64,000 nt of DNA from positions 24,908,660-24,972,659 of the forward strand of contig NC_049980.1 of the NCBI RefSeq assembly GCF_000003815.2, read 5' to 3'. Positions within the stretch are counted from its first letter, which is position 1. Each line of letters begins with the position of its first letter. This document shows positions 1-64,000 of the stretch, piece by piece. The position numbers and the translations under genes are program-made. Under the pieces are notes generated by a model. The model was not told the origin of the DNA. It did no database searches and saw nothing but the letters and a program-made list of their open reading frames with translations. This stretch comes from Branchiostoma floridae (taxonomy: Eukaryota; Chordata; Leptocardii; Amphioxiformes; Branchiostomatidae).

Positions 1-137
1 GGGGAGGAATGCTGGTCCATGATCTGTTGTCACTGCGCTTGATTCGGGTAGAGGAAAGAAAAATAGCTCTCCCCGTGATTGGGGTTGAGGAAGGAAAAAG
101 GACTCTCCCCTGTGAGTGGGGCTGAGGAAGAGAAATA
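1..137. repeat. degenerate tandem repeat, about 36-37 bp period, three copies
   Basis: Three imperfect copies are visible, anchored by a purine-rich core of the form GGG-x-TGAGGAA followed by GAAAA/GAAAT, beginning near 42, 78 and 115. The array may continue to the left of the window. Confidence 0.55.
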
Positions 138-732
138 ATGAAAGAAAAATCTGTTAAATGGAATGCACAATTGTAGCAATAAGCCAATTATCTAATCTCT
201 ATCTGTGGTCATTTTATTATAATTTTTCCTAATATTATATTATATATGTTCTGTTTTGTAATGTTGTATGTGTGCACATTATCAGTAACTATGTAGCGTT
301 TTTAAGTCTTATGTTCACCATCACAAACATTGTTTTGATATGGGTTCTAGATGTATAGTTTTGAAGTTTGATTGATGTTTTGTCAAATTTTAGTTACTAT
401 TTTATTAACATATTTTATGTTTACCTTTGTTTTTAACTTTTATTTTTCCCTCACCGGGATGCCCAAACATTGGCTCCCGATCCTTCCGCCTTGTCGTGGT
501 GTGAGGGCCCGAATGTACCAATTTCCTGGGGTAGGTGCATCACTCCTACTCTGTAACCTCAAATGAGGGGTTGGAAATTGGAAGTCGCTAAAGGGAGGAT
601 CACGAGTCTAGCCTATCCAGGCCCTGCTAGCCATAGGTTTGGACTTTTTATATCTTGAAAGCACTTTGCATATAGTTCATTGCACAGCTGTATTATTGTC
701 AGTGATCAATTTTTTTTCCTTTCCTTTTCAAG

Positions 733-1080
733 CGTCAAGCAGTCAAAAGATCATGCTGGAACACATAGCAGGTAAGCTTTTGACAAGATGGAAAAATAAT
801 TGTTTTGCGTTGAAACTTGATTACAAATGTAAAATAGTTTTTGATTAACACCAAAGTGTACTCGTGTGGTATGTTTTTGTCACTTTAGAGTGACTAGCTT
901 TGTCAAAAACCAGAATGTTTCTGCTTGACTTAAATACCAAATCTCCTGTTTCTGTCCTCCAGATGGGACCCAACTAGAGAAAGAAAAGCCGCACTGGGCC
1001 TAGGGAAGAACCAGTCAAACCTGATCTCAGCCAGCTGCAGAAGGACATGGCAGATAGCAGCCAGCTATGCAAAGTTTTGA
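733..1080 (+). CDS. possible 3'-terminal exon pair of an unidentified plus-strand gene
   Basis: A long pyrimidine tract ends in AAG at 732, followed by a 39-nt exon (733-771) and a GTAAGC donor. A second pyrimidine-rich acceptor ends in CCAG at 962. Two frames stay open across the junction. One ends at a TAG at 1001-1003 and reads as a short hydrophilic tail ending EKEKPHWA. The other runs to a TGA at 1078-1080. I cannot tell which is used and do not recognise the product. A candidate ATTAAA lies near 1226 and an AATAAA near 2505. The upstream exons are outside the window or not recognisable, so this is a weak call based on splice-like signals only. Confidence 0.3.
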
Positions 1081-1259
1081 AGAAGTTGTTTAAGTTTCAA
1101 GTAAAGATTTAAAGTGTATATTATTTCATCTTGCATCATTTTTTCGATTTTCTTTGTATTTGCATTTTTGTATTTATAACAGGTAACAAAATTGCAAGAC
1201 AAGTACAAGGTTTCAAAAATTGTTTAATTAAAGCTGTCAAGAAGATTCAATAGTGTACA

Positions 1260-4200
1260 TGACTTATGCTTGCATCTTTCTTCTTTGTTACTTAGATTGT
1301 GAGAGTGTGTGTAGAGTTAAGCATTTTCAACTTTATCCTTGTAGGGGCTAAGAACATCTAAACTACTCAGTCAATGTGACTCTGCATTGTCTCTACAAAC
1401 TTGTGAATCGTCTAATGCAAGTAATCACATTCCATTTTGCTTGGATTGCAATATGCTGTATTTGCTCGCGAGCAAATGTCGGCCTTTCTAGTTTATCATT
1501 TATTTTTACACAATGAAATGGTCAGAATTGACATTTTGATTGACATTTTGTAGTACACAACAAAGGAACTTTTCCTAGAATTTTAAAGAAAAAGTCATGC
1601 ATATTCCTGACAAAATATTACTGATGTTCTTTGACATAATCTGAGAAAAAAATGTACCTTATACAAAATTAGCTTCTATTTAACTATTGTTGAGGTTCCT
1701 ACATGTATTCTTGTTGGGAACTCGATTTGGTCAGATATCCAATGTTAGCACCTAGATGGTCATTAAGTTGAGGAGATTTTATTGTACTGACTTTTCTCTA
1801 AGACTTTGGATACGCTGCTATTACCATGAAAGCTCTTTGGTGCAATTTAAAGTGTGAACAGACAGTACTTAGTAGTAGGTTTTGTGCCATACCATTCCAA
1901 GTGTTACAAGCAACCTTTCAGCTAGGTGTGTAAGGCTAAGAGCAGTAACATTTTGTTATATGTTATTAGTCCTTTTTTGACTGGTTTATTTTACATGACA
2001 GCTCAATTTGGGTACATGTATAACTCGGCACGAAGTGAAGATTTTAATATAGGAAAGACACAAAACAGTAACAAATGTTCATTTATGAAAATTTGAATAA
2101 GAACAAGTATTGTTTTGTAGAAGACTCCTCAGGATGGGGCAGTATATACGTTAGGGGCTATCATGCTAAAAGACACCCTACTCCTGATATTGTGAGATTA
2201 TAACTAAGCAGTGAAATTATCATATACTATATTCAGTTACAAATTGATAATTGTACTGTATTAACATTCAGTGTTGCGATCTTTGCACTTCTTTTATTTG
2301 CAAGAAAACATTTGCAGCATTCCATCTTGCAGGAAATTCAAAGTCCCTTGAGATGCCAGATCACAGCAGTATAGTTATTTTGTGCATGTCAGTCAGTCCT
2401 TGTGTAAAAAATGTTCCACCCTATCGCTGCTACATGTAGTGTGTGGACACTGCAAATACATGTCCATCTCCTGTTACTTTAAATTGTTGTAGACTGGTGG
2501 ATGAATAAATTTTTAAATGTATCTTTATTGTATTTTTCTTCTGTACAATGACAAAGTAGACTACTCTGACATAAATACATGGCACTGCGTAATTCGGGAG
2601 AGGAGCCCTACACCAGATTTAACCCTTCACCGTGAGTAAGGTCAGTTCAACCTTGTGCCCAACCCTGCTAATTACATTATTTGTCTGCTCCTTGTGCGTC
2701 ACAAAGTTGTTTCAAAGGGCATTTCAAAGTTCACTGGGTGGTATTCATTATGATAATGCAATAAGTGGATGAATCCAAAACAAAGGTACATGTAAATGTC
2801 ATCATACTTCCCTCAAGTTGTTTAAGATTGAAATGTGGATAAGCTAGCAGTTGGTGGTTTACATTTGCTAACTACAAACCAACAAAACAAGTTGTAGTTA
2901 GGTGCACTTTGAACCTAAGTTACTGTTACCTTTCCTACTAGTTAGATCTAATCAAGTCGCAATGATTCTGGAGACAGCAGACAATTAGGAAAGGAATGCA
3001 GAAAATCAACTGTAGCACATGGAAGCAAACAACACTAAACCGTACATAAACTATCATTTATCCATAAATCTAGATTTTCAAATAGGATGTCATGCAACAA
3101 AATTTCTATGTATGTCTATGTGATCAGAAGTGGAGACGTATGAGACATAATTATGAAAATTCCTTGTTTGGCCACTGATAACAAAATTGAATTTGTTTGA
3201 CTGTCCTTGCAGTTTTGGATCAGTATGGCTTGCATTTGCAATGACAGAATTAAGAGGAGAAAAGCAGTAATATGGCTATGCACTTAATTCAGTGTAACAT
3301 TTAACCATATTCTTTTTTTTAAAATCTTTGTGGACCAAGGTACATAAGCTATTCTTACAAGCTACATAATGTACTCTGTAAAGCTGTGGATGTTATGAAT
3401 AGCTTACGTTAGTTATGCAACCACCTGAAAAACAAAGCTGACCCTGGCATTGCCTGCAAGACTAAGCGTGTAGGCATTATGTCAACAAGGTCAACGCACC
3501 TTGTGCATTGTCTGCTGAAAACAACCGCAGCAGTGTTCTCCCTCAGATTGATGGTAAACACTTCTACTTGAGCTGCAATGCCAGTGCTCCTGTTACTGTT
3601 AGGCATGCTTCAAACTAATGATCGAGACCTGATTTCATAAGACTAAAACTTTTGAAAATCAGAAATGCAGTCAGCCAGATTGATTTTCACAATGATGTTG
3701 TGATGAAAAGAAGTCATGCAGGATTTTGTTAGCATGACTGAGATGTGTACTCATGATATGATAAGCACATCATACAGTGTAAAGATATTGAAGATCAGGC
3801 TACAGATCTGAAGCTCCATCCTAGAGTATCAAACTTGACTGAATGTGATCTTGACCTGAAATGACACTTGTTTCAGGCGGTCAAAGACCTCTAGTAAACA
3901 ATTTCAGTGACATCAGATCTTGTTATGGTGGAACCGCAGGAGTAACCAAAGGTCAAAGTTACAACTTAGCATTCAAGCATTTAGTCTGCACGGCTATTTG
4001 TTCATTTATTTAGCAACATGTAGTAGGCTTTCCTTTGGTGGCATTGAATAACACTTGTTTTCCACACGGTCTGTACCCCCAGCTTATTTTAGGTAGCAAT
4101 TCATTACTGCAGTGTACGCCCTCAAGTCTAGCAACCATCTCTTCTGAGAAATATTTCTGGAGCACAAAAAACTGTATTAAAGGATATCACATGAGCTTCA

Positions 4201-4980
4201 AGAACAACTAAATTCTAGCTCTCAATTTCATTAATTAAATTTTGGAGGAAAAGGGTATTTTCCTGTCAAAAATGATGCACAAAATTGGGCATTCTAATGT
4301 GGACACGAAACCATCACCCAGATTTTTTTGCACAAAATTAATTGATATTTCCAGAATACCTCTTTGGTATGATTTTGCCAATCATTAAGAAAATCAAAAC
4401 TCAGGTTTTTCATAATAATGAGTGAGACATGGCAATGCTACCAACAAAACCAAAAGAAGGTCCTTTCTTTAATGCCAAGTAATGTTTGCATACCTCAATT
4501 AGCAAGGTCTGGAGCTTTTTACTAAATTTTAGGGGACATTAACAGGAGAAGATTGTCCCTGCATTTATAGTAGACAGCTGTACAAATTAAAATATATCAT
4601 GTTGAACACAAAGTTTAAAGCTTGCAGTGAACACAATATGGCTGTTTGCCAGTTCACCTGGTCTATTTTCTTGACCTTGAGTACCCATCAAGAAGCACAG
4701 CAGGGTCAATAACCTTTTGGGGAACAATGACCTTGGGAGTTGCTGGTCATGCATGACCCCCAGGCAGCAAAGACTTTTTACCAATTATTCAATCTGAAAT
4801 AGAACAAGCCATTTGGACATTTGGCATCTAGGTATGGCCTATCATTGCCAGCTTTCATAACTTCTGTGGTTTGAGCATGAACAGATTTTTCTTTCCTTGT
4901 ACTTTTCATACATGAGTTGGAAGGAAGCAACATTCATGTAATTGACAGTGATTCAAACTCAGCCTTCATTCCCATTAGCC
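1260..4980. other. AT-rich non-coding stretch
   Basis: No reading frame with recognisable protein character and no clear exon signals were found on either strand. The left part may be 3' UTR of the weak plus-strand gene, since a plus-strand AATAAA occurs near 2505. The rest looks intergenic. Confidence 0.5.
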
Positions 4981-4989
4981 TGTAACATC

Positions 4990-4995
4990 TTTATT
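4990..4995 (-). terminator. candidate polyadenylation signal of the large minus-strand gene
   Basis: AATAAA on the minus strand, about 570 nt beyond the stop codon at 5568-5570. It is the nearest clear canonical signal downstream of that stop. No transcript evidence was available, so the 3' end is inferred. Confidence 0.35.
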
Positions 4996-5567
4996 TGACA
5001 AACATTCAATATTTCACACAGAAAAACACACAAGAAAAAATACTTCCTAATGTTACCTCCATATACTACTCAACTCCATAGTGATGAATAATGTTAAAGT
5101 TTAAAAAAAAGGCTTAAACCGAAGGTCAACCACTTGACTTTCCCTCTTATATTATTATATTTATGATATAAAAACTGAAGCAAGAACAAAGGATGTTAGT
5201 CATCGGACAGTTGACTATGACTATATCTAGTAGTACATAGACGTAGCGTAAAGTACATGTAGCAACAAAAAAACTTTTCTGCACCTTGAAGGTATTTATA
5301 AAGATCCTTACAATGGGTACATATTTCCTTTATCTTCCCCATGCAAAATCTTAAGATTTTATCAGTCAACCCAATCTGTATATAAATCTGTATATATTTT
5401 GATACGTTTGATAACTGTAAATGATTTTAAATGTCCTCGTTATGTTGTCCAATTGTTACAACTATGTTAGTACATGAGCAATTCAGGACCAATTTCTGAG
5501 TCCTGCGAACCTGCATGTACTTTTTAATGGACCCAATAAACCATTATTATTATTAAAATTATCAATC

Positions 5568-8167
5568 TCAGGAGGAGCAATCAGACACACTGCTTGGCCA
5601 GTCGCACACGTGGTTGGCGTTGTTGAAGATGAGTCCAGCCGGACAGTTCATGGTGGTTGGAGTACTGTGGCCAGGGATGCAGACATAGTACTCCGTGCCA
5701 CACTGGCCGGTGGGACGGAAATAGTTGGAAGTCCTTCCTTCACACGTGAAGGCGTTGACAGCTGTAGGGGAGGGCACAGTATTTAATTTAACATTCAGTT
5801 TGACATGTCAAAAAGCACCAATTTGCACAGGTGGAACAAAATCACCCAATATGGGACAAGCCATGATGCTAACAAAGCAAACAGTAGAACTTTGCATCTA
5901 CACACCTTGTTGGCAGGTGTCTCCAGTGAATGCAGAGGTGCAGGTGCAGGTGTTGGGAGCTGTGCAGGTGCCGCCATTCTGGCACGGGACATCACAGTGA
6001 GGCTCACATCCAGGCACCTCCCAACTCCACTCACATCTGGGGAGGACAGACATTAATTCAGAATTTCGAAGTAGGCTTGATGGTGATTGTATATTTCTAA
6101 GCAAGCCCTCCAAACTGATCAGATGGAGTAAAAAAATGTTAAGCACAGACTTGGAATTTTGTGGTGTTTTGGGACAAAGATAATAGAGCTAAATCTATAA
6201 ATCACACCAAGATGACAAGTATGGGAGCTTCAGCAATGATGTAGAAATAACTTTGTAATATTTTAACCTCCTTGGTTCCTAACCAATGCCAGTATACTAC
6301 AGTATATGGTCAAACAGTGCCCCCTACCTGTCAGTGACAGTACTGTAGGCTGTACCTCCCTGTGCACAGTCTCTCAGGTAAAGAGGGTGGCCAGTTACGC
6401 ACTCATAGTACCTTCCACAGTCAGCTGGGTAGCGTCCAGGAGATCTATCTTGACAGGTGACTGGAGAGAACAGAAACACAATATGTTGGACGCTATAGAA
6501 GAGAATTTCACTGTCCTGTTTAAAGGGGATTTGGAAATAATTCACTGCTGAAAAATTTGCATTGCCATATCTCCCGTTCTATCACGAATTTATGTTTGAG
6601 TCATAGATAACCAGTATTTTTTGTTGCATATCAACAAGCTTAAGATCAGCCCATAGATGGATTTTTTGCAATGAAATACTGTTAATGGATTTCAGCAGTC
6701 ACCATAGAAACAGTGAACAAACAACTAGCACTAAAAGTTCAAGAATTACAGTATCAAAGTCTCAAAGTTAAACTGAATTAAGGAAGTTCATGGTGCACTG
6801 CACACTTACACTGCTGGCAGGTGTTTCCCTCCCAGCCGTCAGCACAGTGGCACCTGTAAGCTCCATCTGCTCGGACGCATGTGCCTCCATTTTGGCAGGG
6901 CGTGTCCACACAGTCACTTGTCACATCCACAGCATCTGTCAAAGGGAAGCAATCGTAACTGTTTATTATATGCAATTTGTATATCACAGGGAGTATCTCA
7001 TGATTGATGAAGATATGCCACTTATGCACTATTTTATTAATAAATCTGACTTTAAGTTCAAAATTCCACACATTGGAAAAATGCAGTACAAAAATACTGT
7101 GCAGGTGGACAATCATGGCAGCATCTTTCCTTGGTGCTGAAATGCCTGTCTGAGACATATGCCAGGGTTCAGAGGTCCCCATGTCTGTGCAGGTCTTGCA
7201 AAGCTGTAAGCTATATCATGTGTAAATGAGCCTGTTCTACTTACCACATTGATACTCTGCCCTTCTGGTCTCTCCAAAGATTGCGATGCGAGTTGTATCC
7301 CAGTCAATCACGTTGCCATGGTAATTACAGAATGCTGCCCAGTCCGCTCCTATTTCTTCTGGAGACAGCACGCGGTCCCAGAGGTTCACTTCCGACAGTT
7401 CTCCGATGAAAGCTTGCTCTGCTTTGAATCCTCCCTCGACTACATCCTGGTCCTGTCCCAGGATCCATGTGCCGCCTCTGCGCACTCTCCCTCCCACGTT
7501 AAACCCAGAGCCGGAAGCCGCCAGCACGCCATCTGCGTACAGCTGCCAAGCTCCATCACTGCTGCGCCAGGTTGTACATACGGTGTGCCACTCATTGTCC
7601 CAAACAGGTGGGTCCGCCATGTGTGTATGACTTTGTATGTATAACTGGAAAAAACAAAAACATGAGGTGTTTTATCAGCTGCAAAATCATGACATGTGAT
7701 TGATAAGATATTCACATGAAGGCATATTTCATTACAGAGAAAACTGGATTCTGGTGCCTGACTTTGGATACAAACAGGAATGTCATGAGAGATCTACATG
7801 TATCCTAATTATCTGGGCAACCAGCAAAACCCAGTTTGAATACATATCCACCATCAACAACCAATAATACAGGATAAATTAGATGGCAGAGGTTTAATGT
7901 CTGAAGAGATTTTACATTGCATACTTACTTTAAATCCACCATTCACAAACAGCAGAAGCTCGTTGTGATGTTCTTCCACTGCGTAGCTGACCAAGCTGAT
8001 TTGGTTGCTGGAGGACATGTCAGAGCGCATGTGCACACATAGAGTAAAGCTTGTCAAATCCTCAGACAATGTTGTTCCCATCCTGGCATAGTTACTAACG
8101 CCTCTTGGACCAGGGAAGATGATCTTCTGTGAGTCGCCTAGCACATCATTGCCATCATGTCCTGCAC
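5568..8167 (-). CDS. cassette 2: pentraxin, EGF, chitin-binding, EGF, terminal chitin-binding
   Basis: Exons 7929-8167 and 7245-7644 form the second pentraxin domain, with the same exon split and the same 400-nt second exon as the first. Exon 6810-6935 is EGF, 6328-6460 CBM14, 5906-6036 EGF; these are close copies of the EGF-CBM14-EGF set at 9570-10613. The last exon (5568-5761) is a more divergent CBM14 module ([30 protein letters not shown]) and ends the protein with SDCSS. Confidence 0.92.
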
Positions 8168-11100
8168 CTGCAAAAGATCACGTACGATTTTGACAACTGA
8201 CAAATGCTGAATTTACATGTGATAATGTAGGCCAGATTAGCAATCAGACAAGTCACCAAACAAAATAGACTTTACAGCTCAGAATCACAGTCTGCAAGTT
8301 TGAAAGAAATAGAAACTACAGTACAGTGCAAATTCACTTCTATGGCAGCACCTTTCCTTGGTGCTGAAATACCTGTCTAAGACATTTTCAGGAATGTTCA
8401 AGCATGTTCAAGAATCAAAAAAAAGAACAAAAGGGACTTTTTATCTATACACCTTGTTGGCAATCACATGAAATCACCTAGGCAATAAATTTCATTGCTT
8501 AAAGCTGCAGATTCCTTTTTACCTCACAGAGCATAACCATATATCTGTAACATTATGTATGACACTATACAGATAAGCTGTTAAGTATACTAATGAGCCT
8601 GTACTACTTACTGCACTGATACTCTGCCCTCCTGGTCTCTCCAAAGATTGCGGTGCTAGTGGTCTCCCAGTCAACCACGTTGCCATGGTAATTACAGAAT
8701 GCCGCCCAGTCTGCTCCTATTTCGGCTGGTGACAGCACGCGGTCCCAGAGGTTCACTTCTGACAGTTCTCCGATGAAAGCTTGCTCTGCTTTGAATCCTC
8801 CCCCGACTACATCCTGGTCCTGTCCCAGGATCCATGTGCCGCCTCTGCGCACTCTCCCTCCCACGTTAAAACCAGAGCCGGAAGCCGCCAGCACGCCGTC
8901 TGCGTACAGCTGCCAAGCTCCGTCACTGCTGCGCCAGGTTGTACATACGGTGTGCCACTCATTGTCCCAAATGGCAGGGTCCGCCATGTGCGTATGACTT
9001 TGTATATATAACTGGAAAAAAATGATGACATGAACAGGAATGTCATGATAGATCTGATTCGAACAATCTGGGCAATGAGTAAAACTTATTTTACATCAAT
9101 AACATTACATATGCAACATAAATAAGGCTTGATGTCTGAAATTATTGAATACTTACTTTAAATCCACCATTCACAAACAGGAGAAGTTCGTTGTGATGTT
9201 CTTCCACTGCGTAGCTGACCAAACTGATTTGGTTGCTGGAGGACATGTTGGAGCGCATGTGCACACATAGAGTAAAGCTTGTCAAGTCATCAGACAAGGT
9301 GGTCTCCATTTTGGCATAGTTATCAACACCTCTTGGACCAGGGAAGATGATTTTCTGTGCATTGCTGCCACCATCACCATCACCTAAAAAAGACAATGTG
9401 TGAATTTTCAAATCATCATACACTGAAAGCATGTGTGATAATGAGGCTCAGATTAGCAGTTAGCATAGTCATTAAAGCAGATAAATTCTTTAGCTTTAAG
9501 AATGACAATGTGGAAATTTACCCCCAAAAGGCACACAAACTGCACAAAAGAGACTTTTCATCCACACACCTTGCTGGCAGGTGTCTCCTGTAAATGCAGA
9601 GGTACAGGTGCAGGTGTTGGGAGCTGTGCAGGTGCCGCCATTCTGGCAAGGGACATCACAATGAGGCTCACATCCAGGCACCTCCCAACTCCACTCACAT
9701 CTGGGCAAGACAAACATTAATGTCACATTTTTTCAGGGAAATTGATGTTTATTTCACGTCTTGTGGTAATTTGGCTCCATAAAGCACTTTTAATAATCTT
9801 GAAGCTAATGATATTTGAAGGAAAATATACATACACTGTGATACAGAAAAGCAAATGACATTTGATGGTTTGTGATAGGTGCCTCTACAACCATGTACCA
9901 GTAAATGATTATGCAGCGCCCCCTACCTGTCTGTTACAGGACTGTAGGCTGTATTCCCTGGTGCACAGTCCCTCAGGTACAGAGGATGTCCAGTGACACA
10001 CTCATAGTATGACCCACAGTCAGCCGGATTCCTGTAGCGCCCAGGGGCTCTACCATCGCAGGTGACTGGAGAAAGGAAGAAATGCTTGAACAGTTATACA
10101 GGAATTCATGACTTTAGTTCCTTGATTGTTATGTAAACCTGTACCTGTCTGGCCAACCAAGCAACCATACACATGTTCTCACTCACTCACTCACTGTCCG
10201 GTTCTCTATACATTATGTATAGAACAGTGAGTGAGAACCGGACAGTGAGTGGTCATTGCAGTTGTCAGGATCATGAGAAATGAAGAGCCTTTTGGCAAAG
10301 GTTGACAAAAGAAAGGCTTCAATTAGCTTACCAGGAAATACATAGCTTGGGGTTAAACAATCATTGCCATTGTCCATTGTCATAGATTGCAATTTCTAAC
10401 GAATGCAATTTGTTAGAAATTATCAATATCACAACAAACAAGGCCTTTTTGCAAGGACAGATATGGCTGACAAAGCAAGTAAGTGATACATACACAGTTG
10501 GCAGGTGTTTCCCTCCCAGCCGTCAGCACAGCTGCACCTGTAAGCTCCGTCCTCCTGCATGCACGTGCCTCCATTTTGGCAGGGTGAGTCCACACAGTCA
10601 CTTGTCACATCCACTATCAAATGGGAATGAAAATATGAAAAATTAACAAAATGAAGGCTTAACAGCATGAACTAAAAAGCCTGCTGGTCACCAAAGAGCA
10701 GACTGACATTTTGCAGATATTGGAAAACAATGCTTTTTCCTTGGTTCTGAAATGGCTAGCTAAGACATGTTCCATGGTTGAGACTCAGATCACTATTCCT
10801 TTACAGATTCTAGAATTGCCAGTGTAGCCATTACAGAGGCGGCGGCAGCAAATTTCGCTTGGGGGGGCGACCCTTTACTGACAGAATTTTGCCGCACATG
10901 TAGTGCCGAAGGCACTACCTGTCGCGCCAGAGGCGCGACCATCCTAGGGGGGTCCGGGGGCATGCTCCCCCGGGAAAATTTGAAATCTTGACCCTCTAAA
11001 ACGCCATTTCCTGCGTTTTGACGGGCACATTTTGCTGCTAGACTAAGCTAACTTTGATGACAATTCTGTTAGAAAGACGCATGGTTTTAGCGAGGGCGAT

Positions 11101-14100
11101 GCCCCCAAAATATATTCACGATTTCAAGTGCGGAAGGTGCAAGCTGTAGCAAGGTTGGTCTGGGGAAATTTTAAAATCTGCACCCTCTGAAACCCCATTT
11201 TTTGTATTTTGAGGGACAAATTTTGCTGAGGGACTATGCTAAATCTAATGCCATTTTTGTCAAAGAAAGATGTTTGAGGGCGATGACCCAAGCCTCAACA
11301 AATTTTCACCATGTCGTTGTGAGCGCCGGAGGCACAATTAGTCATCCGCGGCTAGGGAGGTCCGGAGAAAATTTTGAAATCTTGACCGCCTAAAACGTCA
11401 TTTCCAGCATTTGAGGGCCACATTCTGCTTGTAAACTAAGCTAAGTACGATAGCAAAATTTCTATTAGTTTAAAAGTTTTTTGAGAGCGACGCTCCCGCA
11501 ACATATTGTCCTGCGCCGACATGGCCAAAGACGCGGGCCGTCACAAGGGACTCTGACGAAATTTTGAAATCAGGACTCTCTGAAACGTCATTTCTTGCGT
11601 TTTCAGGCATAAATTTTGCCGTTAGACTAGCTTGATTTAAAGATATTTCCATCATCAAAAAAATACACAAGGTTTCAGCTTGATTTTCTGGGGGGGCGAC
11701 GCCCCCCCAACATATTTTTCGGGGGGGCAGCCGCCCCCCTTGCCCCCCCGGTGCCGCCGCCACTGCATTACCATGGAAATGCTTTTATGCAAAAGCTTTT
11801 CTGCCACAATGGCATCTTTCCTTGGTACTGAAATGACTGTCTAAGTTCATGTCCCTGGGTTCTATACCTGTGCAGGTCCTGCCATCACCAGTGTAGCCAC
11901 TCGGACAGGAACAGTTGAAGCCTCCTACAGTGTTGGTGCATGCAGCTGAGGGAGCACAGTCGTGACTTCCTGACTGGCATTCATTAATGTCTGTTGATAG
12001 AATGGAGGAAAAAGTTGATAACCTATCCCTATTTGGTGTATAAATTCATGGCATTTGAAACATCTACATGTCAAAGATGGAAGCTCATCAACATACTTTT
12101 AAGCAAACTTGGTGAAAGAGTTATTTAGAAGAAAAGATTACCATTGATTACTAGAAAGGACAATAATTGATAAAACCTTTAGGGCTAAAGTTACAACGGT
12201 GTGTTATCCCAGAAGTGCAAATAAGAAGGTTTCTACAGTTGCTATTTTCATGAGGCAGACATATACCTTCACATGTTATTCCATCTCCAGTAAAGCCATT
12301 CCTGCATGTGCATGTGTACTGTCCCCCAACAGTAACACAGTCTGCATTGGAGTCACAGGAGTTGCTACCAGGGCGGCAGGCTGCAAGGTCTGCAACAAAA
12401 GTCCATAAAACAGATCAGTGCCTTGTTTGCTATAGACAATGTTTCTGCTTTTGTTGTTGTGGGATGTTGAAAACACTCATAATTTTCATATCATCTTGTT
12501 ACCTTGTACAACTAACTGTCTCTTTCACACTGTGCTGCCGCAGCTAGACAAACTTGTTTGCAAACATCAAGTGTTATTATTCTTGCATTGTTCTGAGTGC
12601 TTTTTTTGCATCTTCCAACTTACCTGTGCACGTCTTCCCATCTCCGCTGTACCCTTCCTCACATTTACAGGTGAACCCTCCGATCACATTGGTACAGATG
12701 CCATGCTGCTGGTCACAGTTGTGGGAGCCAGTTGTGCACTCATTGATGTCTGTGAATGGAAAACAGTGATAAATCATTGTCATTCTCAACAGGGTGGTAA
12801 ATTTTGGTATGTGGAGAAATAATAAAGTAACAGGAAACAATAAAACACAACTCCACAAATTAGAGAAAAGAAAAGAAATTCTTCACCTAGTCTAGGTTTA
12901 TGGAGCTTGGGAAAAAACTTATTCAAACTTTAATATTCTTATTGAAAACAGTGCACCATAGTACAACTTCATACAACATACAGTACAACATACCTGTGCA
13001 TGTCTGGCCATTACCCTGGTACCCTGGCATGCATGCACACGTAAAGCTGCCGGGAGTGTTGGTGCAGTACGCATCAGGGTGACAGCTGTGGGCTCCTGAG
13101 GCACACTCATCAATATCTGAGGCAAAGAAATATCATCCATATTGTTTATAATAGCATTGAAATTGTCAGAAAGGTACATTATTAAATTTTTCACATGGAG
13201 TAAATACATTGTAACCACTGTTGTAACTTGTCTTACCTGTGCATCCATTGCCATTTGTAACAAATCCACCGGGGCAGGTGCAGGTGTAGCTTCCAACTGT
13301 GTTTGTACAGGTCATGTCACCATGGCAACCATGGGTACCTGAAGAACACTCATCTATGTCTGAAGGAAATGATCGGGGGGGAAAAAAACGTAAAAATGTT
13401 GTGGAATACAATATCAAGAAATCACATTTCTTGTTCTGTGAAATGATACTCTATGGTACTTTAGTTTTGATTTTAGAAAATGGGACGGACAACTGTGCCC
13501 TACCTGTGCAGCTCTGTCCATCCCCTCCAAAACCATCCTGGCAGGTACAGGTGTAACTTCCATCAGTGTTGGTGCAGGTGGCATTGGTATGGCAACTGTG
13601 TGATCCCTGCAGACACTCATTTACATCTGTGTAAAAAAAAAAGAGGAGAAAATAAAATATCAACAGTACTATACAATGAAAGAATCTAATTCACTACTGT
13701 GATGACATGGTGCCTGTGTAGCAGAGTTTCAGATGAGAAAAATCAACAGCATGCTACTGCAGGGCTTCAGACGGTAAAGAAATATGCATACTTTATTAGA
13801 ACTAGTGTGGAGCCCTTAGTTGCTACATGTGTGAGGAAACTACATGTAACGTTACATGTATATGAAGCAGTGCCAGATGCAAAATTCATCTTTAAGACTG
13901 GCATCATCTCTTCACAGCTAGATACATTATAAACAAAAAGGCCTGTCTATGTGTAACAAACACACTTCACCTGTGCATGTTTGGCCATCTCCATCATAGC
14001 CACCCAAGCAGGTACAGGTGAAACTTCCATCTGTGTTAGAGCATGCGGCGTTGGCATGGCAACTGTGTGATCCCTGGGAGCACTCATCCACATCTGTGTG

Positions 14101-17100
14101 GAGAAACAATGGGTGACAGAGGTTATTATAATGGACTGCTGTAAATGTTGACTTTCTGTTTCTTGCGATAACATCTTCACTGGAAACTTGAAACCACTGC
14201 AAAAGGCTTGTTCTGTCTTCTGCCCACCTACCCCTTGTGTCAACTATTGCAAACATGCCACTTTCTCTCTGATGTGAAATTGGATCCCCAAGAACTTAAT
14301 GAAACAAATGCATGTAACTGCATGTCGCATATCTTTAGATTCCAACTACCTCACAGTCCAGTAAGAAATTCCAACGGAAATGTGCCATGTCATACACACC
14401 TTCATCACAGTCAGGTCCAGTCCAGCCTGCTGCACATGTGCACACGTACCCACCACTGTTGTCGTTAGCACAGGCACCATGGTGACATGGGCTGTTCTGA
14501 CAGGCATCCACAACTACAGGCAACAGTTTTAATAAAGAGGGGATTTACAACCTCCTTGATCTAACATTTCATCTTTGAACAACTTAGTGTGTCATGAACA
14601 AAGTAACTTACTCACTGAAAGAAGATAAAGGAAGATATCATAAAATTATAACCAGCAAAACAGCAATAAATCTTAACTCTAGAATTTGTCTATCACAAAA
14701 AATACTTATGCCAATCATACTCACATTCACAGTATGACCCATTGCCCTGGTAGCCACTGTTGCAGTGACATCCTTGGACTCCATTCTGGATCCCACAGAA
14801 AGCGTTCTGATCACACCCGACCTCCGTGCACTGGATGTTGTTCTTGCTGACGCACTCGCAGCGGCGGTTACAACCCTCTCCCCAGGTTTCTCCAACCTTT
14901 AGAAAAAAATATCACAGCAAAACATCAAGAATCATCATCATCATCATCATAACTTGTTGTGCCATTAATGAAGACAGTTCAAGAATAGCACTGATAGTCG
15001 CACTTTTCTTTTATCAGAAAGTCATGCACTTACTGCATAGTAGTGTCCACCACGAGTACAGCCACACTCTTGCCTAGTAACACAGTTCCCTCCACTCAGG
15101 ACGTAGCCTCCATCACACTCGCACCCCTCCACACAGGTGCGGTTACAGTACTGGGGCGCTGACACGTCTGTACAGGTGGCGGGACAGGCGCTGGCACAGG
15201 AGGTGTAGTGACTATTGGTGGGGCAGGAGAGCGCTGGAAAGGAAATCTCAGGTCAGATGATGACTCAGGATGCTTTACAGATGGACATTAATGGTTTTAA
15301 TGTTTTGCAGTCTTACCATTTTGCACTCTAAAGTAGCTGTTTTGCACACCATTGCATTAGTCATGGAGTTAGGTGGCAGGGATAAGGTTCAAGTAGCATC
15401 GTAAGTACATATTGCAGTTACATGCAGTTTTAAGACCACACAAACTCAAACTTACGGCAGAGGGTGGCATTCCTCCATGTTCCGATGTTGATGCCAGCTT
15501 CGGCACAGGAGTCGGTATAGGCCTCCAGGTTGTGACACAGGGAATCCATGTCTCCGTTCTGGGCACACAAGTCGTACATGCAAGTCTCAACAGTACCCTA
15601 TGAGGGAAAAGAAGTTTAAACATTGTAAACTCCTGCATTAAAGGCAAGAAAATGGAAACAACCCTAAACGATTGGGTAGATATGAACGTGTGATGGATAG
15701 TATTCAGCACCAAGGACAGATCTGTTTATAGACGTGTGGATGGCGTTCAGCACCAAGGGCAGACTTGTTCATTGTAAGTCTTGTTGCGGACCTTGTGTGA
15801 AAGAAGTTGGGGGAAGTCTGACCAACTGGCTTTCCAGTACAAACATGTACATGTAACTCACACTAACTGTAACATTAGCCAGAGCTTCCTGTAAGTGTAA
15901 GCAAAGTACATATCGTTAGGCAGACGGTAAACCGATGTACAAAGTAAATTCTTTTTCTAAGATGTCCTAGATTTGAGAAGATACAGGCAGTAAGAGGGTA
16001 CATACCTCAGGGTTGAGGGCTGAGTAGCAGGGAGCAAACACGCTGTTTGGGTCGTTCAGGATCCCGCACAGTTCCGACACCGTCTGCTGGAGGGCGTCGC
16101 TGCACTGCGTGATGGGTTCTGGGTTCTCGTTACACCTGTAAGGATTTCAAATATGTCACCGTCAAATCGTTGTAGCAAGGCAAAAATGGACTTTCATCTT
16201 TGAAATTCTTTGATTAATCTTTGCTTTCGCACCACAAGCCACATCGCAAGCAAGAAGTTTACTTATTTATGTTCTGTGCAGCTAGATAGGGTCAAACTTT
16301 GCTTCTTGGCTGTGGTTTTCGAAGGTACTGTGGTTAGAATACCTTCTTGATTTGCGATATCTTGCGAAATGCATTAACGTGCTCATGCCATGGTAAAAAT
16401 TACTTACTGGTCGCCTTCAATCGCAACCCGCCAACTGTTGCCAAACGTCACTACGTCACCAGCCAGGGTGCCGCCGGCTGTCAGGTATTCGTCGTTGACG
16501 TCGCCGTTGTAGTTCCCACACAGTCCGCAGAGGGCGCCCTGGTACAGGTCAGGCAGGATGACCTCGGCGCGATGACTCCCGTCAAACGACACCTTGAGTC
16601 CAAAGCCTGTCTCTATGGTAACGTAGCGACCGACGAACTTGACTGTTAGACCAGCCCTCGGCTCGGCAGGAAGGGTCGTGATCAGTTGGTCAATCTGGGA
16701 AGAAGGAATATGTTTAACTAACGAATGAAGACGTCTCTGATGTATAAAGCATTGACTTCAGCACGGTGCGTCTCTTTTACTTTTTCTAACTAGGAAGATA
16801 GTGTTCATATCACAGTATCCTTCCTCAGGGTGACGCTGTTACTAGTCTAGCTCGGCGCCTGACAAAGAACAAAACATACCAAGGTCATGCGCATCTGTCG
16901 TACTTACATAGACGACCTTATTCTTCTCCACCACAATGGTGTGATTGTAGACCTCCACGGTGACCTGTGTGACGAAGCTGACGCGCGAGTTGCCGCGGTT
17001 CTCGTTCCTGGTCTCGATGTTGAAGTACGGCAGTGTGTTGTTTTGACAGTTCCGCGCTAGGGTGTACGTGCAGGCTCCCTGGAAGTGGTGCGTGCGCCCG

Positions 17101-20100
17101 TCAAACGTGATGTAATGGGGATCTCCAAAGGCAGCGCACGTGCCCCTTGCTGCAATCAAAAAACAAAGAAGAAATTAGAACTATCACAAAGAGCGTGTTT
17201 TAAGCTAAGTCTATGCTAGTTTGCTTCTTTAACGTGGTGGTTTTCGTCTAATTTGTAAAATCATATCGAAATGATCAAAAGGAAAATTGATCGCCCTCAC
17301 TATTATCATTAATAAGAAAATGAGAGTTACTCACTCCAGCAGGTCTTTCCGTCTCCGGTGAAGCCAGGTTTACACTCGCACTTGTACGACCCGTGAGTGT
17401 TCACACACACCGCGTCGGGATCACAGTCGTCCAGTCCCAGCTCACACTCATCTACGTCATGGTTCACGTCAGCGAGATCTTCGTCAATAAGACCGTCACC
17501 GTCGTCATCTCTGGGGATTAGAATATTTATGTTGATGCTCTGTGGTTTAGTTTCCGATAGACACTATGTCAAGCTTCCTAACCTTCTTACTAACATTGCA
17601 TCTCGCCCTAACTTGCGACATTTTTTTCGTCAACGTTCCTTTTTGTTTGGAAAAGGATAAAACGCAAAACCATCGTGTTCCAGATATTTACGCCCAAAAG
17701 GAGACTACTCTAGTAAAAAGCAACAAGCTAAGATCATGGTATTATCAGAAGAAGACAAAATCGCCGGAAAGGATAAGCTTGTTCATTACATGTGTTATAA
17801 ATTGCATGTCAAGATTAGAAAAGAAAAACTTTGATCATAGACATCGTTTGTGTAACGCCTATTAGACTTATTGGACACAAGGTCTATTATCAGAAAAATT
17901 AACGTCATCACAAGTCTTAGTAGCTCACATTCCATTCAGTAGTTCCTCGTCCACCAGCTGGTCACAGTCGTTGTCGACGCCGTCGCCAACCATTGGTTCC
18001 GTGACATCACATCCTCCGGAGATGCTGGCCAATCGCAGACCCCCGGGAAACCCCACGGAGTCGTAGGAGGAGAAGCCGTAGTAGAAGAGGGAGAAGGTGA
18101 CAATGGCGGAGGTGTGCTTGATCTTGTGTGTCCCCGTGGTGCCGATGTGAAGCTGCGTGGCGGACAGATCGGTGTCCGGAATGGGAGTCCACGTCGTGGA
18201 GGAAGACAGCGGGTTGCCGTCGTACGTCAGGCCCGACGTTTGTGACGTCTTGATGACAATGTTGACGTAGCTGGTGTAGGCCGTGGACAGCGCGTCGACC
18301 GTGGCGAAGGTGTAGTCGGCGGCGAACTGCTCCACCGGCGGCAGGTACATCATGAAGGGATCGGTGGTGATGCCGTCCGAGTCCTGCCCCTTGCTGTACT
18401 GCAGCACCATGATTGGCTGCGATGAGGTGATGGTCTTGTACGTGCTGGACGAGAGGTCCAGCTCCCAGAAGTCACCAGCGTCCAGCGAGCGAGGTGGTAG
18501 ACCCGTGACGTTGACAGTGGTGCCGTTTCTGGCGGCCACTAGTCGGAAGATGTCGCCTGCTCGCCGCACGGCCAGCGGGACCGTCACGAAGCGCTGTCCC
18601 CAGGTGTTGACGGGCGGGACGTGTTCCACCAGGTGATCGCACGCGGCGAACTGGTTGGGCACCTTGTCACACCGCACGCCTGACATGACGGACACCGGCT
18701 TGTCCGATAGGATGCGGGTGCCTGTGAGGTCCGACTGGTACCTGCCCTGAAACTGCACAGCCTCTAGGCGGTCCAGTGTGAACGTTATGACGCTCCCGGA
18801 ATAGTAGTCCCTGCCGTCATGGTACACTCTCCCCTTCAAAGTGACGCTGACCGAGGTGCCGTCTTCAACACCGAAGATGGCGAATTCGGACGGATACTCC
18901 CGGAAAGCAGGATTGTAGGAAGCTACGAAATACTCCCTGCCCAGTACGTCGACGGGAAGACCCAAGAAGCCGTCCGTGGTGTGCCTCTCCTTGTTCACGC
19001 CGTACAGGATGATCTCCCGGTCGGCGGTGACGAGGACGCCCTTCTGAGCCCGCTCGTGTCCGGTCAGCATGACGGAGCGCGGCAGGGTGACCACCTGCAC
19101 AGCTGCGTCTGTCACGACCAGCTGCTGCGTGTAGCTGGCACCTGGAGCGGTGATGGTGACGTTGGCGGGCTCTGTGCTCGCGCTGGTGATGAACAGCTCG
19201 AGTTCGCTGAACCCGTGGTTCTGCAGGAAGCCGACCACAAACTCTGTTCCTCTGTTGTCTGGAGACGTGAGCACTGACAAGGGACAACGTCAACATTTAA
19301 GTACCGATTCTAAGTTTGGATCATCCGATCCGTAAAACGCCAAGTTGTGGATAGATAACCATAGAAGAGAACCTCAAGGACACTTTTTTTGGCACAAACA
19401 CATACACGCGTGCGCGTCTTCGCACACTTGTCCGTCGTCAAATCCCTTGAAATGAACAAATGTTTTCCCCATCTTGCAGATAGAATGTAAGTTGATACAA
19501 TTTCTCTCAGTGTTTTCTTCAGAGTAATACTGATAAAGAGTTTTAAGAAATAAGAATACTGTTAAGTTACCTTCTTCACAGTTGGTGCCTTTCCACCCAG
19601 GAGCGCACAGACATGCGTACTCGCCTCTCCCGTTCAGACACGTCCCGCCATTTCGGCACGGACTGCTGAGACACTCGTTCACGTCGGGCGGGTCTGTTAC
19701 AACTGTTGCAAAAGCAAAAGCTATATATCAATACAAACCCATTTATAAGAATGACCCTGTTCGCTATTCTCCAAGCACAGGTTGATTCGCGGAGATATAG
19801 TAGTAGTCGGGAAATTGAGAGACTACTACTATATCTCCGCGAATCACGCCTCTGCTTGGGGAATATGTAGTGTCTACTACTACACTGTCTAGTGATATGC
19901 AGGGTAGCAAGTTTATTTGTTCCAGTAGCAGGGTACATTTTTACAGGGGAGATTGTTAGCCCTTCCCTTTAAAAACGTGCCCGAGGCACCTTCTCGAATA
20001 CGGGACCCTCAGTTTATGTCCCTTCCGAGAGACCAGTGTAGCCCCAACCGAGATCCCCTTCCCTAAATTACCCTCCCCAGTTGAGTAAGCTACAGAGACA

Positions 20101-21249
20101 TGATTTATATATGAATCGCCCTGTAGGAACAGAAAATGGGTTCAGGCCGAAAAGCTTTGGAGTGTTTTTAACATACCACAAAGAGTGGCCTATTAACGTG
20201 ATCATGGCGTGACCAGACTATTCATACATTCAGGTACAAAAGTTTGCCTATTTCAAGACGGTTGCTTTCTTCCCGTACCCATGTCAGTTTTCACGCACCC
20301 TTGTTCCAGCAAAAGTTCCTAAAATACAGCTTATTCTAGATAAACAGCTTTAATCGCAAGTGTATCGATCAAGACCTATGTAACAACTGTGCAAGTATAT
20401 AAGGAAACTATTGTAAAACTAATGAGCTTTTATTCTGTTTAAAAGCTTATTGGTAAAACACAAACTCTTGTCTTCACGTTACGCGACTTTTCGTGTCCAA
20501 ATACATGTAACACCAACTTTATGTTGTTCGACTTCAGCGCGCATCACACTTTATGTCTCAACTTACTCGTTCAAGCGTACCAGCTTACAAAGCTAAAAAA
20601 TATGACAATGTTTGATCCGGAGAAAAATAAGGGTACAAACTTTCCAAAATAATCTTTTCCTGACATTTTCCGCTCGGCTTTCTCTTCAGCACAGATAGCA
20701 AAATCTAGTAACGTTGTCCAAGATATAACGTTATATGAATTCGTCCCATGATATCAAATACTTGTAGCACTACAAAACCCATAGTACAAAAGAAAAGAAC
20801 AGTCGGTGTGTTTACTTAAACCCCAGGCAGATTTGCCAGTGGCATAAGATAGTATCAAAGCTGGCCAAGGAGTATAGACGACCAGTTAAAGAGCATTAGG
20901 ACAGGTGGAGGAAGCTATCCCATATACAGGACATTTCCTTGTGTGGAACAATGGACACAGTAGTGAAAGGAGGCGCCAGGGGCAAATATTAGAAAATGAC
21001 ACTATTTCACTCCTTTCGCCATATTGCGTCCATTGTTCTACACAAGGAAATGTCCAGTATATGGGTTAGCTTCCTCCACCTGTCCGAGTGACCAGCTGGC
21101 TCCCTTTGGCCGGCGACACTCCTTGGCCAGCTTTGCCACTGGTAAATCTGCCAGGAGATTAGTATTTACTCACCCTGTGCCTGCACCGACGCCAGCACGT
21201 AAACCACCAGGAATGATGTCACGCCCGTCAGCCATGGACCACGCGCCAT
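5568..21249 (-). CDS. secreted multidomain protein: EGF, IgGFc-binding, VWD-C8-TIL, EGF array, chitin-binding and pentraxin modules
   Basis: Complete gene, ATG at 21249, TGA at 5568-5570. Coding exons: 21174-21249, 19571-19702, 17929-19273, 17335-17510, 16908-17149, 16408-16694, 16006-16135, 15456-15597, 15034-15233, 14725-14896, 14400-14513, 13971-14093, 13504-13626, 13237-13359, 12994-13116, 12624-12749, 12267-12389, 11868-11990, 10494-10613, 9927-10065, 9570-9700, 9157-9383, 8612-9011, 7929-8167, 7245-7644, 6810-6935, 6328-6460, 5906-6036, 5568-5761. All junctions are GT-AG and in phase; the sum is 6120 nt, 2039 residues. Domain order: signal peptide (about 1-25), EGF, IgGFc-binding domain with acidic metal-binding repeat (about 70-535), EGF-CA, VWD, C8, TIL, EGFs (about 910-1333), chitin-binding, EGF, two pentraxin domains (about 1424-1845), EGF, chitin-binding, EGF, chitin-binding. 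No transmembrane segment is seen. The role as an extracellular gel or pattern-recognition protein is inferred. FCGBP, zonadhesin and fibropellin share only parts of the architecture. Confidence 0.92.
8612..10613 (-). CDS. cassette 1: EGF, chitin-binding, EGF, pentraxin
   Basis: Exon 10494-10613 is an EGF module. Exon 9927-10065 is a chitin-binding type 2 (CBM14) module with six cysteines and the DCGSYYECV motif. Exon 9570-9700 is an EGF module with the unusual start [11 protein letters not shown]. Exons 9157-9383 and 8612-9011 form a pentraxin domain: TLCVHM and WHTVCTTW supply the conserved disulfide, GQDQD resembles the calcium-binding loop, and [17 protein letters not shown] is the family signature. 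Confidence 0.92.
10188..10251. repeat. perfect 19-bp inverted repeat (hairpin) in an intron
   Basis: Arms at 10188-10206 and 10233-10251 are exact reverse complements (CACTCACTGTCCGGTTCTC on the left). The spacer itself contains the palindrome TATACATTATGTATA. It lies in the intron before the first CBM14 exon. Confidence 0.8.
10847..11762. mobile_element. non-autonomous DNA element with TIRs, TSD and internal tandem subunits
   Basis: The termini are inverted repeats starting CAGAGGCGGCGGCA on the left and CAGTGGCGGCGGCA on the right (read inward), flanked on both sides by CATTA, a probable 5-bp target duplication. Inside, a unit of about 190-200 bp recurs four times, starting near 10976, 11168, 11370 and 11558. 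Each unit opens with AAATTTTGAAATCT-like sequence, then a 'CTCTGAAACGYCATTT' block and a 'TTTTGCT-AGACTA' block. No transposase frame is seen. The superfamily is unassigned. Confidence 0.75.
11868..14513 (-). CDS. array of eight single-exon EGF modules
   Basis: Eight exons, each one EGF-like module and each phase 1 at both ends: 14400-14513 (Notch-type), then seven modules of 123 nt (126 nt for 12624-12749). Six of the seven start with D-[VI]-[DN]-EC, the calcium-binding EGF signature; the one at 12267-12389 starts DLAAC and lacks the Glu, so it may have lost calcium binding. Identical size and phase point to tandem exon duplication. The array probably forms a rigid spacer. Confidence 0.92.
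14725..15233 (-). CDS. TIL and TILa/VWC-like modules with EGF-like tail
   Basis: Exon 15034-15233 encodes a trypsin-inhibitor-like cysteine-rich module ([18 protein letters not shown], then [16 protein letters not shown] and CVTRQECGC). Exon 14725-14896 adds a [13 protein letters not shown] segment and an EGF-like C-terminal part ([14 protein letters not shown]), the arrangement found in zonadhesin-type proteins. The TIL fold here is probably structural, since no inhibitory loop can be assigned. Confidence 0.85.
15456..16135 (-). CDS. C8 domain (two exons)
   Basis: Exons 16006-16135 and 15456-15597 encode a cysteine-rich segment with C-x3-L-C-ILND, FAPCYS and ETCMYDLC patterns and a terminal NIGTWRN-TLC. 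This matches the C8 module that follows VWD domains. Confidence 0.88.
16408..17149 (-). CDS. von Willebrand factor type D domain (two exons)
   Basis: Exons 16908-17149 and 16408-16694 encode one VWD domain at about residues 577-752. Its start carries [12 protein letters not shown], including the GDPH motif (585-588) at which several VWD proteins cleave themselves. The second exon carries [10 protein letters not shown] (713-722), the CxxC signature of VWD domains. The domain is directly followed by C8 and TIL modules, as in mucins, zonadhesin and FCGBP. Confidence 0.93.
17335..17510 (-). CDS. acidic metal-binding repeat plus calcium-binding EGF exon
   Basis: The exon continues the acidic repeat of the previous exon ([14 protein letters not shown]) and then encodes a calcium-binding-type EGF module starting DVDEC and ending [11 protein letters not shown]. 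Splitting the repeat across an intron with phase 2 is consistent with both flanking frames. Confidence 0.88.
17929..19273 (-). CDS. IgGFc-binding domain in a single large exon
   Basis: The 1345-nt exon encodes residues about 70-517. It begins with a segment typical of the IgGFc-binding N-terminal family ([11 protein letters not shown]) and includes family-like stretches such as [10 protein letters not shown] and a conserved [12 protein letters not shown] segment. In FCGBP-type proteins this domain lies at the N terminus ahead of VWD units, and that order is kept here. The exon ends with an acidic motif ([14 protein letters not shown]) resembling the MopE-type metal-binding repeat. Whether it binds immunoglobulin-like ligands is doubtful, because invertebrates lack IgG; the name is only a family label. 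The exon has high GC and long antisense open frames that I treat as shadows. Confidence 0.9.
19571..19702 (-). CDS. first EGF-like module exon
   Basis: The 132-nt exon is phase 1 at both ends and encodes one six-cysteine EGF module (pattern NEC-SSPC-NGGTC-YACLC-GW-G-NC). The NGGTC and GW-G-NC motifs are typical of Notch-like EGF repeats. Confidence 0.9.
19765..19864. mobile_element. short MITE-like inverted repeat in intron 1
   Basis: A perfect 25-bp inverted pair lies at 19784-19808 and 19821-19845 (core GATTCGCGGAGATATAG). It extends outward imperfectly through CCAAGCA on both sides to about 48 bp per arm, with a 12-bp loop. Confidence 0.7.
20824..21153. mobile_element. foldback element, about 330 bp, next to the signal-peptide exon
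   Basis: Two arms of about 150 bp (20824-20977 and 21003-21153) are imperfect reverse complements. Both carry GACAGGTGGAGGAAGCT, GGACATTTCCTTGTGT and CAATGGAC. A related single-arm copy lies at 21975-22071. No coding capacity. Confidence 0.75.
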
Positions 21250-21259
21250 AATGTATACA
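21174..21259 (-). CDS. signal-peptide exon of the multidomain gene
   Basis: Ten bases of 5' UTR are followed by 25 codons that begin MARGPWLTG and continue into a hydrophobic core ([12 protein letters not shown]) and a QAQ-type cleavage region. That is a classic secretory signal peptide. It ends in phase 1 at a GTGAGT donor. The inverted-repeat element of intron 1 ends only about 20 bases from this donor. Confidence 0.9.
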
Positions 21260-21857
21260 CTGGACAATACACAAAACAGGTATACATGATGTGAGCAACA
21301 TACAACGTATACTTCCTACTATATAAACATGCCTAAGATTCGTGCAGGAGGTCGAAAGTTGGTTGTAACAATTTACCTCCATCCACTACATGAGGCTAAA
21401 CATGAGTGTCACCACTTCATCCCATACCAGAACGTCAAATAGAATCTCATTTGTTGCATCCCCTACATGAACATTCGTGTGTTTGAAATAGGGGTAGGAC
21501 GTCAACCACCGACCCCCATAAAGTCGTTTTAGTTGAATGTTGCAGTACGCGTTTTCCAAAGACACTTCGGGTATACAACACATAGTTCAGCGTGCACCTG
21601 AGAACGACTTTCCCGTTCCTCCAACTAACAGTTTACAAATGTAAGATATAAATTTCGTCGAAACTGTGTGACCAGGATACAAAATTATATATACGTGACG
21701 AATTTGAAGAGAAAAATTGTAAAAAAATTAATATAAGTACAGAAGTACATGATTGATGTATGATTGAAGTACAGAATGAAACAACACAAGTTACGATTTT
21801 GTACAAACTAAACCTCAAACATGGCCAGAAGAAACGATAAAACAGTAAAGTTCTTAC

Positions 21858-21910
21858 CTTGACAGGTCTGGAACTTAAGACGCGCTGTAAAACTGCAGTC
21901 TTACTGCTTT
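21858..21910 (-). promoter_or_regulatory. non-coding first exon (5' UTR) of the large gene
   Basis: A GTAAGA donor follows position 21858 on the minus strand, and a matching acceptor (TGTCCAG) lies just before 21259, ten bases upstream of the ATG at 21249. The 5' boundary near 21910 is inferred from the TATA box about 30 bases upstream. Only the splice signals are seen directly. Confidence 0.6.
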
Positions 21911-21933
21911 ATGGCGCACTCCAGGAGGAAGGA

Positions 21934-21941
21934 TATTTATA
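21934..21941 (-). promoter_or_regulatory. TATA box of the large multidomain gene
   Basis: The minus strand reads TATAAATA within GGGTATAAATATCC, about 80 bases upstream of the inferred 5' UTR donor. This is a strong match to the TATA consensus, and its spacing puts the start site near 21910. Confidence 0.65.
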
Positions 21942-21974
21942 CCCTCCTGGGACAGCCAACGCCTTTGTAAGCAA

Positions 21975-22071
21975 ACGGACAGGTGGGCGGAGCTAATCCT
22001 TATACGGGACATTTCCTCGTATAGATCAATGGACACAATTGTGAAAGGAAACGTCATAGGTAAATATTAGA
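21975..22071 (+). repeat. single-arm relative of the intron-1 foldback, just upstream of the TATA box
   Basis: The order of blocks (GGACAGGTGG, GGAGCTAA, GGGACATTTCC, CAATGGACACA, GTGAAAGGA, AAATATTAG) matches one arm of the element at 20824-21153 in the same order. It ends about 35 bases from the TATA box, so it forms the proximal promoter of the large gene. Confidence 0.65.
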
Positions 22072-22079
22072 ACGGTGAC

Positions 22080-24100
22080 CACGAGGAAATAAGATATCAT
22101 GTTACTTCACTCCAATTTGGAAAAAGTGTGAACTTCGAAAGGATTTCAGTGTTTTTCTTTGGGCTTTCGACAAAACATCACATGTATTTTGTCTCCTCGC
22201 TTGGTCAAGTGGTACACCTGTACCGAAATTGCTCGGTCTCTATAGAAAGTAACCAGTGTCAATTGTAACAGGTGGCGTAAGACAGTGTGCTCTTGTGGCA
22301 TGCAAATGTTAAATTTTCGACGCTTCCCTTTCTATGCTTAACATTTTCAAAAGTCATTTCGTTTGTCCTACACAACTGCACGCAATTCCATATCCTGGGT
22401 GGCCCATCATCATAAAGCCATATCGCACACCTTTGCTAGCCGTACTCTGTATTGACAGAGAGTGATATCCAGTATATAGTTAGATCTATTAGCCTTTGCT
22501 GGACAGCAGTACAGTTGTTCTAAATGTAGTTGATACCCCTCAAATTAGCGAGGTGAAATACGAGGGCCGCACCCTGCCCACGAAGCAAGGCGCCTCTGTC
22601 GTCCAGGTAACGCTCTACAGGTACCCGCCGATGGTGGCCGGAAAGGGTTTATGGTGACGATGACCTTTTGATAACGACTGTTTTATCAGCGGTTATAGGT
22701 GTAACCAAATCACACCTGTACTTTCTATGGGGCCGCACCTGATAAGTTAAGTCATTCTATCGTAGCTTTCAACATGTGTAATGATAGCTGGGTTCGCTCT
22801 TTCAGGTACAATTGTTCGTGCTGTTGGAGAGTACTAAACTTGACGTTGCTATGTTGATAAGGCAAATTATGAGCTAACACTAAACCCCGGCAAAAGGTCA
22901 ACCCAACCAGCGTCACAATCCTTTTACCCACCCATGTCTTGTGTTTTCTTTACGTTATTAACTTTAGCATTCTTGAGACTGCCGGTAGGTCAACAACCGG
23001 TAAATGTCCTTACTGTGACATCCTAGTGGATACGACAGGTAGATTTAAGAGTTAGATAAGTTGTACTATAACGCTGACGAACGTATATATTCTACAACCA
23101 TCTATAACCTATAACAAAGGAATGTGTGGCTATTCATTTCAACTATATATTAACGTTAACAGTGGATGCCAGTGCAAGTGCACGTAGACAATTAAGCGTA
23201 GTCGTGCAGAGTTGCACACCACGCACATTTGTGTCCATATCTCGAGAGTCTCGGTCACGTAGCCGCGCATGAAGGCATGCAGAGTCGCACACCTTAACGT
23301 TACACAATAAGATCCCTACAACATTCTATTGTTTGACGTAAACAGGGTGGAGTTGACGGTGGGACGTCATTGTAATATTCTGTAATAACGCAGCTTATCG
23401 TTCCGGAAACACTTTATTTAACTTTACAGCGTGATTCTCGGGAGTACAGGAAAAACGTCGCCACGCCTGACTTAGGCCTCACATCACCACGTGCGCAAGG
23501 GCAAAGGTCACTTCATTTATGACTTTCGTCAGGCGTCGTCTGATTGTGTCGACAGTAGAAATCCTATATTCTCGGACAGTTGTGAGTCTTGTAACACTGT
23601 TGAAATGTGTCATAAGTAGTTTTGACGGAAAATTACATGCACACATAGTCCTTGAAGAAATAATAGGTTTATTGATGTTATGTTTTATGGCCTACATAAT
23701 AATAGGAGGAATCAGGAAGTAAAATGTCAAGCTATGGCTGTGAAAATTATCAGTTACGTCACACTTCCGGTCACCTGCCCCCACCTCCTTCTTTTCGCAG
23801 AAAAAACCTTGTCATTGGAAAACTGAGACAAGATAAACCGTAGCTATTCCCCTGGCCATTTCCTTGTCACTGTTAAACAGGATTATGAACAGGCAGACAG
23901 AAATGATTTCCAAGTAACAGTTTCCACCAAAGTAACGACGCAGGTAATCTTAAATTTTCGTTCCATATTATGGGATCACTATAGGATCAGAACAAGCAAC
24001 ATTTTTCTGCCACTCAAACCTAATTTTAGAAGTTCTGACACCTGTTTTCGTCTGTCAGTGTCCGTCCATAATGACGAAAATCACAACACAAATAGACTCT
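22080..24100. other. intergenic region between the two minus-strand genes
   Basis: No supported gene. It holds an octamer-like ATGCAAAT at 22300-22307 upstream of the large gene. Minus-strand AATAAA motifs near 23668 and 23411 could end the phosphodiesterase transcript. No repeats of note. Confidence 0.45.
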
Positions 24101-24163
24101 ATGTTACTCTGAAAGAAATACCCATACTGTGTAAAAACTCCACTGCGCCTGACAGAAAGCTAT

Positions 24164-27100
24164 TTAAACTATTAAAACGGTCAACAGACAAGTCAAGACT
24201 AAAACCATCTCAATTTTTTTGCTTTCCGGAGCGCCCCCGGTGATTTTGTCATTGACGCACACGTCATAATCGTCATGTCCAACAGCAATGATAGAACAGA
24301 CATGGTCTACCCAGCAGTTATTATCACATGTTTCGGTAGGATCATAGCTTAGAGTGTTAAACTGGTGATATTTGCGAAACTGTGACACGTCTGGGCCGGT
24401 GAAGGAGGAGGCCAGGCGGTGTAGAGAGTCCGTTCCCCCGTCGGGCAGTCCGAACGTGACGGTGAGCGAGTAGGCCTCCTGCCACACGGGCCTGCCGCTC
24501 AGGTTGGCCTCTGTCAGGTTGGTGTAGTATTGAACCACATCCTGTTGTTGGATATAGGAAAGGAAACATGTGAATAGGTTTGCCTAGTTTTACAATGATT
24601 GTTATGGTCAATATGGTGTAAAATAAAATGTATATAATTTCCACTATATTCTCCACCAGAGACTTCTGTGCGCATGCGCCTCAAAAATTAAACATGTAGA
24701 ATACTTAACCAGAGAAGTTGGCTGGGTAAAGGCATTTAGGGCCTCATGAGACTAGGTCTCCTGGGTTTCACCGTAAATGCTGGTCCGGCTCTTCTTTTAG
24801 TTTTCGACAAGGAACCAGAAAAACAACGTCCGTCGCCCATGTCCAAGTTCAGAACGTGTTGCCCCCCAGTCAGAACGTGTCTTTCCCGAAGGCCTGGCCT
24901 TCTACGATTCTCTAATATCCCGATTATCTGAGCTTTACGCACTTGCCATAAACCCATTCGATAAAGTTTATTAAGTCGTTATTGGTTTAATTTACCTTAA
25001 TCTGTAGCGTCTGCCTGTCGTACTTGTACAGCCTGACTCCGGGGTTGTTGGCGCCGAACCCGCTGATGCCGGGCAGCGTGGTCCTCCACGGGGTCACGGC
25101 AGGACACAGGAACATCGAGCTCACAGCTGAGCCTGGAGCAAAGAGGAAAGTTCAGAAAGTTGGCTTAAAGAAATGCAAAGACCGTTGCTAGGCACCCACC
25201 ATACCCAACGCGGGGTTATTTTGGGGAGCCACCACAAGGCCCTAAGGGGCAATATCAGGTCGACTCGTCGTACAAGATTCATACAAGGGCACAGTAAGCG
25301 TGTCGTAATTTTGATGAATGAATGAAGACCTTTATTGTACATTCATACCCACTGGGTTTAGTACAGGTCACAACAAATGATACAACATGATATAATGATA
25401 CAATGAATCTACACTACTCAAGGATCGTATTCTACTGCGTACATTCGGCTTCTTCTCGTTTCTTTGTGATATTGAAAATGTAAGAACAGATATGCTTTAT
25501 AAGTAAAGGCTTGTCTAGACTCATAAGGAATATAAATTTGTCTATATTACTTAGTTGTATGAAGTGGGGGAACATGGATTCTATTAGTCTGTAGAGTTCA
25601 GCTCTCTCTTTCTTGTACAAACTACATTCTACTACAAAATGATGTTCGTCTTCTAACTTATCTAGATTGCAGTATCTACATATTCGTTGTTCTAGAGGAG
25701 TGCGGTTATGTCTTCCGGTTTCGATGTGTAATTTGTGGCAACTGACTCGTAGTTTTGTGACGGCCGTCCTGTGCCGAATATTGTCAATATCCAGGTATTG
25801 TTCCACATTATAAGTGGACTTGAACAGTCTGTAAGACCTCAATTTGTTTTTAGCGGATCCACCTTTGTTGTCATTGTGTATCTCTCTTAGAAAAGTTTGA
25901 AAATAAATGTCTTTCAGACGCTGATTGATAGAATTGATAATTTGAGACGAATTTGTATTGTGCTGTAGAGGACAATGCCATACATAACCATAGCCGCATT
26001 CCTCCAGTGACTGGCGAACTCCTGACGCCCAACACTTGGCTCCAGCCTTGTCTAAATCTATCTGGCAAGAAAGAGCGTCTGACTGGAAACTGTCTGCTGG
26101 TACTTTCTGGCGAAGTCTAATTAAGTGTTTAATAGCATTTAGGGAGGCTTCCAAATGAATGGGGAACCTCCCTAACTCGGCTCTAGCGGCGAGGCCACTT
26201 GTGGATCTTGGCACGTGTAGGGTTTGCTTACAGAATTTTAGATGTATTGTTTCAATAGGACAGGATTTGGGGCTTTTAACAGAACCCCAGATTTCCGATC
26301 CATAGAGAATTATGGGCTTAACACATGTATCAAAAAGTTTGTTTCTGACAGACAAAGGAGCATCGGCTTTGTCTAGGGATTGATTTATCCCGAATAAAGC
26401 TTTCAGACCCTTACTGTACAAGTGTTTGTTGTTCGCCTTGAAAGTACCCGCAGAATTGACAACAATACCTAAATAACAATAGTTTGTCACTATTTCAACA
26501 GGATTGTTCTTATACATGAAATACACATCTTTTGGTATACGACCACCCTTAGTGAAAACAATTATTTTTGTTTTCCTAAGGTTCACATTTAGGTGCCATG
26601 TTTGACAGTATTCTTCTAGTCTATTCAAAGAACATTGTAGACCTTGTTTTTATTCAGAGAAAAGAACTAAATCATCTGCATACAATAGACAAGAGACACG
26701 CTTACTGTACATAGTTGGGGGGTTACACATATCATTATCAAAGACAGATGTAATATCACTTAAAAATAAATTGAATAAAGTTGGGCTTAAATTACAACCC
26801 TGTCTGACACCACAGTTTGTGACAAAAGGTTCAGTCAGACCTTGACTGTATTTCACACGATTTGTAGTTTTTGAATACATGTCTTTGATAGTTCGAAGAA
26901 AGTTGCCCTGTATACCTAACTTGTTTAATTTGTAAAGGAGGCCATTTCTCCAGACGGAGTCGAACGCTTTACTAAAATCTACGAAACATGCAAAGAGACG
27001 GGAATTTTTACTTAGATACTTGCTAACTAATGTACTTAACACGAAAAGATTATCTGTAGTTCTAAAGTTCTTCCTAAACCCTGCCTGATGGGGTTTGAAA

Positions 27101-29933
27101 AGACTATTGTTTTCGGCATAACTAACTAAGCGATTGTTTAATATAGAGGAGAATAGTTTACCTAAGCAGCTAATTATGGAAATTCCGCGGTAGTTGTCTG
27201 GGAGAGATGGGTCGCCGGATTTGTGAATTGGAACAATGTTTGATGTGTACACGGGAGTACATTCAAATTCAAAACCATGCTTGATGCACTATTGTGCAGA
27301 TTCCCATGATGTTGAAAGTTTTTATCTATTCATCTTGCAATCAACCATGATGAAATTCTCACCGTCATCATCGTAGAAGACACGGAAACTGTCCGTGTGG
27401 TGGTGACCGAAGAACTGCCCTGCGATGACTGACGAGTGCTTCCGAATGAGTTCGTTGTAGCGCTCGTTAAAGTTCGGGTACATCCAGTACTGGCTTCTCT
27501 TTAGCTCGAAAAAGCCGGGTGGCAGGTGTCCGACAATAAAAACCTATGAATTCAATGGTACACAGAAAAGTCAATGTGTGGAACAGGTAAAGACTAAACA
27601 AACGAGCGCTGTGTAAACTGAATCATGTCACAGTTCATCTACTAATATCCATCAATGAAATAACAATAATACCATTTCTGAGTTTGTTTGGGCGTCGCCG
27701 AGCACTCTGTCCAGCCAGGCGAAGTGTCCCCCTGGATCCTCCATGTCTTTTGTCACCAGATTAGATTTGTAGTGGAGGTTGGTGTTCACGCTAACAATGC
27801 GCAGGTGAGGGGCAGCGGACACCGCGTAGTAACCACCTGTAGATACAGGTCATGTGTTCTTAGAACTTCAGATAGCTGCGTTTGAACATTGGCAGGCAAA
27901 TAGCCGTTTTGACCCCAAGGGCATCTTTACTAGATATCATAAGTTAAGGAAGCCCAACTAGAGTCACCGTGGCTACTTTGCAAGCTGTTAAGTATGTACT
28001 AGAATCAGTTTATCCGGATCAGTTTATTCGTTTAATATGACACACCAAGTTGTTGAAACCCAGTTGTAAGTAGCAGTTTCGCAATAATCTGTTTACATTT
28101 TTGTGACAAAACAGTTTTGTTTGCCCCCTCCCCTCTCGCCAGTTATGTACCTTGCTTGAAGGCGCTGTTGGCCCCGTCGTCATCCATCCAGTCCCGCCAG
28201 AACCCGGCCACCGCGTCGTAGATGTCACTTCCATTGGGCGGTAACTGGTTCTTAGGGTGGTAGTCATGGTTACCAAGGGCTGCATACACCCTCTTGGTCG
28301 GAAAGACCTCCTTTAGCAGTGACGTCAGGTTACCGATGATGTTGATGACAACCTGCTGTCCGAGCTCTTCGTTAGGCACGTGCGGGGTGTCATCCCTGAG
28401 ACGTTAGGACACAGTGCAAGATACAACTGGTATATGAATTTTGGCGATTTTCATCGTCCTGACTTGATATACCTCCTAGAATACTTTGCTTATTTTTTCA
28501 GTATCATAATCTGAATCTTTACGATATTCTGAACATTTATGATACGATAATCTGAGCATATATGAAATGATGAGCAAATCACACCACACCTACTCATGTT
28601 TTTATTTGATCTTTGGAGAAGTACGGGACAGCCTAAGACTTGTAGCTAGGGCCAGCAGAGAATCTATTCAGCAGCCAAGGCAGGTCTTCCCGAAGAATTT
28701 AGACAAGAACACCGATGATTTGTCATGCAGGGAGAGTTTGCCGGACAAGATTTCGGACAAGCCTTGGCTGCCGAACAGATTCTCTGTCGGCCCTGGGTAA
28801 AGTCAGGTTTCCAGGGTATAGGCTTCCGTCACTCGATGACAAAATCTCTTGCAACATCGTCAAACCATCCTCACCCTGTCCACAGTATAAAGTCGGGGTT
28901 GGCTTCTATCTGCCTCATGGCGTACACCGAGGAGTTGATAAGTGCCCAGGGGGCGTCACACAGGTAGTCTCCCCACACCCCCGGGGAGCCGTCCTGCTGC
29001 CCGCCCGACACGTGGCACATCTCGCCTGGGACCCCGGCGGTGGAGTAGCGGGGATCATAGTGGAAATCTGTCACCTGCCAGAACCAACCTGGACGCATGG
29101 GACGGACAGGATAAGTTCAGAGGGACATTAGGTAGTAAAATGATGACAGGCTGGCATATACAAATTATGAATGTGACCTTTGGACCGATCAAGTACATTG
29201 CGAGAGCGAATTACGTATGTACAAAAGGCATATGGATCAGTCGCTTGCCAGAACCATTCTGGAAGCGCTGGATGGACAGGACAAGTTCAGAGGGACATTG
29301 TCGGTAAAATGAAAACGATGGCAGGTCAGCATATACACATTATGAATGTGACCTTTGGACCGATCAAGTGCATTGTGAGAGCGAATTACGTGTGTGCAAA
29401 AGGCTTAGAGAACAGTCGCTTTCCTTGTACGATACCATGCCAGGAAAATAAGAGGACGTGGCCTCCGGGTAGAAAATAAAATCAGGAAAGCTAGAACCTG
29501 CAACAACACTCACACGCCCTCGCATGATGCACAGCAAACTGTGCGACTTGGCAAACAAACAGGTCCAGCAGATCTATACAGGGTTATGGAGGGCTAGGAA
29601 ACATAACTTGGACTTGGACCAATATACATCTCCTCCATCGGTCTTCTTTTTAATCCAACAGAGTAGTACATGCTCATTACAACAGTCACCCGACCGTTAC
29701 TTGTGAATACATATATACTAGTCATATAAAATCACAGAGCAGCACTCTTACACACACTAGTTAACGGTGGGTATAACGTTATGCACCTCCCCTCCCAACA
29801 TCTACTCTGACAATCGATTTATTGTATTGCCATTGGACAGTAGCAGGTTATGATATCTACCGTGACCTGTGTACCCACCGTCCTCAGTAGCTACACTTTG
29901 GGTCCATACAAGCACCACAAACAGGAGAAACAT
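24164..29933 (-). CDS. Smpdl3: acid sphingomyelinase-like phosphodiesterase, SMPDL3 type
   Basis: Complete gene of seven coding exons: 29879-29933, 28875-29088, 28151-28395, 27673-27836, 27363-27543, 24996-25132, 24164-24541. Frames join exactly to 1374 nt, 457 residues, the usual family length. A signal peptide (1-16) is followed by the calcineurin-type metallophosphoesterase core: D26-x-H28, G90-D91, G131-N-H-D134, G231-H232 and G272-H-H-H275, the full set of di-metal ligands. There is no saposin domain, which separates it from acid sphingomyelinase proper. A hydrophobic C-terminal tail (VLVLTCLLTVLIV) suggests a GPI signal as in SMPDL3B. The family hydrolyses phosphodiester or nucleotide substrates outside the cell or in lysosomes; the substrate here is unknown. 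Intron 5 (25133-27362) carries a LINE. The assignment to SMPDL3A or SMPDL3B is uncertain. Confidence 0.93.
25314..27290 (-). mobile_element. 5'-truncated non-LTR retrotransposon (LINE) in intron 5 of the phosphodiesterase gene
   Basis: The minus strand encodes a reverse transcriptase from about 27285: PIHKSGD, NYRGIS, the AFDSVW block, GVRQGCNLSPTLF and the catalytic YADDLV. A single in-frame TAA at 26650-26652 interrupts the frame just after the YADD block. The same frame continues to 25432, through a KTKIIVF segment and a C-terminal Cys/His cluster (CRYCNLD-EDEHHFVVEC). The 3' end has AATAAA and a TTCATTCATTCATC tail near 25314-25335, as in CR1/L2/Rex-like elements. The endonuclease and 5' part are missing. 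It lies in the same orientation as the host gene. Confidence 0.88.
28647..28797. mobile_element. MITE-like inverted repeat, about 150 bp, in intron 2 of the phosphodiesterase gene
   Basis: Arms at 28647-28695 and 28743-28797 are imperfect reverse complements sharing AGGGCC-RCAGAGAATCT and CAGCCAAGGC blocks. Internal sequence is short and non-coding. Confidence 0.65.
29069..29440. repeat. tandem duplication of about 175 bp including the exon 2 splice acceptor
   Basis: Two copies are visible. They share GCCAGAACCA, AAGTTCAGAGGGACATT, TTATGAATGTGACCTTTGG, ACCGATCAAGT and GAGAGCGAATTACGT. The left copy contains the real acceptor and first bases of exon 2 (29077-29088); the right copy holds a degraded version near 29248-29265. 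Confidence 0.75.
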
Positions 29934-29983
29934 GGCCGGGTTACGCCACCGTTACCGCGCGATTGTTGTGGTCTGACCTGTTT

Positions 29984-30439
29984 AGGTCTCATTGATGAGT
30001 TTCTTCTTCCCATAGTCTCATAGACTTCTATGTTATAATTCGTGGTTTAAATGGGCGCGTTCATAATGAAACTGCTTGAAATTTCAGCAAATTTTTCATT
30101 CTATGTCGAGCACATTTACTCTATATCGTGGAAAACAATTGCCAACGTAAACTATACATAGGAACTATTTTATAGCAATTACAAACTACGATTAGTCAAT
30201 CCCCACAAAAGGCACTTTTTCGCTGCTAGTGTACAACCGCACCACTCAGAACCCCCGACTGTGTACCTCCGACCTAGCGCGCGGCTGCAAAACTTTACCT
30301 GCTATTTTTTTCTTCAGTTACAAACAAGCTTTCACCAATCTAACTTTTGAGATCAGTTCCGCTGGCTGAAAGGGAATTTCTCACCGCTAAAAACATGCGT
30401 CCGTGCGTGCAGCCGTTTATAAATACATCAATGAGACCT
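29984..30439. mobile_element. MITE-like element, 456 bp, just upstream of the phosphodiesterase gene
   Basis: Perfect 14-bp inverted ends AGGTCTCATTGATG (29984-29997) and its complement (30426-30439). With the first base counted as flank, TTTA occurs on both sides as a possible 4-bp target duplication. It starts only about 50 bases upstream of the start codon at 29933. No coding capacity. Confidence 0.55.
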
Positions 30440-31846
30440 TTAGAGCAAACATTGTAGAGGGGGTAAACCAGCTGCATCGACTGAAATAGACGTATCACTG
30501 CACTACCACGGTACCAGTAGCAACAGTCACATTATATATACCAAGGCGCAGAAAGGAGGCGCACACGCCCCCTACAACCTTACTTGGCAAGTTCATGGAC
30601 TCCTCGGGTATCAGAGGCTTGCATGAGTTATCAAATTTGGAAATGGAGTGTGGGCCGGAGGCATAGCCAAGTAGACACAATCGGACAAAATGGTCGGTCC
30701 CCAGGATCAGGAAGCAAAATTAATTTTTAACCCGCTCGTTAGCCATTGTTGAGTTGGGCATGGTGGATGACTTTGTACAAGTAAGAATACGTTCACATGT
30801 CTGATAGCCTTACAAAAAATTCATTCCATTTCAGAAGTCTCAAAGTCTCAATGACATTGTAGTAATAGAGCTATCATGACCCCAGCCGGGCGTTTTATCT
30901 GCAGTACCTCTCCTGACCGTCGCGAGAAAAATTGCAAACCATGGCCATCAAATCGAAAACTCTCAAAATTTAGAATGACGGTGTAGTAAAGTCATTCAGA
31001 AGAATAGACATGAAGGCAGAAGAAATTTGGTATAATAGAGAAAACGGGATATGCAGAGCGACCATAAAGACTCCTGTTTCTCCGTATGCCCACAGCTCCG
31101 GTGCCATTACAAATCGCATGGTGACGCTGCTGAAGCATTGTACTGTACTGCACTGTACATATGTGACACTCGAGCCAATGTGCACTCATTTCATTGTTGG
31201 ATGACAATGCTTGCAATACCACTGGATATTGGAAGAGAGCAGTTTTTTTCTGATTGCCCATTTTCTGACAAGCCTAAAGGGCTGTTTGAATAACACTACA
31301 GCTTTCTCTCCAAATACTGTATCTTTGTCGTCTTTTCGTGATCTTCAAGCAGATGTTGGGAGGCAACATCGTTACGTGTTCCTTGATGCTGCTTTCTGTT
31401 ACAAAGAAGGATGCAGTTTAATAACAGAAACGTGTAGCTATGAAAACGTAACTAGTTTGCCCACCCAATATCTGCTTAGAGGTCAGCCAATTTGCTCACC
31501 AGGACTGTGCACGTGGGCCTTCCTCATACATGTGACTGTTAATAAGTTATAATAAGACTGGAGTGGCCCAAGTAGCTAAATATGGATGGTTGTCAGAGTA
31601 CTCAACTACACGAGTAACGTCAATCGTGTTGATTCTGATTTTGAGTACTTTTTGAGTTCTAGGATGTAAGCTATCTTAACAATGGTGATGTGCGTCATTA
31701 CTACACGTGCACCGCTTATGTTGATGATGATTAGTCGAGCTCAACACCACGTGAACACAGACGCATTTTCAACAAGCCTGTAACAAGTTGAATAGGACAG
31801 AGATTGGAAAGAGAGAAAAAAGATGTAGTCACTAATTGAGATAACT

Positions 31847-31943
31847 TGGTTACCAAACCCCAGCCCGATCTCAAAAATATCTATCGTGCAGGGTAGATAT
31901 TTTTGAAATCCGATCATCGGGCTGGGGTGTGGTATCCAGGCTA
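31847..31943. mobile_element. MITE copy A of a shared small family
   Basis: Arms carrying ACCAAACCCCAGCCCGAT on the left and ATCGGGCTGGGGTGTGGT on the right face inward around an AT-rich centre (ATCTCAAAAATATCTA and its near complement). Ends resemble TAGCCTGGATACCA, the same as at 42314-42401. Confidence 0.7.
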
Positions 31944-34900
31944 GGATTGAGAGGAATGAAGGGTAATGGAGAACGAGCCCGAGAATCTTGAAAGATCACT
32001 GAATAAACAAGAAATAAATAAAAAGAAATTAAAAGAAAGCTACCCTCCTTTAACATCACAAAACCCACACATGATCGAAAATGTGGGATCCTTCGTCTTC
32101 TACTGTCTCCGAAAAAGAAGTCAAACCCAATAGCTAAGTTTTTTGCTTTGTTTTGTTTATTTGAACTTATCACTAAGTCGCTTACTACTGTATATTGTTT
32201 ACCATTGTTTGTCTGTCATGTTTATCACTTGCAATTAGCCCTCGGGCAAGAACTTGCAAATAAACTTTCTTATAAAAACAAATAAAATCTCATAGTAAAA
32301 TGTAGGAATCGGCATTGCCATTGGAACCTAGAGCTGTCTTGGCCGGTCAAAATGCATGGAGGACAAACTATGAAATTGTTCTACAATGAAGGCGGTGAAA
32401 TTGTTTTAATGCAGATTTTGCAAATAGCACAGAGTGGAAAGACATATTTATATGTAACGTTACATCTTTTCAATGCTTAGAGGAGGGGCTGGTGTGATAT
32501 TTTTGTGTGAAAGGAAATGCCAAGTTTCCATTTGCAAGAAATGACAAAGAGCAATGTACTTCTTTCCAAACACACCCGTCGTGATCTGTTATATCAGGCA
32601 GATGACTATTTCGTTGAGCGGAAATTTCTCGCAACAGAATTTTTACTGCATCAATGAAATATCCATTTCCGCGTATCAAAGATGTCCCGATTATAGAGGC
32701 AAGACAAGGAAGATTAGATCTGAGTCATGGCGTAGTTCTTTCTTATTCCTCCCGCGAGCGAGCTCGGCCCGGCAGGGCTCCCGTGACGGGGGATTATTCA
32801 TGCCCTGACGGCCATATTACCAGTCCATTTCCTGAGCGCGTGGCGTGCGATTACATCTAAACCGCCACTTATTCATCGTGATTCATCTTAGCTGCCCGTA
32901 ATACAGCAGAACATTACGGTTCCCACGCGCCTCGGGATGTTTTCCGCTGTGTTAATGAGCTGGTCGGGCTGCACCTGCACTGCTGCGGGGACGCAGAGGT
33001 TACACTCGTGGCGAAAGAAATCACATTTTCATAGCGGAGGCCGCCGAGGGGGAAATGCAGAAATGCGAAGACAACTTAACATTTGGGTATAGCCATTCCG
33101 TCTTCGCCTTAACGTTTCTGATGAGTACTGTTGTGAACGACAGACTAGACCACTGTGTGGTCGTATGATTGCAGTTCAGCACCGTGGACATTGCTATCTT
33201 GGCTACAGTCCCAAATTGCCGCTGGTTCCCGTACTCTCTGTTCGTTATAATTGTGATATACAGAACTAGCATTAAGATAAATCATCTTATTAGTATCACA
33301 TGAAGAATGATGTTTGGAGACGTCAATACTAGCGAAAAGGCACCTTATTGCCCAATTTCGTCCCGCTCAACCAATATTCTCAGTGAAGTGGTGGAACCGA
33401 CGTTTGAATCTCCAGCTCAGTCTTGTCGTCGCTCTATCGGACAGATCTTCAACAATGCCTTCTAAGGACTTCCCAAGTTTTTCCAGTTTTGCATCTCTTT
33501 GGCATTTTCTGAAAGAAATGACGCGGATACTAGGATACGTCGGTACACACGCACACAGGTGGCTTTATGCTTATATAGAGAATACCTGAACAAAGCACAC
33601 ACACACACATACAGACAGATATTTTAATGTCCTTCTCTTCTATGGCTTCGATGTTACATTTTTATCATGCAAAACGACAAAATACAATTCGTGAAACGTT
33701 GCTAGTACTTGCTACATTACATAGCCAATCATACACCTGTCAGCAGTGCTGTGGTTTTGGCGTAGCACGGATATGGTTTGAAAGTGCCAAGTGCTTTGTG
33801 ATGGGATCAATTTGCCAGGAAAAATGTTGCAATTTTCCAGGTCATTTCACAGACAAATATGGGGCTATTGTTACGCACACCTGGCGGGGGTACATCGCGT
33901 GCAATTTTGATAAGGTGGTTTCCACAATCATAGCCCCATTTGCCTGCTCTTATTCACTTGATTGGCATTACTTATGCTCGTTTGGGGACGAAATCAATAT
34001 GGAAATTTCATAGCATTTTACGATCATCACTCACGACTTCGCTAAAAGGGTATGAATTGGACTTTGTTAAATTGAAAACATCACCTTTGAGCATAAGCGT
34101 AAAAGTGTACATGTTATAACTACTGCAAGATTTATAATCGTTTTCTACCGATTTGTGCTGATTTCAGAGGACCCTGCATCTTTCCACGCAACGCAGATTC
34201 TCCTAATCCCTAAGCATAAGTTGGGAGAGGGGACTAAACCATTTATCGAGCTGCCCCTTTCTGTAAAAAGTACCTCCCCGACATTTGTTTCCAGAGTTTG
34301 GTTGTAAAAGAACTGTCCAACTGTCCCAGTCTCCTTACTCAAATCATACTATATGCCTCGTGTCTACGCTGAAGACACGTCCACGTTGACTTCACTATCA
34401 GTCAATCTTTACAAAAGGTGGACGAAACAGAATACTAATAATAGCAGCCACATGTGACACCTGCCGTGGTGAAACCCCGTCTCCGTAAAGCGAATGGATA
34501 TTCACACGTGCAGCCAGGTTTCTTACAGTATCGAACAATATCGAAAGGGACATCAATCTATTTCTATTCTAGAGTATTATGGGGGGATACAAACGCACAA
34601 CAATACCAACACCTGCACATCACTAATAAGCTCCAAAAGCCGATCCTAAAATGTCGGCATACGTCATGACTTCCCGGCAGTTAATGAGGCATTGTAAGTG
34701 GGCACTCAGCGAGACCTGAAGTTTTCCTCTTCATTTGTCATCTCTTGTTCAGCACACGCACCTGCGTGTACGCTCACGTGATCCATTACCCAAGAGACGG
34801 ACAGGGAGGGCTGGGGCGATGTTGCAGAGGTTTTTTTGCTTAGTTTAATACTCTCTGTTTAGAAGACTGCACAATCTGAAATTAACCCAGGCGCTTTAAT

Positions 34901-37900
34901 TACAAAACCCATGACAGCTGTATCAGGTCTTAGCCCCATGTACAATTGGTCATAACATCGATCATGCCCGTCTTGATTAATGATAACAGATGGATTGTCT
35001 TTGGAATGTCTGAGGTAACATTGCACAATCAGCCTTTTTCACAGGAGTAGGTTCTATCTAATATGTAAACACTTTCCCTGCATATGTGAGAGCAAGGAAG
35101 ACCTTTTCGTAGAGGACACGCGAAAGGTGATTCGGATTATTAGAAGCTGCTTATTATTACATTCTTACTGTAAAGGGGAATTATTCGGGGTGTCTTTTGT
35201 TCATGGTTTTCGTGGTGGTCCCTTCCTCCCAAAATCCCTTGTTTTAACCACGAACTCGAATTTTTTTTTACACGGTAGTCGCTGTAGAGCAGGTACTTGG
35301 ACGGGCTGAGACATGCAACGTTAGTTTGCTTCCTGTTGTCAAGTGCTCTGATGCTATAGGTTAGTACCACTGAGAAGTCACGACGCATGGTTCAACGTAT
35401 GAGTTCTGAGCTGACGTGGGTCTTCTACAAAAGACACTCATATCTACATGTCATTAACCAGGTGCTCCAATCAAACAATTGTAATGATATAATTGGGCGC
35501 TCAAGCCGGAAGAATGAGTTCTTGAAGTGTTCATTGATTACTACAACATTCAGTAAGCGCTAGCTGAATTTGTTTTTGCTTAATAACGTTGTACCTTGCT
35601 CTTTCCTAACTATTGTAATTTGTTTCTGGAAGCCGTCCAAGATGCCGAATGAATGCAGGTATCATCTGCCAAGCTGTCAGAGACCAAGTACATTCAGAAA
35701 ACTGACAAACAACCAGAAAGCCGCACATAATAGGCAACAAATGTCAGTACTGAAGCTACTTATTTGAATGATTGACGCGATACGAACGCCGAAGGCGGCC
35801 GTTTGATCATAATAAGACGACGGATGATAGATTCGAGTGGGTTCGAGCACATCTTCATGCAGCTAAGGAGCCGTGGCTGTCGTCTAAAATTTTGAGAAAT
35901 GAGAGTGTGACTCCTTCAGAGAAAGATTGTGGGTTGTGCTAAGCGCTCTCAAAAACATCGCTGGTACTTATGTCTCGGCTTCCTGCTTGAACAAACGCGA
36001 CTATCGCTTGAAATGTAACACACGGGCGGTGCCCACGTGTCATTTTTAAGTGTGACACCTTCAGCTAAAATGTTTTACACCCACTTATACTCCTGTGGTC
36101 AGAGTATTTTTTCTGAAAATCACTCTTGGATTTAACTGCGTTTTTTTCTTTCAAGGCAGCACTCAGCGTTGACAGCTTTGGCTTTTCAAGTATGACGCCA
36201 ATAGCTATTGGATATTATCATTGACGTATGTTGCCGTACTAAGAACATCGTTCTTTTTCTGAATAACCAGAAAGTATGGCAGGGGTGGCGTCATATCATC
36301 GACATGGACGTGTGTGCAGTAGCATACACATGTTACAGAAGCAGCTCTGTTTATCTGTACATTTCTTTTTCGTTTATTTACATACCTGTCAGGCGAATTC
36401 CAAATCGAAGCGTATCTACATGGATCCTTTGGTGTATGGAAAAATGTTTAGACATTTGTCAAAAAGAGAGAATAATTTGCCATCAAGTTCAACCAGTTGA
36501 GAAGAAAAGATCTTGCCTGCTCATTTGTTTTTTCATCTGGTCTAATTTATACTCAGTTAGATGCAGTAGCGTGAGATGGCAAGAACTAAGAGAAACTAGG
36601 CAGTTACATAGAATAATGTACCGGTGGATTTAGTGGGCATTTGAAAAACACGTTTTCGTTCTTTAAAGCGGACAGGAATAGATATTGCCTGTCGATTTTT
36701 TTCTAATTTGATCTAATTTCTAGATGTACAGACTACTTGGTTCTTTTGGTGACAGGAATTAAGTGTAGAAATTGGACAGATAGAGAGAATAATGTACCCG
36801 TGGATTTAGTGTGCCAGAAAAAAAGACGAAAAGCAAAGCTAAGAGGAATAAATATTGTCTCTGTGGTATTAATTATATCGCAATGGATCCATCCACGTTA
36901 CCGCAGGACAAGGCGGTGCCTCAAGGAACAAGAACGCCGGGTTTGATAGATGAGAGGTTTGATCCTTTTTGCGGCCTCGGCATAAAACGTGATCTCCGCA
37001 AATCCAACCGACCATTAGCGGCATATCAACGATAAATCATCTGCATATCAGGCGCTGCTGGGCACGTAAGCCTCCTGTGGGAAAACAAGAAATAAATCCG
37101 ACCGTTATTGCATACATGCTCCAAGAAAATTATTTCGTCATGTTATATTTCAACCATACCACAGGGGTGTTTCTTCTCCTCGTCCCCCTTTTCCTCCTCC
37201 TTCTTCTCCTGTCAAATCTTCAAATCGATTCATCTGGGCCAAATGGCCTGAAATTTGGCAAAACGTTAGAGGGGGCCAGTACCCCAGGCACTGAACTTTA
37301 TTGATCTTTTTTTTTGGAGGGGGGGGGGGGTTAGAATGAAAATGTTTGTTTTGTTTTTGGACTTAGCGACTATGCGAAGTCCATTTTTTTCAACGAAAGT
37401 GTTTTTGAACTGGTCCATTTTAACTGAAAGTGCATCACGAAAGTTATTGCTTGCACGGGGGGTGACTTTTTCAGATTCACTTATGGAACAGTCCATTTTT
37501 GCATGGGGTGGGACTGTGGGAGATGGTTAAAATATGATGTATATGCTCACAAATGTTGCATGTCTAGTTTTGTTGTAGCTTTATGTGATTGTCAATAGCA
37601 TTCTTGAGCACCTAACGATGTGCTTGTCGGTAAATCCTGGGTATTTGATTGTTTCTTTCGCGCACTATCATCTGTAGCATATGCTAAAACACTGAACGAA
37701 ACATCGCTGCGGCGTCTATTGTACGTTTTCAGAGCAAGAGAACACGGATGCAATATGATAGGATGCCGGGTGGATAGTTCGTCAGCACCAAGGACAGCAT
37801 CTCCATGTGCGAAGTGAGCCGCTCCAACTCAACTCCAGCCTTTGAGTTGAATATTTTGTACAGCTGGCCTACTTTATGCGAACACTATATTGCATGCTTG

Positions 37901-40900
37901 CTCATCTCCGTCTTTTCCCAGTCTTTTACTAGGATTAGGCCATACGATGCACGCCTTAGGCCTACGTCACACGCAAGGGGAACAAATGCACGATATTCTG
38001 CGTATCTTGAGCGGGGTTAGCCCGGCTAACAAGAGTCTGTGCGTTCACATCACGACGTCACATCACGACTCTCCCGACGACGTTCCCTTTTCCCAATATA
38101 ACCGTTTTGTTTATTCCACTCTGTTGATAATCTCTCGAAGCATCAGACCTGGAAGCCATTCCCAATTAAGTTTACCTGGATCCCATACACTCGAGTATGG
38201 AAGTGAGGAAGCGAGTATGGGATCGATGGAGCCCAGGATAAAAATCTCCTCACCGCTCGCGTTGCACTGATGTATGATAGACTGGTTATGTAAATTTTAG
38301 TTGACATTTGTGAATATCTCTTGTGAACATGATTTACGTCTACAGTTGGTTTCTTGGCGATAAGGCGTTATGATAGCCATGGATAAAATTCTAGCGGGTC
38401 TTCGTCTAGTTTTATTTCCCGCCAAAGTTAAAATGAGCGTGGTCCAATGTGGCCTACCTCATTCCTTCCGCGTATCTATTTTGCAGAACACATCCGCATT
38501 ACTTCACCAAAATTGCAGCCTGTTACATAGGATATCCCCGAATGAATCCGAACAAGGCAACCGATGTCCCGACATGAACGTGGTAAACGAAGGGAACGAA
38601 ATATAACAGCAATCGCCGAGCAATTTCGGGGTTCGTTATGCTTTCAAATGAACAAGAACCTAACCGCTCTATCCGCACGCAAAAAGATTACGTGCCACTG
38701 GAGCGCGCGCTGTGTCGGACACACCTAGAATTAAGAGGCAATATCCAGGTCAGTTCCCACTCCAGGAGCCATCCATCTCACCAACGTTCCGCACGACGCG
38801 TGCACCGCTGCAGAATACTGATGTCCAAGCTGATGATGCGGTCGGGCCGCGGGGTCCAGCCTTTTCGGCGATTCTACTAGTACTGCTTACTGCGTAGAGG
38901 TGTGGGGGATTCGGAGTCACCACACGCTACCGGCGAAGACATAAAAATGTGCACTTCTAGAGAAATGTACTAAGCGATACAAAAACACTGAGATTGATCC
39001 TCATATCTGCTTGGAGAGAAGTAAAATACGAACTAGCCCTGATTGATTGGATGGCGATCTGCAGTATTCCAAGCACGCCTCGTGTCCATCGCGGATTCTC
39101 CGTACATCACCGTGTAGAGCCCCTGGGCTATCCCTTTCCATTAAGTTGTAAATTCGGCCTGAAAGCATCCCTCATGTGTAATCATCTACAAAGGGCAAAT
39201 ACAACTTGTTATGTATATTGTCTCTCAGAACTCCGACTATATTCAGGATACCACAGCATTATGACGCATAATTGCATTTTTTTGAGGTTGCTACATGTTT
39301 CATAATGTAGTGCACGTTTTAATTTCTGACCGGCAGTTTAATCGTACCAAGCTTCCATCGTTCTAAACAATCTCGCACGCTCATTTCAGAAGGTCTCAGA
39401 AGGATCTCACAAATCAAGCTTCGGGTAGAAAGAATTTATTTCCCTTGTTCTTACATTCATGTTAGTGGTATAGATTTGAATTAGGCAATGATTTATTTGA
39501 TCCGAGGTTTTCCAATACACAAGCCTTCTCATCTATCCAATGCAATTGCGGCAATGCACATTAAAAGAGAGACTCCACACTAAAGCATCATTTTACGATG
39601 TTTTATCAATGCGTTTTATCAGCAAAATTCGTACAGAAAACACTGCACGCATGCATTGGTATTCCCAGGCTTACATCATCATATATCAATATATCATACA
39701 CTACTATGTCAATTTGTGGCCTGCCCTTCCTGTTCCTCAAGACCGCCAGAACGGTTGGCACGAATGTGTGATCAGAACGCCCCCCTCCCCCCTTCGGACC
39801 CGTATAGGAAGTATTTGTCAGGGACGTGCTGCGCTGCCGCACAGTTTATTCCTGGCGTCGTGACAAAGCCATCCGTACACACAGCTGTATTAGTACATCT
39901 GTAACCGGCGGTTCAGAGAGTGCTGTTCCGAAACGGGAGGGGTCCCGAAGGTTTAGTCATGAAAGCAAAATGTCAAATGATTCCCCTCCGAAGTGCATCC
40001 TCCCATTTAATCTAAATTTATATTATAAAGCAGGAGAATTTGTCAGCTGCGCCCTTTTCTACGTCCCTCTCTAGTGGTGCCCGCTTTCCTCTGTTATTAA
40101 TATAAAAGCTATGCAACGGTGAACAGTATAATTGTACGGATGATATTTTGAAGATTTCCAATGTATAAACGAGTAGATTACCTGGTACGTACTTAGATAT
40201 ACAGAAAATGATTTCACTGAGAGTGAGCCTCCAGAGAAATAATGAAGTAGATGGACAATTGATGAATCTGAGACCCGGTTCACAGGTGTGTAATATATAA
40301 TGACTGATTAAATGCGAAGGCCTTAAGTAGACTGAACCCCAATTCACTCGGCGCCAAGGTGGCCATTCTGCAGTCTCACTTTGATGTGCGAATTTTTCGG
40401 CAACTGCCTTTGGTAAGTCGATCAAACACGGTTTTTCTCCCTGGTAAAATGGCCTTGTGTACAACAAACGTTCTCTTGTTTTGAGTGTCTAGCCTAGCTG
40501 GTGCCGAGAAACACACAAAGGTGTCCCTGGACTTCCCAGGAGAAGGGAGTTATAGAATCCTTTCGGTTGCCGGTCCGCACATCAACCCCTGCCTTTCCTG
40601 GACCTGATGCCAGGATGCACTGGACTGCAGCGTAGGATCCATGGTGACGGTAGCCTCCAAGTCCCAGCCCTGGCCTAGTGTGAAAAAGCATGTTAAATAA
40701 ATCTTTTGCAACCCAGCGTAGTGGACAACCACCTAAACGGAAGGAAGAGGGCTGAAAGTATGGTTATACACGTTGTCTTGTAATCATGTGGGCCCTCCAT
40801 GATTCAGTGATGGTGAATATTCTGATAATCTGATTACAACCTGTACAAGGGAAACGCGCTGCACCTCATGACGGTTCAGAGCCCGTCAGCGTAACGAACA

Positions 40901-42313
40901 TGATAAATTTTTCCAAGGATAACGTCACTTGGCGATTATAAAACGAGACCTATTTACTACATGATTACACTTCTGGGCTTTCTCGGCAATAGTTAAGACA
41001 TCCTGTGCAAATTCGACTATGAGTTTATGTAATGGCACTGTATAGCCCTGTCTCGCCATGGCGTCGATGTGATACACACATCTTTGCGGCTGCCCCTCCT
41101 CGTTCCATCCCCTTAACAAACGATCTCAGGACCAATCTTCATCAACATCACGACCCAACAATACACCTTCAGACTATCAAAGAATGGTCAACCGAAGGGA
41201 GAGTTCTTCGTGCCTTCTTCTCACATGTTGGGGACCGAACGTTCCAATTTTCCCCAATAGCCTCTGCTTTTTCTAGATCTCCTTTTCTACTTTCCTTTTA
41301 TACCTGCCAACTGTGCCTTGTAATTATTTCCTCATAATGATCATCACGGTCCTTTTGTTTTCGCTCCATCTCCCTCTATAAAGTCAGAATCCCTCTACAA
41401 ATACCCCCCCCCCCCCCCTTACGGAGGGCACATCAGGTCTTCCTTCACATCTATGTGAAGATGTAGCGCCCGTGGCTTGGTCAGCATATTGACACACGTG
41501 CTTGCCGAATCACTGACGGCGTGTGGAAGGCTCAAGCGGCTGTTTTCATATCAGCAAGACTAGATTGGAAGGCTTAAATATATACAGAACACCCTGACGT
41601 GTACTTGTGAGATTCTCCCGCTTTGCAGCTGGATAAAACCTGCTTCTTAGAAAGACAGAAGTAAGTACGTCGATCAGAAGGCACTTTTGGCATATTCTGT
41701 TACAATATGACAGTCGGTGGAAGATAAGCCAGGTGTGTCAGAACGTGCAATAAAGGTCTTCATTCAGTCACTAAACTGGTCGATTTATTAGTCAGTGCCA
41801 TTATGTATATTGCACCCTTAAATCATTATCTTCTGCTTCCATGACTACAAACTTTCAAGAACCATAGGTTTGCATCGAAGGCTCCAAAATGAATTCCGTT
41901 CACTTTGTGCAATGCAGTACAAATTGTCGGCTGCATTTGGCATTTTCGCACCACGCTATCTCGGTGCGTGTCTACAACTGCTGGTCCACATATTTCCGCT
42001 GAACTCACAGATGTTCCTTCTTGTTCGCGCCCTGTTTGGCAACCCAGTTGCAGACGCCAGACTTACTGGAACCAGAGGACCAACAAAAACCTTCCAGTCC
42101 CTCCCCCCGAGCATACACAGCTGGGCCTCGTCCCTCCCTCCGCCGCGCTCGGTGCACAGACCCACGCCGGCTAAAACAAACCTGTACATACATCAGTTTG
42201 GTGCGAGGCCACATGGAGCGCGTGTGGAACATTTGTGTGTTACACCGCCATCATGATACATCAGATTACAGTAACAACAAAGGGGGTGGCTACGTGTATC
42301 GCCGGGTCTGGTT

Positions 42314-42401
42314 TAGCCTGGATACCAGACCCTAGCCCGATGTCAAAAACCCAACACGATAGATCATTTTTAGATCGGGCTGGGGTCTGGTATCCAGGCT
42401 A
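42314..42401. mobile_element. MITE copy B of the same small family
   Basis: An 88-bp element with 28-bp terminal inverted repeats starting TAGCCTGGATACCAGACCC (one mismatch between arms), enclosing a 30-base AT-rich centre. Its end and arm motifs are shared with 31847-31943. Confidence 0.8.
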
Positions 42402-43288
42402 ATCTTGGTTGTGTAGAAATGCTTGTACAGATTGTGATAAATTTCGAGCCATACCGATTCTGGACTAGCTAGGCTACTCTCCAAACAGTGGTTAGACTCC
42501 GATTGGTTTTCGACGTCTTTTACGGCGTTTTGTAGGGCTTTCCATTTTGTCAGGTTTTTAATTTCCTTTTTGGACAAGAAGAAACCCTGAAAATAGAAAG
42601 CCCGACAAACTTGCCCAAAACGATGTCAGAAACCAATCCTAACCTCTGTTTGAAAGTAGGACTGGTATGGTCGGACAGATCATAAACATAAAGGGTACGA
42701 AAAAGGAAACTTGCTAACTCCACCATTACATTTTCTCTCAAGTCATTCCATTGCAGCCACTATGTCAGCATACATCGTCATGTGCAATGCTCTTTTCTAT
42801 TTCAAGAAATAGCCTAACGTTGAACTTCACATGACTGACAGATCTGCAGACGACAGGAGTTCGCCTCAGCAGGCGAAGGTCAAATGGCGCCGTTACAGAT
42901 GCACATCAGCCATTCAGGTGTCCCCATAACCTTGCACTTCTGAAGAACCTGGCATTGAACTTGACATGTGATCAAAACTTGAAAGTCTCTATCATGATAG
43001 GAACAAACTTGTAGATAATTCCAGGCGCCAACCCCCGTGAAGAATAGCCTGTTTGATGATGGTCATATCAGACTATGAGGTCCGAATAGACATGTCAGCT
43101 GTCAAACGTTAGCTGATTAGACGCCACTTATCGATTTGTTATCTGTTCCACTGATGTCAGAATTGTAGAAGGGGGATATTTTTTTCTTAAATTATATTAT
43201 CTGTTTTGAGAAACAATAATCAATGTTGCCATTATTCCGAAAATCGTCCCAGGACATTTTATATCGACTTTCGTTTGCACAACAGCAG

Positions 43289-43499
43289 CTAAGGCTTAGG
43301 TCACAATTCCCATCTCGGGGCCCGCCCGGGTAGCTTTCAGAAACCAAAAAATATAATATAAATGACAACGAAAGACACAGAACGTAAAGAAAATAGTCAT
43401 GAGCATAATTTGTGTATATTCCTTGATAAACGCTTTTATTTTTCGTTTCCGCAAACATCCCGGCCGGGGCCCGGTTTGTAAATGTGACCTAGGCCTAAG
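43289..43499. mobile_element. MITE-like element with GC-rich inverted arms
   Basis: The left end reads CTAAGGCTTAGGTCACA and the right end, reversed, CTTAGGCCTAGGTCACA. Both arms run on into GGGGCCCG/CGGGCCCC blocks about 40 bp in. The centre is AT-rich and non-coding. Confidence 0.6.
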
Positions 43500-46400
43500 A
43501 TAGGACTTGAACATGCTGCATTTCATTAAATGTTTTTTAACTTTGTTGGTCGGATTTTAAACACGCATGCAAATGTATTTAATGCCTTTGTCAAAATGTA
43601 TTCGGATTGCAGATTGGGCGTTCTGCCAAATTTTGATAGTGATTTGACATTTGTTTAAGGAGTCTTTAAAAGATATTGATATTTAGGTTTGGTGTCACGA
43701 CAACTGAAAAACAGTGACATCCAGGCGCTTTATGAAGCTATGTCCGAGGACTTGCTATGTCATAACAATTCTGCGTTTTATTTAATTTCATTTTATAAAC
43801 TATTTGTTTATATCAAGTAACTAAGAGACTGAACGTAACGCATAGGAACGGCTTCCCCACGAGCTAAGCATTTGCACTTTCTAGCACTTGGGTGGCGTCT
43901 GATGTACCCCTGGAGCTTTGCCACATAGATGATGAAGCGCCTCAGAAATCCTCCCAGATTCCAAGAAACGAGTGCATGACATTGACAGTGTTTTTTTTTA
44001 ATACAGATGAGGTGCTATGTGTCCAAAGTTGTTGCGTAGAGCTGCACTGTTGGGTGCGATTTAGTGAAGTAAGCATAAAAATAAAACTATATCTGTCGAG
44101 AATGACTGGCATCTTTGCAGGAAACGGTGTGGGGCTTTCTTATTTAAAACCTGGCGCCTGTCGACTTTCACAGATGGCTGACCCCAGATAAACCCTGACC
44201 TTCACATGTGAAACAACTGTATCATGTCGAAGACATGTTTTGTGTAAATGCCGTCTGCAAGTCGCTGGGGTACATTTGAAACTGGCATCCAAGACCTCCT
44301 TGTATACAACATTATAGTAGATGTCACCATTTCAACAGTGGCGGCAAGTCAGTACAAATGATCTGTGGATAGCAATTATAGACTTTTTTCAGACGACTTT
44401 TTCATTACGTGCCCGGCTTGCGAATAAAGCGAATAGGGGGGACACGTGGTACCCTAAGTTCTTCACAACAAATAGTCAAACCCTTTACAAACTATGTTTA
44501 GCATTTTTCAGAAATTTGACATGTTTATAACGAGTGTCGTCTGCTGTCTTTCTTAGACGCAATATCAGGTTCTGTTGGAGATAACCCCAGTAAACTGCGC
44601 TGGCTGCCGTGTGTCATAGACGACAAGGCCTACCAAGTGGGGGAAAGAGTAAGGTGACAGAGGTTCAGTTATGTGTTTTGTTGGGCTCGCCTTGAACTTC
44701 AGGAAAGCATGCCTGACATGTCTTTTTATCGCCGCCGGCTTTTTCAAATGTTCCGTACGGATGATAATTCACGAACTGAACGTGCAAACTCATAGAGATG
44801 CAAAACACTGACATAGGTGTCGTGCACGAACATTTTTAGATTAGAGATGCGCGGTAGCCTCCTTCGAAGACTTCTAGCAGGGCTAGGTTTTAGCAGTTTT
44901 ACTTGGGGGTGGGGGGAGGGTCCGCGAAGTCTGAGAAGGAGACTACACCCCGCTCCCTGAGGATGGACCCGCGCGGGATGGCCCATGAATCTGTCCGTGT
45001 GTTCCACACCTGTTGCTGCTAGCAGCTATTTTAGTGTCTGGCATCCCAGACATACCCTCAAGTAAGAAGCTTCACATAGTTTCGCCGCCTCCGACTCATC
45101 CTGTAGTTAATCTGAGGATTGGGATTGAGCATTTTGATACAAATCTGGCAGGCGGACACATCTTATTGTGTCTTTGGACTCTTTCACTTTACGGAGGCGG
45201 TCGCCTGGTATCCAAACAGATGGTGCCTTGCATCATCAGCCAAGTTGGCGGGCATCTACCGTGTGTATCGTGCGATGCACAGCTGCATCCTCCAGATGAA
45301 TAGGCGTGTGTCGTCTCCTCTCGGCCGCACCGCCATGCCAACCCTGCGCTGGCGCCAGCCTTGGGCCGGAGCTCACATTGGGGTGGGTTCGTCTTAGGGT
45401 GTGTGGTCGTCGTGACAAATACAGCAAATGTTTTCTACGGGAAGTTTTCTTTCCTTAGTCTACATCTTCACCGCACCACAAGCACAGATGGGGAGAAGTG
45501 GAATGAAATGTATTTATTACAGGCTCACTAAAAACCTAAACCAAGCTTGGGTGTGGCAAGCTTGATAGTCCGGATCATGCATATCAATCATCAAACACAT
45601 CGTTGCAGATATCGTGTATATTTGGCATGCACACAGTTCGAAACACAAAGCTAAAAAAACGTCTACCAAAGGAAGCCGAATATATCCATCTGTTTGAAGA
45701 TGAGATTTAGGGATTTTATTGCCACCGTTATCTGTACCCACATGTAGCTTGACTCGTTTTGATCAAGAACGTCTTTGTTTTGATACACCGACTGATTCTA
45801 GATTTATCTTGTCCTACAATTGTGCAGCTGTTTCTAAGATCTGAGCTCTTCCGGCCTCCTCTGAGAAATCCAAGGGTCATGAGAGTGTGCGGGCGGAAGG
45901 CAATGAAGGGACAAAACCACCTTATGATATTTTACACCACGCACAGATGCTGTGATCAAAAGGGCCAAAATTATCACTTTGTGTCTTTCAACGTTGAAAA
46001 AATTAGATTTTCCTCTAGCTTCCACGGACATTACCTTCCCTCACGGTACCGATGTCAGAAAATGTAGAAAACCTTACTTGATTAGGTTAGCACTCTTGAA
46101 CCAAGGGATGATACCAGGTTTTGCCTGACAGTACCGTAGACCGTATACTAAATTTGAGTGACTGAAGAGGGTGAATCAGGAGGGGCCTGGAGGACTCCGG
46201 GCAGAGAAGTTGTGATTTGAGGCCGCGACATCCATCCTCCTCCACTCAGAACACCCTTTCTAGCACATGTCTAGTTAGTCTTAGATGTTGAGCACCATGC
46301 CATTTGCAAAACCTTGTAAAAGAAATATATGTTACCTTGACCATGCAATGAAGTCGAAAATAGAATTAAACGACCTTCCCTTATTAACGTGTTTGGCGTT

Positions 46401-47224
46401 GTTGTAAATAACAGATATTCCGCACTCCTTTGGTCCACTTGTACTTGTGACTAGAGAAATGTCAGACATTTTTTTCGTGTCGCTCATCACGTAATACTGC
46501 TTCTTTCCCACGAGACCGTGCATGCAGTTGACAGGCTTTCTCAGGGTCAAGTCTCCTAATACGCCTTTCTTTAATACTGCTCCCTCCCCCGGCTGCCCAA
46601 GTTTTCCTGACATTTTTCATGCTTAACGGGACGTGATAGGTTCGTTCCGTACAATTTTACACCTGCGATCGATCGTCATGACTTCTGGTGTGAAATCGGG
46701 AAGAAATTTGACGAATTCTGGCGAAGAAATTGGCAAGTTCCATGACAGTCTCCCACGACCTTTGACCCCACACCTGTGACATAGAGGTCCCCATGAAGAC
46801 GGTAGGAATCCATCCACCCCGGTTCCATCACTGGAAGCAAGCTGGGTTACGATTTCGGGAAAGCTTACATGTCTCAGCAAGGCAGCATCGTTACCTACCT
46901 CCTCCTTGCCTTCAGATAAAAGAGGAGTTGTTGGTTAAAGGTGCGACAACCAGGCACACATGGCTGACCGAAACGCATTCCATCATTTTACCTCCAAGGG
47001 TTCCATCTGACACGGTGCCTAGTAGCAGATGTGGAAGTGTCACAGATAATTTTGAGTTGAAAGCTGACCTTCGCATTCATAGCTATACTTTACATAGGAA
47101 CGCGTGAAGGCGGTCGGATTCCCCCGAAATTACATTGAATATTGAGTTGAATAAGGCGACAATGTGTGCATGTGTATGAGTGTGTAGCGTTATGTATGCA
47201 TGCGTGCGCGCCTGCGTCTGTGTT

Positions 47225-47228
<4 letters not shown>

Positions 47229-47308
<80 letters not shown>
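47229..47308. repeat. (TG)n microsatellite, about 40 units
   Basis: An uninterrupted TG dinucleotide run of about 80 bases. Open frames across it on both strands are artefacts of the repeat. Confidence 0.97.
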
Positions 47309-47309
<1 letters not shown>

Positions 47310-48701
47310 TGAAGAGAGGGAGAGAGAGAATGTATGCGTGTACATGTGTTGGTACACTCAACGGATACACCTATGTCAGACAGGTGTGTGTATTACCTGT
47401 GCATAAAAGTACCGGCGCAAGGAGGCGCTTTCAAAACATGCACTACCTGTCCACTGTTAGCGTAATGTGGACTGTGTCGCCATACTTCACTTTGATATAA
47501 AGCTTCATGTAAGGAGTAAAGCCGTGATGGTTGCGCCGGAACATTTAGCCCTGTGTCGTGTACCAAAGCAACGGCAACAGGCTATCGTCGCTCACGTATT
47601 AAAACTAATAAGGATGACATCAAGGCAAGCAACTGATAACCCAATATTATGATAGCTTCCCAGGTAATTATCGTTCATCTCATAATCAGCGGTGGCCAAA
47701 TACTGTAAAACACACCTGTGTCCCTCCAACAAATCAATATCAAACAATGGCGTCCCTTCAATTGACATAACAATTATCATCGGTCGATGTATCCTTCTCC
47801 GCATATATAAACATTCTGCACAAGAACATCGCATGATGGCTAGAAGACTATTAATCACTTTTTACAATAGCTAGAATAATGTGTAGATATCGTATGCTTG
47901 ATCCTATAGAATATCAGCGATCAGTTCCTTTGCAAACCTTATAATACCTCTCTGCATTTGATAACATTTCGTGCGTTTAAGGCCTTTGTGAAAAATGTTA
48001 CAATAACATAAATGTCCTCCTTCTCTGTGTGTGTGTGATCCTGCAGTGTCCCCACACCTGTGCGCTGGACAGGTGGATCGATGGGGGAACAATGCCGCAC
48101 CGACACGCAACATCGCCATCAAGTGTTGTCACCACCTCGGCTACACGGAAGTCCTGGCCGGGCGATTCGGACAAAATTGGTTGTGTCAATATGGCGGCAG
48201 GTGCAGGCGTTATTCGGCGGCGAGATGAAGCGCATCGATCTGCGGCCATGATGGTTACAGTTCGTCACCGTCAGGATGGGTTTGTCAGACCCGTACATAC
48301 ATGGGATCGCTCTTTCACAAAACCAAATCAACGTTATAATAATCGTGTACTTGCAAATACATGTACATGCCCAGAAGCTAATCGCAACGGTACCTGTAGT
48401 ATGGAATAAATAGTACAGTAATATAAACATAACTTATACTAAGAAAATCAACAAAGTAAAATACTAAGCTAATCGAAAATACCTATAGTATAGAATGAAT
48501 AATCACAAGTAGCTTAGTATGGAATGAATATCACAGTGATATGAACAGATACCTATAAATCTCTACTAAGATACCAATAAAGTAAAATATCAAGGCCTAA
48601 GGCTACTTTTAGATTTGTGCAGATAGTGCGTCGCGATATGCGCAATATGCGCTGTTGTAATTGTATGAAAAGTATTTCAAGTATTCATATCATGCTGTTA
48701 T

Positions 48702-48854
48702 NNNNNNNNNNNNNNNNNNNNNNNNNNNNNNNNNNNNNNNNNNNNNNNNNNNNNNNNNNNNNNNNNNNNNNNNNNNNNNNNNNNNNNNNNNNNNNNNNNN
48801 NNNNNNNNNNNNNNNNNNNNNNNNNNNNNNNNNNNNNNNNNNNNNNNNNNNNNN
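48702..48854. other. assembly gap
   Basis: A run of 153 N. Apparent reading frames through it are meaningless. Confidence 1.
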
Positions 48855-50759
48855 AAATTGTGACCTTTGTGGAGGAGGGCGGACAAAAGACGTGACATAT
48901 GATAATGTCACAATTTCCCCCACAACGTCTGATTGTTTCTGATTGTTTACGAATAACCATCGTTGCAACGAATCCGCAAACATATGATATCTAGTCTTGA
49001 ATCCGTAAATATATATGCAGATCTGTGTTTTTGAATGGAAATGCTTTTGAACGGGAAGTTGGCTATGTTATAACCTGTGGTACAGCACATTCTTTATGTA
49101 GACTATTCCCACATCGAGTTGGACATCTTTATCCATCACTGCGAGATAGTTGCTGGGGATCTATTTCGATTCAAATTAGCTTACATCAAAGGTGAGGCCC
49201 TACAGCGGCGGCACTTAACGATCGATACATGACTATTGGATGAAAACGCGGGATGATTAATGGGGCTGTAATGGTGATGGCGCTGTGGATTGTGTCAACA
49301 AGAATCAAACACAAATGTATCAAAGTACATGCATGGGGAGCACAAAATAGCTGTATTTTTCTATGTGTGGGTTAGAATATTTCGTCCTATACGTCCTTGG
49401 GCGCCCAGATGCTAACATGGAGACATCTCTGATCTTCTTGTATTGCAAAGGCGCAAGTTATTTGTCGTCTTCTGAAGTTCTGTCGTTCTTATTGCAGTAA
49501 CATATTGCCCACAATACAGTGCAAAGTCTGCCTGCAAATTTCTACAAAATTATCAATGATCAGTGGTGGCGAGGCATCCATCAGCTGTCTGGCCTATGCC
49601 ATGGTCACATCCAAACCGGGGTCCGATCGGGCTGTTAGTGGGAATGAAAAATGTACACAAAATATGCTCGATCGAGCTCATTGCTCAACTACTTCTCTTA
49701 TAATTTCCTGTGTTTGGTTGTCTTTTATATCATACTTTTCTACTCGTTCCAATAAACTGATAAGCCGGTTGGACCCTTTGGAAATATGACCGAAGCACTA
49801 TCATGATCGCCGACACCTGTTCACGCCCGCCAATACGCACCATACAACACAGAGGGCATCTGAATAATCTGCATGTACTAGGCAGGTACCTGGCACAAAA
49901 TAACGAATGCTTCGTACCATCATGAATGTGTATACATTCAGTAGTGGTGAAGACTATTTCACACGCACGTCATCAATAGCTCATCATCCATGACAGCGCC
50001 TGATAATTAATATGAGCTTTTACATATTATATCAGCATCATATCAACTATAACCAGGGAGTGTTAATCCTAGCTATAGGTGGGTCTCCCTTTTCTTCAGG
50101 GAAATAATCGCATAAATCCACCAACAAAAACCCTCCTCGGTGTAAATGGAACCACCTGCGGCCTGTATCAGTTGATGAATGCATTCTGCCTTAATCCGAG
50201 GCAATCTCCCATCATTGTGAAAGGTGTTAGCTGCCAAAGCTCCGTTCTCCACACCTGCCTGTTCCACAGCAATCTGAGAATGACTAGGCGATTAATAAAC
50301 TTTCCCTCATTACGTCATTAGGGGTACTGGATCAACATCATGTACATGGTGTTACACGTATGAGCATGTAACGTTATATCCGTTTTCTGGCCTCATAATT
50401 CTTCCGGCTATCTGAAAGGCACATTGGGAAAATGCGCATAATCCTGAAGCCTTCTACTCGACCGTCGGCTAACCTTGCCGTATGTTTCATATTCCTATTT
50501 TCATGTGGTACGATTTCCTGAATTTTAAGCAAGACGTCGATTCAACGGTGTTTAATAGTTTCTCGCAAATTCAATAGTTTTTGTAGAGTAAGTCAATCTT
50601 GTAACTTGTCATGGTGTTGTTTTGACATACTACTGCCAATACTTTAGGTGCTCTGAAAGTATGCAATATTAGTGGGCCATACAGCCGTGATAGTAATTTG
50701 TCACACCTACACTCCTTAAATGACCACGCTGCCATTTTGTATGTAAATGTACAAATATT

Positions 50760-50765
50760 TTTATT
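50760..50765 (-). terminator. Id: candidate polyadenylation signal of the Id gene
   Basis: Minus-strand AATAAA about 660 nt beyond the inferred stop codon at 51426. It depends on the inferred last exon being correct. Confidence 0.3.
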
Positions 50766-51425
50766 ACACATCAATTAACGAAAATAGTGATACATTCTTT
50801 CGTGTCGTCATATATTTTTTTGTCTTCTTGATTTCTCACTCCCCACTTCATAGCTCCTTAACTTTAAAACTTTGTGTACAAAAAGTAATATAAGACCACA
50901 TTTTCAGTCACTATACAACAGATATCTACAAAGTACTACACACTTGTTTTCCTTGATACAGCATCATATTGGGTGGGTTTAATTGTGTCAAAGAGATCCA
51001 GGGTCTGACACTTCAGTATGAAATATTACGTCCAAATGACTGTCCAGTACTAAGGTGGGTTTGTGTTCTTTTTCAAATACTATATTATTTACTACACATA
51101 CAGATACAAACACAGCAAGAGTATAGGACGTTCTATCTGCGCTAGAATGACATATACTGCACCAATGTTTGATAACTTTAAAGATGCTGGGAAAATACAG
51201 TGTAGTCTGTCCATATTATAGTCTGTATTAACAATGCAGAAATTACATCTGCAGATAGGTAAGACATCTGGAGTTGACATCAGGTTTTACAACAGTCAAG
51301 TGTGTCCTTTGGTTTCAACAACACTCAAGTCTTTGCACAATGTCGTGTTAGCCAGTGCTGCCATCTTTTCTCAGGAAGAAGCAATGGTGGTACGGCTGAA
51401 GACAGCATCGGTTGGTTTCATGGCT

Positions 51426-54400
51426 TCAGTCCTTGCAGAGGGATGGACAACAGGCTGACAGGGAGGGAGATGACATTTCTGGCACACCGCTAAGGTTTCT
51501 CACCTGGAAACAAGCCAGAAGACATGGTTAGAAACAGATCAACATCACTCAATGGTGAACATGAACCAGGTGTAAACATATCCCCGCTAGGTGTCTCTTC
51601 TATTTACCCTATTCATCCACACCATTTACAGTGCATGAAAGACATTGGGTTCAATACACTACAACTTCAATGGCTTCTCTCTTTCACAACCTCCCGCCTA
51701 CCATAAGCTGTTTTCTTTAAGACAGGTGCAATTTTACAAATGAAATACAACAAACAACCTATCGGGTTGCGCCAAGAAACAAATTGTCTGGTGGTTCCAA
51801 CAACAATTAGTATTTATTCCACACACAAAACTCAACTATTGTGTTTGGAACACCCACATCTTCAAACTAAGGGTGAACCTTTGTTCTACATTGCTTTGAG
51901 AAGTTAGACAGAAGTCATGAGGCGATTGTGAAAGAGTGAACTACACTGGCAAACAATAGACCCCGAAATGGGAACTAGGTGCCAAGCTCCACCCATCCAG
52001 TTCCCACCACCTGGACGGCCAGGTGCCACCACAGGTGAGGCCTCAGGTGATCAGGTGTCAATGGATTACCTATTAGTCTGATCATGTGTCCATGAATTAC
52101 CGTTCCACTCAACCATTTGAGTTGACAGGAAGGTTTTCTGACCTTCATGTAATTAGGACCTACGACTTTTTATGATTTTTATTTTCGTTCTAACGTTCTA
52201 ACAAATGATTATAAAGACCTGTTCCTACCTGATTCAAAAGGATGACTTCTCTGGGGCTAGCACACTCTCGTGGTGGGTAGAACTGTCTCTGGTTTATCTG
52301 ACAGCAACGCCTGGAAACACATGAAGAAAAACATGTTAATTCACTTGGTTGGGAAAATATCAACAATGATACAGCTAAACAAGGATAAGAATAGCTTTTG
52401 GGTTAAGAGAGTTCATTTCCGTGTTAAGTTTCAACTGCGTAGGAAGGTGCAGTTCAGGTGGGGCATCTGTTATGACAACAGCAGGTGAACCGTTGTGCAC
52501 AGGATGTACGCTCTCCAACCTCGCTTGTTTAGCTTGAAACATACGAGGTTGTTCAACGTCTGTAGGGTGGCGCCATCTAGTTTTGTCTCGGGATGGTTGG
52601 ACGGCGGGCCCGCAATATCTCAAGGCAAGAATGTGGCCGGTGAGAAGGAACATGAGATTGGGACCGGCTGTTGATGGGGATATGAGGGGATACAGGAGTC
52701 GCATGTGCAGGATTTGGGCTGCGCACATGGGACGACTCAGGGCTTGGTGATCTTTGATGAGAAATTTTATGTTTCTATTATAATTTGTAAGGTTTGATAA
52801 AAAAAATGCATTTAACAAACGATGCAGAGCTCCAAAATAACATCGACCAACGGCCGCGTCATTTAGCGGCAATCAAATCTGCGCCTCGAAGGGCCGATAT
52901 GTTGTCACATCGCATGTAACCATCATCTAGTTTCTAAAAAATACCTTCAGATTTTATAATATTCAGGCCTTCGATGGCTATTATCGTTTCGTGCGTAGGC
53001 TAGATTTGCGCCAGAGGAAATACGAAGCTTGAATTGTGAGGAGGTTGTGGCGCCGAGGTGTCCCCTTGCCCTTGAGACAATTCTGAATTACTACGTCTGT
53101 CAGCGTGTCCTCAATTACAGCCGACGGCTACACAGCTCAAACGTCTTAAGGAGACACAGAACATGCGACTTTAACGTTCTTCCGCGACTAGATAAATATG
53201 AGGGGACGGAGAAAGCTAAGAATGCAAGCTTCTCTGCATCAGTGATAAATTTGTCTTTAAGTTTAACTGTATCCGAAATAGGTTAGACTGACCGATATTT
53301 TAATGGCCGCCAAAAATTCATCGCAGTTGTAAATAAGACTTCATGTTTCGATAACATTTGTCCAGTCGTTCTTAAAATGATGAAGAGAAATCATGACCGG
53401 CCATGTTGGATGGTTATCAAGGCTGGAATGTTTGACGAGCTAATTCCTAACCATTTCCAGCAAGGAGGAGCGCCACACAGCTGCCGGGTTATGATGTACA
53501 TACACAACTGGTTCCTATATAGAGCACCAATCTGCAAAAATACACCCAACCCTACATGCACAAATGTCTCACATTTTTCCGGTCCAAAAAGCTAACCCAT
53601 GGCCCAGAAAAATGTTATCTTCGTCAATTAGCAATTACTGATACCAATGCGTCGAAGTGCTAATGTCAGATTCGTGACGTAATCGGCTACACAGGTGCGC
53701 GACGAATGTGATCTTTCTCAAGATACAGCCCGGAATAGCGCACCTTCCAAACAAGAGATATTGTTGACACATGTACTTCAGTTCACGTCGGACGGGAAAC
53801 GACTATCACCGTATCCTACTTCAACACTAATAATGTAGGAAACTACTACACGAATGCACAAGGAGGAAATCGCATGTGTTCTCTTTCACGCGGTTTCGAG
53901 AAAACAGGAAACGTGTAGCAACAGCACCGGCACCGGTTGCCGTTCTTCTACTTCGGCATCATCCTCATACTATCCTCTAAATAATCACTGTTGTTTATAC
54001 TTTGAATGTGAGATCCATAAAAAAGGTATATAGCACATACTAATATTCCCAATTATGATTGTTAAATTAACAAAATGTGGCACATTTCCACACATAATTT
54101 CTTATGACCGCAGTTTGCATACGAAAGATTTCCACATGAAATATCCGTTTAAACATTGAGTTCCTCCCTATTTCACCGCCTCGTGTCAGACCATTGCCTT
54201 GGAAAGTTGAGCTTGATTGTAGTATTTTCTAAGAAAAATCGATTAATTCCCGTCTTTAAGTCTCTAGAGGCGTATACAAGGTCATGAGAAGGCGGTGCGC
54301 CTAGTCAGTGCACGTACGGAACAGCACTTAGGTGGGGCGGGCGCCGGTATTACGTATGGGGAAACGTGAACATACTACCAGAACAGCAGCGGAAGAGGCA

Positions 54401-55049
54401 ATTTCAGGAGGAAACACATTTTCAAACGATTGTATGAGCATCTACATGCCTTATGTGGCATGTATAATGTTAAATACACTTCACTGTGACAACGCTCGAG
54501 CTTCAAAAACGTTTGCGGAGACATGAATACACAATTTTGATGCAACAGAGCGATGGAGACATATCGCGGTAAATAAACATGAGAATGGCACGGAACTGGG
54601 ACTTGGGTTAAGAATACATGCTGGCACAAATTTAAAAAAAAAAGGGTTCTTACCTGTGTGTGTGTTTGTCTGTTGTTGCCGTCTTGTGTGAGTGCGAGGG
54701 CGCCGAGAGGTTTTCTATCCCGGCCGGTCGGGCTCGTCTCAGCCATCCCTACTGACAGCGACAGAGCTTGTACTCCCGGATGTCCATCCAACGCCGTCTG
54801 CAAGTCCTGGATATAGTCTATTACATGCTGGAGGATTTCTATTCTCGACATCTTCTTGTTGGTTGGAATTGTCGGCACGAGTTCCCTCAACTTGGAGTAA
54901 CAGTCGTTCATGTCCATGTTGTACAGTGACTGTAAGCCGGACGAGCTGGGAAGGGCCGTCTTCAGCGCCTTCATCGGGATCGGGTCGTGAAGCTTCCGAA
55001 GGGCGGCTTCGCTGGCGGGCAGCACGGACATCGGGCTTTGTGGCTTCAT
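51426..55049 (-). CDS. Id: Id-type HLH protein (inhibitor of DNA binding)
   Basis: The first coding exon (54654-55049) starts MKPQSPMSV and encodes an HLH domain at about residues 43-87: [18 protein letters not shown], the loop [10 protein letters not shown], then [14 protein letters not shown]. There is no basic region, the hallmark of Id proteins, which pair with E-proteins and block DNA binding. A later RKPLGAL segment (112-118) resembles the destruction box of vertebrate Id2. The exon ends in phase 0 at a GTAAGA donor. Two further exons fit in frame: 52229-52297 (23 codons, starting INQRQFYPP) and 51426-51503 (ending CKD, stop at 51426-51428), giving 180 residues. The HLH exon is certain. 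The downstream exons are inferred from splice signals only, and the true tail could differ. A second in-frame ATG lies at codon 7. Confidence 0.85.
52008..52057. promoter_or_regulatory. cluster of five E-boxes in an Id intron
   Basis: One CACCTG (52008) and four CAGGTG (52020, 52032, 52044, 52052) fall in 50 bases. The first four steps start 12 bases apart and the last 8. CAGGTG is the preferred site of E-proteins and of Snail/ZEB repressors. Confidence 0.6.
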
Positions 55050-55178
55050 TACGGAACCGTAAGAAAAAATTGCTGCGACTTCTCGACGATAAAATCCGTG
55101 CGATTGCTGGTATCCTTCACGGTGCACGCGCTGAGAATGTTTCTCTCGGAATGCCTGTGCCTCTGATGATGTCGAAGG

Positions 55179-55185
55179 TTTATAT
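55179..55185 (-). promoter_or_regulatory. Id: TATA box of the Id gene
   Basis: Minus strand ATATAAA about 130 bases upstream of the ATG at 55049, predicting a start site near 55150 and a 5' UTR of about 100 nt. An NF-Y-like CCAAT (plus strand, near 55253) and a CCACGCCCC box (near 55232) lie just upstream. Confidence 0.6.
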
Positions 55186-55366
55186 CTGAACCAAACAAAC
55201 AGCGGCTTTCCCAGCTGTGGACACAATTAAGCCACGCCCCTTCACCCGACCCAACCAATGGGCACGGGGCAATCACCGACACCATTGTTATTTCGACACT
55301 AATGTCAGAGCAATGACCAATCAGAAGGCGAGAAGCACCACGTCGTGTTGAACTGCTCCACCCCGG

Positions 55367-55704
55367 GGCGCCCCGTCGCCAACATGTGGGGCACTGCATG
55401 TTGAAGACCGGTGGGTCCTGATAGTCTGATTTTTAGGGGCTTCGTGACGTCACACGGCCCCTTTCACACAGGGATTCCCCCGTCGGGGAAGCGTACCGGT
55501 ATGTTTTGGAACTTTTCTCGGGTTCGTGGCGGGTTGGCACCGCCACACCAGGGTTGAGTTGGTACGTTCCCACAGCTGCACCCGGGCTGTGTGTACTTTT
55601 CGCATGACAGCCACAATCATATTTGACATGTGATTAATTTGGGCGAACACGGCGCAATCAACAACAGCCAGGCGCGCCTCTCTGGCGCCAGTGTCGTGAC
55701 GTCA
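55367..55704. promoter_or_regulatory. upstream Id region with two full CREs and two GGCGCC boxes
   Basis: TGACGTCA palindromes stand at 55445-55452 and 55697-55704, each in the longer context CGTGACGTCAC. GGCGCC occurs at 55367-55372 and 55684-55689. CRE sites bind CREB/ATF. GGCGCC elements are part of BMP-Smad response elements in vertebrate Id promoters, but the GTCT partner at the usual spacing is not present here. Confidence 0.5.
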
Positions 55705-55719
55705 CCCATTCATCCCCGC

Positions 55720-58600
55720 TTGATGCCTGTCAAACTGGCGTCGGGCTGGCGGTCGCTATGGCGACGACCACGCCAATCAAATCCGCGCACAAGGCGCCCG
55801 TACACTTGCGGCCGATCCTTGTTGATAAATGGAGCCCTAATGTTGTCACCTTCGCCCCCTTCCAAGCGCACCTGTGCATTTGCATACGGCTACAGGCGTG
55901 GGACGCAAAAATATACCTCGGGGTGCATTCCTCCCGCTCTGTTACTCATGGGCCGGGGAAAATCGGTTTGCTGGCCGTGAAAATAAAACTATGGCCTCCT
56001 GCTTAAAACCTTGGTGGGAAAAACGAAGAAATGCCAGCGTGTTGTTTCAGAGGTGTTGATATTTCCTACAAGTGAAAAATCAGAATGTTCTGTGCCGGAA
56101 TGTCCACATTCCATCACCAGATGGATGTGTTTCAAAAGAGCCGAGATAAACTTTTAAACAAAACTCAAAAGGACTAGATGTCTCGAGGCACCCTTGCACA
56201 TCTGTGTGACCGTTTGTATGACTTCTCGTCTAATTGCCTGTCGATGCTTTGTACAAACTTGAGGCGATTACCATTAGACAGTCAACACACGGCTGTTGTT
56301 GTTGACGGTACACACTCCGGGGCTGTGCAGCTGGGCGCCCGAGATTGCTAAATGCACACAAAAACTCTTATCAACTTAGAGCGAAAATAAGTCTAACACT
56401 GAATCCAGCAATCCGCATTTTTCTGGTGAGATTTGTAGCGTTCGGTCGCCAAACGTTCAGAGTTTAGAGTTAGACCTAAAGCAAAGTTAGTGCAAACTGG
56501 TTGTGTAAAACCATTGACGTTGGTATAACTAAAAGAATTCTCATATGTTCTATATTCTATCAAGCTGATAATGTTATTTTTAGTTCCTGTAAAGCTTTTA
56601 TAACTTTCTTTTCCTTTACGCCCCAACATTGTTAACTTATCATTTGCCCACCACAGTTAAACTTCTTATTCAGTTATTGGAAAACCAAACTGTCTGGCTG
56701 GAAATCCGCAGAGCTGGTGGTGTAATGGTCTGTCTTGGCCAGTACAAAAGTAGGTTTTGTTGGGAATCAGGGACCACATGCCTTCACACCCGCTCAAATC
56801 ATTGTTGCGTCTTCGCCCCAATGGTCTTTCTCATGGAACTTGATTCTCTCTGGCGCCGAGCTGCAGAAATTATAATAATTTGTCTAATCTGGTCTCAATT
56901 CCGACAATTCCTAGGTTTACAAGGGCAGGGCCGGCCACATACCAAGTAAAACAAGCCACACATGTTACCGTTTTCCCTTTACTCAAGACTCCGCTTGGTT
57001 TTCCTTGGCGCGACGTTGTACAATTTGTGAGTCAGCTTCTGTTGTGTAAAAAATGTGGCTGTCTCGGAAACACCTGTTTATTCAATAAACGGCATCTCGA
57101 CCGACGAATTAAGGCTGTAAAACGTACTCAAGTAGTCTACCAAAACATGGAAAGGCGCCTGTACGAGGGGAGCACAAGTTTGCAATTGTACCCCTATAAA
57201 ATCTGTAACAGTTACTCCATTTTCTGAGGTTTTATAGCAATGAGGCTTAAACTTTTACCGAAATACAATTGATGGAAACTACCAATTTTATAAACACATT
57301 CATCATCGAAAGTTCCCTCGGAAAACTCACAAGTGCAAGTTGAAAGAACTTCCTGCTTTTTTAACATTCTCCTTTTTCCACGGCTGCGTGGAATGTGGAA
57401 CTTTTGTTACAATACTTTTGACTGCCCTTGGTTTCCCCAGCGCGACGCCAAGAATGCACCGGAACGAGGCCCACATGGCGAGTTTTTTTCCCGGGAAAAC
57501 TCGCAACGGGTGCAGCATGAAACTGTGGGGTCAGCCCGGTGAAAAGCAGGGTGTCGTTCTCCCACTTTGTTTTCCCAACGTAGCACATTCTGCGCCCCAT
57601 CTGTTAGAACTAAAGCCCTTTGGACAAAACACATAGTTTGCTTTGATACTTTTACTTTGATACTGACACACTGTTTTCTCCTCCCCATCTGCAGTCAACT
57701 CCACGTGTTGTCTTCACACAATCGTAGGGAGAACTTTTTGTTTGGGGGTGTCGCACTTCGACCTTGTTGTTTCCTACTATAAAACGTGGTTTGTACATGT
57801 ACTTGCAGAACAGAAATAATATCTGGGAAGTATCCAATATGTTCGAATATCGAGCTGGTTTGTGTTGGAGTTTCTTGTACGTGTTATTGTAGTGTAGTTG
57901 GTGCCATTTGAGTTTAGTGTGACTGTTACAATGGATCGAGGGCAACAGTCTGCTTGAAAATCTCATTTTTCTGCCCATATTGGTGCCTCGGGATGAGTTA
58001 AAAAGATAAAGAAATCTTTTTTTCCAGATTGCCCAAAAATTCGTGAAACTTCAAGACAACTTTCTGATTGAGACATTCCTTGCTTCCTCCAGTCGGCCGA
58101 AGTTTCGGTGATAATCCAAACATAAGTGATGACAGGTCAATAAATAAGGGTCTCATCACTGATGACAACAGATCGCACACGTGTGGCTGCAATCACCACT
58201 TCCGGTCCCATTTTTCCTCAATCACTTTCTTTCCTGAGTAATTAAAAAAACATGATACTTTGTGGTTTGAAAACGAGAATACACTTTTTTCTACGAAAAG
58301 TTCGATGCACATTCACGGTTCCCCACATCAGGATTGCGGCACGGATTCCGTTTCTCCCGTCAGCTGGTAGTCAGCTGGCGGTCGACCGGTCCAGTCCAGG
58401 CACTTTTCGTGCCCCGCAATCTGAACTGTCTGATTGAAAATTTGTCAGGACCTACCAGCATCTCCATTGAGGAATTGCCATCTGCTCCGATGGTGGGAAG
58501 TTTATCTGTGCGACCAACTTGCCATCTTGTTGTCCCGCGTGTGACAGGCAACTTTGATTCATATGACCTTTCACGCGATTTCCAAATGATACATAGTGAT
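55720..58600. other. non-coding stretch upstream of Id
   Basis: No exon-like signals or family-like frames were seen on either strand. Overlapping short frames at 57330-57690 exist on both strands but none looks like a protein. Confidence 0.45.
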
Positions 58601-58608
58601 CTTATAAA

Positions 58609-58708
58609 NNNNNNNNNNNNNNNNNNNNNNNNNNNNNNNNNNNNNNNNNNNNNNNNNNNNNNNNNNNNNNNNNNNNNNNNNNNNNNNNNNNNNNNNNNNN
58701 NNNNNNNN
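58609..58708. other. assembly gap
   Basis: A run of exactly 100 N, the usual placeholder for a gap of unknown size. Confidence 1.
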
Positions 58709-59196
58709 GTTTTGAGTTTAGAACTTTACTTTTGGCCAGAGAACACGACTGGGAAGGGAGGAACAACATACCACCTAAGGAGACGCCGAGAGGCTCAAGT
58801 TTGATGTGTGTCCCTCCCACTTTCTTGGTCAGGAAGTATCCTTTTCACGCTTGCGAGTTTGGCTGTGTTTGTCATTTGGATGGGCTTGAATCGCCACTTT
58901 GTTAGCTGACGGACGGAACATGTGCGGCTGTGTGTGTGAGAAAGTCTGCCCCATTGACGCTATGAAAACACTTGGCGCCAGTAGTCTGCGCCGTAAGACA
59001 GCCCCACACCTCGCCATATGCTGCTCGCTCTCGATACCTCTTTCCATCTGGCCTTGTTTCCTCCTCCAAGGCCGCCAAATCCCAGGACTGTCAAGTCTCC
59101 TCGCTCCTCGGAGACGACGAGAGGTTCGAATCCCCGCAACTAGGGCGAAATCGCGGCTTTTTCCCACCGCAGACTAGCCACAGAAGGTGTAGCGTG

Positions 59197-59940
59197 TTAT
59201 GGTTCACGTGCGGGTAGCGGGTTTTGTGAACAGAAGTCCTTTGTCCGCAGCATAATGCAATTTCCAAGGCGCGGAGAGCCAAGGCATTCCGAGGAAGAAT
59301 TCCTGCTTCCCGGGAGCCGGCTCGGACCCCCGCGGTAGACTGTCCATCCCCCGCCGACTTTGGGCGCCGGTCTTCCGCCCGCAACCCCGAACACCCTCCC
59401 GATGACTCCCAGATTGAGCCCAGGTGAAGTCCATTCGCACTCGAGCAACAGCCATGTTTGTGAGAACAAAGACAGGAACCATATGGCGGTCCATCTGGAA
59501 ACGTCCCACGCCGCCCTGACACTCCTTCCAGCCGAAGTTAATCCAAACAGACGAATCCTCTCTCCCATCTTAGTAACAAGAAACTCCATAAAGCCGATGC
59601 TAAACTGAATTTTTAGAAGATTTCTCCCCATTTTCTCGCTTCCGGGGTTGTTCCCAGGCAGACTGGGGCCCAAATGGCTCGTGTCTGTCGCGTGGCGGGG
59701 GCTATTGATACCAGGAGGAGGCGGGGCAACTGCCAGTCTCACTATTGTGTGAAGCGGTAATAGTAAGCACTGTTTTGACAAGACGCGTGCCCAACAGATC
59801 ATTATCGCCCCGTCAGCCAATCAGAGCGAAAGACGTCATCGTCAGCGCGTGGCACAGATTACACGGGTCATTGGCTGAATTTTTGTGAATGGGCGATGGG
59901 GTAAATCCACACCGCTGGGCCGTCCGCTAGTATTACGATA
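59197..59940. promoter_or_regulatory. GC-rich, CCAAT-containing promoter-like patch with an unassigned minus-strand frame
   Basis: The segment is rich in CG dinucleotides compared with its surroundings. CCAAT at 59817-59821 and ATTGG at 59870-59874 face opposite ways, with GACGTCATC between them. A 144-codon ATG frame runs on the minus strand from 59631 to 59197. Two other frames are also open there, so it may only reflect base composition. It could be the first exon of a gene extending out of reach. No product is assigned. Confidence 0.3.
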
Positions 59941-59949
59941 AAACGCCTT

Positions 59950-62700
59950 TGACTGGGAAAAAACGAAACGAGATTTTAGGAGAGTTTCCGCAGAATTTGT
60001 GTCAAGTCCTGATGAATATTGGCAGACCCATGATCAAACTGAATGCACCATTACACCATACATTGCAATACATTATACAGCATGGTTACTAGACGGTCCA
60101 CGTGTTATTTCACAATGGTAAGCGCGAATAGTTTTGCGAAAGTTTTTCAAACAGCTGTTTGATGTGCAACACTTTTATCTCACCAAGGACGTTATGTCCT
60201 TGATCTCACCAACAGTGATATCAGGACAACGCCATGCCCGTCACTGACTCTGAAACCAACGGTTCTTTCACGATTCTAACCTCTTACTACGTGCCTCACC
60301 TCCTAATCCTTCCACGGCGCTTCTATACAACTCTGAATAAATCTCTAACTCCACTGTCAACACCAAGGTGTGCCGCTAACACCTGTGCAAACCTCCCCTT
60401 AGTTCCCCACACTGCCACTACTATTCCGGGGCACACACGGCGATAGACTCACTGTGTACAGTGTAATGGACTTATGTAATGGCTTCTTTTGTACACTGAA
60501 TTATAGTGAATTGTCACAATATTGTGATCAATTGCTTACTTTTACGTATAGAATAATGATAGATGAATGATTAAGTAATTAATTAATGCGAGATATCAAA
60601 GATCCCACGAAATTGATGAAATACTCTTCAATGTCTCATTGTCATTCTTTTTCTCGTTCTAAAATAAGCCTTGTTTGTTTTCATGTTGGCAGTGGTAGGA
60701 ACCAATCCCAATATAGAGTTTAGTACTTGAATATATAGATATGAAATACTGGTAAACAGAGCAACCAAATGTTCAGTTTAGATTATACATAATGCTGGAG
60801 TACAGGAATAGATGTTCTCAATCACAATCCCAGTAATCTCTGAGTCAAAACATGACTGTATTAACTTGTTCTATATGTGCAATATCTAAGAAGCTTGGGG
60901 GATATTAGCCTCCCTGACTGAGTCTCTGCCGGTCGGGGTACGAGGAACTAATAATGATAATACATGTACAAAATAAAGCCTTGTCTTAGTGATAAATAAA
61001 ACACTGCCTACATCGGTTCTTGAAAGCATAACAAAGATTCTTACATCTGGACATTAGCAATAGCAGCAAACTTACATGCCCTAACGCAAGAGTATTTTTA
61101 TCCCGCCGCTGTTGATATCATATCTTGTGATCATCACAAAGAGTAGAAGTGGGCCCAGCTGAGCACACACACCCCTGCTTCAACCCGGGCAGGTCCTGGC
61201 TAATGTTTAACCGGCGCAGCAGTCGGCACTACCGCCGCCGCCTGCCTAATTGTTTATCGAGGTCGCGCACTGATGTTTGTACATTTACACATATTCATTC
61301 ACGGTGTACGAATGGCAGAATTTCCCACGCGACATACACGATAATTCACGAGGTTTGAGGCCTATGTCATATCTAACATACAACATTGTATATGGCACTG
61401 CGAATACGTGTATATATATTGAAGAAATTGATCATTACGTGCCGATGGAAAAGGCATACACAAAATCTAATGCAATTTTTGTACCACTGGTCATATGAGA
61501 GAACGACTCTTATAGTTATTTGCGAAGAAAACAAAATTTGTCCTAAGCAATCTTATCCGCTGTTGACAGTACAGTGACACTGCGTCGAGCTGTAAAAGTT
61601 CTCACGCGTTTTCGGAAGCATTTCAATGAAAGCGATCGTGATAATAAATATACTCATGGTAATTTGTGTCCGTCCAGAGGAAATGTAGTATTTGAACATG
61701 GATATTGCCATTCGTGCACAGATGGATACCACCTGAGATAGTCCTATCTAAACGACGCCGGGCAGAAGAACCAACCAGCAAAGCAACAGTTACAATGATT
61801 TGCAACATACTTTAGTATTACAGTCTACCATAATGATGATTCTACGAAAACATATATTGAAGACACTGCCAGTATCTCCATTTGCGGGTCAAAAACTTCT
61901 TTCTTTGCGGTGTTCGACTTGCTGAATACATCGTTCGTGCTTGGTCAATATTCTGGTGGACACCTCTTTGAGGCTTTTTTCATCCCTGGCACCACTTAAG
62001 ACATTAAGTGACCACTGGACACCGTCTAGGGACATTCTGATACCCTCTTCGGCCCCTTAAGAGTTAAGTGTCTCCTAAGTGCTTCCGCTTTACCTGACAC
62101 TTTGATGAAAGCACTGATATCATCGCTTATTCACCTGATGCTGAGTGACCACCTGTTTTCATACTCGGCTTTCTTCGTATTCAAGCAACTCTCAAATTGA
62201 GACGTTCTCTACTCCTTCATCATGGCTCATGAGTTCTTTTGCAACTTACTACTCCTTTTCTACAATAGTTTTCGGCTAATATAATGAAAATACAATGACA
62301 ATGTCGTTAGGAATGCTCGGTGTTCGCGATCAAGCTTCATTTGAATTGTCATTCGAATTAATACAAACTGCGTGTTTTCCAGTAAACATTAACCATTTTC
62401 TAGGGGTCCAACTATCACTGTTTTGCGCTATCCAGCGTTAGGGCAAAAGCTCACTATAGTAACTTTGAAGAAGCTTCAATCTACTTTTTGTATTTTCAAC
62501 GGTATTAAAGGAATGAACCAAAGAAACTAATTCACCAAGCAGATGTAACCTTTTTTTGATGTAACCAGACCCAACCTTTTTTTAAAACCCCTTTCTATAA
62601 AGAAAAATTGGGAGTAAAAGAAAGAGGTATAGAAAAGCCACAAAACATAAACCCGGTCCTTACATCTGCTTAATGGATATCCAATAGGAGAAAACCACAG
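59950..62700. other. non-coding stretch with a cluster of NK2-type sites
   Basis: No gene seen. Four matches to the NK2 homeodomain core (T/C-TAAGTG or complement) lie at 61993-61999, 62004-62010, 62064-62070 and 62075-62081. The rest is AT-rich. Confidence 0.4.
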
Positions 62701-62769
62701 TAAAAGAAAGCGTAGCGAAGGGCGAGTGTAGTCTATTACTACGTGCCCAACGTAGAATCTTCTCTGTCA

Positions 62770-63107
62770 TCACGAAGGTTCCTGGGGTAGATAAGGCTTT
62801 CCGGACCACACAGCAGTGTAATTTCCCTGCCATCTAGTCTTGATCAGATAACGTTTTTGACAGACATGGAGGATTTCGAGAAACTTTTGTGCTTCAGACC
62901 TGTCAGGAATCGGGGTTCGTTCCGGGTCAAGTCGCTGTGAACTTCGGTTACCCCAAGGAGGTCCAACCCCAACACAAGACTTGGCAAGGCTGCCGACGCT
63001 CAGCAACGGTATCTGATGCTGAAGTATCTGATCTATCAAAGACGTTTGTACAGCTATGACTCTGTTGTACCAAAAGCTCAGCGCTGAAACACTATCAAAT
63101 GTTCTAA
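62770..63107 (-). CDS. unassigned protein-like reading frame, possible terminal exon
   Basis: A stop-to-stop minus-strand frame of about 113 codons ends at 62770. Its composition looks protein-like (…SVGSLAKSCVGVGPPWG…, …RSEAQKFLEILHVCQKRYL…, ending KPYLPQEPS), unlike the low-complexity frames nearby. No convincing ATG or acceptor was found, and I do not recognise a family. It could be a last exon or the relic of a mobile element. Confidence 0.3.
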
Positions 63108-63109
63108 TA

Positions 63110-64000
63110 TTTCACAAAGTCATCAGCCGCGACGCTAACAGCCCTATTAAACTTTAAAGGATGTTCGCGCACAGAACTTAGTTGGCGGTCCGCAAGACTT
63201 CAAGTCATACACACGGATGGCTCCATAGTTCTAGCTTCTAGTTTGATGAGTCAAATCTTCACTGTTCGCAAAAATCGTGCCGCTCCGAATTTTGTACCTT
63301 TATCTTTTATCATCTCTCCATACAATCCCTTCTGTTCTACCTCTACAAAGTCGCATATCTAACCTCGACCTCCACCAGTATTTCTTTCTCTCTTTCTGGA
63401 CAACGAACACAATCATCAGCTGGCAAGCTTTCCCTTGGACCATGGGAAAGTCGCGGGTCAGGAAAACAGAGGAAACGCGGTGTTTAGATGTTTACCAATG
63501 TTGACATCGGCAATTACACCGGGACTGCTGTGAGCGTGAAAGTGCGAAATGCACCTGTTGTCGGCATTTTTGTCACAGAAATGCAATAACTAAACAAAAT
63601 CAATATAGCTAATTAGCACAATTAGAGACGTGTTGTTACGGCAGAAGGTAATACTAACGACGGGTACGTCTTCGGATGCTTATGGCCTGCAAAATTGTGC
63701 AGCTCAAATGGTGAAAAGATGAACAGAGACGTTTCTGCATCATATCATTATTTTTACTAGCGTCTGTCATTTCTTGGCACTCAACAAAATATAGCTTTGA
63801 ACAGATTACAAAACACTTTCACGGGTCGAATATTTCGTTTTGTTGAACTGATGTAAGAAATTTTATACACGAACGTATTCAGTGGGAGTGGTAATTGAAT
63901 ACATGTAATAAATATATATGGTATCATTTTATCATCAATATGTAGTTTTTGTCTTGTATATTTCTTATTTTCATGACAAATCTACGTATTTTATGTTGTT
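63110..64000. other. right edge, no gene seen
   Basis: AT-rich sequence with no supported exon, RNA gene or repeat. Confidence 0.4.

Follow-up and report, generated by a model that had tools for sequence, protein, structure and literature searches.

The window analysed here is a 64-kb stretch of lancelet DNA (C2:24908660-24972659), and positions below refer to it unless a contig is named; the genome searched comprises 513,431,437 bases in 431 contigs. The minus strand of the window carries, at 21249..5568, a gene that was rebuilt from the sequence as a 29-exon model, with the ATG at 21249 and a TGA ending at 5568. The 6120 coding bases of this predicted model yield 2039 residues (216 kDa), the only stop is terminal, and the frame runs open through all 28 introns. 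Because exon limits were set by frame and GT/AG, the GT-AG ends of the 28 introns follow by construction, and the open frame is the real test. The rebuilt gene has the same length and limits as the 2039-residue reading of the original prediction, again without an inner stop. A TATAAA lies at 21941, where a non-coding first exon upstream of exon 1 is possible, and an AATAAA lies at 4995, downstream of the terminal exon 29. No further copy of the gene was found in the remainder of the 64-kb window (tblastn, E 1e-3).

Pfam matches and the translation give the order of modules along the minus strand. Exon 1 (21174..21249) supplies the start codon and a signal-peptide-like stretch of 25 residues, recognized by hydrophobicity and frame, followed by a calcium-binding type EGF in exon 2 (19571..19702; Pfam and strict pattern) and by the IgGFc_binding domain in exon 3 (17929..19273), of which residues 170-469 match PF17517. 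In exon 4 (17335..17510), the second half of an Asp-rich, MopE-like motif, which scores below the Pfam cut-off, precedes a calcium-binding EGF. A single D assembly follows, composed of a VWD that carries GDPH at residue 585 and CGLCG at residue 713 in exons 5-6 (16408..17149; Pfam, PDB match), a C8 in exons 7-8 (15456..16135; Pfam), and the TIL and TILa/E domains that close it in exons 9-10 (14725..15233; Pfam, with FCGBP best in PDB). An EGF in exon 11 (14400..14513; Pfam) leads into seven EGFs in exons 12-18 (11868..14093), one per phase-1 exon, six of the seven fitting the strict calcium-binding pattern, and then into the EGF of exon 19 (10494..10613), the duplicate partner of exon 26. Exons 20-21 (9570..10065; Pfam) encode CBM14 no. 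1, which a phase-2 intron interrupts, and an EGF. Pentraxin 1 occupies exons 22-23 (8612..9383; Pfam, structure-database match) and pentraxin 2, 93% identical to it in protein sequence, exons 24-25 (7245..8167; Pfam). The EGF of exon 26 (6810..6935), CBM14 no. 2 with an EGF in exons 27-28 (5906..6460; Pfam), and the terminal CBM14 no. 3 with the stop in exon 29 (5568..5761; Pfam) complete the protein. EGFs number 14 in total, eight of them fitting the strict calcium-binding pattern, and Pfam places nine EGF_CA stretches in the C-terminal half.

A domain search of the joined translation thus bears out every module named in the original prediction (IgGFc-binding, VWD-C8-TIL, EGF, CBM14 and pentraxins), each with Pfam support far beyond chance. 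Apart from the signal, no transmembrane-like stretch was found, the six most hydrophobic 19-residue stretches all lying within the signal. A PTS region like that of gel-forming mucins is also absent, the highest S+T+P content per 60 residues being 43%, inside the IgGFc domain. Across the 2039 residues, Pfam searches gave no match to a VWC or cystine-knot family (the cystine knot at E up to 0.1) or to an Ig family (E up to 0.1), the last of which sets the protein apart from the VCBP architecture.

Two further loci were noted in the window. A sphingomyelinase-like gene (ASMase_C at 24167-24583) apparently contains, in its own orientation, a LINE-like reverse transcriptase (25435-27288, minus; RVT_1 at 26653-27288, Pfam); a phosphodiesterase-like frame without a Pfam match (28146-28403) may also belong to this gene. 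At 54378-55226 (minus) lies a helix-loop-helix protein (PF00010, Pfam) whose motif resembles that of an Id-type inhibitor.

The FCGBP-like head and the CBM14/pentraxin tail

The head of the protein combines a strongly matched IgGFc_binding domain (PF17517, E 9e-79) with a D assembly whose components reach E 3e-39 (VWD), 1e-19 (C8), 6e-13 (TIL) and 5e-7 (TILa), and which is complete to its E domain, beyond the VWD-C8-TIL first described. FCGBP is the best match to residues 577-955, the D assembly, among solved chains in a PDB search; for the IgGFc domain a sequence search against solved structures returned no relative (a single match, E 0.88). In FCGBP the IgGFc_binding domain is N-terminal. 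The lancelet protein resembles FCGBP in joining IgGFc_binding to a VWD-C8-TIL-E with GDPH and in the nearest solved relative of its D assembly, but it has only one VWD in 2039 residues, and hence a single D assembly where human FCGBP has 13, and it adds the EGF array, CBM14, pentraxins and MopE-like motif. Since the many tandem D assemblies are absent, the protein is FCGBP-like and is not classed as FCGBP, and since it has a single D assembly and Pfam finds no cystine knot, its incorporation into a gel would follow by analogy. GDPH is present in 11 of the 13 D assemblies of human FCGBP, where the motif cleaves itself at the Asp-Pro bond, a disulfide keeps the first strand attached, and the protease resistance of the D assembly rises (PMC10880436). 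From the GDPH motif, self-cleavage at Asp-Pro in the secretory route is predicted for the lancelet protein as well.

The MopE-like Asp-rich motif, which the original prediction does not name, lies at 17335-17960, across the end of exon 3 and the beginning of exon 4, between IgGFc and EGF, and scores 17.5 bits against a Pfam cut-off of 27, while being 45-60% identical to stretches of bacterial proteins. A deltaproteobacterial protein (L001:4155-6392) contains a full IgGFc_binding domain (Pfam, E 8e-47), 25% identical to that of the lancelet. A bacterial origin of an IgGFc-MopE unit was considered but set aside: this protein, the single bacterial IgGFc relative found, shows no MopE family, and eight other loci match only from query residue 410, mainly in the MopE-like part.

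In the tail, the three CBM14 stretches separately reach E 4e-11, 1e-9 and 3e-14, all over the Pfam cut-off, and each has six cysteines in the translation. Two Pentaxin stretches are recognized at E 4e-77. In a structure-database search, the best matches of pentraxin 1 are neuronal pentraxin-2 (E 1e-33) and neuronal pentraxin-1 (E 1e-32), and it keeps the Cys36-Cys97 disulfide of C-reactive protein. For the calcium site, we assume a set of seven C-reactive protein ligands and their numbering; the alignment was made on pentraxin 1, and the residues of pentraxin 2, which are the same, were taken from the translation. Three of these seven ligands are changed in both pentraxins (D60H, E138D and E147K), while N61, Q139, D140 and Q150 are kept. 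In the alignment with neuronal pentraxin, Thr replaces the His of the pentraxin signature. The lancelet domains thus share pentraxin sequence and the disulfide pair with neuronal pentraxins and C-reactive protein, but differ in their altered calcium ligands, in the signature His being Thr, and in being set in a mosaic. The substitutions D60H, E138D and E147K make classical calcium-dependent phosphocholine binding doubtful, and the two-calcium site of C-reactive protein is not conserved in full.

The tail also contains a tandem duplication within the gene, likewise not described in the original prediction, in which EGF-CBM14-EGF and the pentraxin each occur twice. Pooled over 327 codons, the duplicated modules give a dN of 0.043, a dS of 0.313 and a dN/dS of 0.14; the low dN against dS indicates that both copies are kept by purifying selection.

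Recurrence of the domain set in the genome

The occurrence of this domain set was surveyed from lists of family matches, all of which are lower bounds (at least 129 pentaxin, at least 62 IgGFc and at least 103 CBM14 matches, the last including two of this gene's own three CBM14, and 150 of 165 VWD matches), with same-strand nearness within 40 kb as a proxy for membership of one gene. Among the listed matches, IgGFc forms 26 clusters, six of which have VWD nearby and two both VWD and CBM14; only one of the 26, this gene, has a pentraxin too, and in one other cluster a pentraxin is the sole partner. Seen from the at least 129 listed pentaxin matches, six lie near all three other families, all in this gene or in its copy described below, while two have only IgGFc nearby, one has only VWD and the remaining 120 have none of the three. 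The complete domain set therefore occurs once in the genome among the matches listed.

Part of the combination recurs in a paralogue at C2:25.63 Mb, 0.70 Mb from the gene, which carries IgGFc, EGF, VWD-C8-TIL-E, EGF and CBM14 in order on one strand. Its IgGFc domain is 77% identical over the part compared, its D-assembly segments are 58-80% identical (one 45% match crosses an intron), and at least eight CBM14 places lie within 40 kb. The paralogue shares the head and the CBM14/EGF modules with the gene but differs in having no listed pentraxin match within 40 kb on the same strand, indicating that the combination was built in steps and is not isolated. Besides this gene, seven further full or near-full IgGFc places are listed. 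For four of them (C8:24.38, C2:25.63, C15:3.83 and C8:22.39 Mb) the adjoining DNA was read over about 10-14 kb each or less, and the other three (C12:15.01 Mb and C15:3.76 Mb twice) were assessed from family positions only. One such lancelet IgGFc gene has sushi domains beside it and another has at least two VWDs, and the closest pentraxins (C7, 83-84% identical) sit beside a C-type lectin domain. The C7 pentraxins were considered as part of a gene of the same order and rejected, because of this neighbour and because, in the surrounding 120 kb, no part of the protein other than the pentraxin gives a match at E 1e-6. Two further partial pairings, of IgGFc and pentraxin at C2:9.94 Mb and of pentraxin and VWD at C2:14.65 Mb, show that pairs of modules recur, although the full set does not. 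These varied partners of IgGFc and pentraxin suggest that the parts have been shuffled freely, consistent with the extreme phase-1 exon shuffling (PMC4284660) and free domain shuffling (PMC12373286) reported for lancelets.

The expectation that no named protein has this full order held in that the top results of open-literature searches included no published architecture of the same kind, but the combination of IgGFc, D assembly, EGF and CBM14 is not unique, as it recurs in the paralogue. A public gene model for the locus, under a generic name, very likely exists.

Three other loci were noted in these lists. At C2:9944414-9955485, an IgGFc domain split among exons is followed, after about 9-10 kb, by a pentraxin of the same strand. 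A cluster of pentraxin matches at C14:3471731-3545385 includes several nearly whole domains in one open frame, and near-identical VWD units stand in a tandem array, one every ~1,942 bases, at C6:15473000-15504898, possibly as parts of one long gene resembling FCGBP or a mucin.

A second copy of the 3' half and the number of pentraxins

To the left of the window lie 1,625 N (C2:24907035-24908659), and to the left of this gap, at C2:24899715-24907032, the 3' half of the gene occurs a second time, this copy being ~95% identical to 1486..10121 (minus) of the window (95.6% against 1486-7654 and 94.8% against 8592-10121). Substitutions number 131 over 5703 non-coding positions and 34 over 1080 coding ones, and range from 0.2 to 7% per 500-base bin, counting bins with at least 50 aligned sites. 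No head for this copy was found within C2:24869000-24914000 at E 1e-6. Both of its pentraxin exons are in frame, while the exon of its CBM14 no. 1 lacks one base and is hence out of frame, which could reflect an error or a genuine lesion. Five of its other exons, compared codon by codon (233 codons), give a dN of 0.010, a dS of 0.110 and a dN/dS of 0.09, indicating that purifying selection has acted between the gene and this copy.

The second copy has one pentraxin where the gene has two. In the first part of this pentraxin, to aligned position 501, 64 of 74 informative sites match pentraxin 1, and in the last part, from 525, 16 of 19 match pentraxin 2; the switch falls between aligned positions about 501 and 663. 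Judged from these sites, the single pentraxin is the product of an unequal crossover between pentraxins 1 and 2 in the second pentraxin exon.

The contig of the window begins in a young multi-copy element (38..~1505), which has five copies elsewhere that are 97-99% identical over nearly the whole length searched. These five and two further copies end at 1489-1505, and similarity to the second copy begins at 1486, so that the two boundaries are no more than about 20 bases apart. One contig thus starts in a mobile element and the other stops in the gene, and this arrangement, with the overlap and the gap, resembles two unmerged alleles. Alleles of the lancelet B. belcheri differ by 4.39% SNPs plus indels (PMC4284660), and the 0.2-7% per bin observed here fits lancelet allelic variation. 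The second copy is therefore most likely the other allele of the gene. Pentraxin number probably varies by unequal crossing-over, with one- and two-pentraxin alleles coexisting, and the twin pentraxins of the original prediction, although present in this gene, are probably not fixed.

These observations bear on two other readings of the locus. If the second copy were a true tandem duplicate or a pseudogene instead of an allele, the twin pentraxins would be fixed; the presence of both copies on one scaffold, the one-base frame loss in CBM14 no. 1, and a synonymous divergence of 0.11 over pooled exons that exceeds the 2.3% of non-coding sites are in its favor. This reading is nevertheless unlikely, because the copy stops at the 1,625-N gap, the window contig begins in a repeated element that ends near the start of similarity, and the divergence per bin fits that of lancelet alleles (PMC4284660). 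Even less likely is that prediction has fused two genes, one for an FCGBP-like head and another for the CBM14/pentraxin tail. The adjoining copy of the tail does lack a head, but it is cut by the assembly gap. Apart from the first, the longest intron (1254 bases) is the one that separates the EGF array from the tail, but the frame runs on across it, as across all 28 introns, and a crude hydrophobicity scan that recovered the true exon 1 found a signal-peptide-like first exon in the right phase in none of the 28. Introns of the gene also contain 13 AATAAA/ATTAAA motifs, though none lies in the 1254-base intron, and with so many intronic occurrences this polyadenylation-type motif alone decides nothing on gene limits. 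In addition, the paralogue at C2:25.63 Mb keeps the order of head and CBM14 tail on one strand. Head and tail thus appear to form one lancelet gene, predicted to encode a large secreted disulfide-rich matrix protein.

Predicted role at the chitin and mucus barrier

Mammal guts are lined by mucin and FCGBP and many invertebrate guts by chitin, the transition falling within the chordates, and in B. floridae a chitinous membrane surrounds the gut content (PMC6109156). An FCGBP-like head suited to mucus and a CBM14 tail suited to chitin fit a cross-linker of both, for which the pentraxins fit a binding face. We therefore propose, at about even odds (roughly 0.5) and by analogy with these systems, that the gene encodes a secreted FCGBP-type mucus protein that is anchored to the chitinous gut barrier of the lancelet and displays pentraxins. 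The head would pack into secreted mucus as FCGBP does, and its VWD, cut at Asp-Pro and held by the disulfide, would gain protease resistance. The EGF rod would set the tail at a distance, where the CBM14 domains could hold the molecule on the chitin nanofibres of the barrier membrane, and the pentraxins would offer a ligand face, probably to microbes or food particles, without the exact calcium chemistry of C-reactive protein. Such a tail may have grown through phase-1 exon shuffling and internal duplication. Mucus-tethered recognition is plausible for the predicted protein, its recognition part being tentative in view of calcium ligands that depart from those of C-reactive protein, and chitin tethering appears at least as well supported as mucus tethering.

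Instead of the gut, the site of action could also be the skin, the egg coat or gill slime. A related alternative, which we consider possible but somewhat doubtful, is that the protein is a structural glue or slime without recognition (skin slime, egg coat or endostyle feeding net), its pentraxins serving to oligomerise or to bind matrix glycans. The altered ligands of classical pentraxin recognition agree with such a role, and so does the occurrence, to judge from paper titles, of proteins of VWD, EGF or IgGFc type in the adhesives of limpets and flatworms. However, purifying selection acts on both pentraxins, and the three CBM14 domains suggest chitin, as reported in the B. floridae gut membrane (PMC6109156), both of which argue against this alternative. 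On the anchored reading, a lancelet protein with an FCGBP-type head and a chitin-binding tail would be the kind of link predicted by the idea of a chitin-to-mucus transition (PMC6109156), in the form of a single protein open to staining, proteomics and knock-out. More tentatively, one locus may hold alleles of a chitin-anchored mucus protein that differ in the number of pentraxin heads through unequal crossing-over in a near-identical exon. Recognition valency would then differ between individuals, maybe under selection, in a molecule linking the invertebrate chitin barrier to vertebrate FCGBP mucus, and the difference in pentraxin copy number, if true, would show exon-level crossing-over tuning an immune lectin.

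Comparable mosaics are described from the Ciona gut membrane, whose proteins include GFM1, a mucin with a chitin-binding domain (PMC6109156). Like the lancelet protein, GFM1 unites VWD assemblies and a chitin-binding domain in a chitin-mucus barrier, so that this combination is not new, but it has the order D1-D2-D'D3-D4 with VWC and a cystine knot, compared with one D assembly and neither of these in the lancelet (PMC6109156). Ciona VCBP-C binds chitin by CBM14 and tethers bacteria on the membrane, which resembles the proposed pairing of recognition modules with CBM14 on chitin; in the account cited, however, it has 349 residues, uses Ig V domains for recognition and has no VWD (PMC6109156). 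In addition, expression data from tunicate gut and endostyle include genes named FCGBP and a pentraxin-domain gene, SVEP1 (PMC10094616, PMC9953650).

Follow-up and report, generated by a model that had tools for sequence, protein, structure and literature searches.

An FCGBP-related lancelet gene that joins a single D assembly to CBM14 and pentraxin modules

The window, the whole 64,000-nucleotide stretch of DNA that was analysed, contains a Branchiostoma gene on the minus strand. Joining the raw strand at canonical splice sites produced a reading of 29 exons and 2,039 residues with no internal stops, running from an ATG at 21249 to a TGA at 5568. All 28 introns are GT-AG and their phases are mutually compatible. 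A preliminary description of the same DNA had reported a 2039-residue reading composed of IgGFc-binding, VWD-C8-TIL, EGF, CBM14 and twin pentraxin modules. The independent rebuild returned the same start, end and length, Pfam confirmed the modules, and a TILa domain, three CBM14 domains and 14 EGF-like modules were recognized in addition. Coordinates are collected in Table 1.

Table 1. Features of the gene, followed by other features of the window
Feature	Position	Strand	Basis
Exon 1: start codon and predicted signal peptide	21174..21249	-	hydropathy
Exon 2: N-terminal EGF	19571..19702	-	Pfam
Exon 3: IgGFc_binding (Pfam residues 170-469) and start of Asp-rich linker	17929..19273	-	E 2.7e-79
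Exon 4: Asp-rich linker and calcium-binding EGF	17335..17510	-	Pfam (EGF)
Asp-rich linker, residues 500-535, across intron 3	17459..17984	-	resembles DxDxDG-type metal-binding motif
Exons 5-10: single D assembly, VWD-C8-TIL-TILa	14725..17149	-	Pfam
GDPH motif, predicted self-cleavage site, residues 585-588	17115..17126	-	Cys581 and Gln600 also present
Exons 11-19: nine EGF modules, one phase 1-1 exon each	10494..14513	-	Pfam, phases
Exons 20-21: first CBM14 and EGF	9570..10065	-	Pfam, cysteine pattern
Exons 22-23: pentraxin 1	8612..9383	-	Pfam E 1.8e-38
Exons 24-25: pentraxin 2	7245..8167	-	Pfam E 4.9e-38
Exon 26: EGF, duplicate of exon 19	6810..6935	-	106/120 aligned bases identical
Exons 27-28: second CBM14 and EGF, duplicate of exons 20-21	5906..6460	-	107/133 and 125/131 aligned bases identical
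Exon 29: third CBM14 and stop codon	5568..5761	-	Pfam
Upstream match to P0001 residues 1-51	21860..22012	-	86% match, below coding part
Intron 18	10614..11867	-	by eye
Acid sphingomyelinase C-terminal ORF	24164..24583	-	Pfam ASMase_C, E 2.2e-24
Retroelement-like ORF pair	25432..27288	-	RVT_1, E 1.3e-30
N run	48702..48854		
Helix-loop-helix ORF	54375..55226	-	Pfam HLH, E 1.3e-14
N run	58609..58708		

Phase 1 predominates among the introns (19, with five of phase 0 and four of phase 2), and 11 of the 27 internal exons have 1-1 symmetry, the rest being asymmetric. Module groups are entered and left in phase 1, and phases 0 and 2 are confined to their interiors. The groups so defined are IgGFc with its linker and the next EGF, the D assembly, each other EGF, CBM14 with its EGF, and each pentraxin; the rule requires IgGFc and the following EGF to be taken together, since singly they are 1-2 and 2-1. 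The most hydrophobic 19-residue windows begin at residues 6-10. Past residue 40 mean hydropathy does not exceed 1.41, and a simple hydropathy scan of the product revealed no second signal-peptide-like stretch there. The short upstream match to P0001 may be a first exon, either alternative or 5' untranslated.

From the N-terminus the product consists of a predicted signal peptide, an EGF, IgGFc_binding, an Asp-rich linker, a calcium-binding EGF, VWD-C8-TIL-TILa and nine EGFs, followed by CBM14, EGF, two pentraxins, EGF, CBM14, EGF and CBM14. The Pfam matches are well beyond chance level: besides the E values in Table 1 they include VWD (8.7e-40), C8 (3.8e-20), TIL (1.8e-13), TILa (1.6e-7) and CBM_14 (2.2e-9 for one stretch, 2.9e-18 for two). 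The three CBM14 (peritrophin-A) domains, at about residues 1334-1390, 1888-1942 and 1976-2039, have six cysteines each, as do all 14 EGF-like modules as delimited here. No Ig, sushi, VWA or, at E 0.001, cystine-knot family was matched by Pfam in the product. The content of S, T and P peaks at 43% in 60-residue windows, and no PTS region was found. The preliminary description spoke of mucin-type gel modules, and this wording did not hold. Because there is one D assembly, no PTS region and no cystine-knot match, the domain content indicates that the product is not a gel-forming mucin.

The core of the protein resembles FCGBP. An AlphaFold2 model of the IgGFc exon is almost wholly beta with a mean pLDDT of 84.9. 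To our knowledge lancelets have no IgG. The top-scoring solved chains for the D assembly are those of FCGBP, and human FCGBP likewise has IgGFc_binding ahead of a VWD-C8-TIL unit that bears the GDPH and CGLCG motifs. Only one VWD stretch is present, as against the tandem D-assembly array by which the FCGBP family is recognized, and the product is therefore named FCGBP-related rather than FCGBP. In human FCGBP there are 12 D assemblies plus an isolated VWD (PMC10880436), in contrast to one D assembly with an EGF array, CBM14 and pentraxins in the lancelet product.

In FCGBP, self-cleavage requires the Asp and His of the motif and is assisted by a Gln, and a cysteine retains the first strand after cleavage (PMC10880436). 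The lancelet motif is Gly585-Asp586-Pro587-His588 with Cys581 and Gln600, and Gln600 lies 14 residues past the motif Asp, the same spacing as Q4094 from D4080 in FCGBP D10. Because GDPH, Cys581 and Gln600 match these published requirements, self-cleavage of the D assembly is predicted. At least one copy of GDPH was found in 15 of 16 relatives scanned, P0044 being the one without. The Asp-rich linker scored 13.9 bits against Cu-binding_MopE, below the 27-bit Pfam cut-off.

To place the gene, three protein searches were carried out, with about 8,000 candidates scored in each. The matches listed (the best 120 of 1325, 69 of 69 and the best 120 of 576) comprise 299 distinct proteins. When these were compared by phmmer with domains taken from the window, IgGFc was present in 63 and pentraxin in 60. 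Seven of the 299 listed have both. The same seven combine CBM14 with pentraxin, and all are from Branchiostoma. IgGFc and CBM14 occur together in ten, all lancelet by entry name, although in P0009 and P0044 the CBM14 was detected by phmmer only and is absent from Pfam at E 0.001. The core (residues 26-968) is identical to that of B. floridae RefSeq P0003, 'neurogenic locus notch homolog protein 1-like isoform X2', which is 99.7% identical to the window over 1,806 aligned residues. Near the pentraxins P0003 has a different pre-pentraxin linker and lacks EGF exon 14 and one pentraxin. Identity is 98.5% over 2,020 residues for P0001 (B. floridae x japonicum assembly), 91.8% over 1,462 for P0009 (B. 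lanceolatum) and 88.0% over 1,803 for P0005 (B. belcheri).

The lancelet records P0001-P0007 (P0005-P0007 being isoforms from a single B. belcheri locus) likewise arrange the module types in this order within one chain, with varying numbers of EGFs and pentraxins. Modules have been added in P0002, P0005 and P0007, P0002 gaining a C-type lectin and a WxxW module. P0009 has two CBM14 domains by phmmer and no pentraxin, so either the pentraxin head is dispensable or the P0009 model is incomplete. These eight records are named uncharacterized, notch-like, chitinase or FCGBP. The preliminary description knew of no named protein with this order. That is right as to names, but the order itself is already present in public models. 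Among the 299 listed the order is rare, and the seven lancelet records that carry it have generic or unfitting names. Public gene models thus already include the architecture, though under no fitting name, and every single module is known. Among the hits listed by searches of the openly licensed PMC literature (15 of 341 and 10 of 27 in two of them), no description of the protein, or of FCGBP joined to a pentraxin, was found; the excerpted text of one paper mentions FCGBP once, in the gut of Ciona savignyi (PMC10094616).

The two pentraxin domains were compared with human CRP. Their best solved match is neuronal pentraxin 2, and the Cys36-Cys97 pair is present in both. The tandem pair resembles neuronal pentraxins, CRP, SAP and PTX3 in its family match and conserved cysteine pair. 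It differs from them in lying inside a mosaic and in the partial loss of the CRP calcium and choline residues. We take the calcium ligand positions of CRP to be 60, 61, 138, 139, 140, 147 and 150. N61, Q139, D140, Q150 and F66 are retained, and E138 is changed to D. Conversely, D60 is replaced by H, E147 by K and T76 by Y, and position 81, where gap placement differs between MAFFT and HMMER, is non-acidic in place of E81. Five of the seven calcium positions are therefore retained or conservatively changed, with 60 and 147 lost in both domains. D60 is uncommon in a set of 76 pentraxin domains that includes eight from seven fish or hemichordate proteins: six have D at this position and 26 have H. 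In the alignment Thr takes the place of the His of the pentraxin signature. Since part of the calcium and phosphocholine residues has been lost, the ligand probably differs from that of CRP, and phosphocholine binding of the CRP type is unlikely.

Pentraxin number varies among orthologous models, from none (P0009) through one (P0003-P0007) and two (the window, P0001) to three (P0002). Over 200 codons the window's copies, PTX1 and PTX2, have a dS of 0.235 and a dN of 0.032, a low ratio of 0.134. The second pentraxin exons, 23 and 25, differ at 25 of 400 bases. These differences are concentrated at both ends (6, 2, 1, 1, 2, 5 and 7 per successive 57 bases), leaving the middle near-identical. In the flanking introns 73-82% of aligned bases pair, with long gaps. 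PTX1 and PTX2 differ at 13 sites. The single pentraxins of P0003 and P0004, which are identical to each other, agree with PTX1 at seven of the first eight sites (10-135, the exception being site 21) and with PTX2 at all five last sites (161-185). The one-pentraxin version is thus likely a PTX1/PTX2 hybrid, such as unequal crossing-over within exons 23/25 would leave. The alternative is assembly collapse in both P0003 and P0004. In a pentraxin tree the copies of P0002 cluster with B. belcheri P0005 (99/98), and those of the window cluster with P0001, P0003 and P0004 (94/96), pairing by position (93/95, 93/89). This grouping suggests that the copies either multiplied separately in two lineages or were homogenised within each. 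VCBP copy number varies among B. floridae haplotypes (PMC2632668).

The IgGFc-EGF-VWD-C8-TIL-TILa-EGF block recurs in lancelet paralogues that carry other modules. It is joined to a C-type lectin and a second D assembly in P0019, CBM14-EGF-CBM14 in P0024, an N-terminal F5/8 type C domain in P0014, VWA in P0026, EGF arrays in P0044, and DUF4440 in P0008 and P0010, one of which has fibronectin type II as well. The D assembly is present three times in P0011. Because it is doubled in P0010, and IgGFc is doubled in P0008, the core is imperfectly fixed. In a tree of the core, in which 7 of 14 inner branches are starred, P0014, P0026, P0008 and P0010 join the orthologue group (93/99). The gene belongs to a lancelet family with a common FCGBP-type core and changing modules.

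In the search that listed all of its 69 matches, 45 are lancelet proteins with a precomputed pentraxin domain. Pfam scans of nine of these 45 and of P0114 gave, among other partners, ZP, VWA, F5/8C, C-type lectin, Kringle, haem peroxidase, Kunitz/WAP and an adhesion-GPCR body; pentraxin also appears in the domain legend of a 2008 amphioxus GPCR survey (PMC2246102). In P0114 (three pentraxins), P0148 (one) and P0153 (precomputed Pfam) a lancelet pentraxin is joined to an animal haem peroxidase, a fusion of a recognition-type domain with an oxidant-making type of enzyme. Rapid exon shuffling in lancelets, biased to 1-1 phase, has been published (PMC4284660), and the locus is a good case of it rather than a new process.

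Several known systems offer partial likenesses. Ciona Ci-GFM1, a gel-forming mucin of the gut membrane, is likewise a mosaic in which a chitin-binding domain accompanies D assemblies, and its host is a chordate whose gut barrier is chitinous. Ci-GFM1 is, however, composed of D1, D2, D'D3, D4, VWC and a cystine knot, and the excerpted text of its source mentions neither IgGFc nor pentraxin (PMC6109156). VCBPs of lancelets and Ciona likewise have a chitin-binding domain and a recognition domain in one protein. Their recognition part is two Ig V-type domains, whereas the lancelet product has no Ig match. By analogy the product, which is not a VCBP, may work in a VCBP-like way. VCBP-C is a protochordate precedent for a protein that is chitin-docked and binds bacteria (PMC4757023). 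SVEP1 (named as in PMC9953650) unites EGF and pentraxin in one extracellular protein. It has sushi and VWA domains, neither of which is matched in the lancelet product. We know of no IgGFc, D assembly or CBM14 in SVEP1.

In solved structures the best matches of the third CBM14 are chitinase chains, in their C-terminal part. The gut of B. floridae has a membrane of chitin nanofibres that separates ingested microbes from the epithelium (PMC6109156), and its genome has more than 250 ORFs with chitin-binding domains, although the section reporting them names no protein of this architecture (PMC2632668). The preliminary description proposed a mucus-tethered recognition molecule. Tethered recognition is still the best hypothesis, with chitin a likelier anchor than gel modules because the gut membrane is chitinous (PMC6109156). 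We suggest, with a probability of about 0.5, that the gene encodes an FCGBP-related secreted capture molecule, docked on chitin and mucus, whose pentraxins bind microbes. The protein would be secreted from the pharyngeal or gut lining. Its D assembly would cleave itself between Asp586 and Pro587, the pieces being held by a disulfide of Cys581. By analogy, the three CBM14 domains would attach the protein to the gut's chitinous membrane. Its FCGBP-type core would be positioned with mucus, the EGF array would act as a spacer, and the pentraxins, facing the lumen, would bind some ligand on microbial surfaces, though not phosphocholine as CRP does. Two processes would change the family: phase 1-1 exon cassettes would be exchanged, and the near-identical pentraxin exons would cross over unequally.

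A structural or adhesive protein, whose VWD, EGF and CBM14 modules would serve as cross-linkers of mucus, cuticle or the gut's chitin membrane while its pentraxins bind host matrix instead of microbes, is a rather unlikely alternative. In limpets, adhesive proteins with VWD, EGF and C-type lectin-like modules are similar to IgGFc-binding protein and zonadhesin (PMC7333891). Ci-GFM1, from the Ciona gut membrane, offers a second parallel (PMC6109156), and the partial loss of CRP ligand residues agrees with such a role. The absence of a cystine-knot match and a PTS region argues against it, and a variable pentraxin number beside a steady core fits recognition better than a scaffold.

Improbable is a soluble opsonin, or a zonadhesin-like protein of the egg envelope or gametes, with CBM14 directed at non-self chitin. 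Some of the D-assembly relatives listed bear the name zonadhesin, and a soluble immune effector that binds fungi and bacteria through separate domains has been described (PMC6414549), but an FCGBP-type core with three CBM14 domains suggests anchorage at a surface. An annotation artefact, in which a neighboring FCGBP-like gene and a pentraxin/CBM14 gene were fused by the reading across the 1.25-kb, by-eye repeat-like intron between exons 18 and 19, is very improbable, because every phase fits, hydropathy shows no further signal-peptide-like stretch past residue 40, and the join recurs in seven lancelet records (three being isoforms from a single locus).

A docked capture molecule would bear on the question of how an antibody-less chordate defends a filter-feeding gut. 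Since a vertebrate-type mucus core, modules of chitin-binding type and pentraxins co-occur in one protein where the gut is lined with chitin, the published idea that links a chitin barrier with the mucus barriers that came later gains a concrete testable molecule. The locus also displays, exon by exon, how lancelets may exchange domains: its cassettes are symmetric, its tandem copies are nearly identical, and one relative is likely the product of a crossover. We further propose, tentatively and with more doubt than conviction, that a constant FCGBP-type anchor, with interchangeable recognition modules brought in by phase 1-1 cassettes (pentraxin, CBM14, C-type lectin, F5/8C, VWA), makes up a lancelet mucosal recognition repertoire, in which unequal crossing-over within pentraxin exons would render pentraxin number and sequence polymorphic among haplotypes. 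If so, this would be an immune system with a constant anchor and variable heads but no antibodies. It can be tested whether pentraxin number differs among individuals and alters binding.

Some other features of the window were recorded. Intron 18 has about 0.9 kb of repeat-like sequence as judged by eye, followed by a 56-base decayed copy of the sequence after exon 18. Upstream of the gene and on the same strand is an ORF corresponding to the C-terminal region of acid sphingomyelinase. In the retroelement-like pair a reverse transcriptase ORF is followed by a 405-residue ORF with no Pfam match at E 0.01. By eye the helix-loop-helix ORF looks like what we take to be an Id-type gene.
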